Assembly (NCBI RefSeq): GCF_021502675.1
Contig: NZ_JAKFHA010000002.1
Location: forward strand, 297,670 to 361,669
Length of the DNA stretch: 64,000 bases
Origin: Yinghuangia soli
GTDB taxonomy: Bacteria; Actinomycetota; Actinomycetes; Streptomycetales; Streptomycetaceae
Direction of reading: 5' to 3'
In this document: one piece after another, positions 1-64,000 of the stretch
Layout: every line of letters begins with the position of its first letter
Position numbering within the stretch: position 1 is the stretch's first letter
Position numbers and translations under genes: made by a program
The notes under the pieces: model-generated
The model's input: the letters and a program-made list of their open reading frames with translations, nothing else
Databases searched by the model: none
Told to the model about the DNA's origin: nothing

Positions 1-660
1 CGCGGCCTCGCGGACGCGTGCCAGATCCTGGGCACCCCGGTGACCGGCGGCAACGTGTCGTTCTACAATCAGACCGGCGAGACCGCCATCCACCCGACCC
101 CGGTGGTCGGCGTGCTCGGCGTCATCGACGATGTCACCCGGCGCACCCCGATCGGGTTCCGCGAGGAGGGGCAGATCATCCTGCTCCTCGGCGACACCCG
201 CGAGGAACTGTCCGGCTCGGTCTGGGCGGACGTCGCGCACGGCCACCTCGGCGGCCGTCCGCCGCAGGTCGACCTGGAGCGCGAGCGCGTGCTCGCCGAG
301 GTCCTCATCGCGGGATCGCGCGACGGCATGGTGGACGCCGCGCACGACCTCGCGGACGGCGGCCTGGCCCAGGCCCTCGTCGAGGCCTGCCTGCGCGGCG
401 GCAACGGCGCGCGGATCGTCCTCCCCGAGGAGTTGGACCCGTTCGTCGCGCTGTTCAGCGAGTCGGCGGGCCGCGCGATCGTCGCGGTGCCGCGCAGCGA
501 GGAGCTCCGCTTCACCGACATGTGCAAGGTCCGGCACCTGCCGGTCGCGCGCATCGGCGTCGTGGACGGCGAAACCCTGGAGATCCAGGGCCAGTTCACC
601 ATCGGCCTGGACGAGCTCAAGGCGGCCAACTCGGCCCCCCTGCGCGACTTCTTCGCCTGA
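1..660 (+). CDS. purL: PurL C-terminal part (FGAM synthase subunit II)
   Basis: This is the last 219 residues of phosphoribosylformylglycinamidine synthase II, which converts FGAR and glutamine-derived ammonia to FGAM with ATP in de novo purine synthesis. The reading frame is open from base 1, so the gene starts outside the window. Diagnostic segments are [14 protein letters not shown] near the start, the [11 protein letters not shown] stretch and the [11 protein letters not shown] glycine-rich segment of the PurM-like fold. The stop is directly followed by a perfect 18-bp hairpin. Later purine genes purF and purM lie a few kilobases downstream on the same strand, as in Streptomyces. Confidence 0.95.
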
Positions 661-667
661 CGCACCA

Positions 668-710
668 CGGCAAGCCGCACCCGGACGTCTGCTCCGGGTG
701 CGGCTTGCCG
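668..710. terminator. Perfect 18-bp hairpin between convergent genes
   Basis: Arms 668-685 and 693-710 are perfectly complementary around a 7-base loop and sit 8 bases after the purL stop and 26 bases from the end of the convergent gene at 736. There is no long T-run, only TTT at 713-715. Position and stem strength point to a bidirectional terminator. Confidence 0.85.
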
Positions 711-735
711 CATTTCCGGGCTGCTCTCGACGCCG

Positions 736-1371
736 TCAATCCATCCCATACGGCGGGCACGTGAAGCGAACCGGCCGGATCCCGCCCAGGTTCTTGTCGA
801 ACGGCAGAACGACCCGCCCGCCCTCCTCCGTGGTGATCGCCACGGCACGATTCCCGACGAAGGCGAACTCCGCCTTGGTGAACCGGCCGCACCCGACGGC
901 CACCAGCACCTCGCGGTCCAGCCCCGCAGTCGTCCGCAGGTACACCCGTTCCTTGGACTGCAGCTCGTAACTGCGGCTGCCCCCTTCGTCGACGCGCAGG
1001 GTGATCTTCCCGTCCGGCGACGTCGCGATGACCACCCCGCCGTGCCCACCCGGGAACAGCGGCGAGAGCACCAGCCCGCCGAGCAGCACGAACACCGCAC
1101 ACGCGGCGACCGTCCCCGCCGCCACGCGCACCACGAACGACCGGAACGAAATCCACAGTTCGGCCGTTGCGAACAGCGCCGAGGCCGCACCCAGCACGGC
1201 GACGTTGCCGAGCAGTCCCTGGAACACCACCAGGTTCCACGGATTCGCCCGCGACGCCACCCCCAGCCCGGCGAACACAAAGGCCACCCCGACCAGCACT
1301 CCTCGCCGCACCCAGGCATCCCCGTAGTCCGGCGGATCCACGACGAACGCCGCGGGCACCCCATAGCTCAT
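736..1371 (-). CDS. Hypothetical membrane protein
   Basis: A 211-residue protein of unknown function. The start ATG at 1371 has a GGGGAG ribosome site a few bases upstream; a longer frame to 1422 exists but lacks one. About three hydrophobic segments fill the first half (after RRGVLVGVAFVF, around NVAVLGAASALF and around AACAVFVLLGGLVL). A polar C-terminal half follows, probably outside the membrane, with an isolated Cys near the middle of that half (VAVGCGRF) and another near the end (FTCPPYG) that could pair. It faces purL across the terminator and has no operon partner. Confidence 0.7.
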   Translation of the reverse strand: MSYGVPAAFVVDPPDYGDAWVRRGVLVGVAFVFAGLGVASRANPWNLVVFQGLLGNVAVLGAASALFATAELWISFRSFVVRVAAGTVAACAVFVLLGGLVLSPLFPGGHGGVVIATSPDGKITLRVDEGGSRSYELQSKERVYLRTTAGLDREVLVAVGCGRFTKAEFAFVGNRAVAITTEEGGRVVLPFDKNLGGIRPVRFTCPPYGMD

Positions 1372-1500
1372 CGCCGCTCCCCCCAAGGCCGATCCGTACC
1401 GGCATCCAACGCCGTTCCGCACGCGCCCGCGTCAGCCCGCAGGCTGATCCCGGCCCCGCAGCCCGCACGGCAGCGCACACGACCGGGCAGGATGGCCTGC

Positions 1501-1758
1501 ATGGCGGATATCCACGTACGTGCATGCGGAGCCCGCGATGCGGCGGCTGTCGCCAGGGTGCACGCCCGAAGCGCCGGGAAGCCGGCCCCGGCCGCGGTGG
1601 CCGAACGCGAGCAGCACACCTGGGACCGCATGATGCGGTCCGGCGAACTCACCGTCTATCTCGCCCAGATCGACGGCCGGACCGTCGGCACCGCGCAACC
1701 CTCATGGTGATGCCCAACCTCACCTACGACTGTGCTCCGACGGCCTTCATCCCTGAAC
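1501..1758 (+). pseudogene. GNAT acetyltransferase remnant, frameshifted and truncated
   Basis: From ATG 1501 (or 1492) the frame reads the start of a GNAT N-acetyltransferase, with an RACGARDAAAVARVHARSA N-terminus, and stops at 1710 right after DGRTVGTA. Moving one frame at about 1696-1698 restores the typical GNAT strand and loop TLMVMPNLTYDCAPTAFI. The simplest reading is loss of one base. Even in the restored frame the homology ends near 1755, before the acetyl-CoA binding motif RxxGxG/A, so the gene is also truncated. It ends close to the convergent gene at 1785. Confidence 0.75.
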
Positions 1759-1784
1759 GGAACACGCACGGCGGGAGCCTCCCC

Positions 1785-2837
1785 TCAGTCGCCTAGGGCG
1801 TCCAGGCGGTAGGGGTGGAATGTGCCGTGGCCGGGCCAGTAGGGATACGGCACGGTGCCGAAGTGGGCGCCCTTGCCGCCGCTTTCCTCGTAGGCGAAAT
1901 AGCGGGTGTGCGTGGCGTCCGTCCAGCCCGCGAAGATCAGGGTATGGCCCGCGGCCCCGGGAGCGGTGTTGACCAGGACGTCGCCGGGGAGCAAGTCCTC
2001 CTTCCCGATGCGGTGCGCGACCTGGTCCATGGTGTCGGTGGTGAGACCGGGGGCGGGCAGGCCCCAGGCCATCGAGACGAGTCCGGAGCAGTCCGTGCGG
2101 TAGCCCTCGAAGGTGCCGGACATGCTGTAGCCGAGGCCGAGATCGGCCCAGCGCTTGGCGCGCCGGATGATGTCCGCGCGGCGCGCATCTCCCGACATGG
2201 CGGCGCGCGGCGGTCCTGACGCCGCCGCGGCGGGGGAGCGGCTCGAGGTGCGGGCGGTCGCTGCGGAGGTGGGCACGGCCGTGGCGCGGGGCTGCGGCCG
2301 CGGTGCGGCGCTGCTGCGGGACGGCTCCGGCGAGGAGTCGGGCACCTTCACCCCGGCCACGCGGGCGGCGAGTTCGATGGCCGGCGAGCCGAACCGGTCG
2401 ATCCGGAACGGCGGGATCCCGACCGGTGCGTTGTCGGCCCGGACCACGGCCGGTCCGGTGTGCGGCTCGGGCGGGGGAGTGGCGGGCAGTTCGCTCAACC
2501 GCAGCGGCGCACTGCCGCCGGCCCCCGCGGCGATGGCGGCGAACAACTCCGCGCCGAGTTTGTCGCCGGACGTGTACCCCGCCGCGCAGGCGCGCAGCAG
2601 CCCTGGGGTGGACGCGACGACGCTGCGGACATGGGCGACGTCGTCGAGCGCCGCACCGATCGCCGCGGTCGCCGCTGCCCAGGTCGCGGGGGAAAGGGAA
2701 CGCCCGGCGGCGACGTCGGGATCCGCGGCGGCGTCGCGCAGCGCACGCTGCGCGGCGTCGAGCCCGGGCACGGCGTCCTCGAACCGCAGGGCCAGATCGG
2801 CGAGCACGTGGGGGTCGATGCGTACGGACGGATTCAT
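1785..2837 (-). CDS. EspC-like N-terminus fused to NlpC/P60 cell-wall hydrolase
   Basis: A 350-residue protein. Residues 1-105 form an alpha-helical segment (DPHVLADLALRFEDAV, then LGAELFAAIAAGAG) resembling EspC/WXG100-like type VII secretion targets. Residues 110-215 are a Pro/Ala/Ser-rich linker. Residues 218-345 look like an NlpC/P60 peptidase with nucleophile Cys250 in RTDCSGLVSMAWG and His298 in GHTLIFAGW, so it probably cuts peptidoglycan peptides. There is no Sec signal peptide, consistent with type VII export. ATG 2837 has a GGAGG site and overlaps the stop of the upstream 95-residue gene by four bases, so the two are probably translationally coupled. No EccC or other T7SS machinery is in the window. 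Confidence 0.8.
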   Translation of the reverse strand: MNPSVRIDPHVLADLALRFEDAVPGLDAAQRALRDAAADPDVAAGRSLSPATWAAATAAIGAALDDVAHVRSVVASTPGLLRACAAGYTSGDKLGAELFAAIAAGAGGSAPLRLSELPATPPPEPHTGPAVVRADNAPVGIPPFRIDRFGSPAIELAARVAGVKVPDSSPEPSRSSAAPRPQPRATAVPTSAATARTSSRSPAAAASGPPRAAMSGDARRADIIRRAKRWADLGLGYSMSGTFEGYRTDCSGLVSMAWGLPAPGLTTDTMDQVAHRIGKEDLLPGDVLVNTAPGAAGHTLIFAGWTDATHTRYFAYEESGGKGAHFGTVPYPYWPGHGTFHPYRLDALGD

Positions 2838-3121
2838 GCGGAACCTCCGGCCACGGCCTCCGCGTGGGCTTCGAGGCGGGTGGCGGCCAAGCGCAGCGCT
2901 GCACTCGCCGCCTGCCGCGACATATCGGTGGACACCAAATACGCACCGAACGCGGCCGCGGCCGGCCCGGTCCACTGCGCTGCCGCGGCGCGGACGCCCA
3001 CGGCCAAGGCCACCGCATCCGAATCGAGCCGCGCGGCGGCCACCGATAAAGCGTGTGCGCGGGCGCTGATCCGTGCGGGGTCGGCAGCGGCCGACGACGA
3101 GGAAACGGTTCCGGCGGACAT
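2834..3121 (-). CDS. WXG100-like small helical protein
   Basis: A 95-residue Ala-rich helical protein starting at ATG 3121 behind a GGGAGG ribosome site. It has a WTG motif in the middle (AAAQWTGPAAAAFGAYL), flanked by two helices, the layout of WXG100/ESX proteins, with Thr instead of the usual variable residue. It overlaps the downstream NlpC/P60 gene by four bases. Inference: it is the secretion partner or chaperone of that hydrolase. The family assignment is by layout only. Confidence 0.6.
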   Translation of the reverse strand: MSAGTVSSSSAAADPARISARAHALSVAAARLDSDAVALAVGVRAAAAQWTGPAAAAFGAYLVSTDMSRQAASAALRLAATRLEAHAEAVAGGSA

Positions 3122-3320
3122 GAGGAGCCTCCCGGCAGGCGAGTGCACAGGCACGGAGACGGATACATGGACGACTACACGGACGACTTGCCGCATCCAT
3201 CGTCACCGTTCCCGCGCGCTTCGGCCGCTCGTCGGCGGTCGGCCTGTGGACAACTCCGCGCCTCCCCCGAACCTGGGGAAACACCGGGGAAAACCGTTCG
3301 TCCGCCTCCGCCCCGAGCCG

Positions 3321-3326
3321 TATCCT
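3321..3326 (+). promoter_or_regulatory. Candidate -10 hexamer of a leaderless promoter
   Basis: TATCCT lies six bases before ATG 3333 and no ribosome site precedes that ATG. This spacing places the transcript start at the start codon. No convincing -35 was found. Confidence 0.45.
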
Positions 3327-3332
3327 CCGGCC

Positions 3333-4121
3333 ATGCCCAGTGCCCCGCGTGCCCCCGGAATCCGTCCCGTCGACCCGGCCCGGGTACGCGCCGCGGTGGT
3401 GGCGGAGTGGCGGGCCCTGGCCGCGTTCACCTCGGCCCTGACGCCGGCAGAGCTCGCCGGGCCGTCCGGGCTGACCGGCTGGACGCTCGCCGACCTCGTC
3501 GGGCACATCGCCGCGGGGATCGAGGCGGTGCCGCGCTGGCTGGCGATGCCGGAGCCCGACGGCCCGCCGATCACCGTCGAGCAGTGGGCGGGCGGCACCG
3601 CGGCGGCCGCCGAGGCCATCTCGGACATGGCGCAGGAGATGGCCGCGGCCAAGCGCACCCCCGCCGACTACGTCGACCAGGCCGCCGCACTGGCCGCCGA
3701 GACGCCCGAGACCCGGATCTCGGTCACCCGGATCGGTCCGATGCGCGTCCCGGACATGCTCATCACGCGCCTGATCGAGGCCGTCGTGCATGCCGACGAC
3801 CTGGAACGCGCCACCGGCACCGCATTCCCGCACGACCGGCAGGCACTGGCCGTGGTGACCCGCGTACTTGCCGACATCCTCGCGGTCCGCGCCCCCGGGC
3901 ACTCGGTCGAGGTGCGGATCCCGCCGTTCGCCGTCGTGCAATGCGTCACAGGCCCCAAGCACACCCGCGGCACTCCGCCGAACGTCGTGGAGACCGACGC
4001 CCGCACCTGGCTCCGTCTGGCCGCCGGCCGCCTGACCTGGGAAAACGCCGTCGAGGACGGCAGCGTGCGGGCCAGCGGCGAGCGCGCGGACCTGGCCGGA
4101 TGGCTGCCGCTGCTGGGGTGA
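3333..4121 (+). CDS. Maleylpyruvate isomerase/DinB-type mycothiol-dependent enzyme
   Basis: A 262-residue protein of the mycothiol-dependent maleylpyruvate isomerase family of actinobacteria. The N-terminal domain has LTPAELAGPSGLTGWTLADL followed by VGHIAAG, whose His is the usual first metal ligand, and the later EAVVHADDLERATG segment supplies another His and Asp. The C-terminal 90 residues (from about 170) resemble the sterol-carrier-like domain attached to this family. The substrate is unknown. It lies directly before purF in the same direction, as in Streptomyces. The ATG appears to be leaderless. Confidence 0.8.
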   Translation: MPSAPRAPGIRPVDPARVRAAVVAEWRALAAFTSALTPAELAGPSGLTGWTLADLVGHIAAGIEAVPRWLAMPEPDGPPITVEQWAGGTAAAAEAISDMAQEMAAAKRTPADYVDQAAALAAETPETRISVTRIGPMRVPDMLITRLIEAVVHADDLERATGTAFPHDRQALAVVTRVLADILAVRAPGHSVEVRIPPFAVVQCVTGPKHTRGTPPNVVETDARTWLRLAAGRLTWENAVEDGSVRASGERADLAGWLPLLG

Positions 4122-4156
4122 TCCCGGGGTGATCGGCGACGTCCGAAACCCTCGCG

Positions 4157-4162
4157 TAGACT
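4157..4162 (+). promoter_or_regulatory. Candidate -10 hexamer for purF (leaderless)
   Basis: TAGACT is followed after six bases by the GTG of purF at 4169. No ribosome site is present, so a leaderless purF transcript is likely. No -35 match is clear. Confidence 0.45.
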
Positions 4163-4168
4163 CGGGGC

Positions 4169-5725
4169 GTGCCACGTGGCGACGGACGACTCAACCACGA
4201 TCTCTTCCCCGGCGAGAAGGGCCCGCAGGATGCCTGCGGAGTCTTCGGCGTCTGGGCCCCCGGCGAAGAGGTTGCGAAACTTACCTATTTCGGGCTCTAC
4301 GCACTGCAGCACCGCGGGACTGAATCCGCCGGTATCGCAGTGAGCAACGGCTCCCAGATCCTCGTCTTCAAGGACATGGGCCTCGTGTCCCAGGTCTTCG
4401 ACGAGGCGACCCTGGGATCGCTGCGCGGCCACATGGCCGTCGGGCACGCCCGCTACTCGACCACCGGGTCCTCGGTCTGGGAGAACGCCCAGCCGACGTT
4501 CCGGGCCACTGCGACCGGGAGCATCGCGCTCGGCCACAACGGCAACCTCACCAACACCGGTGAGCTCGCCCGCCTGGTCGCCGAGCAGGGCCCCGACCGC
4601 GGTGAGCTGAACTACCCCTATCAGGGCCGCATCGAGGCCAGCAGCGACACCGATCTGCTGGCATCCCTTCTGGCGGGTCACCCGGACCTCTCGCTGGAAG
4701 AGACCGCGATGCAGGTCCTGCCCAAGCTCGAAGGCGCCTTCTCCCTGGTCTTCATGGACGAGGGCACGCTGTACGCGGCGCGCGACCCGCAGGGCATCCG
4801 CCCGCTGGTGCTCGGCCGCCTGGAGCGCGGCTGGGTGGCGGCGAGCGAGACCTCCGCCCTCGACATCGTGGGTGCCTCGTTCATCCGCGAGATCGAGCCC
4901 GGCGAGCTGGTCGCGATCGACGAGCACGGGCTGCGCACCCAGCGCTTCGCGAAGGCCGAGCCGAAGGGCTGCGTCTTCGAGTACGTGTACCTGGCCCGCC
5001 CGGACACCTCGATCGCGGGCCGCAGCGTGCACGCCTCGCGCGTCGAGATGGGCCGCCGGCTGGCCGTCGAGGCCCCGGTCGAGGCCGACCTGGTCATGCC
5101 GACGCCGGAGTCCGGCACGCCGGCCGCGATCGGCTACGCGGAGGCCTCGGGCATCCCGTTCGGCCAGGGCCTGGTGAAGAACTCGTACGTGGGCCGGACC
5201 TTCATCCAGCCCAGCCAGACCATCCGCCAGCTCGGCATCCGCCTCAAGCTGAACCCGCTGCGCGAGGTCATCGCCGGCAAGCGGCTGGTCGTGGTGGACG
5301 ACTCGATCGTGCGCGGCAACACGCAGCGCGCCCTGGTGCGCATGCTGCGCGAGGCGGGCGCCGCCGAGGTGCACGTGCGGATCTCGTCGCCGCCGGTGAA
5401 GTGGCCGTGCTTCTTCGGCATCGACTTCGCCACCCGCGCCGAGCTGATCGCGAACGGCCTGTCGGTCGACGAGATCGCCAAGTCGCTCGGCGCCGACTCG
5501 CTCGCGTACATCTCCATCGACGCGATGGTCGAGGCGACCACCATCCCCAAGGACAACCTGTGCCGGGCGTGCTTCGACGGGGTCTACCCGATCGCGCTGC
5601 CCGACCCGGAGCGCCTGGGCAAGCACCTCCTCGAGGGCATCGAGCAGTCCGTGCGCAGCGACGCGGACGGGGTGCAGTCCCTGCTCGGCGGAGCGGGCGC
5701 CGAAGACGCCCTGCGCCGCCCGTAG
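4169..5725 (+). CDS. purF: Amidophosphoribosyltransferase
   Basis: PurF makes 5-phosphoribosylamine from PRPP and glutamine, the first committed step of purine synthesis. The 518-residue protein starts with GTG 4169. It carries a 22-residue propeptide ending just before Cys23 of ACGVFGVW, the expected N-terminal nucleophile after processing. The PRPP loop is LVVVDDSIVRGNTQ. Cysteines in GCVFEYVY, WPCFFGID and LCRACFDG match the 4Fe-4S ligands of the Bacillus-type enzyme. Length and organisation are normal. It is followed by purM after 181 bases. A candidate -10 lies six bases before the start codon. Confidence 0.97.
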   Translation: MPRGDGRLNHDLFPGEKGPQDACGVFGVWAPGEEVAKLTYFGLYALQHRGTESAGIAVSNGSQILVFKDMGLVSQVFDEATLGSLRGHMAVGHARYSTTGSSVWENAQPTFRATATGSIALGHNGNLTNTGELARLVAEQGPDRGELNYPYQGRIEASSDTDLLASLLAGHPDLSLEETAMQVLPKLEGAFSLVFMDEGTLYAARDPQGIRPLVLGRLERGWVAASETSALDIVGASFIREIEPGELVAIDEHGLRTQRFAKAEPKGCVFEYVYLARPDTSIAGRSVHASRVEMGRRLAVEAPVEADLVMPTPESGTPAAIGYAEASGIPFGQGLVKNSYVGRTFIQPSQTIRQLGIRLKLNPLREVIAGKRLVVVDDSIVRGNTQRALVRMLREAGAAEVHVRISSPPVKWPCFFGIDFATRAELIANGLSVDEIAKSLGADSLAYISIDAMVEATTIPKDNLCRACFDGVYPIALPDPERLGKHLLEGIEQSVRSDADGVQSLLGGAGAEDALRRP

Positions 5726-5906
5726 CGCCGCACGCGGGGGCGCCCACGGGCGTCCCCGCTGCCCCGGCCCTGTCCCGCGGCCGGCCGGGCCATTCCGGCC
5801 ACCCGGACCCGCGAGCCACGCGCAGCGCCCGATCCGCGCGAAGCACCAGACTTACCCGAAGCACCCGATCCACTCGATCCACTCGACCCGAAAGGGCCGT
5901 ACCGCC

Positions 5907-6965
5907 GTGACCGACACCCCCTCCTCCACCTACGCCGCCGCCGGCGTCGACATCGAGGCCGGCGACCGCGCCGTCGAGCTGATGAAGACCTGGGTCGGCA
6001 AGGCCTCCCGCCCCGAGGTCCTGGGCGGCATCGGGGGCTTCGCAGGGCTCTTCGACGCCTCCGCCTTCAAGCGGTACGAGCGCCCCCTGCTGGCCACCTC
6101 CACGGACGGCGTGGGCACCAAGGTCGCGATCGCGCAGCGCATGGACAAGCACGACACCATCGGCCGCGACCTGGTCGGCATGGTCGTGGACGACCTGGTG
6201 GTGTGCGGTGCCGAGCCGCTGTTCATGACCGACTACATCGCCACCGGCAAGGTCGTGCCGGAGCGCATCGCGGCGATCGTGAAGGGCATCGCGGAAGGCT
6301 GCGTGCTGGCCGGCTGCGCGCTGGTCGGCGGCGAGACCGCCGAGCACCCGGGCCTCCTGGACCCGGACGAGTACGACGTGGCGGGCGCCGGCACCGGCGT
6401 CGTGGAGGCCGACAAGCTGCTCGGTGCGGAGCGCGTCCGCGAGGGCGACGTCGTGATCGCGATGGCCGCGTCCGGCCTGCACTCCAACGGCTACTCGCTG
6501 GTGCGCCACGTGTTCCTCACGCAGGCCGGCTGGACGCTGGACCGCGAGGTCGCGGAGTTCGGCCGCACGCTCGGCGAGGAGCTCCTGGAGCCGACCCGGA
6601 TCTACTCGCTGGACTGCCTGGACCTGACCCGCCGCACCGAGGTGCACGCGTTCTCGCACGTCACCGGCGGCGGCCTGGCGGCCAACCTGGCCCGTGTGCT
6701 GCCCGCGCACCTGGACGCCCGCCTGGATCGCTCGACGTGGACGCCGGGTGCGGTGTTCTCGCTCGTCGGCTCGGTCGGCAACGTCGCGCAGGCGGAGCTG
6801 GAGAAGACCCTGAACATGGGCGTCGGCATGGTCGCCGTGGTGCCCGCGGACGCGGCCGACGCGGCTCTCGCGGTGCTCGCCGAGCGCGGTGTGCCGTCCT
6901 GGGTGCTGGGCCGGATCACGGCGGGCACCGGGCAGGCGGTTCTGGAGGGGTCCCACGCGAGCTGA
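5907..6965 (+). CDS. purM: Phosphoribosylformylglycinamidine cyclo-ligase (AIR synthetase)
   Basis: PurM closes the imidazole ring of FGAM to give AIR using ATP. The 352-residue protein begins at GTG 5907 behind AAAGGG. Recognisable features are AGVDIEAGDRAVELMK at the N-terminus, STDGVGTK and GRDLVGMVVDDL of the ATP and phosphate-binding core, GGETAEHPG and HVTGGGLAANLARVLP. It is probably co-transcribed with purF; the 181-base gap holds short direct repeats (CGAAGCACC twice, GATCCACTC twice) but no clear terminator. A long hairpin follows the gene. Confidence 0.97.
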   Translation: MTDTPSSTYAAAGVDIEAGDRAVELMKTWVGKASRPEVLGGIGGFAGLFDASAFKRYERPLLATSTDGVGTKVAIAQRMDKHDTIGRDLVGMVVDDLVVCGAEPLFMTDYIATGKVVPERIAAIVKGIAEGCVLAGCALVGGETAEHPGLLDPDEYDVAGAGTGVVEADKLLGAERVREGDVVIAMAASGLHSNGYSLVRHVFLTQAGWTLDREVAEFGRTLGEELLEPTRIYSLDCLDLTRRTEVHAFSHVTGGGLAANLARVLPAHLDARLDRSTWTPGAVFSLVGSVGNVAQAELEKTLNMGVGMVAVVPADAADAALAVLAERGVPSWVLGRITAGTGQAVLEGSHAS

Positions 6966-7048
6966 CATGCGCGCTGAAGCATCGTTGCCGGGCCTCGCGG
7001 AGTACGCGGGGCCCGGGCGGCGGCATCAGGGCCCGCAGGGTGGTTCCG

Positions 7049-7108
7049 GGCAGCACAAAGGGCCCGGGACCGGCCACGTATGGCCTGGTCCCGGACCGAT
7101 GTGCTGCC
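7049..7108. terminator. Long two-part hairpin between purM and DUF3073 gene
   Basis: An outer 9-bp stem (7049-7057 with 7100-7108) encloses a second stem (7064-7076 with 7081-7094, one bulged base) around a CGTA loop. A smaller hairpin, CCGGGCC/GGCCCGG, lies just upstream at about 6989-7020. The site separates convergent genes and probably stops transcription from both sides. Confidence 0.75.
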
Positions 7109-7156
7109 GTACCCCTGGCACGGGCGGCGAACCGTCAGACGAGGTCCGCGGCAAGG

Positions 7157-7405
7157 TCAGCGGCGGCCCGAGGGGCCGGCGTCGTCCTCGTCGTCGTCCT
7201 CATCGTCGTAATAGTCCGCATACGCCGCGTAGGGATCGTCCAGCTCGTCTTCATACGTGTCGTCACTGTCCGCTCGAACCTGCGGTTCTTCGGCTGACGA
7301 CACGCCCAGCTCATCGGCCAGACGGTTCAGGTCTGTCCCGCCGCTGTTGTACTTCAGCTGGCGGGCGACCTTTGTCTGCTTGGCCTTGGCCCGGCCGCGC
7401 CCCAT
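7157..7405 (-). CDS. DUF3073 family protein
   Basis: An 82-residue protein with the conserved start MGRGRAKAKQTKVARQLKY of DUF3073, then a very acidic tail rich in Asp and Glu. Function is unknown; the basic head and acidic tail suggest nucleic acid or ribosome contact, which is inference. The ATG at 7405 is preceded by GAGGGGG. Its place between purM and valine dehydrogenase is conserved in Streptomyces. Confidence 0.9.
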   Translation of the reverse strand: MGRGRAKAKQTKVARQLKYNSGGTDLNRLADELGVSSAEEPQVRADSDDTYEDELDDPYAAYADYYDDEDDDEDDAGPSGRR

Positions 7406-7644
7406 GGCTCGACCCCCTCAACGACGGGGCTCACGGCCCCAGGTCTTGACACGCGTTCACGATCAGGGACGGTTCATCCACCTTCGAGAACCGGCCCGTG
7501 GAGCATTAACGGTACCTGCTTCCGCGGCGCGACGGTACGTCGCATGGGTGACAGGTGGGCTCGGACCCCGACCCGGCAATACTGTTCCGGCTGGTCAGGG
7601 GCCTGATCGTGGGTCCTTTGCCGGGGCTGACGATACCCTGTGAT

Positions 7645-8760
7645 TCAGCTTCCGAGGTAGATCCCGCGCAGACGGCCCACATCCGCCATGCGCCGTTCGG
7701 CGAGTCGGTCCGCGGCGACGGCGGGCGGGACGCCCTCTTCGTCGGCCAGCGCGAACACCCGTGCGGTGGTCGCGCGGATGCCGGACGCCTTGCGCCGGGC
7801 CCGTTCGAAGTCGAATCCGTGCAGCTCGTCGGCCACCTGGATGACCCCGCCGGAGTTCACCACGTAGTCCGGGGCGTAGAGCACGCCGCGCTCGGCGAGC
7901 GTTTTGTCGACACCGGGGTGGGCCAGCTGGTTGTTGGCCGCGCCGCAGACGATCTTCGCGCTGAGGATGCCGACGGTCCGGTCGTCGAGCGCGCCGCCGA
8001 GTGCGCAGGGTGCGTACACGTCGAGCGGCTCGCCGATCAGCGCGTCGGTGTCGTCGGCCACCGCGACCGCGGGGTACGCGGCGCGGATGCGGGCGACCGC
8101 GGCCGGGTCGACATCGGTGGCGACGACCTCGGCGCCGTCGTCCAGCAGGTGCCCGACCAGGTGCCGGCCGACCTTGCCGACCCCGGCCACGCCGACCCGG
8201 CGGCCGCGCAGGGTGCCGGTGCCCCAGAGGTGCTCGGCACTCGCGAGCATGCCCTGGAAGACGCCGTACGCGGTCAGCACCGAGGAGTCCCCGGCGCCGC
8301 CGTTGTCGGGCGAGCGGCCGGTGACGAACGAGGATTCGCGGGACACCACGTCCATGTCCTCGACGTAGGTGCCGACGTCGCAGGCGGTCACGTAGCGCCC
8401 GCCCAGGGACTGCACGAAGCGGCCGTAGGCGCGCAGCAGCCCCTCGTTCTTGTCGCGCTTGGGGTCGCCGATGATGACGGCCTTGCCGCCGCCGTGGTCG
8501 AGCCCGGCGAGGGCGTTCTTGTAGGCCATGCCCTTGGAGAGGTTGAGGACGTCCTCGACGGCTTCGTCCTCGGTCGCGTAGGGGTAGAAGCGCGTGCCGC
8601 CCAGGGCGGGGCCGAGGGCGGTGGAGTAGACGGCGATGACGGCCTTGAGCCCGCTCGCCTGGTCCTGGCAGAAGACCACCTGCTCGTGGCCGGTGCCCCT
8701 GCCGAACACGGGTCCCGGGGTGTGGGTCCGTGCGGTGGTGCCCGTGGTGCTTGTCGTCAC
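7645..8760 (-). CDS. vdh: Valine (branched-chain amino acid) dehydrogenase
   Basis: NAD-dependent oxidative deamination of valine, leucine or isoleucine, the first step of their catabolism and a source of acyl-CoA starter units in streptomycetes. The 371-residue protein starts at GTG 8760, which has GGGAG about nine bases upstream; the family is about 360 residues. Seen in order: [34 protein letters not shown] with the catalytic Lys, [14 protein letters not shown], the Rossmann fingerprint [14 protein letters not shown], and [19 protein letters not shown]. It stands alone, divergent from the next gene. Confidence 0.93.
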
Positions 8761-8898
8761 TGTGGTGACTCCCGAGTCCGGCCCGCGGATGGGTGATCGC
8801 GGGCGTCTGCCTCCAACCCTAGGACCGCGGGCGCGCGCCGTGGGCGAATCCTCCGGGTGGCCCGGCGACGCGTACGCCGTCGTGCGAACATTCGGTAC

Positions 8899-9777
8899 GT
8901 GCGGACTTCGGTGGTGGCCCCCTACTCGGCATACCTGCGTGTGTACGAGCCGCTTGCGGCGTTCCCGGAACCGGACCGCTCGCGCTGGGCGGACTACGTG
9001 CGCGACGTGCACACGCGGCGGGTGTGGGGCTCCGGCAGCACCGCCGAGCTGACCGGCGAGGAACAGCGCATGGCGCTGGAGAGCATCCTGGCCACGCCGC
9101 CCGAGCCGGCCCCGCCGCACGAGAGCGAGGACGCGTTCGTCGCCGAGGTCGACGGCATCCCGGTGGTCTGCCCGCGGCAGACCCGGCTGCGCTGCTGGAC
9201 GGCGCTGGCCGAAATGCGCCGGGAGTTCCCGCCGGTGGTGCTGGACGCTTTCTGGCCGCGGGTGGTGCTGGCGCAGGCCGAGGCGGACCACGAGCGGTGG
9301 CGGGCGGAGAACCCGGACGTCCAGCCGCACATCCACAGCAGTACCTGGCATGTGCCGATGCGCTGGTTCGTGCTGTTCGCGCAGGAGGAGCGGGTGCTGG
9401 TCGAGCCCGCCGACCCGGAGGGGGCGGGCGGGGGCCGGCAGCTCTACTACCGGACCCCGATGGTGCAGGCCAGGCGGCGGGTCGCCCGGGCGCTGCGGGT
9501 GCTGCGTGACACCCTCGAGGAGGGTGCCCTGATCACCGGCCTCGAACAGCTGGGCCGGTGGCTGGAGGAGTTCCATCCGCGGGCGATGGTCGAGCTGGAC
9601 TTCGGCGGGCTGGTGCGGCTGATCCCGTCCGGCGACCTGGCCGAGGAGCGCACCGCGGAGTACGTCGCGGAGGGGCTGACCGCGCTGGCGGCCGGCGACG
9701 GGGCGCGGGCTTCGGAGGCGTACCGGCGCATCACCGAGCGGTGGTCCGCGGTGCGGGCGCTGGAGCACGCCAGTTGA
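8899..9777 (+). CDS. Conserved actinobacterial protein of unknown function
   Basis: A 292-residue soluble protein with the start [20 protein letters not shown]. It keeps the same place between valine dehydrogenase and bldC in Streptomyces. It is rich in Trp and aromatic residues ([17 protein letters not shown]) and in Arg and Glu, without a signal peptide or membrane segment. No catalytic motif was recognised. GTG 8899 is chosen because the conserved N-terminus begins there; no good ribosome site is visible. Confidence 0.75.
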
Positions 9778-9808
9778 GCGGTCCAATCCTCCCGACGGCA
9801 AGAATTTC

Positions 9809-9824
9809 TGAGATCAACATCTCA
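9809..9824. promoter_or_regulatory. Inverted repeat upstream of bldC
   Basis: TGAGAT-N4-ATCTCA is a perfect 6-bp inverted repeat in an AT-richer patch of the 450-base bldC upstream region. It may be an operator or a weak terminator for the gene ending at 9777. The rest of 9778-10227 shows a GTGAC-N5-GTCAC repeat at about 9975-9989 and no convincing gene. Confidence 0.35.
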
Positions 9825-10188
9825 TAGTTCGCATACGGCGCCGAATTGCTCGTATATGATGAATCGGACAAAGGGTGCTCGACGCCCCTAGTCATGCCCT
9901 ATCCGCACAACTCTCGGGGGTCCTCCTCGGGAATGCTGTGGCTGGGGTCGACGCGCGGGGCCGATAGGCCGGAAGTGACTCTTCGTCACAGGCGGGTGAC
10001 TGTCCGCTATGTACGGTCCTTCGGGATCGCGCCGGTTGAGTGCTGCGATGCCAATTCCGGCGGTTTGGCCAACCAGGGCCGCCGGATGGTGTACTTGTAC
10101 TGTGAAGGACAAGCCGTTCGTCCTATAACCGACTTGGCCCCCGAGAACCATTTCGGACATCGAGGGTCAAGGTGCAGAATTTGAAGAA

Positions 10189-10211
10189 AGAACCGTGCTT
10201 GGTTCGGTTCT
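10189..10211 (+). promoter_or_regulatory. Hairpin just before the bldC ribosome site
   Basis: AGAACCG and CGGTTCT pair around a 9-base loop and end three to four bases before the GAGGAG ribosome site of bldC. The structure could affect translation start or mRNA stability. Confidence 0.35.
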
Positions 10212-10227
10212 CCCGAGGAGGCCGCTC

Positions 10228-10434
10228 ATGACCGCTCGTACGCCTGATGCCGAGCCGCTGCTGACGCCGGCCGAGGTTGCCACCATGTTCCGCGTGGACC
10301 CGAAGACGGTCACGCGTTGGGCCAAGGCCGGCAAGCTCACGTCGATCCGCACCCTCGGTGGCCACCGCCGCTACCGCGAGGCGGAGGTTCGTGCCCTGCT
10401 TGCGGGTATTCCGCAGCAGCGCAGCGAGGCCTAG
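10228..10434 (+). CDS. bldC: Developmental regulator BldC
   Basis: A 68-residue MerR-like DNA-binding protein. It holds a winged helix-turn-helix with LLTPAEVATMFRVDPKTVTR followed by WAKAGKLTSIRTLGGHRRY, and no effector domain, exactly as in Streptomyces BldC. BldC controls the timing of entry into sporulation by binding cooperatively at promoters of developmental genes. ATG 10228 follows GAGGAG. The gene is monocistronic: a 450-base regulatory region lies upstream and a textbook terminator follows. Confidence 0.96.
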   Translation: MTARTPDAEPLLTPAEVATMFRVDPKTVTRWAKAGKLTSIRTLGGHRRYREAEVRALLAGIPQQRSEA

Positions 10435-10470
10435 TTCCACGGCAGGGCCACTGCATCAGCCGTTTGCTTG

Positions 10471-10513
10471 AGCGTCGCCCCCCGGTCCCGCCGGATACGG
10501 GGGCGACGCTTTT
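10471..10513 (+). terminator. Intrinsic terminator of bldC
   Basis: Arms 10471-10482 and 10499-10510 form a perfect 12-bp stem that runs into TTTT, a classical rho-independent terminator. Past it, 10514-10917 holds no convincing gene; an AT-rich patch at about 10665-10735 has a weak GGCC hairpin followed by a T6 run. Confidence 0.9.
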
Positions 10514-10734
10514 GTGTCGGTCCGGCGGGTTCCGCGGGGTGGGCAGGCATGCTGCCGGGGGTCCGTTCGGGCTTCGCGGCGGCTCTGGAAGGAGTCGGCG
10601 GGGCGTCCGTACGGGGGTCTTCGGGCGCTTCGGTGGCCGGTATGCGGCGTGCCCTATCGGCCTAACAGTAAAATATCACATACAATGCATGGCCTGTTTC
10701 CGGCCTTTTTTGAAAACCATTTCCAGGCAAAACC

Positions 10735-10748
10735 GTGACGTGCGTCAC
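10735..10748. promoter_or_regulatory. Crp-like palindrome in a convergent gap
   Basis: GTGACG-TG-CGTCAC matches the form GTG-N6-GNCAC that I recall for Streptomyces Crp. It lies between the ends of two convergent genes, so a direct promoter role is not obvious. Confidence 0.3.
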
Positions 10749-10917
10749 ATCGGGAGTCCCGTTCGGGGATCCGCGGCCGCGTTTCGGCCATTCCGCGGCG
10801 GCTTTGGCAGTGCTCCGGGGCGGCTCCGGGGCAGGGCCGACGGCTTCGGTGCGGGTGTGCCGGAGCCCCCGTCCGGAGGGGCCGGACGGGGGCGGGTGCG
10901 GGCGGAACCGCTTCAGG

Positions 10918-12147
10918 TCACGCGGATTCGCGCTCGATCGGGCAGCTCATGCAGCGCGGGCCGCCGCGGCCGCGGCCGAGCTCGTTGCCCTTGATGGTGA
11001 GCACCTCGATGCCGTTCTGGCGGAGCATCGTGTTGGTGGTGACGTTCTTCTCGTAGGCCACGACGGTGCCCGGGGAGATGGCCAGCACGTTGCAGCCGTC
11101 GTCCCACTGCTCGCGCTCGGCGGCGTAGACGTCCTGCTCGGCCTGCAGCACGCGGATCTTCCCCACGCCCAGGGCGTCGGCGAGCACCGGGAAGAACTCC
11201 TTGTTCTCCTGCACCTGCGGGACCTGCGGGTCGCTGCCCGGGGTCAGGGTGAAGGAGCGCAGCGAGTCCTGCGGAAGGCCGGTGTAGAGCGAGACCGCAT
11301 CCTTGTCGACCATCGTCATGACGGTGTCCAGGTGCATGAACGCCCGGGCCTTGGGCAGTTCCAGCGCGATGACCTTCTCCGCGGCGCCGGCCGCGAACAG
11401 GCGGCGGGCCAGGAGCTCGATGCCGGCCGGGGTGGTGCGCTCGCTCATGCCGATGAGCACCGCGCCGTTGCCGACGACCAGGACGTCGCCGCCCTCGATG
11501 GACGCCGGCGCCATGGCCTCGCCCTCGAACCACTCGCGCACCCCGGCCCCGGTGAACATCGGGTGGTAGCGGTAGATCGCCTCGAAGTGCACGGTCTCGC
11601 GCTTGCGGGCGGTCTTCATCATCGGATTGATCGAGACGCCGCCGTACACCCACGCCGAGGTGTCCCGGGTGAAGAGGTGGTTGGGCAGCGGGGCGAGCAC
11701 GAAGTCGTTGTCGTCGAGGGCCGCGAGGCCGAGGCTGTGGCGCTCGCCGCCGAGCGCCGCGACCAGCTCGCGGCGGTTGATGCCGCCGACGAGGTGCCGG
11801 GCGCGGTCGACCGGGGTCATCGCATGCAGCACCTCGGCGACCATGCGGGACAGGGTCGCGCCGAGCGCGGCCTGACGGTCGTCGAGGATGCGGTCCAGGA
11901 TGAAGTCGGTGGCGTCCTCGTTCTTGAGGGTCTCGGCGAGCAGGTCGTGCAGCAGGTGCACTTTGATGCCGCGCTCGACGAGGGTGTCCTGGAACGCGCG
12001 GTGCTCGGTCCGGGCCTGGGAGGTCCACAGCACGTCGTCGAACAGCAGGTCGTCCTTGTTGGACGGGGTCAGCCGCAGCATCTCCAGATCCGGCTGGTGG
12101 AGGATGACCTGCTTGAGGACACCGACCTCGGAATCGACGTGGAACAT
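10918..12147 (-). CDS. arcA: Arginine deiminase
   Basis: Hydrolyses arginine to citrulline and ammonia. The 409-residue protein has all guanidino-modifying enzyme landmarks: [11 protein letters not shown] with the substrate Asp, [11 protein letters not shown] with the catalytic His and Asp, and the C-terminal GGPRCMSCP with nucleophile Cys399. Start ATG 12147 has GGAGGA upstream. No arcB or arcC lies nearby, so it probably serves arginine catabolism or pH control rather than a complete fermentative pathway, which is inference. A TetR gene is divergent. Confidence 0.95.
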
Positions 12148-12380
12148 GGATCCGTCCTTCTTCCTCCGGGTGCGTGGCCCCGGTGCATACGACTCGCGCT
12201 TGCACCTCCCACTTTCTGCCCCGCAGGAGCCGGAATCGGCCGCCGAAGCTCCTCGGCTGCGGGCACCTTGGTCGTCTCTGCGCGGGACTTTCGGCCCGCT
12301 TCGCCCCCGGTTCGGGCCAGGTGCGGGAATTCAGCGGATCGGCTGATTGAACCGGGTGATCCGTTCGGGGCGGCACGCCC

Positions 12381-12386
12381 TACAGT
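12381..12386 (+). promoter_or_regulatory. Candidate -10 hexamer for the TetR gene
   Basis: TACAGT is seven bases before ATG 12394, again without a ribosome site, so the TetR transcript is probably leaderless. The arcA-tetR gap is 246 bases. Confidence 0.4.
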
Positions 12387-12393
12387 GGTCGGC

Positions 12394-13071
12394 ATGTCCA
12401 GTGGTACGCGGGTGGCCGGGGCGGCCGAGACAAACCCCCGGAACGGCAACAGCTCGGGCGCGGCCACCCGGGCCAAGCTGCTGCGCACCGCGGAACGCCT
12501 CTTCGCCAAGAACGGCATCGACGGGGTCTCGGTACGCGACATCACCGGCACCGCCGGGGCGAACAGCGCTGCCGTGCACTACCACTTCGGCTCCAAGCAG
12601 GACCTGATCGCGGCGATCCTGCACCGCCGCCTGGAGGGCCTCGGGGTGCGCCGCGCGCAGCTGCTGGACCAGCTGGAGGCGCACGACACACCCGATCTCC
12701 GGGACGTGGTCGCGGCGTTGCTGCTGCCCACCGTCGAGCTGAGCCGGGACCGGCGCGGCGGCGGCCACCACTATCTGGGCTTCCTGGTCGCGGTGGGGGA
12801 GCACCCCACGTCCATGCACCTGATCACCGACGAGGTGGACCCGCTGACCGAGCGGTACCTGTCGGTGCTGCGCCGCACCCTCCCCGAAGTCCCGCCCGAG
12901 GTCGTGCTGTTCCGCTTCGGGGTGGCCAAGGACCTGGTCAACCGGGTGCTGCGGCAGGGGGCCGTGCGCGAGTGGCTGCGCCGGCACGCGTCGAACGACG
13001 ACAAGGTGCTGTTCGACCAGTTGGTCGACTTCCTGGTCGGTGCGTTCGCCGCACCCGCGCATCCGGCCTGA
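12394..13071 (+). CDS. TetR family regulator
   Basis: A 225-residue repressor. The N-terminal helix-turn-helix at about residues 25-72 reads RAKLLRTAERLFAKNG, then VSVRDITGTAGANSAAVHYH and FGSKQDLI. The C-terminal ligand domain is less conserved and includes GGGHHYLGFLVAVGEHP. It lies divergent from arcA, so arcA, itself or a distant exporter or acyl-CoA gene are possible targets. The ligand is unknown. No neighbour on its own strand is close: the transporter starts 355 bases downstream. Confidence 0.9.
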   Translation: MSSGTRVAGAAETNPRNGNSSGAATRAKLLRTAERLFAKNGIDGVSVRDITGTAGANSAAVHYHFGSKQDLIAAILHRRLEGLGVRRAQLLDQLEAHDTPDLRDVVAALLLPTVELSRDRRGGGHHYLGFLVAVGEHPTSMHLITDEVDPLTERYLSVLRRTLPEVPPEVVLFRFGVAKDLVNRVLRQGAVREWLRRHASNDDKVLFDQLVDFLVGAFAAPAHPA

Positions 13072-13169
13072 CGCCGCCGGGGAGCGGCCCGTGCCGGTCG
13101 TCCGCCGGGCGGCCGCGCGCCTCCGCCGGATTGTCATCGACTGCTGACATCTCTCTCCGGCAACATCTC

Positions 13170-13198
13170 TTGACGATCTGTCAGGCCCGGCACAGAAT
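13170..13198 (+). promoter_or_regulatory. Candidate sigma-70 type promoter for the amino acid importer
   Basis: TTGACG (13170-13175), 17 bases, then CAGAAT (13193-13198) resembles a housekeeping promoter about 230 bases before the lipoprotein gene. The rest of the 355-base gap (13072-13426) contains short CGCACGG and GCTCACG repeats and no gene. Confidence 0.45.
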
Positions 13199-13426
13199 CA
13201 CCAATCTCAGCCAGTCGTTTGATCGACAAGTGCTTACGCACCAGGGCAAGTCCCCGCACATCGCGCACGGCGCACGGCGCACCACCGCACTGAAACGGCA
13301 CGCGGCAACGCTTCGCTCAAGGCTCGGCTCACGCTCGGCTCACGGCTCCAGCACAGCTCGCGCTCAGTCAGGTGAACGACCGAAGTCCGTCAGGGCGCCG
13401 GCCCGGCGGTCCGTGGGGAGGAATCC

Positions 13427-14689
13427 ATGCCTCGTCTCCTTCGCGCCGCAGGACTGGTGATGGTGCCGGTCCTGCTGCTCGCCGGGTGCAACTCCTCGAC
13501 GACGAAGAAGGACACTCCGAGCAACCCGAACAGCCCGGGCGCACCGGCCTCGAAGGACCCGATCAAGATCGGCGGCGTGGTCTCGATCACCACCCCCTCC
13601 GGCTACAGCAAGAAGGACACCGACCTCGGCGCCAAGGCCCGGTTCATGATGGCCAACGACGAGGGCGGGGTGAACGGCCGCAAGATCGACTACATCGGGT
13701 CCGAGGACGACAACCAGGACCCCGCGAAGACGACCACCGCGGTACGCAAACTCGTCCAGCAGGACAAGGTGTTCGCCATCGTCCCGGTCAACACCACGAC
13801 GATCTCCGGCTCGGCGGGCTTCCTCAAGGACAACAAGACGCCGTACATCGGCTGGGGCACCGTGCCGGCGTTCTGCGACCAGGAATACGGCATGGGCTAC
13901 AACGGCTGCCTGGTGCCGAAGGCCGGCCACAACGTCAACACCTCGTGGCCCGGCCTGCTCTCCGACATCCTCGGCGGCGGCAAGGGCAAGTCGGTCGCGC
14001 TGATCACCCAGGACACCGACGCGGGCAAGTTCGGGCTGGCCACCTACCAGGCGGCGTTCCCGGCCGGCGGCTTCACCGTCGCGTACGGGAAGTCCACGGT
14101 GCCCGGCACCACGGTGCCCACCGACTGGAGCCCGTGGGTGAACGACATCATGTCGAGCAACGGCGGCAAGGCGCCCGACGTGGTCGTCTCGATCATGCAG
14201 ACGCCCGCCAACATCGGCCTGTTCAAGGCGCTCAAGCTGGCCGGCTTCAAGGGCATCCTGACCGACGCGACCGACTACGACCCGGCGCTGCTCAAGCAGG
14301 CCGCGTCGAAGGAAGCCCTGCAGGACGTCCAGGTGTTCGTGCAGAACATGCCGTTCGAGTCGACCGCGCCGGAGATGGCGAAGTTCAAGGAGTACATCTC
14401 CAAGGCCAAGGGCGAACCGGTCACCGAGTGGAACCAGTCGATGATGGTCGGCTGGAACTCCGCGGACCTGTTCGTGGCCATCGCCAAGAAGGCCGGCGAG
14501 AACCTCACGGTGGACACCTACCAGGCGGCCGCGGCGAACTTCCAGGACACGTACGCGCTGGTCGGCGACCGCAAGTTCCCGGACGGCCGCAACAACTCCT
14601 TCGGCTGCGGCGCGATGGTCCAGCTGAAGGGCGAGAGCTACAACATCATCTCGCCGTACAAGTGCTACCCGAGCGTCCCGTTCAAGTGA
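13427..14689 (+). CDS. Substrate-binding lipoprotein of a branched-chain amino acid type ABC importer
   Basis: A 420-residue LivJ-like periplasmic-binding protein, here membrane-anchored. The signal peptide ends in lipobox LLAGC with Cys21. After a short Thr/Ser/Pro linker the receptor starts at DPIKIGGVVSI and continues with LGAKARFMMANDEGGVNGRKI and DTDAGKFGLATYQAAF, typical of the type I fold. The ligand may be a branched-chain amino acid, amide or related small solute; the family is broad. ATG 13427 follows GGGGAGGA. The fused permease/ATPase gene comes 152 bases downstream. Confidence 0.9.
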   Translation: MPRLLRAAGLVMVPVLLLAGCNSSTTKKDTPSNPNSPGAPASKDPIKIGGVVSITTPSGYSKKDTDLGAKARFMMANDEGGVNGRKIDYIGSEDDNQDPAKTTTAVRKLVQQDKVFAIVPVNTTTISGSAGFLKDNKTPYIGWGTVPAFCDQEYGMGYNGCLVPKAGHNVNTSWPGLLSDILGGGKGKSVALITQDTDAGKFGLATYQAAFPAGGFTVAYGKSTVPGTTVPTDWSPWVNDIMSSNGGKAPDVVVSIMQTPANIGLFKALKLAGFKGILTDATDYDPALLKQAASKEALQDVQVFVQNMPFESTAPEMAKFKEYISKAKGEPVTEWNQSMMVGWNSADLFVAIAKKAGENLTVDTYQAAAANFQDTYALVGDRKFPDGRNNSFGCGAMVQLKGESYNIISPYKCYPSVPFK

Positions 14690-14841
14690 CGGTGCCTCCG
14701 GTCCGCGCCCGCTGACGGCGCGCACCGGATCGGGCCCCCGGTCCGCCCGCCGCCCCCCGGCGTGGCGGAGGGCCGGGGCGGCCCGCCGTCCCCGCGGTCC
14801 CCGCCCGGTCCGCATGTCGTACGAGGGAGCGTCACCGGCAC

Positions 14842-17634
14842 ATGAGCGAGCTGCTCGTCTTCGTCATCAGCGGCCTGGTCACCGGGGCGATCTACGCCCT
14901 GCTGGCGTCCGGGCTGGTCCTCGCGTACTCGGCCTCCGGGGTGCTCAACTTCGCCCACGGCGCCACCGCGTTCCTGTCCGCACTGTTCTTCTACGAGGTC
15001 AACCAGGGGCTGGACGTCCCGCCGGTGCCCGCGGCGCTGCTCACCGTCTTCGTGTTCGCGCCCGGCCTGGGCTGGCTGCTCGACCGGATCATGTTCCGCA
15101 AACTGGCCAAGCTCGGCGAGACCCCGCAGATCGTGGCCACCATCGGCCTGCTGGTGGCCCTGCCCGCGCTCGGCCAGTGGATCGTGGTGCTGCTGCGCGA
15201 CGCCGGGGTGGACCTCGCGCCGCCCGACAACCAGTACGGACTGCCCGGGGTGGGGCCGAACCCGCCTGTGCAGTGGGAGATCCGGCACGGCGTCGGGATC
15301 GACTCCAACCAGCTGATCACCTGGATCGTGACCGCCGTGGTCGCGGTGGCGCTGTGGATCCTGATGCGGCACACCCCGCTCGGCCTGCGGCTGCGCGCGT
15401 CGGTGGACAGCCGCACCCTCACCGAGTTGCGCGGGGTCAGCGCCGACCGGCTCTCCGGCATCGCCTGGATGCTGTCCGCGGGTCTCGCCGGCGCGGTCGG
15501 TGTGCTGGCCGCACCGCTGCTCGCGCTGAGCTCGGTGGACTACACGCTCATCCTGTTCGTGTCCGCGGCGGCCGCGGTGCTGGGCCGCTTCAAGTCGGTG
15601 CCCATCGCGTTCGGCGGCGGGCTGCTGCTGGGCGTGGTGCAGAACCTGGTGGCCGGGTACGCGCCGTCCTGGACCGATCGGATCACCGGATTCCGTACGG
15701 CAGTTCCCTTCGCGCTCCTCTTCGTCGGCCTGCTCGTCCTCTCGCGCAGCAAGCGCAGCGCGGGCACTGCCGCGGTCGACGCGCCGCCGCCGGACTACCT
15801 GGCCGGCATGTCGCCGCTGCGGCGCTGGGCCCCGTGGCTGGCGGCCGGCCTCTTCCTGGCGGTGAGCCTGTACACCTGGACCACTCCGTTCTGGATCGGG
15901 CTGATCGCCCAAGGACTGGCCGCCTCGCTGGTGTTCCTGTCGTTCACCGTGGTCACCGGGCTGGGCGGCATGGTCAGCCTCGCGCAGGCGACGTTCGTTA
16001 CCGCCTCGGCGCTCACCGCGGGCCTGTTGATGAGCCACGGCGTCTCGTTCTTCCTGGCCTTGTGCGCGGGCACGTTGGCGGCCGCGCTGCTCGGCATGGT
16101 GGTCGCGCTGCCGGCCCTGCGGTTGTCCGGGCGCATGCTCGCGCTGGCGACGCTGGCGCTCGCGTTCCTGGGCGACCAGGTCCTGTTCCAGATGCGCTGG
16201 CTGCGCAACGGGGACGTGGGCTGGGAGATCCCGCGGCCGGTGGTCGGGCCGGTGGACCTCAACGACGACCGGGCCCTCGCGCTGGCCCTGCTGATCATCG
16301 TGGCGCTGGTGATCGTGCTGATCCGCAACCTGGAGAACTCCGCGTCCGGCCGGGCGATGCTGGCAGTGCGCTCGGCGCCGCCCGCGGCCATGGCGTCGGG
16401 CGTCTCGGTGCTGCGCACCAAGCTCGCGCTGTTCGCGATCTCGGCGGGCATCGCCGGGTTCGGCGGGGTGTTCTGGGCGTCGTTCAACACCCGGATCACG
16501 GCCACCGAGTTCACCGCGATGAACGGGCTGATCTGGCTGGCGATCGTGGTCGCGGCGGGCATCCGGCGGCCGCAGTTCGCGGTGGTCGCGGGCCTGACCT
16601 TCGCCCTCTTCCCGCACATCATGGAGGACTACGTCACCGACTCGCCGTACGTGCCGGTCATCCTCTTCGGCCTTGCGGGCCTCGCGCTGGCCGGCAACCC
16701 GGAGGGCTGGGTCGTGCAGATGGCCGAGGGCCTGCATGCGCTGCGCGGCCGGGTCACCGGGCGCGGCAAGGCGTCCGCAGTGCCGCCGCAGGTTCCCGAA
16801 CCGCGGGTCGAGGCGGGCCCGGTGGTGGCTCTGGCCCCGCACGCGGACGAACCGCAAGACGGCGCCGAAGCGGCTGCGGACGCGTCCGACTTGCTGCTCC
16901 GGCTGCGCGGCATCCGGGCGGGCTACGCCGGGGTCGAGGTCCTGCACGGCGTGGACCTGGAGGTGCGTTCCGGGTCGATCCTGGCGCTGCTCGGCGCGAA
17001 CGGCGCGGGCAAGTCGACCACCTGCGCGGTGGCCGCGGGGCTGCTGGCACCGACCTCGGGAATCGTGGAACTTGCCGGTGAAAGAGGCGAGTTCCGGGAC
17101 ATCACCCGGCTCTCCGCGGTGCGGCGTTCGCGGGACGGCGTGCTGCTCGCCCCCGAGGGCCGCGGGATCTTCCCGTCCCTCACCATCGACGAGAACCTCT
17201 CGATGTGGCTGCGCTCGGCCGCCGAGCGGGACCGCGTGTACGAGCGCTTCCCGAACCTCGCCGCGCGGCGCAAGGTGGTGGCCGGTTCGCTGTCCGGCGG
17301 CGAGCAGCAGCAGCTGACCGTCGCCCCGCTGCTCGTGCGGCCGCCCCGCGTGCTGGTGGCCGATGAGCCGTCGCTGGGCCTGGCCCCGCTGGTGGTCGAG
17401 GAGATCTTCCGGTTCGTCGTCGAACTCCGGGAGCTGGGTGTCGCGTTGCTCCTGGTCGAGGAGAAGGCGTCGGAGATTCTCACGGTCGCCGACACGGTGG
17501 CCTTCATGAGCGTCGGGCGCGTGTCGTGGTGCGGGCCACGCTCCGAGGTGGACGAAGACCGGCTGACCGCAGCGTACTTGGGGATCGCCGGCAGTGCGGC
17601 GTCGGATGCCGGGCACAGCGAGGTGGCGAGGTGA
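14842..17634 (+). CDS. Triple fusion LivH permease - LivM permease - LivF ATPase
   Basis: A 930-residue protein that joins three subunits usually made separately. Residues 1-300 are LivH-like (GLVTGAIYALLASGLVLAYS, LNFAHGA). Residues about 322-635 are LivM-like (SLAQATFVTASALTAGL, GRAMLAVRSAPPAA). Residues about 683-915 are a LivF-like ATPase with Walker A GANGAGKST near 718, signature LSGGEQQQL near 816 and Walker B VLVADEPSLG near 836. A charged linker of about 50 residues precedes the ATPase. It overlaps the LivG gene by four bases, so the complete importer is lipoprotein, fusion and LivG. Confidence 0.93.
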   Translation: MSELLVFVISGLVTGAIYALLASGLVLAYSASGVLNFAHGATAFLSALFFYEVNQGLDVPPVPAALLTVFVFAPGLGWLLDRIMFRKLAKLGETPQIVATIGLLVALPALGQWIVVLLRDAGVDLAPPDNQYGLPGVGPNPPVQWEIRHGVGIDSNQLITWIVTAVVAVALWILMRHTPLGLRLRASVDSRTLTELRGVSADRLSGIAWMLSAGLAGAVGVLAAPLLALSSVDYTLILFVSAAAAVLGRFKSVPIAFGGGLLLGVVQNLVAGYAPSWTDRITGFRTAVPFALLFVGLLVLSRSKRSAGTAAVDAPPPDYLAGMSPLRRWAPWLAAGLFLAVSLYTWTTPFWIGLIAQGLAASLVFLSFTVVTGLGGMVSLAQATFVTASALTAGLLMSHGVSFFLALCAGTLAAALLGMVVALPALRLSGRMLALATLALAFLGDQVLFQMRWLRNGDVGWEIPRPVVGPVDLNDDRALALALLIIVALVIVLIRNLENSASGRAMLAVRSAPPAAMASGVSVLRTKLALFAISAGIAGFGGVFWASFNTRITATEFTAMNGLIWLAIVVAAGIRRPQFAVVAGLTFALFPHIMEDYVTDSPYVPVILFGLAGLALAGNPEGWVVQMAEGLHALRGRVTGRGKASAVPPQVPEPRVEAGPVVALAPHADEPQDGAEAAADASDLLLRLRGIRAGYAGVEVLHGVDLEVRSGSILALLGANGAGKSTTCAVAAGLLAPTSGIVELAGERGEFRDITRLSAVRRSRDGVLLAPEGRGIFPSLTIDENLSMWLRSAAERDRVYERFPNLAARRKVVAGSLSGGEQQQLTVAPLLVRPPRVLVADEPSLGLAPLVVEEIFRFVVELRELGVALLLVEEKASEILTVADTVAFMSVGRVSWCGPRSEVDEDRLTAAYLGIAGSAASDAGHSEVAR

Positions 17635-18440
17635 GCAGGACCGTGGCGCAGGCCGCCGTCGACGAGCAGACCGCCGCGGCGGTGCTGCGCGCCGAGAACG
17701 TGGGGGTGAGCTTCGGCGGCATCAAGGCGCTGACCGACGTCACCTTGGAAGTGCGGGCCGGCGAGGTGTGCGGGCTGATCGGCCCCAACGGCGCGGGCAA
17801 GACCACGCTCTTCGACGTGCTGTCCGGGATCCGCCGCCCGGATCGCGGCGTGGTGCGCCTGGGCGGCGCCGACGTGTCGGCCCGCGGCCCGGTCTGGCGG
17901 GCCCGGCACGGGATGCGCCGGACGTTCCAGCGCCAGCAGTTGTTCGGTCGGCTCACCGTGCTCGACAACCTGGTGGTCGCCGAGGAATGGCGGGGCGGCG
18001 GCGGTGGCATCGGCGCCGACTTGCTGGGGTTGCCGAGCCGGCGCCGCCGGGAACGGGAACGCCGGGCGCGAGCCGAGGAGATCCTCGACCTGTGCGGGCT
18101 CGCCGAGCTGCGCGACACCTACGCCGGGACGCTGCCGGTCGGGCAGGCCCGGCTCGTGGAACTCGCCCGGGCGGTGGTGGACACGCCCAAGGTGCTGCTG
18201 CTCGACGAACCGGCGTCGGGGATGTCGTCGGCGGAGAGCAGATGGCTGGGCGAGGTGGTGCGCCGCCTGGTCGACCACGAGCACTGCGCGGTGCTGCTGG
18301 TCGAGCACGACGTGGCCTTCGTGATGGGGCTGGCGTCGCGCGTGGTGGTGCTGAACCTCGGCGAGGTGCTCGCCGAGGGCACGCCGGCCGAGGTACGGGC
18401 GGACCAAGCGGTGCGGGACGCCTACCTGGGCAGCGGCTGA
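17631..18440 (+). CDS. LivG-type ABC transporter ATPase
   Basis: A 269-residue ATP-binding subunit that pairs with the LivF part of the upstream fusion. It has Walker A GPNGAGKTT, signature LPVGQARLVELARA (the LP.GQ form is normal in LivG), Walker B VLLLDEPASGM and switch His in VEHDV. GTG 17631 overlaps the upstream stop as GTGA. The N-terminal 20 residues before the ABC core are an Ala/Gln-rich extension. A strong hairpin ends the operon. Confidence 0.93.
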   Translation: MSRTVAQAAVDEQTAAAVLRAENVGVSFGGIKALTDVTLEVRAGEVCGLIGPNGAGKTTLFDVLSGIRRPDRGVVRLGGADVSARGPVWRARHGMRRTFQRQQLFGRLTVLDNLVVAEEWRGGGGGIGADLLGLPSRRRRERERRARAEEILDLCGLAELRDTYAGTLPVGQARLVELARAVVDTPKVLLLDEPASGMSSAESRWLGEVVRRLVDHEHCAVLLVEHDVAFVMGLASRVVVLNLGEVLAEGTPAEVRADQAVRDAYLGSG

Positions 18441-18493
18441 ACCCGGGCCGCGTACCCGCCGGGCCGGCGTGCGCGGGAGGCCGGAAACGGGAA

Positions 18494-18534
18494 GCCGGGC
18501 GGGGACGGGGCAGTGCGCCCTGTCCCCGCCCGGC
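18494..18534. terminator. Hairpin after the importer operon
   Basis: A perfect 13-bp stem (18494-18506 with 18522-18534) lies between the LivG stop and the convergent permease gene, probably stopping both transcripts. There is no T-run. Confidence 0.8.
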
Positions 18535-18556
18535 CTCCGGAACGGTTCGTGCTGGT

Positions 18557-21121
18557 CTACTCCTTCGTGCCGATCGCGTCCGCCGGGCGGGCCCGCAGGG
18601 CGAGCCGGGCCGGGAGCACGGTGGCGGCGAGGGCGAGCAGTGCGGCGGTGCCGACGATCGCCGCGTAGGTGGCGGGCGGCGCGTACGGCGTGCCGGTGCC
18701 GGTCATGCCCGCCGCGTACGAGCTGAGCGTGCCCCACGCGATCGCGGTGCCCAGGACGGTGGCGGTCAGCACCGCGGTGAGCGTCTCCCAGCGCAGCATC
18801 AGCAGGATCTGGCGGCGCGTCATGCCGACCAGCCGCATGAGCGCGAACTCGCGGGTGCGGGCCGCGGTGGCCATCACCAGGGTGTTGACGATCGCGATCG
18901 CGGTGAAGGCGATGATCAGGCCCATCGCGACGTAGTTGACCTGGGCCTGGGTGCCCTGCTGGTCCTTGCGGGCGGCTTCGATCTCGGCGCGGCCGAGGAC
19001 CTTCAGGCCGGGGAAGGCCGCCGCGGCGGCATCCAGGGCGGCGCGGGTGCCGGGGGCCTGCGCGTCGTCCGTGCGGATCAGGACCTGGGCGGCCAGCGGG
19101 TTGTCGACGTGGGCCGCGACGAGGTCATGAGGCAGCGTCAGATCGCCGAAGCCAAGACCGCGTTCGTAGACCGCGACGACGCGCAGCGTGGTCTTGACGC
19201 CGTCGCCGAGGGTGATCTCGAGCGGGTCGCCGACGCCGACGTGCTTGGTGCGTGCGGCCTGGGTGCTGACCGCGACGGTGTCGGGGACGAGTGCGCCGAG
19301 ATCGCCCGCGGTGGCCTTGAGGTCCAGCATGTGCGCGGCGCCTTCCGTGGTGACGCCCTGCGCGGGGAACTTGTCCTGCCCGGCCCGGACGTTGGTGCGC
19401 AGGATCTGGGTGGCACCGGCGACGCCCGGCACGTTGCGGACCGCGTCGACGGCGGCGCGGGGCACGCCCGGTCCGGCCGACGCGAGCACATAGTCGGCGC
19501 GTTCGGTGCCGGCCGCGACCTGGGCGGACGCGGCGTGCGCGGTCGTGGTCTGCACGAACAGGATCGTCGAGGTCATGCCGATCGCGAGGGCCAGCGGGGT
19601 GACGACGGCCGCGACGCGCTGCAGCCGGGCCCGGTTGTTGCTCGCCGCGAGCCGGCCGCCGACCGGCGAGAGCAGGCGCATCGGCAGCGCCAGTACGGCG
19701 GTTGCGGCGCGGGCCAGGACCGGGCCGAGCAGAGAGACGGCGACGGCGGCCAGGACGACGGACAGGAAGGTGACGGGGGTGGCGGCGGCGTCGGTGTGCA
19801 GGTTGCGCAGCACGAGGAGCAGGGCGATGTATCCGGCGAGCAGGACGGCGCCGAAGACGGTCCGCAGCACGGGGATCCGGGGGCTTTCGATCGCGGCGTC
19901 GGCCAGTGCCTCGGTGGGGCGGATGCGCGCCGGGCGGCGGGCGGAGATGCGGGCCGCGGCCCATGCGGCGGCCACGGTGGCGAGCACCGCGCCGATCGCC
20001 GGGAACGGACTGGCGGCGAGTTCCAGGGTCTTGGGCATCGCACCGGCCTCGACGAACCGGCCGTGCATCCACCGGGCCAGGCCGAGTCCGGCGAAGGCGC
20101 CGAGCGCGCCGGCGAGCAGGCCGACGAAGACCGCTTCGAGGCCGACCATGCGGCGGATCTGGCGGGGCGTGGCACCGACCGCGCGGAGCAGGGCGATCTC
20201 GCGGCGGCGCTGCTGGAGGGACAGGGCGAAGGTGCCGCAGACGACCAGGATGGCGACCAGGAGCGAGGTGCCGCCCAGCGCGCCGCCGAGGCTGATGAGG
20301 GTGACGCGGGCCTTTGCGGCGTCGATGAACTCGACCGGGCCGCGGGCGTCTCCGGTGCGGACCTGCGCGGTGGTGCCGGCGAGCGCGGCCTTCACGTCGT
20401 CGGCGACGGCGGAGGTGTCGGCGCCGGGGGCGGTGAGGATGCCGAGTGCGGCGACCTGGCCGGGGTGGCCGGCCAGCCGGGCGGCCTCGGCGGTGTGGAA
20501 GAACAGCGTGGTCTGGCGGGCCAGTCCGGTGCGGTCCTGCGGCGCGGCGATGCCGGTGACCCGGTACGTCTTGGGGGCGGCGGTGGACTGCACGGTGACC
20601 TGCGAGCCGACCGCGGCACCGGCGCGGCGCGCCAGGTCGGCGTCCAGGACGACGTCGTCCGGGCCGGTCGGGGCGGTGCCGGCGGTGAGGGCGAAGGGGG
20701 TCAGGACCGCGGAGTCCCAGGCGTGCCCCCAGGACGGGCCGTCGCCGGGGCCGCCGAGCGGAGCGCCCTGGGTGGTGAAGGCGGTTGCCGGGAAGGTGAG
20801 TTCGGGGACGACGGCGCGTACCCCCGGGACGTTCCGTAGGCGGTCGGCGGTGTCGGCGGCCAGCCAGGCGCGTTCCGGCAGCGGCTTGGACTTGACCTTC
20901 TCCTTGCCCTTCTTGTGCTTGGTCCAGTGCAGGTTCTGGTCGGCGGTGACGACGACGGGCGTGCCGGCATAGCGCTCGGTGGGTATGCCGCCGCGCAGTC
21001 CGGTCTCCAGGAGGACGCCGCAGGCGGTGATCAGGGCCGCGGCGCACAGCAGGGCGGTGAAGGCGCCGATGAAGCCGCCCTTGCGGGCGCGCAGGGTGGA
21101 CCAGGCGAGGCTGAGCATCAT
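18557..21121 (-). CDS. FtsX-type ABC permease (MacB/LolC-like), no ATPase partner
   Basis: An 854-residue protein with two FtsX cores. An N-terminal anchor (GGFIGAFTALLCAAALITACG) is followed by a large outer domain, then three helices with EIALLRAVGATPRQIRRM, a middle segment, a second outer domain, and a second FtsX core with EFALMRLVGMTRRQILLML. Such permeases export lipids, peptides or drugs, or act as mechanotransmitters, with an ATPase. None is encoded next to it; the partner upstream is only a regulator. ATG 21121 overlaps that gene by four bases; ATG 21118 is an alternative. Confidence 0.85.
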   Translation of the reverse strand: MMLSLAWSTLRARKGGFIGAFTALLCAAALITACGVLLETGLRGGIPTERYAGTPVVVTADQNLHWTKHKKGKEKVKSKPLPERAWLAADTADRLRNVPGVRAVVPELTFPATAFTTQGAPLGGPGDGPSWGHAWDSAVLTPFALTAGTAPTGPDDVVLDADLARRAGAAVGSQVTVQSTAAPKTYRVTGIAAPQDRTGLARQTTLFFHTAEAARLAGHPGQVAALGILTAPGADTSAVADDVKAALAGTTAQVRTGDARGPVEFIDAAKARVTLISLGGALGGTSLLVAILVVCGTFALSLQQRRREIALLRAVGATPRQIRRMVGLEAVFVGLLAGALGAFAGLGLARWMHGRFVEAGAMPKTLELAASPFPAIGAVLATVAAAWAAARISARRPARIRPTEALADAAIESPRIPVLRTVFGAVLLAGYIALLLVLRNLHTDAAATPVTFLSVVLAAVAVSLLGPVLARAATAVLALPMRLLSPVGGRLAASNNRARLQRVAAVVTPLALAIGMTSTILFVQTTTAHAASAQVAAGTERADYVLASAGPGVPRAAVDAVRNVPGVAGATQILRTNVRAGQDKFPAQGVTTEGAAHMLDLKATAGDLGALVPDTVAVSTQAARTKHVGVGDPLEITLGDGVKTTLRVVAVYERGLGFGDLTLPHDLVAAHVDNPLAAQVLIRTDDAQAPGTRAALDAAAAAFPGLKVLGRAEIEAARKDQQGTQAQVNYVAMGLIIAFTAIAIVNTLVMATAARTREFALMRLVGMTRRQILLMLRWETLTAVLTATVLGTAIAWGTLSSYAAGMTGTGTPYAPPATYAAIVGTAALLALAATVLPARLALRARPADAIGTKE

Positions 21122-21780
21122 GACTCCGTCGCGGGGTCGGCGGCCGGAGCCGGTGCGGAGGTGGGGTCGGTCTCGGGGCGGGACTCGGGGGCGGTTTCGC
21201 CTGCCGGGTCGGGATCCGGGTCCGGTGCGGGAAAGGCCAGGAACCGCGTCTGGACGGTGCGGGCGCCGGGCGGGAGGGCCTGGGGCGGGCGCTTGTAGCG
21301 GTTCAGCAGCGTGATGAACTCTTCGAAGAAGGAAGCGAGTTCGGCGGGTGTGACGTGCACGGTGCCGCGCGAGTACGGCGCGGCGTCCGCCCAGGGGTCG
21401 CCGGGGTCGACGTCGTTCTGGAAGCGGACGAAGGCCTCGATGTCGGCGGCGAACGAGAGGCGGTTCATCTCGTCGACGGCGGCGCGCATTTCGGCCGTCT
21501 GCCGGCTGCGCGGCGGAAACCGCAGGTCCGCGCGGACGGCCTGCCACCAGCGCTCGCGGCCGTGCGCGCCGTCCCGGTCGATCTCCTCGACGAAGCCGTG
21601 CCGGGCCAGCTCGCGCAGGTGGTAGCTGGTCGCGCCGGTGTTGAGGCCGAGCGCGCGGGCCAGGGCGGCGGAGGTCGCCGGGCCGTGCGCGGCGAGGTGC
21701 CGGATGATCCGGCCCCGGCGCGGGTGCGCGAGGGTCTTGAGGGCGGCGAGGTCGTTCACCTCGCGCGGGGTTTCTGCCAT
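21118..21780 (-). CDS. ArsR-type helix-turn-helix regulator
   Basis: A 220-residue protein. Residues about 10-75 form a winged helix of the ArsR/HTH_20 kind (LKTLAHPRRGRIIRHLAAHG, ATSYHLRELARHGFVEE). The middle resembles actinobacterial regulators with a ligand-binding extension, and the last 40 residues are a low-complexity Pro/Asp/Ala tail. It probably controls itself and the overlapping permease gene. Three evenly spaced GTGCAC boxes lie directly before its start codon. Confidence 0.85.
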   Translation of the reverse strand: MAETPREVNDLAALKTLAHPRRGRIIRHLAAHGPATSAALARALGLNTGATSYHLRELARHGFVEEIDRDGAHGRERWWQAVRADLRFPPRSRQTAEMRAAVDEMNRLSFAADIEAFVRFQNDVDPGDPWADAAPYSRGTVHVTPAELASFFEEFITLLNRYKRPPQALPPGARTVQTRFLAFPAPDPDPDPAGETAPESRPETDPTSAPAPAADPATES

Positions 21781-21782
21781 GC

Positions 21783-21816
21783 GTGCACACTATTTTGTGC
21801 ACAACTCTCTGTGCAC
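21783..21816 (-). promoter_or_regulatory. Triple GTGCAC operator in front of the ArsR-type gene
   Basis: GTGCAC occurs at 21783, 21797 and 21811, exactly 14 bases apart. On the minus strand a TAGTGT hexamer ends six bases before ATG 21780, so the boxes overlap a likely leaderless promoter. Autorepression is the simplest reading. Confidence 0.6.
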
Positions 21817-21908
21817 TGGAGACAACCCCCTGGTCTCGGCCGGGGGTTGTCCCCACCTTGTGCGGGTGCCGGCCGGGGGCACCGCCCCGGGGTCCGGCCG
21901 CGCCCGGG

Positions 21909-22214
21909 CTACATGCCGAGCGCGGACTTCCGCTCCGAGACGGAGTACACGTTGGCGTCCACGCCGATCAGCTTCGGCAGGTAGCGCGCGTTGAAGGCCT
22001 CCTCGTACGGCATGGCGCGGTGCGCTTCGAACTGCGCCTCCGTCTCCCAGGCCTCGAAGAAGCGGAAGGTATTGGGCTTGCCCAGCTCCTCCGCCCACCA
22101 GTACTCGACGCAGCCCGGGTCCTGCCGACTCAGTTCCGAGACGTCGAGGAGGCCTTGGACGACCTCGTCGCGGTCCTCGGGGCGGAAGGTGAGAAAACCG
22201 CTGATGACCAGCAT
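21909..22214 (-). CDS. Antibiotic biosynthesis monooxygenase (ABM) family protein
   Basis: A 101-residue dimeric alpha-beta barrel protein: VISGFLTFRPEDRDEVVQGL, then LSRQDPGCVEYWWAEE and FRFFEAWETEAQFEAHR. Members are cofactor-free quinone-forming monooxygenases or heme-degrading enzymes; the substrate is unknown. ATG 22214 follows AGGAGG. It is divergent from an MFS exporter, and an inverted repeat lies 19-33 bases upstream of the start, so both may belong to one small-molecule response. Confidence 0.85.
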   Translation of the reverse strand: MLVISGFLTFRPEDRDEVVQGLLDVSELSRQDPGCVEYWWAEELGKPNTFRFFEAWETEAQFEAHRAMPYEEAFNARYLPKLIGVDANVYSVSERKSALGM

Positions 22215-22232
22215 GTTCGTCCTCCTGAAGTA

Positions 22233-22247
22233 CTGACTGTCCGTCAG
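22233..22247. promoter_or_regulatory. Inverted repeat CTGAC-N5-GTCAG
   Basis: A perfect 5-bp inverted repeat upstream of the monooxygenase gene, of the form bound by many TetR-family repressors. No TetR gene is adjacent. Confidence 0.5.
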
Positions 22248-22324
22248 GCGCGGGGGCGCCCGCGGGCCATCTTGGGGGACGGGGCGTGGCGGTGGAAGTG
22301 CCAAGGGGCGCCTTCATGTCGTTG

Positions 22325-22348
22325 CATACCCTACCCCCCTAGGGTATG
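22325..22348. promoter_or_regulatory. Inverted repeat CATACCCTA-N6-TAGGGTATG
   Basis: Nine-base arms match perfectly around a six-C spacer, 75 bases before the MFS start codon. The ATACCC/GGGTAT pattern recalls CsoR-type metal or sulfur regulators, but TetR or MarR binding is equally possible. Confidence 0.6.
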
Positions 22349-22422
22349 TTCCACGTCGTGCCGAAGCGGTCCGCGCCAGCGGAGAACCGCTCCTGACGGC
22401 CCGTGAGAGAGAGGAGTGCGCC

Positions 22423-23886
22423 ATGTCCGGATCGCAAACCGCGCCGAACCCGCGGCGCTGGAAGGCGCTGGGGTTGATCGCCGCGGCGCAGTTCATGGCC
22501 ATCATGGACTCGTCGATCATCGGCGTGGCCCTGCCCGAGATGCAGGTCGACCTCGGCTTCTCGCCGGAGAACCTGTCGTGGGTGTTCAACGCGTACGTCG
22601 TGGCCTTCGGCGGTCTGCTGCTGCTCGGCGGCAAGCTGTCCGACCTGCTCGGCGCCAAGCGGCTCTTCAGTGCCGGCTGGGCGATCCTCGCGGTCGGCTC
22701 GCTGGTCGCCGGCCTGGCCGGGGAGGTGTGGGTCGAGCTTGCGGGCCGCGGCCTGCAGGGTGTGGGTGCCGCACTGATCGCGCCGTCCGCGCTGACGCTG
22801 CTGATGATGCTCTTCGGCAACAACCCGAAGGAGCTCGGCAAGGCCTTCGCGCTCTACGGCGCCGCGGCCCCGGCAGGTGGTACCGCGGGCGTGTTCCTGG
22901 GCGGCGTCATCACCGAGTACCTCAGCTGGCCCTGGGTCTTCTACATCAACATCCCCGTCGCGATCGCCGCACTGATCGCCATCCCGCGCCTGATGCCGGA
23001 CACCCCCGCGCAGCGCGGCTCGGTCGACTGGCTCGGTGCCGCCACTGTCACCGGCGGCCTCGGCGCCGTCGTCTACGCCGTGGTCCGCGCCCCCGAGGCG
23101 GGCTGGGCGTCCGCGGAGACCCTGCTGGTGCTGGCCGGCGGCCTGGCCCTGCTCGGCCTGTTCGTCGCGGTCCAGGCCCGGCGCAGCGAACCGCTGATGC
23201 GCCTGGGCATCTTCAAGGCCGCGAACCTGGCGGGTGCGAACGTCGCGCAGTTCCTGATGGCCGCGGCCTGGGTGCCGATGTGGTTCTTCCTCAACCTCTA
23301 CCTGCAGCAGGTCCTGGACCTCGGGGCCTTCGCGAGCGGTGCCGCACTGCTCCCGATGACCGTCGCGATCATGATCATGATGATCACCGTGGCGCCCCGC
23401 CTGACCGCCAAGTTCGGGCCGAAGCCGCTGGTCGTCTCGGGTCTCGCGGTGCTCGCCGCGGGCATGCTGTGGCTGTCCTTCATCCGCCCCGGCGGGTCGT
23501 TCTGGGTGGACGTCCTGCCCGCCTCGCTGGTCGCCGCCACCGGCATGTCGCTGGCCTTCATCCCGTCCCTGGGCACCGCGCTCTCCAGCGCCCGTCCCGA
23601 GGAAGGCGGCCTGGCCTCCGGCATCGTCAACACCAGCTACCAGGTCGGCTCGGCGCTCGGCCTGGCCGCGATGACCGCACTGGCGGCCTCGCAGGGCGCC
23701 GGCGAGATGGGCAACGTGTCGGCGCTCACCGACGGCTACTCCGCCGCGTTCCTCGGCGCCGCGGGTATAGCGCTGGCCGGTGCGCTGATCGCGATCGTGA
23801 CGCTGCGCGGCAGCCGCGGGGCGGACGCTGCGGCCGGTGCCGAGCAGGCCGCTTCGGACGCCGAGCCGGTCCGGCAGGGTGCATGA
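22423..23886 (+). CDS. MFS exporter, DHA2 (14-helix) family
   Basis: A 487-residue drug:proton antiporter. Family landmarks are ALGLIAAAQFMAIMDSSIIG with the helix 1 Asp, GGKLSDLLGAKRLF (motif A), GRGLQGVGAALIAPSAL and the helix 5 antiporter motif C in GGTAGVFLGG. It probably exports a small antibiotic or toxic compound. ATG 22423 follows GAGAGAGGAG. It is divergent from the monooxygenase gene and has a striking inverted repeat upstream. A hairpin follows it. Confidence 0.92.
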   Translation: MSGSQTAPNPRRWKALGLIAAAQFMAIMDSSIIGVALPEMQVDLGFSPENLSWVFNAYVVAFGGLLLLGGKLSDLLGAKRLFSAGWAILAVGSLVAGLAGEVWVELAGRGLQGVGAALIAPSALTLLMMLFGNNPKELGKAFALYGAAAPAGGTAGVFLGGVITEYLSWPWVFYINIPVAIAALIAIPRLMPDTPAQRGSVDWLGAATVTGGLGAVVYAVVRAPEAGWASAETLLVLAGGLALLGLFVAVQARRSEPLMRLGIFKAANLAGANVAQFLMAAAWVPMWFFLNLYLQQVLDLGAFASGAALLPMTVAIMIMMITVAPRLTAKFGPKPLVVSGLAVLAAGMLWLSFIRPGGSFWVDVLPASLVAATGMSLAFIPSLGTALSSARPEEGGLASGIVNTSYQVGSALGLAAMTALAASQGAGEMGNVSALTDGYSAAFLGAAGIALAGALIAIVTLRGSRGADAAAGAEQAASDAEPVRQGA

Positions 23887-23952
23887 GCTGTACCGGCGCA
23901 CACGAGTGCGCAGGTGACGACGCGTCCGTGAGGGGCGTACCCCGGGAGCCAC

Positions 23953-23973
23953 GGCCCGCCGAGAAGGCGGGCC
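23953..23973 (+). terminator. Hairpin after the MFS gene
   Basis: GGCCCGCC and GGCGGGCC pair around a GAGAA loop. The rest of the 314-base gap (23887-24200) contains GGTAACCC-GT-GGGTTAACC at about 24048-24066, a possible operator for the next gene, and no gene. Confidence 0.7.
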
Positions 23974-24200
23974 CGGGCCCCATTGACGTGCCGTGCGCGG
24001 CAGCGATGCCGGGGGCGCGGTGTGCGGCGCAGGGGGTGCCTCGTATCGGTAACCCGTGGGTTAACCGGGGTTCCGGACTTCGCCGTTGTTCCGCCGGTTG
24101 CGCTGCGCGAATCTTGAAGCACGAAGAACGGGGGCGCCGGAAACGAAGATCCGGAGCCGCCGGGAAGCACCAAATCCCCTTGAATCAAAAGGAGTCCATC

Positions 24201-24749
24201 ATGGCTGCCGTCGACACCACCCGCACCGCCGCTGCTGCTGCCGCCCCGCTCGCCCCGGCCACTCGCGACCGGCTCGGCGCGTGGCTGACCGCCGGAGCCG
24301 TCGCCAACGGTGCGATGGCCGCCACGTACGTCGCCTTCTCCGTGTACGTGATGCCGATGCTGGGCCGCAAGGACGACGCGGGCTTCGTGCACTCCATGCA
24401 GCAGATCAACGTGAACATCGAGAACCCGCTCTTCTTCGCGGCGTTCTTCGGGGCGAGCGTGTTCCCGGCGGTCGCCGCCTGGAAGCAGCGCAAGAAGGGC
24501 GGCGGCTCGGCGATGAAGTGGGCGGCTGCCGCGGCCGCGCTCTACACGGCCGGTGTGCTGACCACCATGGGCATCAACGTCCCGCTCAACGAGGCGCTGG
24601 CCGCGGCCGGCGACACCGACCCCTCCGCGGCCCGCGCGGACTTCGAGGGCACCTGGAACGTCTGGAACGCGGTGCGCGCCGTCCTGTCCACGGCGGCGTT
24701 CGCGGCCTCGGTGCAGTCCCTGCGCCTGTTCCGCCGCAACCGCGTCTGA
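24201..24749 (+). CDS. DUF1772-like membrane protein
   Basis: A 182-residue membrane protein with four predicted helices. The pattern GAMAATYVAFSVYVMPML, then NPLFFAAFFGASV, TMGINVPLNEAL and TWNVWNAVRAVLSTAAF is typical of DUF1772, the family that includes anthrone oxygenase-like proteins. The N-A-W-N region and acidic residues could hold a substrate, but the function is unproven. ATG 24201 follows an excellent AAAGGAG site. It is flanked by terminators on both sides and seems monocistronic. Confidence 0.8.
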   Translation: MAAVDTTRTAAAAAAPLAPATRDRLGAWLTAGAVANGAMAATYVAFSVYVMPMLGRKDDAGFVHSMQQINVNIENPLFFAAFFGASVFPAVAAWKQRKKGGGSAMKWAAAAAALYTAGVLTTMGINVPLNEALAAAGDTDPSAARADFEGTWNVWNAVRAVLSTAAFAASVQSLRLFRRNRV

Positions 24750-24763
24750 CCGGCGGTGCCGGC

Positions 24764-24795
24764 GTCCTCGCTGTGCAGATGCGAACAGCGGGGAC
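24764..24795 (+). terminator. Hairpin after the DUF1772 gene
   Basis: An 11-bp stem (24764-24774 with 24785-24795) with one G-T pair and a 10-base loop. Confidence 0.65.
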
Positions 24796-24902
24796 GGTCT
24801 GGGGCGGATATCCGGTTCATGCGCTCTCAGGCGGTTTGTCGGGTGAATTACCACAGCGCGCTTGATGGTTCCTGGGCGCCGCATCGAGCACTATCCCCGG
24901 GC

Positions 24903-26264
24903 ATGACTATGCACCGAGCCTTACGCGAAGGCCCAACACCCGTACCCAGAGCGGAATTTGGCAATCCGCTTGCGGGTGCACCCGAGATGCTCCACCTGAT
25001 CGAGCAGGGCTTCCCGTCCACCGGCTTCACGATCCCGTTCGCCTTCCGGGTGACCGGCGCGCTGGACACCGGAGTGCTCCGCGAGGCCGTGGCACTGCTG
25101 GCCCGGCGGCACGAAGCGCTGCGGACGCGCGTGGTCGACACCGAGCAAGGTCCGCGCGCTATTGCGGACGCCGAACCGCAGGAGATGGTCACGATCGCCG
25201 CCGGCGATCCCGACGAACTCCTGGAGGCGCAGTTCTCCCGGTCGTTCGCGGCGGCCACCGAACACCCGCTGCGCGTCCTGGTGGTCCCCGCCGGCGACGG
25301 CGAATGGGTCGTCGGAATCCACCTCCACCACTTGTCCGGCGACGCATGGACGCTGGGCGTGCTGATGCGCGACCTGGGCCACTTCTACGGCGAACTGGCC
25401 GCGGGACGCAGCCCGGAGGCCGAGGACGGCCGGCTGCAGCAGATCGACTTCGCAGCCTGGGAGCGCGACGCGGTCGCGCAGAACGTCTTCACCGAGGAAA
25501 TCGCGTACTGGAAGGAACAACTCGCGGGCAGCGCGGGCATGCCGCTGGACGCGCACTCGCCTTCGTACTCCGGAATCTGCCAGCCGTCGGTCGTCGGGTA
25601 CCTCCGGGTGCCGCTGACCGACGACCTCGCGGCGTTCTGCGCCCGGGAGCGGGTCACGCCGTACCCGGTGGTGTTCGCGGCGATGGCCGCGGTGCTGTGC
25701 GGGGAGACCGGGCGTACCGACCTGAGTGTGACCAGTGCAATGGACAACCGGATGTACCCCGGAGTGGAGGAGACGGCGGGCTATTTCGCCAACACCGTCT
25801 TCTTGCGGGCGCAGCTGGACGAGGCCATGCGCGAGGGTTCGGCCGGATTCGATGTGCTGCTCAAGCAGGCGGCGGAGGCCTGTTCGGGCGCGTTCGCACA
25901 TCAGCAAGTGCCGTACCTGGACCTGATGGCGCACGCCGAGACCGGGCTGGGAGTGGGCCGGCCGGTCATTCTGTTCCAGTACTTCTCGCAGGAGTTCGGT
26001 GCACCGGAACTGGCCGGGTGCCGCACCGAGGCCCTGGTGGACGACGCGGCCCGGCGGCGGCTGCTGACCAGCCCGAGCGGGCTGCGCGTCGTGGTGAGCC
26101 GGCGGGGCGCGGGCTTTTGCGCCGAGTTCGTGTGGCAGCCGGAGCTGTGGTCCGAGGAGTACATCGGCGCGATGGCCGACCGGTTCGGTGCCGCGGTCCG
26201 GGCCGCCTGCGCCGACCGCCACGTACCGCTGCGGGACCTGATCGGCGGGGAGCAGGCGCGATGA
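24903..26264 (+). CDS. Free-standing NRPS condensation domain
   Basis: A 453-residue condensation-domain protein. It starts with a short leader, then MLHLIEQGFPSTGFTIPFAF, the usual first strand region. The active-site motif is HHLSGDAW at residues 142-149: both His and Asp147 are present, but the usual Gly after Asp is Ala. Later it shows YWKEQLAG, VTSAMDNRMYPGVEETAGYFANTV and HQQVPYLDL, which match motifs C4-C6. It probably joins an acyl or aminoacyl thioester to the residue held by the next protein. ATG 24903 has no good ribosome site; TATCCC lies five bases before it. Confidence 0.85.
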   Translation: MTMHRALREGPTPVPRAEFGNPLAGAPEMLHLIEQGFPSTGFTIPFAFRVTGALDTGVLREAVALLARRHEALRTRVVDTEQGPRAIADAEPQEMVTIAAGDPDELLEAQFSRSFAAATEHPLRVLVVPAGDGEWVVGIHLHHLSGDAWTLGVLMRDLGHFYGELAAGRSPEAEDGRLQQIDFAAWERDAVAQNVFTEEIAYWKEQLAGSAGMPLDAHSPSYSGICQPSVVGYLRVPLTDDLAAFCARERVTPYPVVFAAMAAVLCGETGRTDLSVTSAMDNRMYPGVEETAGYFANTVFLRAQLDEAMREGSAGFDVLLKQAAEACSGAFAHQQVPYLDLMAHAETGLGVGRPVILFQYFSQEFGAPELAGCRTEALVDDAARRRLLTSPSGLRVVVSRRGAGFCAEFVWQPELWSEEYIGAMADRFGAAVRAACADRHVPLRDLIGGEQAR

Positions 26265-28006
26265 TCTCCATGTTCGAGCGGCATGTTGCCGCGACACCCG
26301 ATGCCGAAGCCGTGGTCGGCGGCGGCGTACGCCTCACCTATGCGGAACTGGACGCCCTGGCCGAGCGCGTGGCGCAGGCACTCACCGCGGACGGGTCGCC
26401 GACCGGGTCCGCGGATCCGGCTGTGTCCGTCGTCGCCGAGCTGCACAGGCCGGTGGCAGGTGCCTTGACCGCGCAGGAGCCGGTCGCCATTGCCGTCCCG
26501 CCCTCGGCCGCGATGATCGCCGCGGTGCTCGGGGTGCTCAAGGCGGGCGGCGCGTACCTGCCGCTGCACCAGGCCTGGCCACCGGCGCGCCGCAGCGAGA
26601 TCCTCCGCGAGGCCGGAGTGCGTTTCGCCGTCGGCGCGTTGGACGACACCGTCGTCGCCGCGCTTGCGGGCGGCGCGCCCTCTGCGGTTGCCGAGGCCGG
26701 CGGGGCCGAGGATGCGTTGGCCTACGTCATCTACACCTCCGGATCCACCGGTACGCCCAAGGGCGTCCAGGTGGAGCGCGGCAACGTCACGGCGCTGCTG
26801 TCCGCGGTGCAGAGCCTGGTCCCGGTCGGGCCCGGCGACACCGTGCTGTGCGTCTCGCCGCTGGCCTTCGACATGTCGGTCGTCGACATCTTCCTGCCGC
26901 TGTGCCACGGCGGCCGGCTGGTGGTCGCCACCGAGGACGAGCGCCTCGACCCGCACGCGCTGGCACGCCTGGTGGACGCGTACGACGTCACGTTCATGGT
27001 CGCCACGCCCACGATGCTGGGCGCTCTGGTGGAGTCCGGCTGGGCGGGCCGTCCCGGCCTCAGGGTCGGCGCGGGCGGCGAGGTGCTCCCCGGGCCTTTG
27101 GCACGTGCGCTGTCGACACGTGTCACCGAGGTGTGGAACGTCTACGGGCCCACCGAGACCACCTACGCGGCCACGTTCCACCAGGTCACAGCGGCCGACT
27201 TCGACGGTCCGGTGCCGCTGGGGCGGCCGCTGGCCGGGGCCCGGGTGGCCGTGTGCGATGCGGACGGCAACCCGGTCCCGACGGGTGAGACCGGGGAGAT
27301 CGTGGTCGGCGGCACCGGCGTGTCCCGGGGGTACTTGGGGCGCCCGGAGCTGACCGCCGAGCGCTTCACCGCGACCCCGGACGGCCGGTGCTACCGGACC
27401 GGGGACCTCGGCCGGCTGCGTCCGGACGGCGTCCTGGAATACCTGGGCCGCGCCGACGGACAGGTCAAGGTCAACGGCCTGCGCATCGAACTGGGCGAGA
27501 TCGAATCGGTGTTGGCGGCCGTACCGGGGGCCGGGCAGGTCGCCGCCGCGGTACGGGGCGACCGGCTCGCCGCGTACTGCACCGGGGCCGCGGACCCCGC
27601 CGCGCTGCTGGCGCACGCCCGCACGCTGCTGCCCGCGTACATGGTCCCGGCCGCGGTGACCCGCGTCGCGGCGCTGCCGCTGCTGCCCAACGGGAAGACC
27701 GACCGGGATGCGCTGCCGTGGCGGGTTGCGCTGCCCCTCCCGGAGCCGGCCGACCCGGATTCGGCCGTGCCGGATCCCGTCACCAGCGCGGTGGGGCGGA
27801 TCTGGCAGGACCTGCTCGGCGTACCCGCGGCCCCCGAGGACGACTTCGTGGACGCGGGCGGCTCGTCGCTCATGCTCTACCGGCTGCGCAACCGGTTCCA
27901 CACGGAGTTCGGCGTCACCATCCCGATGCGCGACCTGCTCGACCACTCCACCATCGCCCAGCAGGCCCGGCTGATCGAGAAAGGACTGACCGATGCTCGA
28001 CGTTGA
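26261..28006 (+). CDS. NRPS adenylation domain plus carrier protein
   Basis: A 581-residue A-PCP protein. The adenylation core has YTSGSTGTPKG (residues 158-168), AFDMSVVDIF, NVYGPTET (293-300), YRTGDLGR and the catalytic Lys479 in NGKTD. By eye the substrate pocket begins D-M-V and does not match a code I know. A carrier domain at 505-575 has DAGGSSL with attachment Ser536. The segment before A2 contains about 20 extra residues (around 50-70). ATG 26261 overlaps the condensation gene by four bases. No thioesterase follows. Confidence 0.92.
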   Translation: MISMFERHVAATPDAEAVVGGGVRLTYAELDALAERVAQALTADGSPTGSADPAVSVVAELHRPVAGALTAQEPVAIAVPPSAAMIAAVLGVLKAGGAYLPLHQAWPPARRSEILREAGVRFAVGALDDTVVAALAGGAPSAVAEAGGAEDALAYVIYTSGSTGTPKGVQVERGNVTALLSAVQSLVPVGPGDTVLCVSPLAFDMSVVDIFLPLCHGGRLVVATEDERLDPHALARLVDAYDVTFMVATPTMLGALVESGWAGRPGLRVGAGGEVLPGPLARALSTRVTEVWNVYGPTETTYAATFHQVTAADFDGPVPLGRPLAGARVAVCDADGNPVPTGETGEIVVGGTGVSRGYLGRPELTAERFTATPDGRCYRTGDLGRLRPDGVLEYLGRADGQVKVNGLRIELGEIESVLAAVPGAGQVAAAVRGDRLAAYCTGAADPAALLAHARTLLPAYMVPAAVTRVAALPLLPNGKTDRDALPWRVALPLPEPADPDSAVPDPVTSAVGRIWQDLLGVPAAPEDDFVDAGGSSLMLYRLRNRFHTEFGVTIPMRDLLDHSTIAQQARLIEKGLTDARR

Positions 28007-29120
28007 CGACCTCATCGGCACCGCCGTACGCGAGACCGGGCTGGAGGACTTCGGCGGGCAGGCGTTCCGCGAAGGGCTCGAGCACCTGGTCGCCGACGTG
28101 AACGGACCGGCCAAACTCACCACCGACGGCGCGAACATCATCCAGGGCCTGATCACCGGGATGCTGTCGCACCGCCTCCAGGTGGTCGACTGGGCGGCCG
28201 GCCACCCCGAGGTGACCGCCGCCGAGGTCGAGCGTCCGCTGTTCGTCATCGGCCCGCCGCGCACCGGCACCACCCTGCTGAGCGGCCTGCTGCACGCCGA
28301 CCCCCGGCGCCGGGCACCCCTGCGCTGGGAGGCGATGCGGGCCGTCCCGCCGGTGCAGGCCGACGCGCTCGAGACCGACCCGCGGGTGGCGGAGGAAGAG
28401 GCGTCGCAGCTGTTCATGGACGCGCTCAACCCCGGCTTCAAGGCGATCCACGACGAGCCGGCCACCGGGCCGACCGAGTGCGTGTCGATCCTCGCGCAGG
28501 ACTTCCGCGGCCTGCTGTTCGACGTGATCCTGGAGGCGCCGTCGTACCGGGAGTGGAACCTGGACTGCGACCACACCTCGGCGTACGACTACCACCGGCT
28601 CCAGTTGCAGGTCATGCAGAGCCACGCACGCGGCTGGTGGACGCTCAAGGCCCCCACCCACGCGCTGACCCCGGAGTACATCCTGGCCCGCTACCCGGAC
28701 GCCCGGTTCGTGGTGACCCACCGCGACCCGGTGGCGGTGATCTCCTCGGTCTGCAGCTTCGCGCGCTCGATGCGGCGGGTCTTCTCCGACGTCCCGTTCG
28801 CGGCGGCCGAGCACTGGACGCGGGTCGTGGAGCTGTCCGCGACGCGCATAGCCGACTTCCGGGCCGCGCACCCGGACGTCCCCGTCGTCGACGTGCGCTA
28901 CCCCGACCTCGTCGCCGACCCGGTCGCCACCATGCGCCGCATCTACACCGAGGTGGGCGACCCCCTCTCGGCCGATACGGAAGCCCGCTGGGCCGCGTAC
29001 ATGCAGGAAAACCCGCAGGGCAAGTTCGGCCGGCACGAATACTCGACCGCCGAGTTCGGCCTGTCCACCGAGGCAGTGCGCGAACGGTTCGCCGGCTACA
29101 CCGCCGACTGGGACCTCTGA
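27993..29120 (+). CDS. PAPS-dependent sulfotransferase
   Basis: A 375-residue sulfotransferase of the Sulfotransfer_3 type. The 5'-phosphosulfate loop is FVIGPPRTGTTLLSGLLH (about residues 84-101) and the 3'-phosphate segment is FVVTHRDPVAVISSVCS. It transfers sulfate from PAPS to a hydroxyl or amine. The start overlaps the end of the A-PCP gene by 14 bases, so it belongs to the same operon and probably sulfates the bound or released NRPS product. No PAPS biosynthesis genes are nearby. A perfect hairpin follows the stop. Confidence 0.9.
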   Translation: MLDVDDLIGTAVRETGLEDFGGQAFREGLEHLVADVNGPAKLTTDGANIIQGLITGMLSHRLQVVDWAAGHPEVTAAEVERPLFVIGPPRTGTTLLSGLLHADPRRRAPLRWEAMRAVPPVQADALETDPRVAEEEASQLFMDALNPGFKAIHDEPATGPTECVSILAQDFRGLLFDVILEAPSYREWNLDCDHTSAYDYHRLQLQVMQSHARGWWTLKAPTHALTPEYILARYPDARFVVTHRDPVAVISSVCSFARSMRRVFSDVPFAAAEHWTRVVELSATRIADFRAAHPDVPVVDVRYPDLVADPVATMRRIYTEVGDPLSADTEARWAAYMQENPQGKFGRHEYSTAEFGLSTEAVRERFAGYTADWDL

Positions 29121-29134
29121 CCGAACCCGTCCCG

Positions 29135-29168
29135 CCGAGCCCCCGGTCCGCCAGGCCCGGGGGCTCGG
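29135..29168 (+). terminator. Perfect 12-bp hairpin ending the NRPS operon
   Basis: CCGAGCCCCCGG and its exact complement (29157-29168) enclose a 10-base loop 14 bases after the sulfotransferase stop. There is no T-run. Confidence 0.8.
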
Positions 29169-29300
29169 CCCTTCCCGAAGGCCGTCCCGGCGCAGAACTT
29201 CGCGCGGCTTGTCCTGGACCCGGAATTCCTGCTGTGCCGTCCGGAAACGGCCGCAACCACCCGGCAGCCGCGCGCGTCCCCGGGGCCAAAGGAGGTCGTC

Positions 29301-29750
29301 ATGACGGCAGTTCGCCTGCGAAGCACGCTCATAGCGGGTGGAGTCTCCCTGCTCCTCGCCCTCGCCTGGGCATTCTCTTCCGGCCCGGCGAAGCCGGACG
29401 ACGGCCTCGGCGTGTTCGTCGACCGCTACGTCGCCACGCTCAACTCCGGCGACACGGAACGCCTCGTCGCCCTGCTCGACTCGCCGCACGCCGCCGCCGA
29501 CGGCCCCGCCCGCATGGAGCGCTACGGCCGCCAGAAATGGCAACGCGTCCAAGCCACCTGGAGCAATCCGGAGTTCGCCGGACTCTTCGAAGTGCGCATC
29601 ACCGCTTGGTCCGCGAAGACCGGTACCGATGTCACGATCACCGAACAGGCCGTCCACTCCGGCGGCTCATGGCATCTCCTCCCCATGGCCACCGTCCCCG
29701 GCGTACCCGGCCCCTCCGGCGCCGCGACGACCCGCCCCGTCGACGGCTGA
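29301..29750 (+). CDS. Small exported NTF2-like protein
   Basis: A 149-residue protein with an N-terminal hydrophobic segment (LIAGGVSLLLALAWAF), either a signal peptide or an anchor. The rest, with VFVDRYVATLNSGDTERLVALLDS and GGSWHLLPM, has the helix-plus-sheet pattern of NTF2/SnoaL-like domains. Function is not known. ATG 29301 follows AAAGGAGG, an excellent site. It is convergent with the AAC(3) gene 16 bases away. Confidence 0.65.
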   Translation: MTAVRLRSTLIAGGVSLLLALAWAFSSGPAKPDDGLGVFVDRYVATLNSGDTERLVALLDSPHAAADGPARMERYGRQKWQRVQATWSNPEFAGLFEVRITAWSAKTGTDVTITEQAVHSGGSWHLLPMATVPGVPGPSGAATTRPVDG

Positions 29751-29766
29751 TGCCGGATCCGACGCG

Positions 29767-30657
29767 TCAGGCGACCGCGGCCACACCGTCCACACGATGC
29801 CGGGCCATCCAATCGGCGCCGAAGCCCACCGCGGGGATCAGCGGCACCAAGCGCGTGTCCGCCGAGCCGACGAAGCCGTGCCCCGTCGCCACGTGGTCCA
29901 GCATCTCCAGGCCGATCCGCTCGAAGTCGCGCAGGTCCAGCGTCACGTCCTCGTACGTGAACCACATGGCGCGCCCCAGTCCGTCGGGGATCACGCACCG
30001 GTAGGTCCGGGCGGCCAAGGTGGGCTGGAGGTACTCCGCCAGGTGGAAGGCGGTGAACGTGGAGAAGGCCGTGCCCAGCATCAGCACCTTCGTGTCGGGC
30101 AGCGCGTACAGCCGGGCCAGCGGGGAGTGCTCGCCGAAGTGCGAGGCCGGGTTGTGGTGGCGCAGGATCGTCTCGGCCAGCAGCCCGATCGCCACGAACG
30201 ACGACTGCGGATGCGAACTCCGCACCGCGCCGGGGGTACGCCGGAGCAGTTCCGCGAGACCGCCCATGGTCGGGGACGCCGGGGTCCACACCGGGTCGAA
30301 GGCCGGCATCGCCCGCTTGAAGGCCTCCTTCTCCGATGCGCTGAACCCGGTGGTCGCGCGCTGGAACGCCCACGAGGTGTCGGAGTTCTCCTCGGTGAAC
30401 GCCGGCATCACCAGCGTGCCGGCCGGGCCGACCGCCTCTAGCAGGGCGTCGAGGACGTCGCGCGCGCCGCGGGCCAGCCGGCCGACACTGCGCAGCGCGC
30501 CGTGCACGAGCAGGACGTCGCCGGGACGGACTCCGATGTCGCGCAGCGCGCCGACGAGTTCGGGCACGGTCCAGGGTTCGGTCCTCGGCGGCCCGGGGAC
30601 GTCTGCCGAAGGCCGGCTCCAGACCGCCAAGCGCGCGTCTTCGTCCTGGGAATTCAC
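29767..30657 (-). CDS. AAC(3)-family N-acetyltransferase, copy 1
   Basis: A 296-residue homologue of aminoglycoside 3-N-acetyltransferases, which move acetyl from acetyl-CoA to an amine. Family signatures: VLLVHGALRSVGRL, MPAFTEENSD, SHPQSSFVAIG, HFGEHSPLARLYALP and MLGTAFSTFTAFHLAEY. GTG 30657 overlaps the radical SAM gene by four bases, so the two are co-translated. That link suggests the real substrate is the modified peptide encoded upstream, or its use as self-protection, rather than an aminoglycoside. A paralogue lies at 34222. Confidence 0.88.
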   Translation of the reverse strand: MNSQDEDARLAVWSRPSADVPGPPRTEPWTVPELVGALRDIGVRPGDVLLVHGALRSVGRLARGARDVLDALLEAVGPAGTLVMPAFTEENSDTSWAFQRATTGFSASEKEAFKRAMPAFDPVWTPASPTMGGLAELLRRTPGAVRSSHPQSSFVAIGLLAETILRHHNPASHFGEHSPLARLYALPDTKVLMLGTAFSTFTAFHLAEYLQPTLAARTYRCVIPDGLGRAMWFTYEDVTLDLRDFERIGLEMLDHVATGHGFVGSADTRLVPLIPAVGFGADWMARHRVDGVAAVA

Positions 30658-31898
30658 GCCGTATCCTCCACATCACGAGCCCGTGCCAGGTCCGCGGTCA
30701 ACCGGCCGCGGACGTGTTCGATGAACCGGATCAGGTCCGGGCAGTACACCGACGGCCCGCCGAACCCCGCGCCCGCGCGGTAGCGGTGGGTGAAGTACCC
30801 ACCGCCGCACACGTCCCGGACCTGGCAGGCGCGACAGGTCGCGCCCAGGCCGGCCGCGCCCAACTGCCGTGCGGCGAGCCCCGGGTGGCGCAGCGCGTCG
30901 TCGAAGGAGTGGGACGTCACGGACATCCCGGTGGCCGCCGCCCCGTCGTACACGGACTTGAGCGTGTCGACCTGCTCGATCATGCCGTCGGTGTCGATCA
31001 CGACGACCGACGCCGGTCCCGGACCCAGTTGCTCGGAACGGCTCGGGCCGCCCAGCAGCAGCGAGAGCACGTCCTCGAAGAGGCGCACGCTGGTCTCCGC
31101 CTGCTCCGTGCCGTACCAGCGGTCGAAGGCCGCGGCCAGCCAGTCGCCGTAGGGTGCGGTCGGCGCGTCCTCGTCGCGCGACGGCGGCGGTGTGTCCCAA
31201 CTTCCATGCGGCAGAAGGAAGTCCATGGCGGGCGGCGCGAGTGACAAGAGGTCCTCGTACACCTCGACCGGGTCGTTCGCGAGGTCGATCGTGCACAGCA
31301 GGCCGCCGAACAGGCCGGGCCGGGACGGGGCGCGGAGCCGGGCGACGGCCTCGGCGACGGCCGCGTGGCTGCCGCGTCCGTCGGCGTACCGGCGGTGGCG
31401 GTCGTTGGCCGCCTCGCCGCCGTCGAGGCTCACGCCGACGGAGACGCCGAGTGCGTACAGCGCGTCCAGGCTCGCGTCGTCCAGCAGCAGGCCGTTCGTC
31501 TGGATCGCCAGCGACACTTGGGTGTAGTCGGGGACCGCTCGGCGAACCGCTTCGGCCAGGCGGGTGATCAGCCCCATGCCGACCAGCATCGGCTCGCCGC
31601 CGTGCACGATCACCGTCACGGCGTCCAAGCGGTGTTCGCGCGCGTGCTCGCCGATCCGGAACGCGGTCTGGTCCGCAGCCTCCGGCGACATCGCCTTGCC
31701 GGCCGCCTGCCACGACTGGTCGGCCATCTCGTACAGGTAGCAGTAGTCGCATGCGAGGTTGCAGCGGCTGTGCACCTTCACGACGAAGTGCCGCAGGGGG
31801 ATGGGGTGCCACAGGGCCCCGAACGCCCGGTGCGAGGGGACGTTCAGCGGCCACTCGGCAGGCGTGCGCACGCGCGCCGGAGTGGGCAGGAGCTCCAC
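30654..31898 (-). CDS. FxsB-type radical SAM/SPASM peptide maturase
   Basis: A 414-residue radical SAM enzyme. The SAM cluster motif is CNLACDYC (Cys46, Cys50, Cys53). The glycine motif is VIVHGGEPMLVG. A SPASM-type C-terminus holds Cys355, Cys358, Cys364 in CRACQVRDVCGGGYFTHRY and Cys386. This is the layout of the FxsB group that forms cyclophane links between Phe rings and nearby side chains in peptides ending in F-x-S-x-x. GTG 31898 follows AAAGGA. Its gene lies between the precursor and an AAC(3) gene on the same strand, with a four-base overlap to the latter. Confidence 0.9.
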   Translation of the reverse strand: MELLPTPARVRTPAEWPLNVPSHRAFGALWHPIPLRHFVVKVHSRCNLACDYCYLYEMADQSWQAAGKAMSPEAADQTAFRIGEHAREHRLDAVTVIVHGGEPMLVGMGLITRLAEAVRRAVPDYTQVSLAIQTNGLLLDDASLDALYALGVSVGVSLDGGEAANDRHRRYADGRGSHAAVAEAVARLRAPSRPGLFGGLLCTIDLANDPVEVYEDLLSLAPPAMDFLLPHGSWDTPPPSRDEDAPTAPYGDWLAAAFDRWYGTEQAETSVRLFEDVLSLLLGGPSRSEQLGPGPASVVVIDTDGMIEQVDTLKSVYDGAAATGMSVTSHSFDDALRHPGLAARQLGAAGLGATCRACQVRDVCGGGYFTHRYRAGAGFGGPSVYCPDLIRFIEHVRGRLTADLARARDVEDTA

Positions 31899-31970
31899 GC
31901 CGTATTCCTTTCACACGACAGGGGCGACGCCCCGCGTGGCGGAGGCGTCCGAAGGGATCGAGCACGAGCG

Positions 31971-32020
31971 CGCGGGGCCGGGGGGGGGGGGGCCCCCAGC
32001 CCCCCCCCCGGCGCCCCGCG
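31971..32020 (-). terminator. G13/C10 hairpin between precursor and maturase genes
   Basis: A run of 13 G (31980-31992) faces 10 C (32000-32009) around a CCCCCAG loop, with CGCGGGGCC and GG-CG-CCCCGCG extending the stem. It lies 74 bases after the precursor stop and 72 bases before the maturase start. It probably works as a partial terminator or mRNA end-stabiliser that lets precursor exceed enzyme. Confidence 0.6.
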
Positions 32021-32093
32021 CGCCCCCCGGGGCCCGGGCGTCGGGCGCCCCGAGCCCCGCGCGCTGCGCGCTGCGCGCACAGGTCTGCCGGAG

Positions 32094-32327
32094 TCAGCCG
32101 ACGTAGCTGTTGAAACCGCTTGAGACGTAGCTGTTGAAGCCGCTCGGGACATAGCTGTTGAAGCTGCTCGGGACGTAGCTGTTGAAGCTCCCCGGAAGCG
32201 GGCTGCCCGGCCTGCCGGCGCCGGCCCGGGCCTGACGCAGGGCGCGGCCGAGGGGGGAACCCGCAGGGATCGCGGTGGCGGGGCCCGCGGTGCCCGGCCC
32301 GTCGAGGACTGGAACGGCGTACGTCAT
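32094..32327 (-). CDS. Multi-core cyclophane-type RiPP precursor (FxsA-like)
   Basis: A 77-residue peptide starting at ATG 32327 behind AGGGAG. Residues 1-46 form a leader with Pro/Gly/Ala segments and AGSPLGRALRQARAGAG. Residues 47-77 consist of four near-identical 8-residue units, each with FNSYV (Phe at 48, 56, 64, 72), separated by PSS, PSG and SSG, with a final Gly. FNSYV fits F-x-S-x-x, the pattern modified by FxsB enzymes, which normally occurs once at the C-terminus; here it occurs four times. The maturase gene is next downstream. Product structure and activity are inference. Confidence 0.85.
   Translation of the reverse strand: MTYAVPVLDGPGTAGPATAIPAGSPLGRALRQARAGAGRPGSPLPGSFNSYVPSSFNSYVPSGFNSYVSSGFNSYVG
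32101..32196 (-). repeat. Four 24-base tandem repeats encoding the core units
   Basis: ACGTAGCTGTTGAA (one copy with ACATAG) recurs at 32101, 32125, 32149 and 32173, exactly 24 bases apart. The repeat lies inside the precursor gene and indicates unit duplication in frame. Confidence 0.95.
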
Positions 32328-32430
32328 GTGCGACTCCCTGTTCGGCAGGAACTTGGCGTTCGCAACGTAGTGGTGGCGGATGCGCGCCGGGGTGCAGATC
32401 GTCGTCGGCGCGTGCGTCGGACATCGCTCC

Positions 32431-32587
32431 GCGCAATAGGGACCTTGAGCAACATGCTTGGCCGCAACCATTGTTCGTCGTGCCGCGCGATTGCGGCCCT
32501 CGGCCGCGCGAATCGGCTTGCCGGATCCCAATCGGCAAGATGAACGGCCGCCACTCTTGCCGATCACGCGTCAATCGGCCGCAATGG
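32431..32587. promoter_or_regulatory. Repeat-rich divergent control region (precursor / coupling ATPase)
   Basis: The 300-base gap between the precursor and the divergent ATPase gene contains GCGCAATAG (32431), inverted CGATTGCGG (32488), AATCGGC at 32511, 32530 and 32573, CCGCAATGG (32579) and a perfect 10-bp inverted repeat, ATCGGCAAGA (32531-32540) with TCTTGCCGAT (32555-32564). The pattern suggests several bound regulator dimers, possibly of the nearby AraC proteins. Confidence 0.6.
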
Positions 32588-32627
32588 GCCTCAGGATTCG
32601 GCGGCCTATGAGGGGAATGAGCGCGAC

Positions 32628-34247
32628 GTGAGCAGCACTATCCGACGACGCGGGCCGGATCTGCTCGCGCACAGTCTGATCGGCGCCTTGGCCGGACTCA
32701 ACCTCCTGGCCCTGGTGGTGGCCGTGGCCACGTGCGCACGAGGTCAACTGGCGTGGACGGCGGCCACCGCCGCCGCCGTAGTGGGCCTCGACGTCCTCGC
32801 GGCACTGGCCCTGCGCGGGCGCGAACGCCGACACGTCGACGCGTCCGCGCGCTACCTGCAGTCGCCGGCGCACATGACCCGGAACACCACGGCCGGGGCG
32901 CAGCGTGTCGCGGAGGCCATGGGGTACGGCGACCTCGGCACCCCCGGGTTCTACCTGGGCAGATCCGTGCGGGGAAAGCGCGACCTCTGGGGCACCTGGG
33001 AAGACGTGTACGTCGAGATCTCGGGCACCGGCATGGGCAAGACCACGGCACGGGCCATCCCCAACATCGTCACCGCCCCCGGGCCGGTGCTGGTCACGTC
33101 TGCCAACCATCATGTCGTCGCGGCTACCCGGGGGATCCGTGAACAGCGGGGCAAGACCTGGGTGTTCGACCCGCAGGACGTCTCCGGAGAGCCGAACTCC
33201 TGGTACTGGAGCCCCCTGTCGATGGTGGGCGGCGACCTGAAGGACGCGATGTCGCTCACGGGTCTGTTCATCTCCACACAACGCAAGGAGCACCACCGCG
33301 CCGACGCCTACTTCGAGCCCGCCGCGCAGACGCTCATCGCGGTGCTGATGCTGGCTGCCGACGGCGGCGACCGCCCCATCACCGATGTGCTCAAGTGGCT
33401 GCGGCGTCCGGACGACGAAACACCCACGGACATCCTCCAAGGCATGGGCGGGCGCGACTTGGCGGTCGACGCGGTGCGCGCCGTGACCATGCTGCCGGCG
33501 GAACAGCGGGCCGGCGTTCTCGGCGTGGCCCGGCAGTACATGGCGTGGCTGGCGGTACCGGAGATCATTCCGTGGATCACGCCGGGCGGCGGCCGTGAGG
33601 AGTTCCCGTTCGTCAAGTTCGCGCGCGAGTCGACCGACACGCTCTATGTGATGTCCCGCGCCGACGACAAGACCGCCTCCCCGGCGGTCAGCGCACTCAC
33701 CGCGGCCTCCGTCGTGGCCGGCCAGACCGGGTCCGTGAGGATGCCCGGCGGCCGCCTGCGCAAGCCGCTGCTGGTGGTGCTCGACGACCCCTCGAACGTC
33801 GCCCAGATCCAGTTCTGGCCCACCAGGTACTCGCACTTCGGATCGCGTGGCGTGATCGTGATGACGCTGCTCCAGTCGTGGTCCCAGGGCGTCGCCGTGT
33901 GGGGGGCCAACGGCATGGCGAAGCTCTGGGGGGCGTCGTCCGTCCGGGGGGTCGGCGGCGGCGGGTCCGAGACCGGAATGCTCGGGGACATCGCCACCAT
34001 GTCCGGCAAGTTCGAGGCGCGAACCGTCGGCATGTCGTTCACGCCGCCCTCGGTCCAGCCGTCCGTCACCCTGGGCAGCCGGGCCGAGGGGATCCTCGAC
34101 CCGTCGGATATCGCCGGTCTGCCTCGGGGCCGGTTCCTCATCCAGGTGAGCGGCCGGCGCCCCGTCCTGGCCGAGTCGGTGCCGTGGACGGACGGGCCGC
34201 ACGCCGACGCGATCCGGGCGTCTATCGCGAAGTACGCTCGCCGGTAA
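32628..34247 (+). CDS. Type IV coupling protein (TraG/VirD4-like) paralogue
   Basis: A 539-residue membrane ATPase. Two helices lie in the first 65 residues, then a RecA-like motor with Walker A GTGMGKTT (133-140) and a Walker B-like LLVVLDDPSN (381-390) in which the usual Glu is Asp387. FDPQDVSGEPNSWYWSPL and SHFGSRGVIVMTLLQSWSQG align with the same parts of the coupling protein at 48432, so they are paralogues. Such proteins feed substrates to type IV secretion channels. GTG 32628 starts the gene. Its 3' end overlaps the convergent AAC(3) gene by 26 bases. Confidence 0.88.
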   Translation: MSSTIRRRGPDLLAHSLIGALAGLNLLALVVAVATCARGQLAWTAATAAAVVGLDVLAALALRGRERRHVDASARYLQSPAHMTRNTTAGAQRVAEAMGYGDLGTPGFYLGRSVRGKRDLWGTWEDVYVEISGTGMGKTTARAIPNIVTAPGPVLVTSANHHVVAATRGIREQRGKTWVFDPQDVSGEPNSWYWSPLSMVGGDLKDAMSLTGLFISTQRKEHHRADAYFEPAAQTLIAVLMLAADGGDRPITDVLKWLRRPDDETPTDILQGMGGRDLAVDAVRAVTMLPAEQRAGVLGVARQYMAWLAVPEIIPWITPGGGREEFPFVKFARESTDTLYVMSRADDKTASPAVSALTAASVVAGQTGSVRMPGGRLRKPLLVVLDDPSNVAQIQFWPTRYSHFGSRGVIVMTLLQSWSQGVAVWGANGMAKLWGASSVRGVGGGGSETGMLGDIATMSGKFEARTVGMSFTPPSVQPSVTLGSRAEGILDPSDIAGLPRGRFLIQVSGRRPVLAESVPWTDGPHADAIRASIAKYARR

Positions 34248-35076
34248 GAGCCTTGCCGGCGAAGTGGGCACCGGGCTCACTGCCTTGCCGCCCGTTCATC
34301 CACCGCACCGCGAAGTCGACCGCGGGGGCGAACGGGACGATCGTCGCGGTCGCGTCCCCCACGGGACCGGTGGACGGGGACTCCGCCGCCCCCGCCGAGT
34401 ACGCCGCACCGATCTCGGCGAAGTCCCCGCCGTCCAGATCGATGTCGCCGTGGCTCCACCACTCGCCGCGGCCGTCCGCACCGGGGACGACGCAGCGGTA
34501 GATGCGCTGGCGCCGCGCCGGCCCGCGGTATTCGGCGAGGTGGAACGCGCTGCAGGCGGCGAAGCCCGTGCCGAGCATCAGGATCTTGGCCTGCGGCAGC
34601 GCGTACAGCCGCGCCAGCGGCGAGCGTTCGCCGAAGTGGCAGGTCGGGTCGTGATGCGCCGTGACGACCGCCGCGTGGCGGCCCAGCGCCGCGAACGAGG
34701 AGATCGGGTGGGCACTGCGGTGGCTGCCGGGGCATAGGCGCAGCACCTCGGCAAGCGCGCCGACCACCGGCGAGGCCGGTGTCGTGGCGGCCCTGAAAGG
34801 CGGCATCGCGGCCCGGTACTCGCGTACCTCGTCCGCGGTCATCCCCGCGGTGGCCTTGCGGTACTGGTCGGAGGTGTCGGAGTTGTCCGGGGTGAACGCC
34901 GGCACGACCACGGTCCCGGCCGCCCGGCCGACGGCCCGGCGCAACGCACCCAGCACGGTGGCGGCACCGCCCTGGACCGGGCCGAGCGAGCGCAGTGAAC
35001 TGTGCACCAGTACGGTGTCGCCGTCGGTGATCCCGAGGGCGCGGAACTGGTCGACGATCCGCTCGACATCATGCAC
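34222..35076 (-). CDS. AAC(3)-family N-acetyltransferase, copy 2
   Basis: A 284-residue paralogue of the acetyltransferase at 29767. Shared signatures are VLVHSSLRSLGPVQ, VPAFTPDNSDTS, SAHPISSFAALG, HFGERSPLARLYALP and MLGTGFAACSAFHLAEY. GTG 35076 overlaps a 16-codon open frame just upstream by eight bases, which has its own ribosome site. Two members of this family close to one RiPP locus suggest a tailoring or self-protection function; aminoglycoside resistance remains possible. Confidence 0.87.
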   Translation of the reverse strand: MHDVERIVDQFRALGITDGDTVLVHSSLRSLGPVQGGAATVLGALRRAVGRAAGTVVVPAFTPDNSDTSDQYRKATAGMTADEVREYRAAMPPFRAATTPASPVVGALAEVLRLCPGSHRSAHPISSFAALGRHAAVVTAHHDPTCHFGERSPLARLYALPQAKILMLGTGFAACSAFHLAEYRGPARRQRIYRCVVPGADGRGEWWSHGDIDLDGGDFAEIGAAYSAGAAESPSTGPVGDATATIVPFAPAVDFAVRWMNGRQGSEPGAHFAGKALTGERTSR

Positions 35077-35119
35077 GGGACGGGCCGATCGACTCCGGGA
35101 ACGGGACCGGTTCGGGCAT
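35069..35119 (-). CDS. 16-residue leader peptide or mini-peptide
   Basis: ATG 35119, with AGGAG a few bases upstream, opens a 16-residue frame (MPEPVPFPESIGPSRA) whose stop overlaps the start of the AAC(3) gene by eight bases. The AAC(3) GTG has no ribosome site of its own, so this frame may couple its translation. It might also be a peptide substrate; there is no further evidence. Confidence 0.4.
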   Translation of the reverse strand: MPEPVPFPESIGPSRA

Positions 35120-35214
35120 GGTGCTCCTCATAGCGTGTCACCGGACGCGGACGCGCCGGTGCGGCAACCGTAGAGCCGACCGGCGCGCGGAGCCCCTGAG
35201 GCCGGGCGCACCGC

Positions 35215-35252
35215 GCGTAATGGCCTTCAACCGGGGCGGGGGTGCGCAATTG
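35215..35252. promoter_or_regulatory. Motif variants GCGTAATGG and GCGCAATTG
   Basis: GCGTAATGG (35215-35223) and GCGCAATTG (35244-35252) lie in the gap between the divergent AAC(3) and kinase-like genes. They resemble the GCGCAATCG motif found before neighbouring operons. Confidence 0.4.
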
Positions 35253-35362
35253 GCACCCGTCACGAGGATGCGAAAACGCGCCGGACGGCCGTTGCGCGCG
35301 GCTCGCCCGAGGCGTACTCCCGGCCGGCGGACGCACCGGGTGAGGATCGTGGGTGCAAGCGA

Positions 35363-35406
35363 GCGCGCCCGTGCCGGCAGGCCACGGCACCCCTCAACGG
35401 GCGCGC
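35363..35406 (+). promoter_or_regulatory. Leader hairpin before the kinase-like gene
   Basis: GCGCGCCCG (35363-35371) pairs with CGGGCGCGC (35398-35406), enclosing TGCCG/CGGCA, and is followed by CCTTTT and within a few bases by the ribosome site. It may be an attenuator or a structured leader. Confidence 0.45.
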
Positions 35407-35428
35407 CCTTTTCGAAGGAGTGCTCGTT

Positions 35429-36301
35429 TTGGCCGCGCCATGCCCGGAATCGCCCCTCGCCTCCGTGGATCTGCTCGATCAACTGCACGCCCAGTTCGGC
35501 CGCGTCGGCTCCGCGGTCCCGGTCTCCGACCGAGGCGGCACACAGGTCTGGCGGGTGGACACCGCCGGCGGCGTGGTCGCGGTGAAGCTCGACACGGACG
35601 GCGGGCGGGCGGCCGCCGAACTCGCGGTGCTGCGGATGTTGGCATGGCCGGCACTGGCCGGATGGGGCGAGTCCGAAGGGCGCGCATGGCTGGCGACGCG
35701 GTGGGTGGCCGGGCAGACCACCACCGATGTGTGGTCCGCGGTGCGCCAGTCGACATCGCACCACCCCCAGGTCCGGCGCAGAACCCTGCTGGCGACCCTC
35801 GACCTGTGCGAAGCCGTCGCCCGGCTGCACAGGGCCGGCTGGCTGCACGGCGACCTGCGGCCCGAACACTGCCTGCACGCCCGCGGGGGCGTCCGGCTGA
35901 TCGGCCTCTCCCACGCGGTCGGGCCCGCGGCGGACACGCCGTACCGGTCGTCCGGTGAACCCGGGGCGGACGGCGCCGAGGACCTCGACCTCGTCGCACC
36001 CGAACTGTGCGCGGCGGCCCTGCGCGGCGAACCAGCCCGTCCCAGCCCGGCTTCCGAGGTCTACGCGCTCGCCGCGATGATCCGCAAGTGCTGGACCGGA
36101 GCGAGCCCGCTCGACTACGACGGGGCCGAGCCCGCCGCCGAGCGCCGCCGGAGGCTCATTGCGGACGGCCTGCCGCTGCGCGCCGTCCCGGACCGCTGCG
36201 CCTGGCCGGCCCTGGACGCGCGGCTGGCCACCGCCCTGCGCCACGACCCGGATGCCCGTCCCCGCGTCGCCCAACTCGCCCGGATGATCGGGTCATTGTG
36301 A
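35429..36301 (+). CDS. Degenerate protein kinase-like protein
   Basis: A 290-residue kinase-fold protein. The start is taken as TTG 35429, eight bases after GAAGGAG; GTG 35420 overlaps that site. VVAVKLD gives the ATP-binding Lys53, and LHGDLRPEHCLH (139-150) matches the catalytic loop with Asp142. The magnesium-binding DFG is replaced by GLS (159-161), and no glycine-rich loop is clear. EVYALAAMIRKCW and a short C-lobe follow. It may be a pseudokinase, or a phosphotransferase acting on a small molecule or the peptide. It is divergent from the AAC(3) gene. Confidence 0.65.
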   Translation: MAAPCPESPLASVDLLDQLHAQFGRVGSAVPVSDRGGTQVWRVDTAGGVVAVKLDTDGGRAAAELAVLRMLAWPALAGWGESEGRAWLATRWVAGQTTTDVWSAVRQSTSHHPQVRRRTLLATLDLCEAVARLHRAGWLHGDLRPEHCLHARGGVRLIGLSHAVGPAADTPYRSSGEPGADGAEDLDLVAPELCAAALRGEPARPSPASEVYALAAMIRKCWTGASPLDYDGAEPAAERRRRLIADGLPLRAVPDRCAWPALDARLATALRHDPDARPRVAQLARMIGSL

Positions 36302-36586
36302 CCGCAGCCGGATTCATCCCGGCACGCCGATCCGCGGCGGTGCCGGGATATCCGATGCCGCGGTCCCGGGGAAATCATCTCGGCAATCCCGGAGTTGACA
36401 AGACCAGTGCGGCGCGTGAACGTCCGGGGCGACCGGATGCGCTGAGTTCCCTGCGCATCCTGGCCACATCGCGACTGCGCGCAAGGAATGCGGCAATGAT
36501 GGCCGGACCGGCCATGCCGGGCTGATCCGCTGCGGGTGAACCGGCTGAAAGGGCCGGGGCGGCAGGTATCCAAGGAGGACGTGAGT

Positions 36587-37633
36587 GTGCGACGGCCACA
36601 GGAGACCGAGCCGGAGAATCCGCAATCGGCCGCGGTGTCGGCGGAGCACACGACGCGCGGCGAGATATACCGCGGGGACGACCCCGACATCGTCCAACGC
36701 GTGACCAACGCCCGTTTCACCCGGCATGAACTGGATATCGTCGGCAACCGGCCGCTGGACTTCGACTTCCAGGCACTGCACATCGGCCGGCTCGCCGCTT
36801 ACGACTTGTCCTACGGCACCGATGTGCGGACGCTGCCGGTCGAACCGACCGCCCAGTACGTCATACGGCTCGGCCACACCGGGCGGGCCTCGTTCAATGT
36901 GCAGGGAAAGACCACCCCGTTCTCACCGAGCATCCTCAATCCCGGGCAGGCGGCCGTCGCGCACTGGGACGCCGACACCCGCACGCGGTTCCTCTGCGTG
37001 CCGCGAAGACACATCGACGCGGCGGTGCGGAGCCGCACGAGCGAGCGCCACGAAGGGCCCCTCATCTTCGAGAACCGGATGTCCGAGCAGGACCCCGCGG
37101 TGGCGGCATGGCTGGGCCTGGCCCGCCGCTTCGCCACCGGCGCGGGCACGTGGATGGCGTCGTCGCCCTTGGCCATCGGCCACTTCGAGCGGCTCCTCGT
37201 CGACCTGCTGATCTCCGTGCAACCGGGCGACCGCCTGCTGGAACCGGCCCGGACCCGGCGCACGTTCGGACTCGGCCCGCTGCGCCGGGCCATGGCGTTC
37301 TGCGAGGCGAACGCGCACCGGCCGATCTCGGTGAGCGAGATGGCCGCCGTCGCGCGGGTCTCGGTCCGGACCCTGCAGGCCGAGTTCCGGCGCTCCTTGG
37401 ACACCACACCCATCGTCTACCTCAGGGACCTGCGGTTGCGCGGCGCACGCGACGACCTCCTGGAGGTCGCCGCCGGCCGCAGCGACGCGACGATCACCGA
37501 GATCGCGAACAAGTGGGGGTTCCCGCAGCGCCGCTACTTCACGGCGTCGTACGCGCGCGCGTTCGGGCGGCTGCCCTCCGAGGACGCGCAGACGACACCG
37601 GGGAGCTTGGCGACGAGAGGGGTTGCGTTGTGA
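36587..37633 (+). CDS. AraC family regulator 1
   Basis: A 348-residue regulator. GTG 36587 is eight bases after AAGGAGG; GTG 36581 is too close. Residues about 30-190 form an AraC-type sensing domain, and two helix-turn-helix units fill the C-terminus (RPISVSEMAAVARVSVRTLQ, then TEIANKWGFPQRRYFTASYA). It overlaps the next gene as GTGA. A paralogue lies at 39492. It may control the neighbouring peptide locus. The 285-base gap before it has CGGCAATCC and GCGGCAATG. Confidence 0.88.
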   Translation: MRRPQETEPENPQSAAVSAEHTTRGEIYRGDDPDIVQRVTNARFTRHELDIVGNRPLDFDFQALHIGRLAAYDLSYGTDVRTLPVEPTAQYVIRLGHTGRASFNVQGKTTPFSPSILNPGQAAVAHWDADTRTRFLCVPRRHIDAAVRSRTSERHEGPLIFENRMSEQDPAVAAWLGLARRFATGAGTWMASSPLAIGHFERLLVDLLISVQPGDRLLEPARTRRTFGLGPLRRAMAFCEANAHRPISVSEMAAVARVSVRTLQAEFRRSLDTTPIVYLRDLRLRGARDDLLEVAAGRSDATITEIANKWGFPQRRYFTASYARAFGRLPSEDAQTTPGSLATRGVAL

Positions 37634-38058
37634 CAGAACCGACCCTGCCGCAGTCCGACATGGCCGGGCGCGGCGGGCCCGGCACGGACTACGAGGCCGG
37701 GGCCGCCCATACCGGCGCGGACCTCGTCTTCGGCCAACCGCTGGGCGAACCGGTCCTGGTGCGCCCCGCCGACCAGCGGAACTGGGATGTCGAGGCGGTG
37801 TTCGGCCTGTCCGGCGGAACCGCAGCGGCACCGTCCCAGGCCGTCGAACTCGCGGCCGCACAAAGGGTCGCGGTCTCCCTGACCGGCGACCATCTCACCG
37901 GATTCGTGAGTCAGGCCGGTGCGGCACTCCCGGTCAACCGGCACATCGCACTCGCCGTGGCCGTCGTCCGGGCGGTCGCCATCCGGCTGGACGACGACGT
38001 TGCCCGCCGGATGTTTGCCGGCACCCTGCGTCAGGCGGCCTACGTCCCGGAGGACTGA
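37630..38058 (+). CDS. Hypothetical protein coupled to AraC regulator 1
   Basis: A 142-residue protein with no family that I recognise. It has a Gly/Ala-rich first half (DLVFGQPLGEPVLVRPADQ) and a helical second half (RHIALAVAVVRAVAIRLDDDVARRMFAG), without signal peptide or membrane helix of full length. GTG 37630 overlaps the AraC stop by four bases, so the products are made together. A perfect 16-bp hairpin follows. Confidence 0.6.
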   Translation: MTEPTLPQSDMAGRGGPGTDYEAGAAHTGADLVFGQPLGEPVLVRPADQRNWDVEAVFGLSGGTAAAPSQAVELAAAQRVAVSLTGDHLTGFVSQAGAALPVNRHIALAVAVVRAVAIRLDDDVARRMFAGTLRQAAYVPED

Positions 38059-38073
38059 ACCCTCCTCCTGAAC

Positions 38074-38116
38074 GCGCGCAGCGGGGCGGTGACACGACAC
38101 CCGCCCCGCTGCGCGC
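38074..38116. terminator. Perfect 16-bp bidirectional hairpin
   Basis: Arms 38074-38089 and 38101-38116 are exact complements around an 11-base loop and separate convergent genes ending at 38058 and 38146. Confidence 0.85.
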
Positions 38117-38145
38117 ATCTCGGCCGTGGGCCGGAAGGCCTGCTG

Positions 38146-39288
38146 CTATGCCGACCGTTCGGCGACCGGCTCGACGTCCGGCGCCGCGCTGCGCGACCGG
38201 CAGCCGCTCCGGGTCTCCGCGAGGAGCTGGTCCACCGCGGCGGCCGGGTCCCAGGAGCGGCCGGCCGCGGCACGCCGCTGCCGTGCCGCGGAGGTTCCGT
38301 CGGCGAGCAGCCGCGCGATGCCCGCGCCGACCATCTCCCAGTCGCCGCAGGATTCGAGCTCGGGCCGCAGCATGTCCGCCAGCCCGCCGAGCGCCTGCTC
38401 CGCGGGCACCACGGCGGCCAGGAGCGGGTCCACGAGCCCGCCTTCCAGACCCCAGCGGGCTGCGTGCCAGGTCGCCGCCTGGATCAGCTCGCGCCGCACC
38501 ACGGGGCGCTCGCGTCCGGCGGCGGCGGCCGCGCAGGCATGCAGGACCAGCGCCCGGAACAGCGCCGCGATGAGCGCCACGACCTCGACGTCGGGACAGG
38601 AATCGCAGATCCGCAGTTCCAACGTCGGTACGTGGTGGGACGGCCGGATGTCGGTATAGATCATGCCCGGGCCGGAGATCACCCCGGACCGGACCAGCGC
38701 CTCGGCCGTCGCGTCGTATTCGGCGGCCGAGGCGTACTCGCCCGCGGGGCCGCTGGTCGGCCACCGGCGCCACACCATGGAACGCCAGCTGGCGAATCCG
38801 GTGTCCGTGCCCATCCACATCGGAGACGAGGCGGACAGCCCGAGCAGCAGCGGGAGCCAGGGCGACGCGAACGGCATCGCCGCGATGGCGAGTTCCCGGT
38901 CCGGCACGTACACGTGGACCTGGGTGCTGCAGACCAACTGCTCGCGCGACAACTGGCGGTAGAGCTCGGTCATGTCGAGGTAGCGGGGGACGGGCGTCGT
39001 GGACCCGAGCGTGGGCGCGGCGAGCGGAGCGGTGCCGGATGCTATCGGCCCGAGCCCCAGAGGTTCGGCGGCCTCGATCAGCTTGAGGCGCAAGTCCACG
39101 ATCTCGTCGCGAAGTTGGTCGATACCGCGATGCGGGCGCGTGTTCGTCTCGACCATCGAACGGTGGAGCTCGGCGGTGAATCCTTCGTCGGGGAGCACGC
39201 TCAGCAGCTCCGGGCCCCGGTCCACGAGCCTTCGCGTGTTCAAGTCGACGACGTGGAACTCTTCCTCGACTCCCACCGTCACGAGCAC
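38146..39288 (-). CDS. YbdK-type glutamate-cysteine ligase-like carboxylate-amine ligase
   Basis: A 380-residue ATP-dependent ligase of the GCS2/YbdK family that forms a bond between a carboxylate and an amine. It opens with VTVGVEEEFHVVD, the family signature, and shows ELHRSMVETNTRPHRGIDQLR, CSTQVHVYVPD and HVPTLELRICDSCPD. Actinomycetes use mycothiol, so glutathione synthesis is not the obvious role; members can be pathway enzymes for small molecules. Start GTG 39288 is four bases after GGAGG; GTG 39282 is an alternative. GCGCAATCG-type motifs lie about 110-155 bases upstream. Confidence 0.88.
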   Translation of the reverse strand: MLVTVGVEEEFHVVDLNTRRLVDRGPELLSVLPDEGFTAELHRSMVETNTRPHRGIDQLRDEIVDLRLKLIEAAEPLGLGPIASGTAPLAAPTLGSTTPVPRYLDMTELYRQLSREQLVCSTQVHVYVPDRELAIAAMPFASPWLPLLLGLSASSPMWMGTDTGFASWRSMVWRRWPTSGPAGEYASAAEYDATAEALVRSGVISGPGMIYTDIRPSHHVPTLELRICDSCPDVEVVALIAALFRALVLHACAAAAAGRERPVVRRELIQAATWHAARWGLEGGLVDPLLAAVVPAEQALGGLADMLRPELESCGDWEMVGAGIARLLADGTSAARQRRAAAGRSWDPAAAVDQLLAETRSGCRSRSAAPDVEPVAERSA

Positions 39289-39394
39289 AGTGCCTCCTTT
39301 TTCGGACCGTCCGAACACGGAATCTCCGTGGCACACAAGGTCCTTGGCCACCGCAGTCTGATACGCGAATCCGGGACATGGGCAAAGGGGGACG

Positions 39395-39442
39395 CTATTG
39401 CGCGCCTGAAGCTCGCCTTCCGCGCGACGGCCCGCGCAATCG
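39395..39442. promoter_or_regulatory. Inverted GCGCAATAG / GCGCAATCG pair
   Basis: CTATTGCGC (39395-39403, minus copy of GCGCAATAG) and GCGCAATCG (39434-39442) lie 39 bases apart upstream of the ligase gene. They match motifs before the precursor and the secretion locus. Confidence 0.5.
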
Positions 39443-39491
39443 GAAAACCGCCGCGCGATCCGGATGCCCGGCGCGCCGATATGCGCCCCTG

Positions 39492-40628
39492 TCAGCCCAC
39501 CGCGCGACCGCCGCCGGTTCCGACCGACTCGCCCAGCCTCAACGTCTGGGACGGAAGGCGCCCGTAGGCTGCCCGGTAGAGGGCGCCGAAGCGTCCGAGA
39601 TGCCCGAAACCCCAGCGCAGCGCGACATCGGTGACGGTCTCGTCGCTGCTGCCGTTGGCGACGGCGACCAGGTCGGCGTGCGCCCCGGCGAGCCGCACGT
39701 GGCGCAGATGGGCGACCGGAGTGACGCCCAGGTGGGCCCGGAACTTCTCCTGAAGGGTGCGCACGCTCATGTTCCCCGCCGCGGCGATGTCGCCGACCGA
39801 AATCGGCTCGGATGCGTGCTCCTCGCAGAACGCCAGGGCGCTGCGCAGCGAGACGGGGGCGCCGACCGGGCCGCTGCTGGGGATGTCGGAGTCGTGCGTG
39901 TGCGGTTGGCAGGCCAGGAGGCCGTGGACGAGCATCTGCTCGAAGTGCGCGGTGGCGCCCGGCGACCGGGTCAGCAGGCCGGAGTCGACCATCGAGACGA
40001 AGCTGTGCGCCAGCGAGATCCACTGCTGTACTTCGGCGTTGGCGGTGTCGAGGACCGGGTCGAAGAGGATCGGCGCGTCGGAGTCGACGGCTCCCACATA
40101 GGGGCGGATCGCCGCGTCCAGCACTCGGCGCGGGACGCGCAGCACGAGTGCGCTCGCGTCGGGGGTCCACAGCATGGAGACCTGCCGGCCGGGCCCCGTC
40201 ACCACCGGCGCCGGCGGTGCCTCCCGGCCGTCGATCAGGATCCGCCCGCCGTTGCGGACCAGATGGACGAGATAGACGGGCGCCTGGGCGTCCAGCCGGA
40301 GTTCGGCGTGCGTCCCGTAGCCCAGCTGGTAGAGCGCGATCTCGCCGCGGTGCAGCATCCGCAGCTGGGCCCGGACCCCGCTCGCTTCGGGAATGCGCAG
40401 CCGATGCGGGACGACGTGCGAGCCGACCGCGTGGTGCATGAGCCGCGCGTCGGCGCCCTGGTAGACGACCCGGCCGCGCGGCCGGGTCGTATCGGGGGAT
40501 GCCGGCGGGTGCGGCGTCGACGGGAAGGCACTCGGCAGGGCCGGTGCGGACTCGGGCAGCCCGTCCGCAGCACCTGGAGTCGGGAGGGGAGGGACGAGCA
40601 CGGGGCGAGGACGAGCCGTCGCGGACAC
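39492..40628 (-). CDS. AraC family regulator 2
   Basis: A 378-residue paralogue of the regulator at 36587. A Pro-rich N-terminal 50 residues are followed by the sensing domain (RLMHHAVGSHVVPHRLRI, LHRGEIALYQLGYGTHAEL) and a helix-turn-helix pair (EPISVGDIAAAGNMSVRTLQ, TDVALRWGFGHLGRFGALYR). GTG 40628 has AGGAG seven bases upstream. It lies on the same strand as the ligase gene but 203 bases away, with motifs in between. Confidence 0.88.
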   Translation of the reverse strand: MSATARPRPVLVPPLPTPGAADGLPESAPALPSAFPSTPHPPASPDTTRPRGRVVYQGADARLMHHAVGSHVVPHRLRIPEASGVRAQLRMLHRGEIALYQLGYGTHAELRLDAQAPVYLVHLVRNGGRILIDGREAPPAPVVTGPGRQVSMLWTPDASALVLRVPRRVLDAAIRPYVGAVDSDAPILFDPVLDTANAEVQQWISLAHSFVSMVDSGLLTRSPGATAHFEQMLVHGLLACQPHTHDSDIPSSGPVGAPVSLRSALAFCEEHASEPISVGDIAAAGNMSVRTLQEKFRAHLGVTPVAHLRHVRLAGAHADLVAVANGSSDETVTDVALRWGFGHLGRFGALYRAAYGRLPSQTLRLGESVGTGGGRAVG

Positions 40629-40718
40629 GGTGGGCTCCTGTACGAAAAGCGGACGTCCGCGGAGTGCGCGGGACGATCGGGTAGGCCGCGGGACCAGGGC
40701 CCGCGGGCCGGGGTGTCC

Positions 40719-40758
40719 GGGTGCGGCGGCCCCGCCGGTCGACGGGGCCGCCGCACCC
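40719..40758 (-). terminator. Perfect 16-bp hairpin
   Basis: GGGTGCGGCGGCCCCG (40719-40734) and its exact complement at 40743-40758 enclose an 8-base loop, downstream of the minus-strand gene ending at 40859. A C-rich tract follows at 40799-40820. Confidence 0.8.
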
Positions 40759-40858
40759 GACGGGTACGCCGAAGACCCGGAACACGTCGCCGGTCACCGG
40801 CCGCCCCCCGCCCCCCCCGCCGCGTCCCGATACGTGCGGGCGGCGCCCCGGGGCGGGG

Positions 40859-41917
40859 TCAACCGGCGAGCAGCCGGCCGCGGAGTTCGTCCAGGTGCGC
40901 ACGCGCGGCCTGCGCCGCCGCGCTGGTCTCGGCGCCGACCGCGGAGTACGCGCCGATCACCGCCGGGCCGAGCGAGTACGCCGTCTCCGGGTCGTCGACG
41001 TGCAGCCAGCAGTAATGGGCGTTCTGGGTGAGCCGCCACGCCCAGCGCTTGAGCGTGATCACGCCGCCGACGCCGGTGTCCCGGTCGTGCACGGCGCGGA
41101 CCATCGCCGCCTGCGCGAACAACTCGGCCGCGGCATCGCTGGCTCCGTCGCGGAGTGCGGTGTACGCGAGCAGTTCACGCGCGGCGATGGCGGCCGGGAC
41201 GTCACCGCCCTGCTCGGCGGCGCCGTCGAGGGCCTTCGCCAAGTGCCGTGCCTGGGCGGTGTGTCCGCTCTGCAGCGCGGCCTCGATACGCCGGATCTGG
41301 TCGGCTTGCACGGTGGACGGCACCGGCATCTGCTCGATGGCGGCTTCGTTCGCCTCGGCGGGCTCCTCGCGCGTGGGCTCGTTCGCGAACAGTCCCCCTC
41401 CCGCCGGGACCGGAACGGTCTGCGGGGCACGGGCTGCGGGGAGCGGCGTCGGCGCGGGCGTGGGGGCCGGGACAGGAGGCGACGCCAGAGCAGGGGCCGG
41501 AGGCTCCGCCCACGCCGTCCCGGCCGACACCGAAACGGCGTTGTTCGACACCGGGGCCGGACCGAGGCCGAACGACGACGAAGGGCCGCGGTCCCGCCGG
41601 CCGCCCGATCCCGCGGAGCGGCGCTGCCACAACTTGCCACGGGAGTTCTGCGGGGGGACCACCGGCCCCGCTTCGGTCACCGTCGCGTTCGGCGCGACGA
41701 TGAGCGGGAACATGCTGCCGTCCGCCTCGGTCGCTTCGACACGGACCGGGCGGCCGAGCGTCTGGGCGGTCGACGCGGCCGACTGGATCGCCGCGGTGCG
41801 GAGGTCGACCCCGGCCGGCAAGGTCAGGGGACTGCCGTTGACGCGTACTTCCGTTGCGGACAGCTCGATGGCGATGACGGGCCAGCCGGGGACATCCCAA
41901 TCCGAGGACTCGGTCAC
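40859..41917 (-). CDS. Hypothetical protein at the edge of the secretion-like locus
   Basis: A 352-residue soluble protein. Residues 1-85 form a compact N-terminal domain (WPVIAIELSATEVRVNGSPL) that looks like a small beta-rich fold. A disordered Pro/Ala linker runs from about 90 to 215. The C-terminal 130 residues are helical with TPR-like spacing (RRIEAALQSGHTAQARHLAKA). No catalytic motif is visible. It is divergent from the DUF6668 gene, sharing the 337-base control region, and is probably an accessory or regulatory factor of the locus. Confidence 0.65.
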   Translation of the reverse strand: MTESSDWDVPGWPVIAIELSATEVRVNGSPLTLPAGVDLRTAAIQSAASTAQTLGRPVRVEATEADGSMFPLIVAPNATVTEAGPVVPPQNSRGKLWQRRSAGSGGRRDRGPSSSFGLGPAPVSNNAVSVSAGTAWAEPPAPALASPPVPAPTPAPTPLPAARAPQTVPVPAGGGLFANEPTREEPAEANEAAIEQMPVPSTVQADQIRRIEAALQSGHTAQARHLAKALDGAAEQGGDVPAAIAARELLAYTALRDGASDAAAELFAQAAMVRAVHDRDTGVGGVITLKRWAWRLTQNAHYCWLHVDDPETAYSLGPAVIGAYSAVGAETSAAAQAARAHLDELRGRLLAG

Positions 41918-42051
41918 GGTGGACTCCTAGGACGCGGAGGGGGCGGCGGCACGACAGGGGGCGGTCGCCGCTTATGCGGAATGGCATCGGTCGTTTCCGG
42001 CCGTGCTGGCACCCTGTATACGCGCGCAGTCCTTGCCCCTCCGCCGACGTC

Positions 42052-42101
42052 GCGCAATCGAGAGGGGCCTTCGCGCGAGGTGGATGTTCTCTGCGCAATC
42101 G
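42052..42101. promoter_or_regulatory. Two direct GCGCAATCG motifs
   Basis: GCGCAATCG is repeated exactly at 42052-42060 and 42093-42101, 41 bases apart, in the divergent gap 41918-42254. Four turns of the helix separate them. Confidence 0.55.
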
Positions 42102-42254
42102 CGGTCCCGGTGATCCGATGTGCGCGAATATCCGGTACGGCCCTTGCCTCGTCGAAGCGGCTGCCCAAAGGTGGGGGCGCACGGCATCGTGGCGTGTGCG
42201 CCGGCGCCGCCGTGCCCTGATCCGTGCGCGACTCCGAGGTGAGGTGACCTCGAC

Positions 42255-42869
42255 ATGGCCAACCCGTGGGTGACGGCACCTGCCGACCCGCCGCCGAGCG
42301 CGGACAAGCCGAAGCCGGTCCGCCGGGGCCGCTCGTCTCCGCCGCGGGCACCGCAGGCCAGCGTCGTCCCCGCCCTGGACCGCGGCGGGATGGATGTATG
42401 GGACGCCGGCCCGGCCGAGCTGAACCCGCCGTGGTGGTGGGTCGGTTGCCACGGCGGCGCCGGGGTCGGAACGCTGAACGCGCTTCTGCCCGGCGGTGCG
42501 GACGGCGGCCGGGGCTGGCCGGTCGCTTCCGACGGCGGTATCACCCGCGTCATTCTCGTCAGCCGGTCCAATGCGACGGGCCTGCATGCCGCGCAACTCG
42601 CCAGCCGGCAATGGGCGTCCGGGGCGGTGCCAAGTGTCGTCCTGCTCGGCCTCGCGGTGATCGCGGACGCCCCGGGCCGCCCACCCAAGCCGCTTGCCGA
42701 CCTGCTGACCCTGGTCGGCGGCGGATTCCCGCATGTCTGGAGCGTGCCGTGGATCGAGCAGCTGCGGCTCGGTGAACTGCCGCCCCTCGCCCGGCTGCCG
42801 AAGCCGCTGCACCGACTCGGCACGGACCTGTCGAGCCTCTTGATCGAACGAGGCCCGGCAGTATCCTGA
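42255..42869 (+). CDS. DUF6668-like protein
   Basis: A 204-residue protein. After a Pro-rich start it has WWWVGCHGGAGVGTLNALLP, which looks like a deviant P-loop, then TRVILVSRSNATGLHAAQLA and VVLLGLAVIADAPGRPPKPL. The pattern suits an incomplete ParA/MinD-like fold and resembles DUF6668, found near actinobacterial type IV secretion-like genes. The Walker Lys is absent, so ATP hydrolysis is doubtful. It starts at ATG 42255 with GAGGTGA upstream. The next gene follows after 77 bases. Confidence 0.65.
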   Translation: MANPWVTAPADPPPSADKPKPVRRGRSSPPRAPQASVVPALDRGGMDVWDAGPAELNPPWWWVGCHGGAGVGTLNALLPGGADGGRGWPVASDGGITRVILVSRSNATGLHAAQLASRQWASGAVPSVVLLGLAVIADAPGRPPKPLADLLTLVGGGFPHVWSVPWIEQLRLGELPPLARLPKPLHRLGTDLSSLLIERGPAVS

Positions 42870-42946
42870 GCAACGGAGCACTCAGCTTGCGCCGATGACC
42901 GCGGAGTCCGCCGCGTACCGCCCACGCCGGCGCGGACAGGAGGCCC

Positions 42947-43735
42947 GTGAGTACACCGACTCCGCCTCCGCCCAAGCCACCGCCGGCCGCGGCTCCGGCA
43001 CCCACCCAGGCCGCGGCTCCGGTACCGAACTCGCCTGCGCCGGCGGCAACCCCCTCCCCGACTGCGGCCGAGCCGAAGGCAGCACCTCCGCGCGCTGAGA
43101 CGACCTATGACGTCGCGGCACGTCGCGCGGCCGAGGCCGCCCAGCGGCTCATGAACCCGGCGGGCAATGCCGAGAAACCGGCCCCGGGCATACCGACGCA
43201 GGCGGAGATCGACGCCGCGGCTGCGAAGCTCGTCGCAAAGTCGCGGGAGGCTGTCGAGCGTATTGCCGCAAATGCGGCGAACAGTGCAAACGACGTCGCC
43301 GGGCAACAGGTGCAAGGGTGGTCCGTGATCGAGGCGGCAGCCGTCGGGCAGTCTGCCCAGGCCGCCCAACAGGCAAAGGCGCAAGCGGCGGCGGAACAGA
43401 ACGCCTGGACGGCGGCGGCGCAGCGCCCGCAGAAGGCCAAGCAGACGCAACAAGCCCAACAAGCCCATCAGACGGCGCAAGCCGGACTGGGGAATGCTCC
43501 GACCAGCGGTGCCACGCGTGCGCGGGCCACCGCGCAGCAGGCGCAGCCGGGCCAGAGCGGCCAGGCCGCTCCCAAGGTGTCCCAGTCCGCGGAACCGAGT
43601 GTCACTGCCGGGCACGCCTGGGCCAAATCGCAGCCTTACCAGGCAAGTCCTGGGGTGAGCGCAAATGTGAGCTCCGGACCCAACGCCTTCAAACGCGCGG
43701 CACTCCGCCTGGGCAAGATGTTTCGCAAGGGCTGA
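42947..43735 (+). CDS. Low-complexity Ala/Gln/Pro-rich protein
   Basis: A 262-residue protein with no recognised domain. Residues 1-50 are Pro/Ala-rich; 55-135 are helical with regularly spaced Ala (AARRAAEAAQRLMN, KSREAVERIAANAANSAND); 135-220 are Gln/Ala-rich, perhaps coiled coil; the tail is basic (FKRAALRLGKMFRKG). GTG 42947 follows ACAGGAGG. It is paired with the DUF6668-like gene and may act as a structural or adaptor protein. Confidence 0.6.
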   Translation: MSTPTPPPPKPPPAAAPAPTQAAAPVPNSPAPAATPSPTAAEPKAAPPRAETTYDVAARRAAEAAQRLMNPAGNAEKPAPGIPTQAEIDAAAAKLVAKSREAVERIAANAANSANDVAGQQVQGWSVIEAAAVGQSAQAAQQAKAQAAAEQNAWTAAAQRPQKAKQTQQAQQAHQTAQAGLGNAPTSGATRARATAQQAQPGQSGQAAPKVSQSAEPSVTAGHAWAKSQPYQASPGVSANVSSGPNAFKRAALRLGKMFRKG

Positions 43736-43803
43736 GCGGCGGGGACCCGCCCTTCTCCGGTGTCGAGGGGGGAAGAAGGGCCGCCCGCCGGGACGTCAGG
43801 ACG

Positions 43804-45414
43804 TCAGCGTGCGCTCGGTGTCGGTGTTGCTGTCGGAGACCCGGAGGCCGGTGAAGTGCCCGGTGCCGTCGTGGGCGCGGTGACCGGCGCCGGTGGCGCC
43901 ACCAGGACCGAGGACTTGCTTTCGCTCCATGCGTCGCCGTTCTTGACCTCGAAGACCCCGTTGCCCTGCCCGATGAACGTCTTCGGGATGACGGTGCCCC
44001 GCGCAAGCGCCTCGATCTTCCCGGTCCCGATCCGGACCACCGCGAATTCCGGGTCCTCGTCGTCGTCGTCCAGCAGTCGCGCGTAAGCGACGCCCGCATC
44101 GTCCACCGAACCGAGGGACACCGCCCGGATGTCGCGGTTGCCGGCGTGGCAGGCCGCGGTTCCGGCGGACAGATCGGCGCTGAACGCCCCGGAGACCAGA
44201 TAGCGCTGGTTCGGGGACGTCTGCGCGTCGGTCGCCAGTTCCTCGTCCCGTCCTGAACCGAACAACTTCTCCGTCTCCTCGGCGAAGTCCGGTGTGCCGG
44301 CGGTGCATTCCACGGATGCGCGGACCTGCCCAGTGGCCAGGTCGTGCACGGTGTACAACGGCGGCTGCTGCTTGTCGTCCGTCCGCCACACGGCGAGCAG
44401 CACCGTGGGGGTGACCGCCAGGAGCCTCGACTGGGTGCGGCCGGCGGGTGTGACGGCGGCGCTGTTCCACCGTCCGGTCACTCCGAAGCGCAGGTCGACT
44501 CCCGAAGCGCCGCTCGCCCCGGCCTCGCGGAAGACCGTGCCCGCCGAGGACGGGTGGAGCGGGACCTCGGTGATCCCGCACCGTACGTCCGACGCGCAGT
44601 TCGGCGCCTGGCGGGTGGCGGGTGCGCCTTGCGTCACGGCGTTGCCGGACAGCGGATCCCACACGATGACCTTGGCGGTACCCTCCTCCGATGGTTCGTC
44701 CGCCATCAGGACGCCCCCCTCCCCGATGACGATGTCCACCTTGTCGGCATCCCCTTCCACCATGTGTTCCAGGTGCCGGGCCGGTGCGCGCTCGCCGCTG
44801 TCGCCGGCGATGGGGAACGAATCGGCCACCACCAACTGCCGGGCCCGTGCCACCCCGTTGGTCGGCAGGCCTCCGACCCGGACGACGACCACGTAAGGCC
44901 CCTGGCCGGTCTGGACGACCCGCAGCATCGGGACCTGCTCCGACATGATCCGGCGCATCGGCGTCGACGACCAGGCCACCTCGCCGTTGTCGGCCCGGCG
45001 GGCGATCAGGACGGAACTCACCGTCGACCCGGCGGATCCCGACGGCGACGGACTCGCCTCGGACGGCGCGGCCGAGGGGGACTTGGAGGCCTCCTCGCGG
45101 GCCTGCTCGGCCGAGTTGCCCGCGGCGTAGATGTCGAGCACGAGTCCGCTGCGCTGGTCGACCGTGAACACCCGTCGGGTCTCGTCCACCGACCAGCCTT
45201 TGGCGAGGTCGAACCCCGGCGGCAGCCGGATGTCCGCGCCCTTGGCCGGCGCCGCCGAGGTCGGATTGCGGGCCGCGCCGCTGGCGGACGTGCCTTGATC
45301 CGCCTGCCCGCTCCAGCATCCCGTGAGCAGCAGCGGAAGCACGGCCGAACCGGCCGCAGTCCGCACGTGTCTGCGGGACCCCGGCTTCGGGAGACCGAGG
45401 AGACGCCATTTCAT
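43804..45414 (-). CDS. Lipoprotein with beta-propeller-like body
   Basis: A 536-residue exported lipoprotein. The signal peptide ends in LLLTGC (Cys33). The body contains repeated short strands, including SSVLIARRADNGEVAWSS, AKVIVWDPLSGNAV and LLAVWRTDDKQQPPLYTVHD, which resembles a PQQ or WD-type propeller. A Pro/Thr/Ser tail ends the protein. Three Cys-containing spots (CASDVRCG, VECTAG) could form disulfides. It probably sits outside the membrane with the secretion-like complex. It is 63 bases from the next gene. Confidence 0.65.
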   Translation of the reverse strand: MKWRLLGLPKPGSRRHVRTAAGSAVLPLLLTGCWSGQADQGTSASGAARNPTSAAPAKGADIRLPPGFDLAKGWSVDETRRVFTVDQRSGLVLDIYAAGNSAEQAREEASKSPSAAPSEASPSPSGSAGSTVSSVLIARRADNGEVAWSSTPMRRIMSEQVPMLRVVQTGQGPYVVVVRVGGLPTNGVARARQLVVADSFPIAGDSGERAPARHLEHMVEGDADKVDIVIGEGGVLMADEPSEEGTAKVIVWDPLSGNAVTQGAPATRQAPNCASDVRCGITEVPLHPSSAGTVFREAGASGASGVDLRFGVTGRWNSAAVTPAGRTQSRLLAVTPTVLLAVWRTDDKQQPPLYTVHDLATGQVRASVECTAGTPDFAEETEKLFGSGRDEELATDAQTSPNQRYLVSGAFSADLSAGTAACHAGNRDIRAVSLGSVDDAGVAYARLLDDDDEDPEFAVVRIGTGKIEALARGTVIPKTFIGQGNGVFEVKNGDAWSESKSSVLVAPPAPVTAPTTAPGTSPASGSPTATPTPSAR

Positions 45415-45477
45415 GACGGAACTTCCTTGCTGTCGTGAGGGGAGCGCCGGACAGGCGGCGGGACGCCGCCGGATCGG

Positions 45478-46212
45478 TCAGTCCAATTCGTAGCCCGTCA
45501 CCCGCCAGGGCTGGTCCACCGCCGAGCGGCCCAGGGTGACGTAGACGGTCAAGGTGTCGGGAACGCCCCGCCACCCGCTGTCCGCAACGGGGCTGACTGT
45601 CACCGCCCACGTGCGCAGGGCGGTCGTCGGCGTGTCCGGCGGCTTTCCGGCCTCGTCGTTCGGCACGGCCGTGGCGACGGTGCGGCCTTGGTGGCCGGCC
45701 ATCTCGAGCCAGGCCTGCGAGGGCCTGATGGCCGCGCCCTCGCGTGCGGCCTGGACGAGCGCGGGGCTCAGAAAGGGGGCGGCCCTCAGGGTCCCCGCCT
45801 CGGCGTTGGCGTCCTTGGTCGTGTCGACTGTCCACATGGTCAGGACCGCGGCACGCGACACGGCCGACGGGTCCTTCATGTCGACCTGGGCTGCTTGCGG
45901 AGGCGGCGGCGGTGGCGCCGACGTCGGGGGCGGCGGATCGTCGTGCCGGTCCATGGGCGTCGGGGGAGTGGTCGGAAGCGCGGTCGTCGGCTCGGCGGCG
46001 GGCGGCGTCGCCTCGCCCGGACCGCCCTCGGTTGCGGGAGCGTCGGTCGGTGCGGTGGAACCGGTGGGCGGTGCGGACGGGCCGGTGGCGGCCGGCGAGG
46101 TGCTGCCAGGGGGCTTCGTCACGTCGCACGCATACACGACCGCAAGGATGAGAAGGACGACAAAGGGCGCGACGAACAGCATCCGCCGCCAGGTCGTCGT
46201 GATGTCGTTCAT
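45478..46212 (-). CDS. Membrane-anchored protein, possible VirB8-like
   Basis: A 244-residue protein: short cytoplasmic start, one helix (MLFVAPFVVLLILAVVYAC), a Pro/Thr-rich linker of about 75 residues, and an outer domain (DPSAVSRAAVLTMWTVDTT, VTVSPVADSGWRGVPDTLTV, PWRVTGYELD) with an NTF2/VirB8-like pattern. VirB8-type proteins nucleate type IV channels. ATG 46212 overlaps the hydrolase stop by four bases. Confidence 0.55.
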   Translation of the reverse strand: MNDITTTWRRMLFVAPFVVLLILAVVYACDVTKPPGSTSPAATGPSAPPTGSTAPTDAPATEGGPGEATPPAAEPTTALPTTPPTPMDRHDDPPPPTSAPPPPPPQAAQVDMKDPSAVSRAAVLTMWTVDTTKDANAEAGTLRAAPFLSPALVQAAREGAAIRPSQAWLEMAGHQGRTVATAVPNDEAGKPPDTPTTALRTWAVTVSPVADSGWRGVPDTLTVYVTLGRSAVDQPWRVTGYELD

Positions 46213-47759
46213 GCGTTCGCCCAGGTCGGTTGCGGGTTGAGGCCCTTGGAGCGCAGGTAGGTGATGGGATCGATGTCGCTGCCGTAGTTCGGTCCGGTGC
46301 GCGCCTCGAAGTGCAGGTGCGGGCCGTCCGAGTTGCCCGTCGAGCCGACCTTGCCGATCTGCTGTCCGCCGGAGACGCGTTGGCCCACCGGGACGGGAGA
46401 TCTCTCGATCATGTGTGCGTACTGCGTGTACTTGCCGTCGTCGTGTCTGATGACGACCGCGTTGCCGTACGGACCGGTCGTGGTGTTGGCCACCACCTCG
46501 CCCGGCCCCACGGCCTTGACCGGGGTGCCGAAGCCGACCGGGAAGTCCACGCCCGTGTGCTTTTTCGCCCACGAGCTGCCCGAGGCCTTGTAGGTCGGCG
46601 AGTACCTGGCCTGCACCGGCATCGTCCACTTCCCGGGCGGTACCTGGGATCCCCGGCCCGAGTCCGGGACGCGCACAAAGAAAGGGTTGTACGCGCCGTA
46701 GTGGCCCGACGTCACCGAGGAGATCTTCACGACGTCTCCGGGCTTCGGCGCCTGGATCATGGTGATCTCCCACTTTTCGGTCTTTTTGTCGTACTCCACC
46801 GCACTCACCAGGCCGATGTGTGTGATGTTGGTGATGACGCCACCGCCGGATCCGCTGAGGTCGAAGCCGACCAGATCGCCCGGCCGCACCCTGGTCGGCG
46901 GCACGAGACCGGGGTCCTTGAACTGGTCGATCTGCTGCTGGGCGGTGCGATCGAGGTCGATGCCGACCGCCTTGTATGCGAACTGGGTCAGGCCTGAGCA
47001 GTCCACCCCGTTCATCGCATCGGGGCCGTCCCCGCCCCACAGGTACGGAACGCGCCGCTTGACGAACTCCATGGCCACTTGGATGACCCGCTGGGCACGT
47101 GCGCTGGCGCCGAGGGAGCCCGGGTCCGGGGGTTTGGTGAACCCGTGCATCATGTCGGTGATGATGCGGATGTAGTTCGTGGTCTCGTTGTAGGGAGGTA
47201 CGCCGCTGTACTTGAGCACCTTGTTCGGGCCTGCGTTGTAGGCCGCGAGCATGAGCTTTTGGGTGTCGCCGCCGAGGTGCCGGATCACACCGGCCAGATA
47301 GCAGTCGTAGGCGCCCTGGGAGGCGATCGCGTCCGCCGGGTCCCAGATGTCCTTGTCGCCGTCCCCGTCACCGTCCACCCCGTGCCCCGCCCATGTGTCG
47401 GGGGTGAACTGCGCCGGACCGAACGCCGCTGCATCGGGTTTGTCCGCGTTGGTGTTCAGGCCGAACGACGACTCCGCGTACAGCTGCGCGGCGATCAACT
47501 GAGGCGGTGCTTCGGGGCAGATGCTGCCCGCCTTGATGATCATGGATGCCCAATGCAGGGCGTGGCCGGGGAGTTTGGCGGGGTCGAAGATCAGCCCGAG
47601 CGCGTCCCAGCCCAGCTCGTAGGCCTGCTTGGCCTTCCAGATCATCGTGCAGCCGGTCAGCAAGGACAGCGCAAGCGCAATCGCGAGCAACCTCGTCGGA
47701 GCAGCGTCTCGCCGCGCCCGGGTGCGGCGCCGGGTGCCGCCGGCCACGGATCCGATCAC
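46209..47759 (-). CDS. Three-domain peptidoglycan hydrolase lipoprotein (SLT, NlpC/P60, M23)
   Basis: A 516-residue lipoprotein with lipobox LLTGC (Cys37). Residues about 82-200 are a lytic transglycosylase (Glu96 in AESSFGLN, AFGPAQFTPDTW, AAYNAGP). Residues 222-345 are NlpC/P60 (Cys254 in DCSGLTQFAY, His314 in ITHIGLV). Residues 380-505 are an M23 metallopeptidase (HTGVD at 401-405, HLHF at 481-484). Together these can cut both glycan and peptide, to open the wall for a secretion channel, like VirB1. GTG 47759 overlaps the small upstream gene by four bases. Confidence 0.92.
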   Translation of the reverse strand: MIGSVAGGTRRRTRARRDAAPTRLLAIALALSLLTGCTMIWKAKQAYELGWDALGLIFDPAKLPGHALHWASMIIKAGSICPEAPPQLIAAQLYAESSFGLNTNADKPDAAAFGPAQFTPDTWAGHGVDGDGDGDKDIWDPADAIASQGAYDCYLAGVIRHLGGDTQKLMLAAYNAGPNKVLKYSGVPPYNETTNYIRIITDMMHGFTKPPDPGSLGASARAQRVIQVAMEFVKRRVPYLWGGDGPDAMNGVDCSGLTQFAYKAVGIDLDRTAQQQIDQFKDPGLVPPTRVRPGDLVGFDLSGSGGGVITNITHIGLVSAVEYDKKTEKWEITMIQAPKPGDVVKISSVTSGHYGAYNPFFVRVPDSGRGSQVPPGKWTMPVQARYSPTYKASGSSWAKKHTGVDFPVGFGTPVKAVGPGEVVANTTTGPYGNAVVIRHDDGKYTQYAHMIERSPVPVGQRVSGGQQIGKVGSTGNSDGPHLHFEARTGPNYGSDIDPITYLRSKGLNPQPTWANA

Positions 47760-47959
47760 GGTGTTTTGCCCAGGGACTGCTTCAACGCGTTCCGCACCGC
47801 CAGGCCGGGCGTCAGGTTCGGCTCCGCCATGAACGAGGCGCCGACCTTGCCGACGGCGTTCAGCGCCGGCTCGAGACCCTGCTGAGCCGTGTCGAGGACC
47901 TGGTTGGCCATCCCGACAACACTGTCCAACGTCGTCTCATACCCATCGAAGACACCCAT
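47756..47959 (-). CDS. Small protein of the secretion-like locus
   Basis: A 67-residue mostly helical protein (ETTLDSVVGMANQVLDTAQQ, LAVRNALKQSLG) without membrane segment. Function is unknown. ATG 47959 is four bases after the DUF4913 stop region and its own stop overlaps the hydrolase start. Its size and helix pattern would suit an adaptor or secreted helper. Confidence 0.6.
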   Translation of the reverse strand: MGVFDGYETTLDSVVGMANQVLDTAQQGLEPALNAVGKVGASFMAEPNLTPGLAVRNALKQSLGKTP

Positions 47960-47963
47960 GCGA

Positions 47964-48428
47964 TCACTCCTTCAGCCCGGTCGCGGGCGTTGCACCTTCG
48001 CTGTCGTCCCGGGGTATCTCCGCACTGGCGTTGAACACCGGGCTGGTCCACAACTCGGGCGGCGAGGCGAGGATCGGCAGGGCGTCCAGAATGCGGTCGG
48101 AGTGGCCGTCTCTCGGGTCGCACAGCACGAACGGTCCTCGGTCCGGGTCCATCAGGGCCGCGAGATGCGGGTCCGCGTGCTGCGTCCACCAGAACGAGAG
48201 CCCGAGCGCGGGGTCCTGCTTCAGGTGCTCGAACGCACGCCACAGGACGGAGAGCCGCGCCACGGCCTCCTCGTGCAGCCACCAGGCCGGGCACCAGATG
48301 GCGACCGACCGGCTGAGGCGGCGGCGGATCACCTGGGCTATGTACTTGGTGACGAAATCGTCCAGTGTGTTGAACACCAAGTGCGGGGTCGGTCCGAACT
48401 CCGGCTCCGCGGTCACGTCATCGGTCAT
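47964..48428 (-). CDS. DUF4913 protein
   Basis: A 154-residue protein with the DUF4913 hallmark WCPAWWLHEEAVARLSVLWR and the upstream FNTLDDFVTKYIAQVIRRRL. The family is common next to actinobacterial TraG-like genes; its role is not known. ATG 48428 lies three bases from the coupling protein stop at 48432, so it is translated in the same operon. Confidence 0.8.
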   Translation of the reverse strand: MTDDVTAEPEFGPTPHLVFNTLDDFVTKYIAQVIRRRLSRSVAIWCPAWWLHEEAVARLSVLWRAFEHLKQDPALGLSFWWTQHADPHLAALMDPDRGPFVLCDPRDGHSDRILDALPILASPPELWTSPVFNASAEIPRDDSEGATPATGLKE

Positions 48429-48431
48429 GTG

Positions 48432-50198
48432 TCACTTCCTCAAAGACACGCCGGAAGCGGCGAGCACGGCGGGATCCGGCGCGGCCTTCCCGGGATCGAA
48501 GCGGGCGATGGACTCCTTGACCACCTCGGCCGCCGAGGTCGTCCACCACGGGACGGTCTTGATGAGCACCGGTCGGGAGCCGCTGAACATCACGAAAGCG
48601 CGGCCGCGCGGCATCGAGGCGAGGTCGGATTCGTCCAACACGGTTTCCGAGCGCGAGCCCATCGAGTACGACGGACGGTCGCCGATCTTGCCGGACGAGC
48701 CCACCGTCCGCGGCTCGAAGACGCCCGACATCTTGGCCATCGCGCCCAGGAAGTCGGTCTCGGCGGCGCCGCCGCCGTAGACGCGGACGTTCGCCGCACC
48801 CCACAACTTCTTCATGCCGGTGTCGCCCCACGCCGCCACACCCTGCGCCCAGGACTGCAGGATCGTCATCATGACGATGCCGCGCGAGCCGAAGTGCGAG
48901 TACTTGTCCGGAAGCGCGCCCCACGGGCACACGTTCGCGGCCTCGTCGAGGACGAACAACATCGGGATCGGAAGGCGGCCGTTCGGTTTGCCGATGCTCT
49001 CGTTCTCGGCGGCCTCGGCGAGTGCCGCGGTCAACGCCACGATGAGAGGGGCGGCGGCCTTGCTGGTCTCCTCCGACATCATGTAGATCGTGTCGTTGCT
49101 CTTGACGAACTCCAGGTAGTCGAACTTCGGCCGGTCGGGATCCGAGCCGGGCGTGACCCACTCGGTCATCGAGGGAGCGACCAGGAACGACATGATCTGG
49201 GTGGCGACACCGAACACGCCCGCGCGCTGCAGCTCCGGGCTGGACAGCACACTCTCGACGGCTTCCGCCGACTCGTGCTTCGCGTGGTCGCGCAGGATCC
49301 GCGCCGCACTGTCGTCGTTGGGGCGGGTCAGCCAGGTGTAGACCTGCGTGATGGGCCGGCCGCCCAGCGAGGCGGCCAGCAGCAGGTGCGAGATCAGGTC
49401 TTCGGCGGCCGGTTCGAAGAACGCGTCGCTGCGTGCGTGGGCCGGACGGTTGATGCTGGAGAATCGGCCGGCCATCTTGATGGCGCGGACGATGTTGCTG
49501 CCCACGTACTGCAGCGGGTCCCAGTACCACCACGCCGGCTCGCTTGCCTGGCCCTGCGGGTCGAACACCCAGACCTGGCCTTTGGTTTCCCGTACCCCGC
49601 GGGTCGCGTCGAGTACGTCGCGCTTGTTCGACGTGACCACCACCGCGCCGGGCGCCGAGACGATATTCGGGATCGCGCGGGAGGAGGTCTTGCCGGTACG
49701 GGGACCCCAGATGTCGACGTGCATGTCCTCCCAGGAACCCCACAGGTCCGTCTCCCGCCCGACCGTCTTGCCGAGGTAGACGCCGGGCACGGTGCCGTCG
49801 GGGAGGCCGAGCCGGGCCGCGCTCTCCCGGGCGCCGCGGGTCACGAACGGGCGCAGGTCACGCGGCTTGGCCAGGTACCGGACGGCCCGGTCGATGAGCA
49901 CGGTGTCACGGTGCTTGTAGGCCAGGTAGCCGACGGCGGCGGCGGTCGTGATGACCAGCATGATGACCACCGCGACCACGACGGCGGCCCGGCCCGGCCA
50001 GACGTACTCCTTGCGGAGCAACTCGAAGACCATCATCCACGGCTGTTCAGCCGGCCGTTCGAGGTCCTCGGCCTCGGCGACGATCCACGCGGCACCCCAT
50101 GCCGACAGCAGCAGGGAGGTGCCGAGGCCGATCGCGAGGCCGGCCAACTGCACTTCGATGTACGGATTCACGCCCCGGCGGCGGGTGACCGCACTCAT
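48432..50198 (-). CDS. Type IV coupling protein (TraG/VirD4-like)
   Basis: A 588-residue hexameric motor with two N-terminal helices (residues 18-40 and 70-92). Walker A is GPRTGKTS (165-172) and Walker B is LFVLDEAAN (414-422) with Asp418-Glu419 intact. YSHFGSRGIVMMTILQSWAQG is shared with the paralogue at 32628. It would bring substrates to the channel formed by the neighbouring proteins. ATG 50198 overlaps the upstream stop by four bases; the longer frame has no ribosome site. Confidence 0.92.
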   Translation of the reverse strand: MSAVTRRRGVNPYIEVQLAGLAIGLGTSLLLSAWGAAWIVAEAEDLERPAEQPWMMVFELLRKEYVWPGRAAVVVAVVIMLVITTAAAVGYLAYKHRDTVLIDRAVRYLAKPRDLRPFVTRGARESAARLGLPDGTVPGVYLGKTVGRETDLWGSWEDMHVDIWGPRTGKTSSRAIPNIVSAPGAVVVTSNKRDVLDATRGVRETKGQVWVFDPQGQASEPAWWYWDPLQYVGSNIVRAIKMAGRFSSINRPAHARSDAFFEPAAEDLISHLLLAASLGGRPITQVYTWLTRPNDDSAARILRDHAKHESAEAVESVLSSPELQRAGVFGVATQIMSFLVAPSMTEWVTPGSDPDRPKFDYLEFVKSNDTIYMMSEETSKAAAPLIVALTAALAEAAENESIGKPNGRLPIPMLFVLDEAANVCPWGALPDKYSHFGSRGIVMMTILQSWAQGVAAWGDTGMKKLWGAANVRVYGGGAAETDFLGAMAKMSGVFEPRTVGSSGKIGDRPSYSMGSRSETVLDESDLASMPRGRAFVMFSGSRPVLIKTVPWWTTSAAEVVKESIARFDPGKAAPDPAVLAASGVSLRK

Positions 50199-51124
50199 GC
50201 GTTGAAGAAGATCCAGACCAGGCCGGTGACTCCGAGGGCCCCGACACACGCCAACAGTGTGTAGGTCATGCGGCCGAAGACGGCGGCGACCGTGTCACCG
50301 TTGCGATAGGACTGCACGCCGAAGTAGAGGTGCAGCAGGAGTCCGAAAGCACCTGCGATGAACACCAGAAGTACGAGCACACCCAGGCCTTCGGAGATCG
50401 CCTCCCAGACCGAGGCCGGTGCCGAGACCTTGCCCTTGGTGATCACCTGTGTGCCCGGGCAGTGGGCCGTGACGAGGTCCGGGTCGAACTTGCAGGAGTT
50501 GGGGTCGTCGTAGTCGTAGGCGTCCGGAGGACGCCAGGTGAACCAAGGGTGGGCGGCGTTGCACTTGTTCTGCTGCTCTTTGGTGGAGACCTTCGTGCAG
50601 GGATTGGTCTTGCGGACGTCGAAGCAGTTGGCCTTGATGGGGGCGGCTTCGGGTTCGGTCAGGGCGTCGCAGGGATTCCGCCTGATGTTCTCGAGCAAGT
50701 GCGTGGCACCCAGGAAGCCTCGTCCGTCCTGGCCCCGCATCCACATGCCTATGCCGGTCCAGTTCCAGTCGGTGAGGCATTCGCCGCGGGTTCTTGTGAA
50801 AAGACCGTGGTAGTCGTCTTCCCGCGGACACGGTTGTCCCGTGTACTCGCCCCAGCGATCCCACGTCGAGGCTTTGTCGTCCCTGCTGATATTGACGTAG
50901 TAGTCGGCGTGGACGTTGAACCACGGTCCGGCTTCCTTGTTCGCCTCCTTGCAGTAATACGAGAATTCAAAGCCCGACCAGTCTTCCGGCACGTATATGC
51001 AGGCCGACGGTGGTTCCGGCGTCGACGGTGGCCTCTCGGCTGCGGCGGGACGGCTGAGGGACACGCCCACGGTGAGCAGCGCGGCGGACAACACCAGGAG
51101 GAAGCGCCGCAGCACGGACGTCAC
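50195..51124 (-). CDS. Exported Cys-rich membrane protein of the secretion locus
   Basis: A 309-residue protein. A signal peptide (LLVLSAALLTVGVSLS) is followed by a large outer part with many Cys (CIYVPEDWSGFEFSYYCKE, CDAL, CFDVRKTNPC, CNAAHP), probably disulfide linked, then two C-terminal helices (VLVLLVFIAGAFGLLLHLYF and TYTLLACVGALGVTGLVWIF). GTG 51124 overlaps the VirB4-like gene. No named family was recognised; it is likely part of the channel. Confidence 0.65.
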   Translation of the reverse strand: MTSVLRRFLLVLSAALLTVGVSLSRPAAAERPPSTPEPPSACIYVPEDWSGFEFSYYCKEANKEAGPWFNVHADYYVNISRDDKASTWDRWGEYTGQPCPREDDYHGLFTRTRGECLTDWNWTGIGMWMRGQDGRGFLGATHLLENIRRNPCDALTEPEAAPIKANCFDVRKTNPCTKVSTKEQQNKCNAAHPWFTWRPPDAYDYDDPNSCKFDPDLVTAHCPGTQVITKGKVSAPASVWEAISEGLGVLVLLVFIAGAFGLLLHLYFGVQSYRNGDTVAAVFGRMTYTLLACVGALGVTGLVWIFFNA

Positions 51125-52620
51125 GAGTCCCACCGCCGGTTGGTGTTGTTGACCTCTCGTTCCGCGTTGGTGAGATCGACGTGCACCGGGATTCCGGGGC
51201 GTCCCCCGACCTTCACCATGAAGTTGCCCAGTCCCGGGGGCGGTGCGTCCGTTCCGGCAAGTCCGTCCCAGGCCGGCGGCGAAGACCAGTCGACGATCAT
51301 TCGCTGCTCGGCCTCGGTCATGCCGATGACTTGGGTCAGCTGCGGCATTTCCGCGGCCGGAAGGCCACCGGTGATCACCATGCCGGCGCGTTCGACGAAG
51401 CCCTTCGCCTTCATGCGGTCGTCCTCGCTGGGGAGCGCCAACAGGTCCGACATCGTGTGCGTGATCATGGCCATGCCCACGCCGCGCTGCCGGTTGAGCC
51501 GGGTCAGTGCATCGACGCGGTCGACCAGACCGCGACCCGCACGCAGCACGCGCCACAGTTCGTCGAGGATGACGAAGTAGTGGCGCTGCGGCTCCAGGCC
51601 GGCGTCGGCGAGTGCCTGGGCGGCCGCGACGGCACCGAACCCGTAGCTCCAGCAGGCCAGCAGCGCGGCGGCCTGCAACTGCGTCTCAGCGTCGTCGATG
51701 CTGCTCACGTCGAAGCACACCGGCCGGTCGCGCATCATGGGTTCGGTCGTCGGGCGCGAGAACATGTCGCCGAGCCGGCCCTCGCCCAACAGGCTGACCA
51801 GTGAGGATTCGAGGTTCTCGGTGATGTTGCGGTACCTGTCGAGATCCCCGCGGTCCAGCGCTACGGTGCGCAGTGGCTCAGGGGCTTCGCGCACCATGGA
51901 GAGCAGGTCACCGAGCACCGGGATGCCGGCGTGCCGGTCGTCCAGCAACCGCAGAGCCGTGCTGAGGATGGTCTCCTCGCGGTCGCTGAGCGGCTGGTTC
52001 CGCGCGATGGTGATCAGCGACCCGACCGCGTTCAGCCGGCGCCCGTTCATGTCGCCGATGAGGCCCCGGCGGGCGTCGCCGGTCAGCCGGCTCGCCGCCT
52101 GGATCGACTCGCCGGGGTCCAGCACGTTGAGCGAGCCGCGCCCGCGCCCGAGGGTGATGACCTGGCCGCCGAGCGCGTGGATCAGGTCGACGTAGTCCGG
52201 TTTCAGGTCGCCGAACACCAGCGGGTGGACGCCGTATCCGGCGAGCCCCAGTGCCTGGCGGCGCACGATCGTCGACTTGCCCAGGCCCGGCTTGCCGAGC
52301 ACGAACTCGCTGGGGTTCAGGATCAGTTTGGCCCGCTGGAACCAGCTGATGGGATCGCAGCACAGGGTTGCGCCGGAGGTGAGGGTGCGGCCGAGCGGGA
52401 TGCCCGCCAGGGGCGTGCCCGAGCCGGCCGCGAACGGCCAGAGGCCGCACACCTGCACCGTCGTGCCGCGCCATTCGGGAGCGGCCTCGACGTAGGAGGC
52501 CGCGCCGCGGCCGTGTCCGAGGTAGCCGCGCGGCCCCGGGCGGACGATGCGCCGGCGCGGCGTCTTGGGAGGTGCCGGTTCCTCGGCGCTGTCGCGCTGC
52601 CGCCCTCTGCCGCGGATCAC
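51121..52620 (-). CDS. VirB4-like ATPase
   Basis: A 499-residue ATPase like the C-terminal motor of VirB4/TraC. Walker A is GKPGLGKST (109-117) and Walker B FVILDE (349-354), with ELWRVLRAG after it. LSDREETILSTALRLL and FDVSSIDDAETQLQAAALL fit the family. The N-terminal VirB4 domain is short, and the neighbouring SCO6880-type protein may supply it. GTG 52620 overlaps the upstream gene by four bases. It would power assembly or transport in the type IV-like channel. Confidence 0.9.
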   Translation of the reverse strand: MIRGRGRQRDSAEEPAPPKTPRRRIVRPGPRGYLGHGRGAASYVEAAPEWRGTTVQVCGLWPFAAGSGTPLAGIPLGRTLTSGATLCCDPISWFQRAKLILNPSEFVLGKPGLGKSTIVRRQALGLAGYGVHPLVFGDLKPDYVDLIHALGGQVITLGRGRGSLNVLDPGESIQAASRLTGDARRGLIGDMNGRRLNAVGSLITIARNQPLSDREETILSTALRLLDDRHAGIPVLGDLLSMVREAPEPLRTVALDRGDLDRYRNITENLESSLVSLLGEGRLGDMFSRPTTEPMMRDRPVCFDVSSIDDAETQLQAAALLACWSYGFGAVAAAQALADAGLEPQRHYFVILDELWRVLRAGRGLVDRVDALTRLNRQRGVGMAMITHTMSDLLALPSEDDRMKAKGFVERAGMVITGGLPAAEMPQLTQVIGMTEAEQRMIVDWSSPPAWDGLAGTDAPPPGLGNFMVKVGGRPGIPVHVDLTNAEREVNNTNRRWDS

Positions 52621-54113
52621 ATCGTCTCCCGGATCTGCTGGGGAACCTTGAGGTGGTTGGGCAGGACGAGTCCCAGTGGGAGAGCCGCGGCGAAGGCGGA
52701 GGCCTGCGATCCGTACACACGCCGCAGCCGCAGCCGCGAAGACGCGGCGAGGTTGTCCATGGCCGCGGCGGCGACCTGAAGGTCGGCTTGGTCGAGCACC
52801 GTCGCGGTGGCGAGCAGTCCGAACCGCACCAGGCCGGCGCCGGCCGCCTCTTCGCGTGCGGACTGCTCGGAGGCACCGATCGCGGCGCTGTCGCGCGCTT
52901 GCATGACCTTCTTCTGCTGGGCCTTGAACAGCGCGTCCTTGCGGTCGCGTTCGACCAGGCCGGCGGCGGTTCCCGAGTCGTGCGGGCGGTAGAGCAGGGT
53001 GACCCGCTTGCGCACGATGTCCGGGTGCGGGGAGACCAGCCGGCTCAGCACGTTGGAGTGGACCTCGCCGCGCGGCGCCTCGGACATCGACCAGGTGATG
53101 GAGAACGCGCCGTCGTGGCGGTAGTGGTCCCAGGACTCCTGGGCTGCGATCGGTCCCGCGTCGTCCCAGGTGAGCTGTGATCCGCCCGCCGCCCGGGCCT
53201 GGTCGACGAGCAGCGCCACACTCGGGTCGTAGGCGACGCGGATCGCCTCGGCCATTTCCTCGCCGGTCAGCGGGCGCGCCGGGCCGGCCCCGGTCATCTG
53301 CAGGCCGGCGGCGAGACCCGGCAGCCGGGTGCCCAGGTCGATCGCCATTTCGTCGACGTTCTTGCGGCCGCCCTGCACGTTCGCGCCGCCGGCACCCGAA
53401 TAGGTGAGGGCGATACGCGTGGTGAGCCGTGCCGAGCCGACGGGGTAGGTCTCGACCACCTCTTCGAGGACCTGCTTCGACAGGGTCGGGGCCGAGGGGT
53501 CCATGTTCTCGAACACCTCGCGGCGGAGCCGGTCACCGGTGTCCGGGATGGCTTCCACCGACACCGACACGGCGACCAGCCGCGGCTCGTGGGCGAGTTG
53601 CGCGAGCCACTGCCCCCAGTACGCGACCCATGTGTCGATCTGGTCCCCGTCCACGAGCGACGCGCCGTCCGCGCTGGTCGTCAGGACGACGGTGTGGTGG
53701 TTGGTGCGCGGGATGGTCAGCATCGCGAAGGGACGCCCCCAGGCGTCCTGCGCCTCGTACAGCGTGGACGCGGCGACGAGTCCCGGCAGCTTGCAGGTTC
53801 CCATCGGGATGCGGCCCAGGGGGCCGGACCGGTACAGGTTCTGCCCCTTCGACTTGCCGTTCGCGAAGGCGGTTCGGGCGGTGAGCCATTGGACGCCGTT
53901 GCGGCCGTGCCGGTCGCGGATCACCATCGGAACGAGCAGGCCGGCCACGACGACAGCCGCCCCTATCGCGAGCGTGGCCGACAGGTACAGCAGAACGACG
54001 ATGAGCAGGATGCCGCCCAGCATGAGACCGCTGCCGCCGAGACCGAGGTTGCCGAAACCGGGCGAGCTCGGCTGGCGCCAGTTTCCGTAAGTGCGTTCTT
54101 CGTTCTGCGCCAT
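52617..54113 (-). CDS. SCO6880-family protein
   Basis: A 498-residue protein with two adjacent N-terminal helices (GLMLGGILLIVVLLYL, LAIGAAVVVAGLLVPMVI), similar to PrgI-type proteins, then a large soluble region (TNHHTVVLTTSADGASLVD, DPSAPTLSKQVLEEVVETYP, HDGAFSITWSMSEAPRGEV) that resembles the N-terminal domain of VirB4. It matches the SCO6880 family of Streptomyces. Together with the next gene it would form a VirB3-VirB4-like unit. ATG 54113 begins the gene. Confidence 0.85.
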   Translation of the reverse strand: MAQNEERTYGNWRQPSSPGFGNLGLGGSGLMLGGILLIVVLLYLSATLAIGAAVVVAGLLVPMVIRDRHGRNGVQWLTARTAFANGKSKGQNLYRSGPLGRIPMGTCKLPGLVAASTLYEAQDAWGRPFAMLTIPRTNHHTVVLTTSADGASLVDGDQIDTWVAYWGQWLAQLAHEPRLVAVSVSVEAIPDTGDRLRREVFENMDPSAPTLSKQVLEEVVETYPVGSARLTTRIALTYSGAGGANVQGGRKNVDEMAIDLGTRLPGLAAGLQMTGAGPARPLTGEEMAEAIRVAYDPSVALLVDQARAAGGSQLTWDDAGPIAAQESWDHYRHDGAFSITWSMSEAPRGEVHSNVLSRLVSPHPDIVRKRVTLLYRPHDSGTAAGLVERDRKDALFKAQQKKVMQARDSAAIGASEQSAREEAAGAGLVRFGLLATATVLDQADLQVAAAAMDNLAASSRLRLRRVYGSQASAFAAALPLGLVLPNHLKVPQQIRETM

Positions 54114-54180
54114 GTGCCTTCCTGTTCCTGCGGTCCGGTGGTGCGGTGGTGGCGCACCTGGTGCGACGGCGTGTGCCGGA

Positions 54181-55494
54181 CTAGCTCTTCGGCCGCATGG
54201 CATTCCAAGCCGTGACGACTCGTGCCCCGGTCGCCGGAACGACCGTGGCGAGAGTCCGGTTCATCTGGCCGGAACTGACCACCTCGGACGCGACGGGCAT
54301 CGCGACCCGGATCAGGGCGCCGGGCATGAGGCAGACCATGATGAGGCCGAAAAGGGCGATGAAGCTCTGCTGCGTGCCTGAGCCGGCATAGGTCCCATGA
54401 GCGGCCAGGATTCTCAGTGGGAAGACCATGCCCACCGCTTGGAACGTGTCCAGATAGCAGAGCGGGAGCAGGACGGCGATCGACCGTGTCAGGTATTCCT
54501 TGCCCCAGTTGGTCCCGGACAGGCTCGCCATGACCGGCAGCAGCGATGCTCCGGTGATGACCAGGAAGAGCCGGATGATGAGCTCGAAGTACAAAACGAT
54601 GGCCGCGATGATCACGCCGATGAGGAACAGCGCCCGCAGGAAGAAGTTCTCTTCTTCGAAGCTGTTCAGGAAGCGGCGCATGACCCCTTCCACGGAGAGG
54701 GGCACCATCGCTTTGTCAGCCGGATCCTGTTCGCCGAGTTTCGGAACGCCCTTGACCAGGATCCACTTGGAGAATGTGTCGCTCGCCTTGACGTTCGCAT
54801 TGACCAGAGGGGCCGTGAAGCCGATGGCGAGCATGGCGTAGACCGGGCCCCGTACGGCGCGCTGGGCAGCGGAGGGATCACCCGAGCGGGCCACCAAAAT
54901 GAATGAGATGAGGACCCCGACGGCGCTGAACGTGATCGTGAAGATGTAGAAGTGCTTGCGCCCGAAGTCGAACGGATCCTCGTTGGCCTCGGCTACCGCC
55001 AGGTCGTCCTTGGTCTGGAGGCTGCTGCCGGATGCGCCGATCACAGGGTCGCGCGAGGTCCACACCCAGTTGTACGTGGTGTTGGCCGTGTGGTTCAGGT
55101 AGTAAATGACCCACTCGTCCGGCGATTCCAGCAGACTCGGCGGCTTGTCGCCTGCCTTCTTGTACCACTCGTTGCAGTAGTCCCAAGCCTTGCCCATGTA
55201 GTCCGAACCCGTGGGCAAATCGCCTTCCCAGGGGTAGCGGTCCTGCCCCGCAAGGGGCTCGCATTCTTCGTGCTCGTCCCCGAAAGGGTTGTCGGCCGGG
55301 GCCATTGCGGCCACGGGCTCGTAGGTGTCCTGTGGGTGCCCGTCCTTGCCTGTCGGGTCGCCGGACAGCCCGATCAGGGTCAGCGCCACGCAGATCAGCA
55401 GAGTTGCGAAGGCGGCGGGGCGGATGGTCCTGAGCACCCCGGCGTTCTTCCTGGGAGACCGGGCCGCAGGCGACCGCCGACATGCGCGGTTCAC
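54181..55494 (-). CDS. SCO6881/TrbL/VirB6-like polytopic membrane protein
   Basis: A 437-residue protein: N-terminal signal or helix (AFATLLICVALTLIGLSG), a long outer segment with CEPLAGQDRYPWEGD and WDYCNEWYKKAGDKPP, then at least six helices in the second half, including FFLRALFLIGVIIAAIVLYF and QQSFIALFGLIMVCLMPG. This matches the TrbL/VirB6-type inner-membrane channel component found next to SCO6880. GTG 55494 overlaps the upstream gene by four bases. Confidence 0.82.
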   Translation of the reverse strand: MNRACRRSPAARSPRKNAGVLRTIRPAAFATLLICVALTLIGLSGDPTGKDGHPQDTYEPVAAMAPADNPFGDEHEECEPLAGQDRYPWEGDLPTGSDYMGKAWDYCNEWYKKAGDKPPSLLESPDEWVIYYLNHTANTTYNWVWTSRDPVIGASGSSLQTKDDLAVAEANEDPFDFGRKHFYIFTITFSAVGVLISFILVARSGDPSAAQRAVRGPVYAMLAIGFTAPLVNANVKASDTFSKWILVKGVPKLGEQDPADKAMVPLSVEGVMRRFLNSFEEENFFLRALFLIGVIIAAIVLYFELIIRLFLVITGASLLPVMASLSGTNWGKEYLTRSIAVLLPLCYLDTFQAVGMVFPLRILAAHGTYAGSGTQQSFIALFGLIMVCLMPGALIRVAMPVASEVVSSGQMNRTLATVVPATGARVVTAWNAMRPKS

Positions 55495-56375
55495 GGCCGG
55501 CTCGCGTTCAGGCCCCAGGGCGTGTAGCCCGTGAGGGAGCCCAGGCGTGCGGACTGGACCGAGGTCAGCCCGGTGCCGGAGAGGTTGAGCTTCCAGTCGC
55601 CGTCGGACCAGGTCAGTGAATACGTCTGACCGAACATGCCACCTTCACTGGGGGAAGCCGAGGCGATGCGTATTGTCGCTGCCTCGTCGGTGTACTCGGC
55701 GATGGTGAATCCGACGACCTGGCGCATCCCTTGCAGGTCGATGGGGGCGACGGTCTTGTTCATGGCTTGTGCCTGCTTCATCGCGAGCTGCCGTCGGCGG
55801 ACCGCTTCATCGCGTCCCGGACCAGGCATGATCTGGCGGCCGGTGATGGTCTGCCACTCCGCGGAGAAATGGAAGCGCGCGCTGATCTGGACCGCGGCGA
55901 GGAGCGCGCCCGTGCGGGAGTGCTCGAAGCACCGGGCGGTGTCGCCTTCGGCGGCTAGGGGGCCCGCGGTGTCCGACGAGGGCAGTGCCAAGCCGAAGTA
56001 GTAGGTCCACACGACGTCGTCGACGACGGCGGTCGGCGCCTGGGACGTCGCGGGAGGGGCCGCCGGGGGTTGTGTGGCGGCCGCCCCGGCATTTGCCGTC
56101 CCCGCCTTGCCTGCGGTGGTCGAGGCCGACGCTTGAGGAACTGCCGGGGAGGGGGTCGGACACGGCGTCGCGGGAGGGAGCGCAGGGAGAGTACCGACGG
56201 GAGACGCGGACACCGCGGCGGACCCCGTACCGGAGTCGTCGGAGCCGGTGAGGATGGTCAGGAGGCCGATGATCATGGCGATGCCCAGGAATCCCGCGGA
56301 GAGGACGAATCCTCGCTCGGCAAAGGGGCTTCGAGGGACGTCATCCGCTCCCGAGGATTTCTTGGACCTGGCCAC
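55491..56375 (-). CDS. Membrane-anchored NTF2-like protein, possible VirB8-like
   Basis: A 294-residue protein. One helix (GFVLSAGFLGIAMIIGLLTI) is followed by a Ser/Pro/Ala linker and an outer domain from about 130 (DDVVWTYYFGLALPSSDTAG, GFTIAEYTDEAATIRIAS, YSLTWSDGDWKLNLSGTG) with a clear NTF2/VirB8-like pattern. It resembles the protein at 45478 in layout. GTG 56375 is 20 bases after the small two-helix gene. Confidence 0.65.
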   Translation of the reverse strand: MARSKKSSGADDVPRSPFAERGFVLSAGFLGIAMIIGLLTILTGSDDSGTGSAAVSASPVGTLPALPPATPCPTPSPAVPQASASTTAGKAGTANAGAAATQPPAAPPATSQAPTAVVDDVVWTYYFGLALPSSDTAGPLAAEGDTARCFEHSRTGALLAAVQISARFHFSAEWQTITGRQIMPGPGRDEAVRRRQLAMKQAQAMNKTVAPIDLQGMRQVVGFTIAEYTDEAATIRIASASPSEGGMFGQTYSLTWSDGDWKLNLSGTGLTSVQSARLGSLTGYTPWGLNASRP

Positions 56376-56395
56376 GTGCCGGACGCCCTTTCGGT

Positions 56396-56731
56396 CTAGA
56401 TCCAGGCATTGCCGACGACGGTGCGGAGGAGCAGCGAGATGCCTCCGACAGCCATGATGAGGAACAGCAGGATCATCAGAATCGACCCGAAAGGCACCGC
56501 CGCGCCGTCGCGGTAAGCCGCGACGGCCTCGAAGATCGCGCGCAGCAGCATGAATGCAGCGACGATGACGACCAGCAGGACGAGGATGCCGAGCGCGGCC
56601 GACATCGGCCCCTCCATGCCGGTCGGGAGCTTCGTCTCTTTCGGCTTGAGCGGGTCGGGGTCTTCGGCGGCGAGGTACGTCACTATTGACGCGTGTGCCT
56701 GATGCGCGGAACTTGCCAGCGACCCGATCAT
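56396..56731 (-). CDS. Two-helix small membrane protein, VirB2-sized
   Basis: A 111-residue protein. Residues 43-70 and 82-107 are hydrophobic (ALGILVLLVVIVAAFMLL and FGSILMILLFLIMAVGGISL) with AYRDGAAVPFG between them. That two-helix hairpin and size fit a pilin-like or VirB2/VirB3-like subunit, but sequence similarity is not decisive. ATG 56731 has GGAG about 10 bases upstream. The 287 bases before it (56732-57018) hold no gene and probably the promoter. Confidence 0.6.
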   Translation of the reverse strand: MIGSLASSAHQAHASIVTYLAAEDPDPLKPKETKLPTGMEGPMSAALGILVLLVVIVAAFMLLRAIFEAVAAYRDGAAVPFGSILMILLFLIMAVGGISLLLRTVVGNAWI

Positions 56732-57018
56732 CTGTGAACTCCGGAATCCTGCGAGGGCGAAGTGAAGCCGTAAAACCGGTGATACGCGCCCGCGGTCTGC
56801 GCGGCGGTTGCGGCAGCCGACACCGATTCTTCGAGGCGGGCCGCTCGCCCCCGTAGCGGTGTCCGGATAGGGGCAACTGGAAGATACCGAGCGCCCGGCG
56901 TGGCAGCTATCCAGAACGCGACCATGGATACGCGGAAGTGGGCCGTCCGGTACCGGCGTTCGTGTGTTTGCCCGGGAATGGAGGCCGAAATGCGCGCGCG
57001 ATTCCGTTCGGCTTCGCG

Positions 57019-58395
57019 TTATCTGGATGGTGACGCGGACGCCGCGGACGCCGCGGGCGACTTGGGCGGGCCGCTTGTCCCCGGGGTGCACACCGGTTCG
57101 CTCTTCGCGAGTCCCAGTGCGCCGGTGCCGCGCACCAAGGTGGTGACGACGACGCAACTTCCCGGGACACCGGCCCGTCCGGAGAACACCGCGATGAGCT
57201 CGCCGCGTTCGACCAGTTGGGGCGGCTCCAACTGCTCTCCAGTGGGTTTCTGCGGCGTGACGAGGTATCCCGCCACGTTGCTGGGGTCCTTGGGGGCCGC
57301 CCAGGTCACCTGGAGACGGCCTTGGAAGCCGGCGACGCTGACGTCGCGCGCTTGCAGCAAGGCCAGTTGGTCGCCGGCGACCGGTGTCGCCGTCTCCGGG
57401 GCCGGCGGGGGCGGGGGCGGTGCGGCCGCCGGCACCTCCTTGCGCATGAGCATGGCGAAACCGAGCACCGCGGCGATCAGGACCAGGAGGACGCCCAAGG
57501 TGATCGGCATCCACCAGCGGCGCAGTGCGGACGGCCGCTGCTCCCACAGCCCGGCCGCGGGGTCGGATTCCTCGAAGTCCCAGCCGAACGCGCCATCTTC
57601 CGCGGCGGCGGACAGGGAGGGGACGGGATCAGCCACGTCGGATGCGGAGGGCGGCGCCTGCGCTGCTGCGGCGCTGGGGTGCGGCTTGCCGAGGTCGACC
57701 GGCGGCACCGGCGCCCGGGGCGGTGCGGGCACCGCCGGCTGCGGCACGGAGGACTTGACCGGCGGAGCGGCGGCGCCGACCGGCACGTTGTCGAGCCACG
57801 CCAGCGGTTGGACCTTCACGGGCACGGCATCATCGCCGGGCACATGCTCGAACACGACGCGTGGAGCGGCGGGTTCGGCCTCGGGGGCGGCGGTCTCCGG
57901 AACGGCGCGCGGTGGCTCGGCGGCGAGCACGTCCGGGACCGCGCTCTTGTTCAAGTCGATTACTGCGGAGGGGGGTTCGGGATCCGCTTCGGCTTCGGGC
58001 GCCGCTCCCGACTCGGGCTCCGACTCGGGCTCCGACTCGGGCTCCGACTCGGGTTCGGGAGCAACTTCGGCTCCGGGTTCCGGCTCGTGTTCCGGCTCGG
58101 GTTCGGGCTCGGCTTTGGAAGCCGCTTCGGCCTCGGGCTCCGGCTCGGCTTCGGGCTTCACCTCTGCTTCGGGCGCCTGCTCCGGTTCGGGGTCCGCCGC
58201 CTGCTCGGCCGCGCCGAACGCCGGCGGCTCGGCTCTGAGCGTGGCGTGGTGCACCACTTCGACGGCCGCCGGTGGCGCCGCGGCCCCGGCGGAGGCCAAT
58301 GGTTGGTCCCCGGCCTCCGCCCCGCCGTTCGAGACGTCGGCCTTCAACCACACGGGACGGCTCAACACCGGTGTGAACGGCTCGGCTTCGGTCAT
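57019..58395 (-). CDS. Pro/Glu-rich single-helix protein with FN3-like C-terminus
   Basis: A 458-residue membrane protein. Residues 1-330 are mostly disordered and acidic, with Glu-Pro and Glu-Ser-Glu-Pro repeats. A helix ([20 protein letters not shown]) leads to an outer domain whose [20 protein letters not shown] and VAGYLVTPQ fit fibronectin type III. The cytoplasmic part is therefore the acidic repeat region. ATG 58395 has GGAG nine bases upstream; ATG 58410 and GTG 58419 are in frame too. Stop is TAA, rare here. It ends a minus-strand run with the transglutaminase-like, DUF58 and MoxR genes. Confidence 0.65.
58010..58057 (-). repeat. 12-base repeats coding for Glu-Pro/Glu-Ser units
   Basis: GACTCGGGCTCC occurs three times in a row from 58010 and a fourth, degenerate copy follows. 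It lies inside the acidic region of the protein at 57019. Confidence 0.9.
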
Positions 58396-58436
58396 CGTGG
58401 AGTTCTCCATGTCGTTCACGGACGATCGGTCGGCGG

Positions 58437-60791
58437 TCAGCGGCGGCGCAGCGTCGCGGCCACCGTCCAGGGGGAGAGCGCGTGCCGGATGCGCGTCCAC
58501 CGCTTGGGCCGCTTGTCGTCGAGCCGGGCAGCCGCCTCGATCGCGGCGCAGGCCTGCCATGCCTCGTCGGCATCCTGATCGGTCACCGTGCGGCCCGCGT
58601 ACTCGACGTCGTTGACGACCGCCGAGAGGGCGAGCAGCCGGCCGCCGGCTTCCTCCGGCAGGTGGTCGAGGCCGAAGTCGGCGGTGTCGCGCACGGTATG
58701 CGCGCCGCCGCCGGGCATCCCGGACTCCACCAGCCGGTCGCAGATCTGCCGCCAGGCCCCGAACAGCCGGCCTTCCGGGCTGCCGCGCCGCCGTCGCCGG
58801 CGCAGCATGCGCGGTGCCGCGAAAGCCAGTCCGGTGTGCCCGAGTCCGACCGCGGCCAGCAGCGCCAGCGGTGCGGCCCACCACCACATCGGGGCGGGCT
58901 GATCGGCCGCGGGGGGTACGGCGGCCGGGAGGCCGCCCTCCGCCGTGCGGTCCTCGGCCGCGATGCCGCGGTCCTTGTCGGTTCGCGAGGGCGAGTCCGG
59001 CGCCGGCGGGGTCACGGTGGGCGGCGTCTGGGCAGCCACCTGTGTGTCGGCGTCGGTCTTCGTGCTGCCGGACCGCCCGGCCTCGCCCGGCGTCGGGTAG
59101 AACGGCACCCAGCCGACGCCGGCGAAGTGGACCTCGGGCCAGGCGACGACGTTGCCGCTGTCCACCCGCCAGGTGCCGTCCGGCAGCGCGGTGCCGCGCG
59201 AGAAGCCCACGACGACGCGGGTCGGCAGGCCGAGGGTGCGGCCCAGCACGGCGAACGCCGAGGCGAACTGCTCGGAGGTGCCCTCCTTGCTGGACTCCAG
59301 GAAGAACCGCAGGTTGCGGTAGGAGTGCCCGGGGACCGCGGTGATGTCGTACCGGTGATTGGCGCGCAGCCAGTCCGCGAGTCGGAGGGCCTGCTGGTAG
59401 GGCGCGGAGCTGCCCGCCGTCGCCTCCATGGCGATGGTGCGGAAGTCGGCCACCATCGGGATGGGTTCGGCGGCCGCGTCCAGTTCGGGGAGCGCGACGT
59501 GCGCGGGGTCGTCGACGGTCGGCAGGTACTTCAGGCGGTCCGGGTCGTACACCGGAACCTGGGACTCCACGCGGTAGCGCAGCCCGGGCTGCAGCGCCGA
59601 GCCGGTGGCGACCGTGCCGCTCGCCGGATCGACGGCGAGTTCCACGTCGTCGGCTGCCGCCACGCTGGCGGGCCGGTCGGCGGCCGGCAGCCAGACGCCG
59701 TCCAGCCGGTCGAGGGTGACCTGCTGGACCGCGCGCTTGGTGGTCATCCCGTCGATGCTGCCGGCAGTGCCCGGAACCCGTCCGCCGGTCGGGCGCAGGC
59801 CGCTCACCGGGTACCACGTGGTGCCGTCGTAGCGGTCGAGCACCACGAGCCGCCAGTAGCGGTCGGGGTCGGCGGGGCCGGCGACGGTGAACAGCGGTTG
59901 GTCCGGCGTGAGCAGCCACGCGGAGATCCGGTCGAGCGGGTTGATCCCGGCCAGCCGCACGGGCGGCGGGGCGGCCACCTGGTCGTGCAGGTCGGGCGGA
60001 TTGTCGGTGCCCGGCAGCCGGGGGCCGGCGTATCCGGCCAGCACGGTCAGCGCCAGAACCCACGGCACTCCGGTCAGCAGCACGCGCAGCGGCGAGCGGT
60101 GCCCCGGCGCCCGGCTCAGGAGCAGCAGTCCGGCCGCGCCCACCGCGGCGGTGACCGCGAGGGCGTTGCCGCCCGGCGCACCGGTCGACAGCACGACCGG
60201 GACACCGAGCATCAGCAGCCCGGGGAGCACCGGGAGCACCGTCGTGCCGGAGCGCAGGGCGAGTTCGGCACCGGCCCAGGCGGCCACCCACACGGTGGCC
60301 GACACCAGCACCAGCAGCCCGGGGTCGTCCGGTGCGGGCGCGACGGTGGTCAACAGGCCGCGCGGCGCGTCGAGGAGGTCGGTTCCGATCCTGCGCAGCA
60401 GGTCGCGGGTCGGCAGCACATGCAGGTACGCGTCGGCGTGGTAGACGGACGCGGACACCGCAGGCAGCCACAGAGCGAGCCCGATCAGCAGCGAACCGGC
60501 AAGCGGGCGCGGCTCCTTCCCGCTCCGCCCCAGGAGGCCCCACACGAGTGCCGCGAGGACCGGCACGGTCGCCGAGACGGCCACGGCCGGAAGGATGTCC
60601 CGTACCGCGAAGACCCGGTGGTACGCGCCGCCGCCGATCGCGGCCAGCGCCGCCACCGGCAGCAGGGACACGACTGCGCGCCGCCGCTCGGCCGTGTCGG
60701 CCGTCGCCGCGCGCGCCTGATGCTCCCAACTTGCCGGTGCGGCCTTGGGGGTGGTGTCGGGAGATGCCGTTGTCGCGAAGGGGATCTTCAT
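58437..60791 (-). CDS. Transglutaminase-like membrane protein without catalytic Cys and His
   Basis: A 784-residue protein of the TgpA/transglutaminase-like type: about six N-terminal helices (to residue 255), an outer domain, then the transglutaminase core, one more helix near 625-650 and a cytoplasmic DUF4129-like tail. At the active site, [17 protein letters not shown] has Ser506 where the catalytic Cys should be, and [11 protein letters not shown] has Val549 where His should be. It is therefore probably not a working protease or cross-linker. ATG 60791 overlaps the DUF58 gene by four bases, the usual MoxR-DUF58-transglutaminase order. Confidence 0.85.
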
Positions 60792-62017
60792 GCCATCGCC
60801 TCCCGCCGCCAGGCCGGGACAAGGTCGTCCAGGCGGTCGACCAGGAGCGAGGGAACCCCGTGCGGTGCTCCGGCGCCGGAACCGACCCGGACCACGATCA
60901 TCCGGTCGAAGCGGCCGCGGAGCCGGGCCAGGCGCTCGTCGGGAAGCGGGAGTTCGGTGCCGGCGACCACCACCAGGGTGTCGCCCGACCGGACCCGCTC
61001 GAGCGCGTCCAGGGCGCGCGGCATGCCGAGTCCGACGTCCGGTGTGATCGTGGCGAGGCGGTCCAAGGCCCGTTCGGGATCCTGCCCGTCGCCGAGGTTG
61101 AGCGGTCCGGCGCCGGTGATGACCCGGACCGGAAAGCGGCTGCGGGCGGCACCGTCGACGACGGATGCCACCGTGTCGACCGCGGTCTCGAAACACTCCC
61201 GGTCCTGGTACGCGGACCACCCGGTGTCCAGCACGACGACGGTCGCGGGCAGGCTGACGTCGACCATGCGCCGCACCATCAGGCGCCCGGTGCGCGCGGA
61301 CGAGCGCCAGTGCACGCGGCGCATGTCGTCGCCGAGCACGTACTCGCGCAGCGAGTGGAACGTCAGCGTGCCGTCCTGGGCGGTGTCGGACGTGGGGCCT
61401 TCGAGGTGGTGGGTGCGTCCCGCCGGCAGCGCCGGCAGGTCGACGGTGCGCGGCCGCACGAGCAGCTTCTCGACCGCGCCGCACTCGAACGTCCGCCGGA
61501 CCAGCCCGAGCGGGTCGCCGCGTACCAGCATCATGGGGCCGACCGAGACGGTGCCGCGCCGCTCGGTCGGCAGCCGGTAGCGGGCCCGGACCTCGCCGCC
61601 GACCGGGACCGGAGGCAGGTCGACGGGCAGCATCGGTTGCCCGGCGACCTGGTCCTCGGCACGCAGCCCGCGCAGCGTGCCGCGCCCCTGATTGGTCAGG
61701 ACCACGACACCATGGGCGGTGTCGCCGCGTGCCACTCGGACCGGCAGGACCTCGCGCCGCGCCGTGACGGCGGGAGTGCGGACCGTCCACAGCAGAGCCG
61801 CACCGACCGCGGCCAGCGCCGCGATGCCGAGGATGAGCGCCTCCTGGTACTCCAGACCCCAGCCGGCGCCGAGCCCGGCCGCGCCGGTGGCCAGCACGGC
61901 GTATCCCGCCGGGGTGAGGCGCGGGCCGATCGGGGGGCCGCCGCCCCCGTCCGCCGGCAGGTCGTCCGGGCCGCTGTCCTGGCCGCCGTCCGGTGCGGAT
62001 CGGCGCCGGAGCCTCAC
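60788..62017 (-). CDS. DUF58 protein
   Basis: A 409-residue protein. After a Gly/Pro-rich start, two helices ([15 protein letters not shown] and [16 protein letters not shown]) precede a soluble region with the DUF58 signature [20 protein letters not shown], then a vWA-like segment ([13 protein letters not shown]). DUF58 proteins work with MoxR ATPases in assembly or envelope functions. GTG 62017 overlaps the MoxR stop by four bases. Confidence 0.9.
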
Positions 62018-63192
62018 CTGCGTGCCCCCGCGAGGCCGCCGACGACCGGTGCCGGAACCGTGGCCAGGATGTCGGCGAGCACCGACTCCGGGGTCCAGCC
62101 CGCCAGTTCGGCGTCCGGGGCGAGCATCAGGCGGTGGGTCAGCACCGGTTCGGCGAGGTCCTTGACGTCCTCGGGCAGCAGATGGCCGCGTTCCTGGGAG
62201 GCGGCGCGCACCTTGGCGGCGCGGATGAGCGCGACACTGCCGCGCGGGCCTGCGCCCAGCTTCAGGTGCGGCGAGGTACGGGTGGCCTGCGCGATCCGGA
62301 CCGCGTAGTCGACCACTGGCTCGGCGGCCTGCACCCGGTTCCGCGCCACCTCGATGAACTCGCCGATGTGCTGCGCCGTCGCGATCGCCGGGAGTGTCTC
62401 GACACTCGCCGCCCCGGCCGCGCCGGAGGCCACCTGGATCTCGGAACGGGTGTCGGGATAGCCGACGGACAACCGCATGAGGAAGCGGTCGAGCTGCGCC
62501 TCTGGCAACGGGTAGGTGCCCGACATGTCGACCGGGTTCTGCGTGGCGACCACCATGAACGGCCTGGGGACCGGGTGCGCCGAGCCGTCGACGGTGACCC
62601 GGGCCTCCTCCATCACCTCAAGGAGCGCGGACTGCGTCTTGGGCGAGGCGCGGTTGATCTCGTCGCCGATCACGATGTTGGCGAACACCGGACCGGGCAG
62701 GAACTCGAACGTGTTGGTGGTCTGCCGGAACATCGACACGCCGGTGATGTCGGACGGCAGCAGGTCGGGGGTGAACTGCACGCGCTGCCAGGACGCGTTC
62801 AGGGATGCGGCGAGTGCGCGGGCGAGCGTCGTCTTGCCGGTGCCGGGCACGTCCTCGATCAGCAGGTGGCCTTCGGCGAACAAGGCGGTCAGGGCCAGTT
62901 CGACGGTGTCCCGCTTGCCCATCAGCACCCGCTCGACGTTGTCCGCCAGTGCCCGGAAGCACTCGCGGAAAAGGCGGAGCGCGTCCGGCGCGTGGTAGGC
63001 GACAGCGGGCCCGCTCTGCTGCGCCGGAGCGCCGTACAGGCCCGCCGACGCGCCGTCGCCTTTCTCGCGCGGCGCGGACAGGTTCGCGCCGGCCGGCGCC
63101 CACGGCGAGTCGGCCGGCGCGCCGCCCTGGCGTACGGGAGCGCCCGGCACGGCAGCGTGGCCGGCGGACGCGGGGTGCGGGTTCGTGCTCAC
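62014..63192 (-). CDS. MoxR-type AAA+ ATPase
   Basis: A 392-residue ATPase. A disordered 65-residue N-terminus precedes the AAA core: Walker A EDVPGTGKTTLARALA, Walker B IVIGDEINRASPKTQSALLE, sensor 1 VVATQNPVDMSGTYPLPEAQ and arginine finger region LDRFLMRLSVGYP. GTG 63192 follows GAGGAG; a longer frame to 63333 has no good site. MoxR proteins act as chaperones for vWA or DUF58 partners, encoded directly downstream. Confidence 0.92.
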   Translation of the reverse strand: MSTNPHPASAGHAAVPGAPVRQGGAPADSPWAPAGANLSAPREKGDGASAGLYGAPAQQSGPAVAYHAPDALRLFRECFRALADNVERVLMGKRDTVELALTALFAEGHLLIEDVPGTGKTTLARALAASLNASWQRVQFTPDLLPSDITGVSMFRQTTNTFEFLPGPVFANIVIGDEINRASPKTQSALLEVMEEARVTVDGSAHPVPRPFMVVATQNPVDMSGTYPLPEAQLDRFLMRLSVGYPDTRSEIQVASGAAGAASVETLPAIATAQHIGEFIEVARNRVQAAEPVVDYAVRIAQATRTSPHLKLGAGPRGSVALIRAAKVRAASQERGHLLPEDVKDLAEPVLTHRLMLAPDAELAGWTPESVLADILATVPAPVVGGLAGARR

Positions 63193-63373
63193 GGCGCTCC
63201 TCGTTCGGGGCGTGGGTCCGCGCGGAGGCGGAAGGTTCGTCGGGGTCGGCGGCGGCTGCCGGGGGCCGTGCGGGCGTGGCGTGTCCGTCCGGTGAGCGCC
63301 GAGGCCGCGCGGTCGGTGGTGGTCGGAGACCACCGCCCGCGCGGACCTCGGGAGACCGGACGACGGCCGGTCC

Positions 63374-64000
63374 TCACATGGACGGTTCCGCCGGGTCGCG
63401 GCGCGGCGGCCCCGCGGCCACCGGGCCGCCGACGTCCGTTCCCGGCGAACCCGGGTACGGGGTCGGGGGATACGGCGCGGTGCCCGGCACCTCCGGCGGC
63501 GCCACCAGCACCGCCGAGGCGGTCTTGCCCCAGGTGAGGTCGACGGTCAGCGTCGCGGTCGCCGTTGTCGTGCTGCCCGCGCCGTTGGCCGCCTTGACGG
63601 TGAACGTGTACGACCCGGCCACGCCGCCGACGCTGAACGTCACGCTGGTCGAGGTGGTCGTCGCTTTCCCGGACCCGGCCTTCTTGGCGGCCAGGGTGAC
63701 GATCCCGTCCGGGGCGAACGCCTCGTTCACCGCGGGCGGATCTGCGACCAGCGGCGGCGACAGTTCGGACGCCGTGTCCGCGGTGTCCGCGGTGAAGGCG
63801 GCAGGACCGACGGCCGCAGCGGGCTTCGCCTGCGAGGCCCACGTCGCGGTGTAGGTGACCTTCTCGCCGGCCGTGTTCGTCGGCGGCTTCCACGACACCT
63901 TCACCTTGCCGCCGGACACCGCCTGGGCGCTCAGCGCAGTCGGCTTGCCGGCCGCCACGCAGGGCCGCACCGGCGTGGAACGCCCGGAATTCATCTGGCC
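63374..64000 (-). CDS. C-terminal part of an FN3-domain protein
   Basis: The frame is open to the window edge, so the start is missing. The visible part of about 208 residues holds a fibronectin type III-like fold, GKPTALSAQAVSGGKVKVSW and YTFTVKAANGAGSTTTATAT, and a Pro/Gly-rich tail. The N-terminal domains are unknown. It lies 181 bases upstream of the MoxR gene on the same strand and probably belongs to the same operon. Confidence 0.7.
   Translation of the reverse strand, partial: GQMNSGRSTPVRPCVAAGKPTALSAQAVSGGKVKVSWKPPTNTAGEKVTYTATWASQAKPAAAVGPAAFTADTADTASELSPPLVADPPAVNEAFAPDGIVTLAAKKAGSGKATTTSTSVTFSVGGVAGSYTFTVKAANGAGSTTTATATLTVDLTWGKTASAVLVAPPEVPGTAPYPPTPYPGSPGTDVGGPVAAGPPRRDPAEPSM

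Follow-up and report, generated by a model that had tools for sequence, protein, structure and literature searches.

A putative triceptide-type RiPP cassette with a four-core precursor, an FxsB enzyme and AAC(3)-fold acyltransferases in Yinghuangia soli

In a 64,000-nucleotide stretch of Yinghuangia soli DNA (hereafter, the window), a short gene encoding four tandem copies of the core FNSYV lies directly ahead of a gene for an FxsB-family radical SAM/SPASM enzyme. Judged from sequence and gene order, the locus is probably a triceptide-type RiPP cassette, in which FxsB would form one cyclophane per core, the leader would be removed and an AAC(3)-like enzyme would acylate the N-terminus. The precursor seems to be a rarely seen, multi-copy form of an otherwise familiar type of modified peptide.

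The four-core precursor and its adjoining genes

The host is an actinobacterium with a 9.7-Mb genome that is 96% complete. The first-pass annotation had read a 77-residue peptide with FNSYV four times at 8-residue spacing, and the open reading frame bears this out (Table 1), with cores at residues 48, 56, 64 and 72, exactly 8 residues apart. Tandem Repeats Finder assigned the core array a period of 24 nt (3.7 copies, 90% matches, score 143); when the residues of the peptide were shuffled 100,000 times, 1,356 of the shuffled sequences had some 5-mer at least twice. The core codons are nearly uniform, so the identity of the cores may partly reflect recent duplication. Genome-wide, the FN-S-YV codon pattern has five matches, four of them in this precursor and one on another contig, where no open reading frame of 25–149 aa with such a core was found in the first 20 kb, which hold the match. 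The leader motif, SPLGRALR, occupies residues 24–31, the peptide contains neither Lys nor Cys, and its last unit reads FNSYVG, leaving an extra Gly after the core at the C-terminus. Profile searches returned no family match for the precursor.

Table 1 Features of the cassette and its surroundings (window coordinates)
Feature	Position	Strand	Basis
Multi-core FxsA-like precursor, 77 aa	32094..32327	-	ATG start, open-reading-frame reading
24-nt tandem repeat array encoding four cores	32100..32188	-	Tandem Repeats Finder
G/C-run-rich spacer, precursor to FxsB	31899..32093	-	RNA hairpin prediction
FxsB-family radical SAM/SPASM enzyme, 414 aa, unfused	30654..31898	-	TIGR04269, PF04055, invariant cysteines
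AAC(3)-fold (PF02522) acyltransferase a	29767..30657	-	217.8 bits to PF02522; overlaps FxsB stop by 4 bp
AAC(3)-fold acyltransferase b	34222..35076	-	PF02522 match
VirD4/TraG-like ATPase, hydrophobic N-terminus	32628..34247	+	PF12696, PF02534; divergent from precursor
AraC-type regulator	36536..37633	+	AraC_binding_2 and HTH

The adjoining radical SAM/SPASM gene that had been noted is likewise present (PF04055, 51.1 bits), and the assignment of its product to FxsB holds: the enzyme scores 483.8 bits against TIGR04269 (cut-off 370), with residues 35–397 on model positions 1–362/363. This gene starts 195 nt downstream of the precursor open reading frame, and RNA spanning the spacer (31890–32105) is predicted to form stable hairpins (−148 kcal/mol, z −2.7) that could possibly lower the level of the FxsB enzyme relative to that of the precursor. 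We found no T-tailed terminator in the spacer, and sigma-70 promoter and terminator scans gave no match. The locus had initially been drawn at 30654–32327, an interval that spans both precursor and FxsB but omits a third gene, that of acyltransferase a, which overlaps the end of FxsB.

Core number across a group of related FxsB enzymes

To place the window enzyme among its relatives, we compared 94 FxsB rows from 91 loci (two further loci, L017 and L018, with FxsB matches of less than 200 bits, are not in these counts but bring the loci covered by the neighbour searches to 93). FxsB matches over the cut-off occurred in 283 of 394 sampled genomes of the family. Close relatives (E ≤ 1e-145) were confined to 2 of 396 genomes in the relatives sample, namely Y. 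soli itself (two copies) and its congener G018; the family sample (n = 394) again gave only these two, and the class sample (n = 394) added one further genome (G560, 4.9e-146). These samples overlap. A scan of a named genome collection gave seven loci, including Streptomyces avicenniae at 59%, and a plasmid scan (16 records) gave Streptomycetaceae bacterium NBC_01309 and Embleya sp. NBC_00888, at 79.2% and 65.5%, respectively.

In an IQ-TREE phylogeny of 92 of the 94 rows (L122 and L165 were omitted because of a stop inside the aligned stretch; the midpoint root is a drawing aid only), the window FxsB and five others formed one group with support of 99/96. Within it, the window enzyme grouped with the genome's own second copy (L009) and that of NBC_01309 (L152) at 100/100, followed outward by Embleya (L153; 99/92), G018 (L078; 100/99) and then S. 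avicenniae (L012). The nearest row to the group was that of G560 (L156; 87/90), whose precursor has one C-terminal core, FEAVI. The cysteines of the radical SAM CxxxCxxC motif (C46, C50 and C53) and of the C-terminal cluster (C355, C358, C364 and C386) are invariant across the six group members.

The proposal that one precursor carries several cores extends to four further loci, with three to seven cores each, all within this one FxsB group. In addition to the four cores of the window precursor, we found seven GFSSY cores at a spacing of 10 in L009, six GFSS(Y/H) cores at a spacing of 12 in L152, three GFNSYV cores at spacings of 8 and 10 in G018 and four NFNSAA cores at a spacing of 9 in S. 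avicenniae; the sixth member, from Embleya, has a single core, GYNSFV. Over the resulting 25 cores, position 3 is always Ser and position 1 is Phe in 24 (Tyr in that of Embleya), with N or S at position 2 and Y, A, H or F at position 4. After the first core, Lys is lacking in the six precursors except at the penultimate residue of that of L152. Because the single-core Embleya member nests among multi-core members, a single-core ancestor would imply at least two changes in core number.

Chance placement of a non-RiPP repeat protein beside FxsB is a very unlikely explanation of the peptide. Its lack of a family match would agree with such a protein, as would leader likenesses to FxsA that fall short of significance for L009 and L152 (see below), but the precursor gene stands immediately ahead of FxsB at all six group loci, the F-x-S motif is kept despite linkers that vary in length and letters as well as changes in spacing, and an S-P-L motif sits 18–24 residues ahead of the first core in six of six precursors. 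No homologue of the FNSYV gene without an FxsB neighbour was met, although the homologues had themselves been found through FxsB. A tblastn search of plasmids with the precursor gave no match.

Outside the group, a single core near the C-terminus of the precursor was identified at 31 of the 85 loci (the 23 used for the leader profile below and L014, L016, L091, L096, L130, L133, L134 and L137), and a motif scan of the outside loci, with a precursor identified at those 31, found no credible tandem F-x-S. Two candidate arrays were set aside as chance: FQDGG/FGDGG at L080, which is not F-x-S and where codon-position G+C speaks against a gene, and WDSAA/WASAA at L088, which we also take for chance, not being F-x-S.

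Relation to FxsA and to known cyclophane systems

We then asked how closely the precursors resemble FxsA, as modelled by TIGR04268 (cut-off 28 bits). At E ≤ 10, the window precursor gave no match, either whole or as leader plus first core, nor did the model find any of the multi-core precursors in either form; the single-core precursor of Embleya reached 13.9 of the 28 bits. As a positive control, 10 of 10 single-core precursors matched, 7 of them over the cut-off, and the model is thus sensitive to single-core precursors, such that a missing match counts against FxsA membership. Nor does F-x-S-x-x occur in the window precursor as a single, very C-terminal copy, there being four copies and an FNSYVG end.

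By eye, the S-P-L region of the group aligns with the leaders of single-core precursors (n = 23) encoded at other FxsB loci. When a profile built from these 23 was used to score each leader plus first core against 500 shuffles of its leader, the number of shuffles scoring as high was 3 for the window precursor, 0 for Embleya, 14 for S. avicenniae, 32 for G018, 115 for L152 and 496 for L009. By this measure, likeness to single-core leaders appears clear for the window and Embleya precursors, weak for those of S. avicenniae and G018 and lacking for L152 and L009, a weaker resemblance than the visual alignment had indicated. The first-pass description of the precursor as FxsA-like is only partly borne out. 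On the TIGR04268 and TIGR04269 scores, the window precursor is outside the FxSxx-COOH family as modelled, and the enzyme is an FxsB member.

We take MscB to be an FxsB-type enzyme (IPR026335). The Phe-centred cyclophane chemistry that had been anticipated for the locus is in print for MscB, which forms a Phe C4–Ser Cβ bond (PMC11002830), and NCBIfam's own label for FxsB reads 'cyclophane-forming'. A second suggestion, that the Tyr of each unit may also react, did not survive the comparison: of the 25 cores, four have Ala at its position, two have His and one has Phe, and a bond from Tyr(i) to the Cβ of residue i+2 is impossible in the last window unit because that unit reads Y-V-G. With a variable position and a Gly after the last unit, we rejected a Tyr cross-link for the group as a whole.

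Three known systems are informative by comparison. Actinobacterial triceptide systems of the FxsA/FxsB kind (TIGR04268/TIGR04269; MscB type) share with the window an FxsB enzyme, an upstream precursor and an F-x-S core; unlike them, the window has tandem cores in place of one C-terminal core, one more residue following the last of these, no TIGR04268 match and no HEXXH partner, and it has TraG-like and AraC neighbours (0 of 87 other loci). The closest solved relative of the window FxsB is ChlB (PDB 9gm3, 267.9 bits; also 9gmc), which a cited title names a 'multiple cyclophane synthase' and which, going by that title, would form several cyclophanes on one peptide. Radical SAM proteins of the ChlB type are fused to an αKG-HExxH domain, according to work cited in PMC12636437, whereas the window FxsB is unfused and the window holds no HEXXH partner for it. 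TvgA/TvgB of Halomonas also pairs a tandem-repeat precursor with a radical SAM enzyme, the motif of the TVGG-repeat peptide being modified repeatedly; its product is cyclopropylglycine rather than a cyclophane and its repeats are unrelated (PMC9062424). Among the titles and abstract openings covered, a scope beyond which the main triceptide papers lie, no FNSYV-repeat product is described. The literature matches listed for FNSYV itself deal, by title, with proteins of serum or plasma or with a gene from kiwifruit.

Acyltransferases, other neighbours and the proposed product

The closest solved structure to acyltransferase a is FrbF (3sma, 153 bits), of the same fold family (PF02522), although acyltransferase a differs in being part of a peptide cassette. 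Acyltransferase b is 57.5% to the AAC(3) of G018 and 49.8% to copy a. FrbF acts on substrates other than aminoglycosides. Across the neighbour searches, AAC(3)-fold genes of more than 100 bits were found at five of six group loci compared with 10 of 87 others (L103 has a further weak match, 64 bits). These ten all fall within one other FxsB branch (13 rows), in which every precursor that could be seen is single-core; AAC(3) is thus not specific to multi-core precursors.

It is rather unlikely, in our judgement, that the AAC(3)-like enzyme serves producer protection or resistance, or is merely linked to the cassette, instead of tailoring the peptide. In favour of such a reading are a fold family known for aminoglycoside resistance and the 13-kb stretch of S. 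avicenniae, in which no AAC(3) gene was found. Against it, both window enzymes fall below the cut-off of the AAC_3 model (178 of 270 bits for copy a, the best score, and 169 of 270 for copy b) and of the four other AAC(3) models that they match, FrbF is the closest solved structure, the gene overlaps the FxsB stop, all three PF02522 matches of the Y. soli genome lie at its two multi-core FxsB loci (two here and one at L009), and the second FxsB branch carries AAC(3) at 10 of 13 loci.

Neighbours, AAC(3) included, were counted with blastp on all open frames, as tblastn had missed the TraG-like gene of Embleya; the stretches searched were mostly 4.5–6 kb per side, some shorter, with that of NBC_01309 near a plasmid end. 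Both the TraG-like ATPase and the AraC regulator occur at three of six group loci (window, G018 and Embleya) and at none of 87 others, with no relatives of either in the L009, L152 and S. avicenniae stretches. Many actinobacterial plasmids carry TraG-like genes (362 records at E ≤ 1e-30), and the 64-kb window itself holds a second copy, which makes the link of this ATPase to the peptide weaker than that of AAC(3). An HEXXH gene (TIGR04267) accompanies FxsB at 73 (tblastn) or 72 (blastp) of 87 non-group loci and, by both methods, at one of six group loci (L009 only). No match better than E 1.3 was found across the whole window, and an HEXXH enzyme as the releasing or tailoring step was rejected accordingly.

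We also discarded a sulfotransferase, a kinase-like gene and a 149-aa open reading frame as parts of the cassette, as they had no relative at the other 92 loci. MoxR and TgpA (58–63 kb), known here from Pfam matches alone, were not retained as a MoxR-vWA conflict system, a type reported for FxSxx loci (PMC7159879).

In the mechanism that we propose, the leader motif would recruit FxsB, which, by analogy with MscB, would use radical SAM chemistry to join the Phe ring to the Ser Cβ in each F-N-S, giving one cyclophane and −2 Da per core, and up to four cyclophanes and −8.06 Da per precursor. The leader would be removed by a protease encoded outside the cassette, and the AAC(3)-like enzyme would then acylate the freed α-amine; acylation is placed there because the precursor lacks Lys and leader removal would supply the amine. 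The AraC-type protein would regulate the cassette, and the VirD4-like ATPase might, from its synteny, be involved in export or assembly.

What becomes of the modified cores is less clear-cut. We lean, tentatively, towards the release of four short single-cyclophane peptides per precursor, perhaps N-acylated, with the repeats multiplying dose: the window cores are identical; the group includes a homologue with just one core, which makes it more likely that the repeats serve to supply more of a single small active unit; and, Lys being almost lacking after the first core, a freed α-amine is what an N-acyltransferase would mainly encounter. One continuous product, with four 3-residue cyclophanes, Pro/Ser/Gly linkers and a single N-terminal acylation, is also a real possibility, and this cyclophane chain comes close in likelihood to dose-raising repeats. 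The chain is favoured over release by the lack of a linked protease among the identified genes of the cassette and of a common cut site in the linkers (read by eye); it also has precedents in ChlB, by the title cited above, and in TvgA, modified along its length (PMC9062424). Release is favoured by core numbers that vary from one to seven and spacings from 8 to 12 within one enzyme group, and by the one-core Embleya relative, which fits a stand-alone unit.

A further, bolder reading, that the locus represents a separate triceptide subclass, with multi-core F-x-S cyclophanes that are either set free or left joined in a chain, a cap added by a dedicated AAC(3)-fold peptide N-acyltransferase and a VirD4-like ATPase as export motor, is in our view improbable on present indications. 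To our knowledge, neither the AAC(3) fold nor a coupling-protein ATPase has had an earlier tailoring role in RiPPs, and if this reading were true, these would be the first.

The six enzyme–precursor pairs, two of them in one genome, provide a series of 1, 3, 4, 4, 6 and 7 cores that is suited to asking whether one radical SAM enzyme proceeds along a chain, what influence the number of cores and their distance from the leader have, and whether repeats serve dose or a polymer. In addition, the close linkage of AAC(3) to these loci suggests that a resistance-associated fold may have a role in peptide acylation, which can be tested.

Precursors at related FxsB loci

Beyond the group of six FxsB enzymes that includes the window's own, the nearest FxsB is that of locus L156 (genome G560), whose precursor has F-x-A in place of F-x-S at its C terminus (FEAVI) and, despite this replacement, scores 31.4 bits with the FxSxx-COOH precursor model TIGR04268 (cut-off 28 bits). 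For the multi-core ORF of Streptomyces avicenniae, an upstream start would add an Ala-rich stretch resembling a signal peptide.

Coordinates of features at related loci, in the Yinghuangia soli genome (G000) and in the window
Feature	Position	Strand	Remark
L156 precursor	about 4560-4935		numbered in FxsB orientation
S. avicenniae multi-core ORF	L012:5532-5897		possible start farther upstream
HEXXH match	G000:C48:2099-2623
HEXXH match	G000:C78:253394-253918
NRPS condensation domain protein, adenylation-carrier protein, sulfotransferase	window 24756-29120	+	consecutive; adjoining cassette
Second AraC-type regulator	window 39492-40628	-	33% to first
Apparent conjugation-type gene group	window 43804-56375
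Second VirD4/TraG-like gene	window 48432-50249	-	48% to first
TgpA-like transglutaminase and MoxR-type AAA ATPase	window 58437-63333

HEXXH matches and paired FxsB genes

The two tabulated matches to HEXXH, the usual Fxs partner enzyme, are identical in score and frame length and possibly represent a duplicated contig end; the C78 match lies ~4 kb upstream of the genome's second multi-core precursor. Elsewhere, FxsB genes were paired at short distance within single loci (L014, L016 (Nocardia) and L175).

Other genes of the window

The second VirD4/TraG-like gene falls within what looks like a conjugation-type gene group, together with a nearby protein carrying SLT, NlpC/P60 and M23 domains and several surrounding ORFs without a Pfam match. 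The second AraC-type regulator also has relatives at the FxsB loci of the same-genus genome G018 and Embleya sp. NBC_00888, and the TgpA-like/MoxR-type pair is probably an ordinary MoxR-TgpA group. We read the NRPS and sulfotransferase genes as a small cluster of their own, apart from the precursor-FxsB-acyltransferase cassette.
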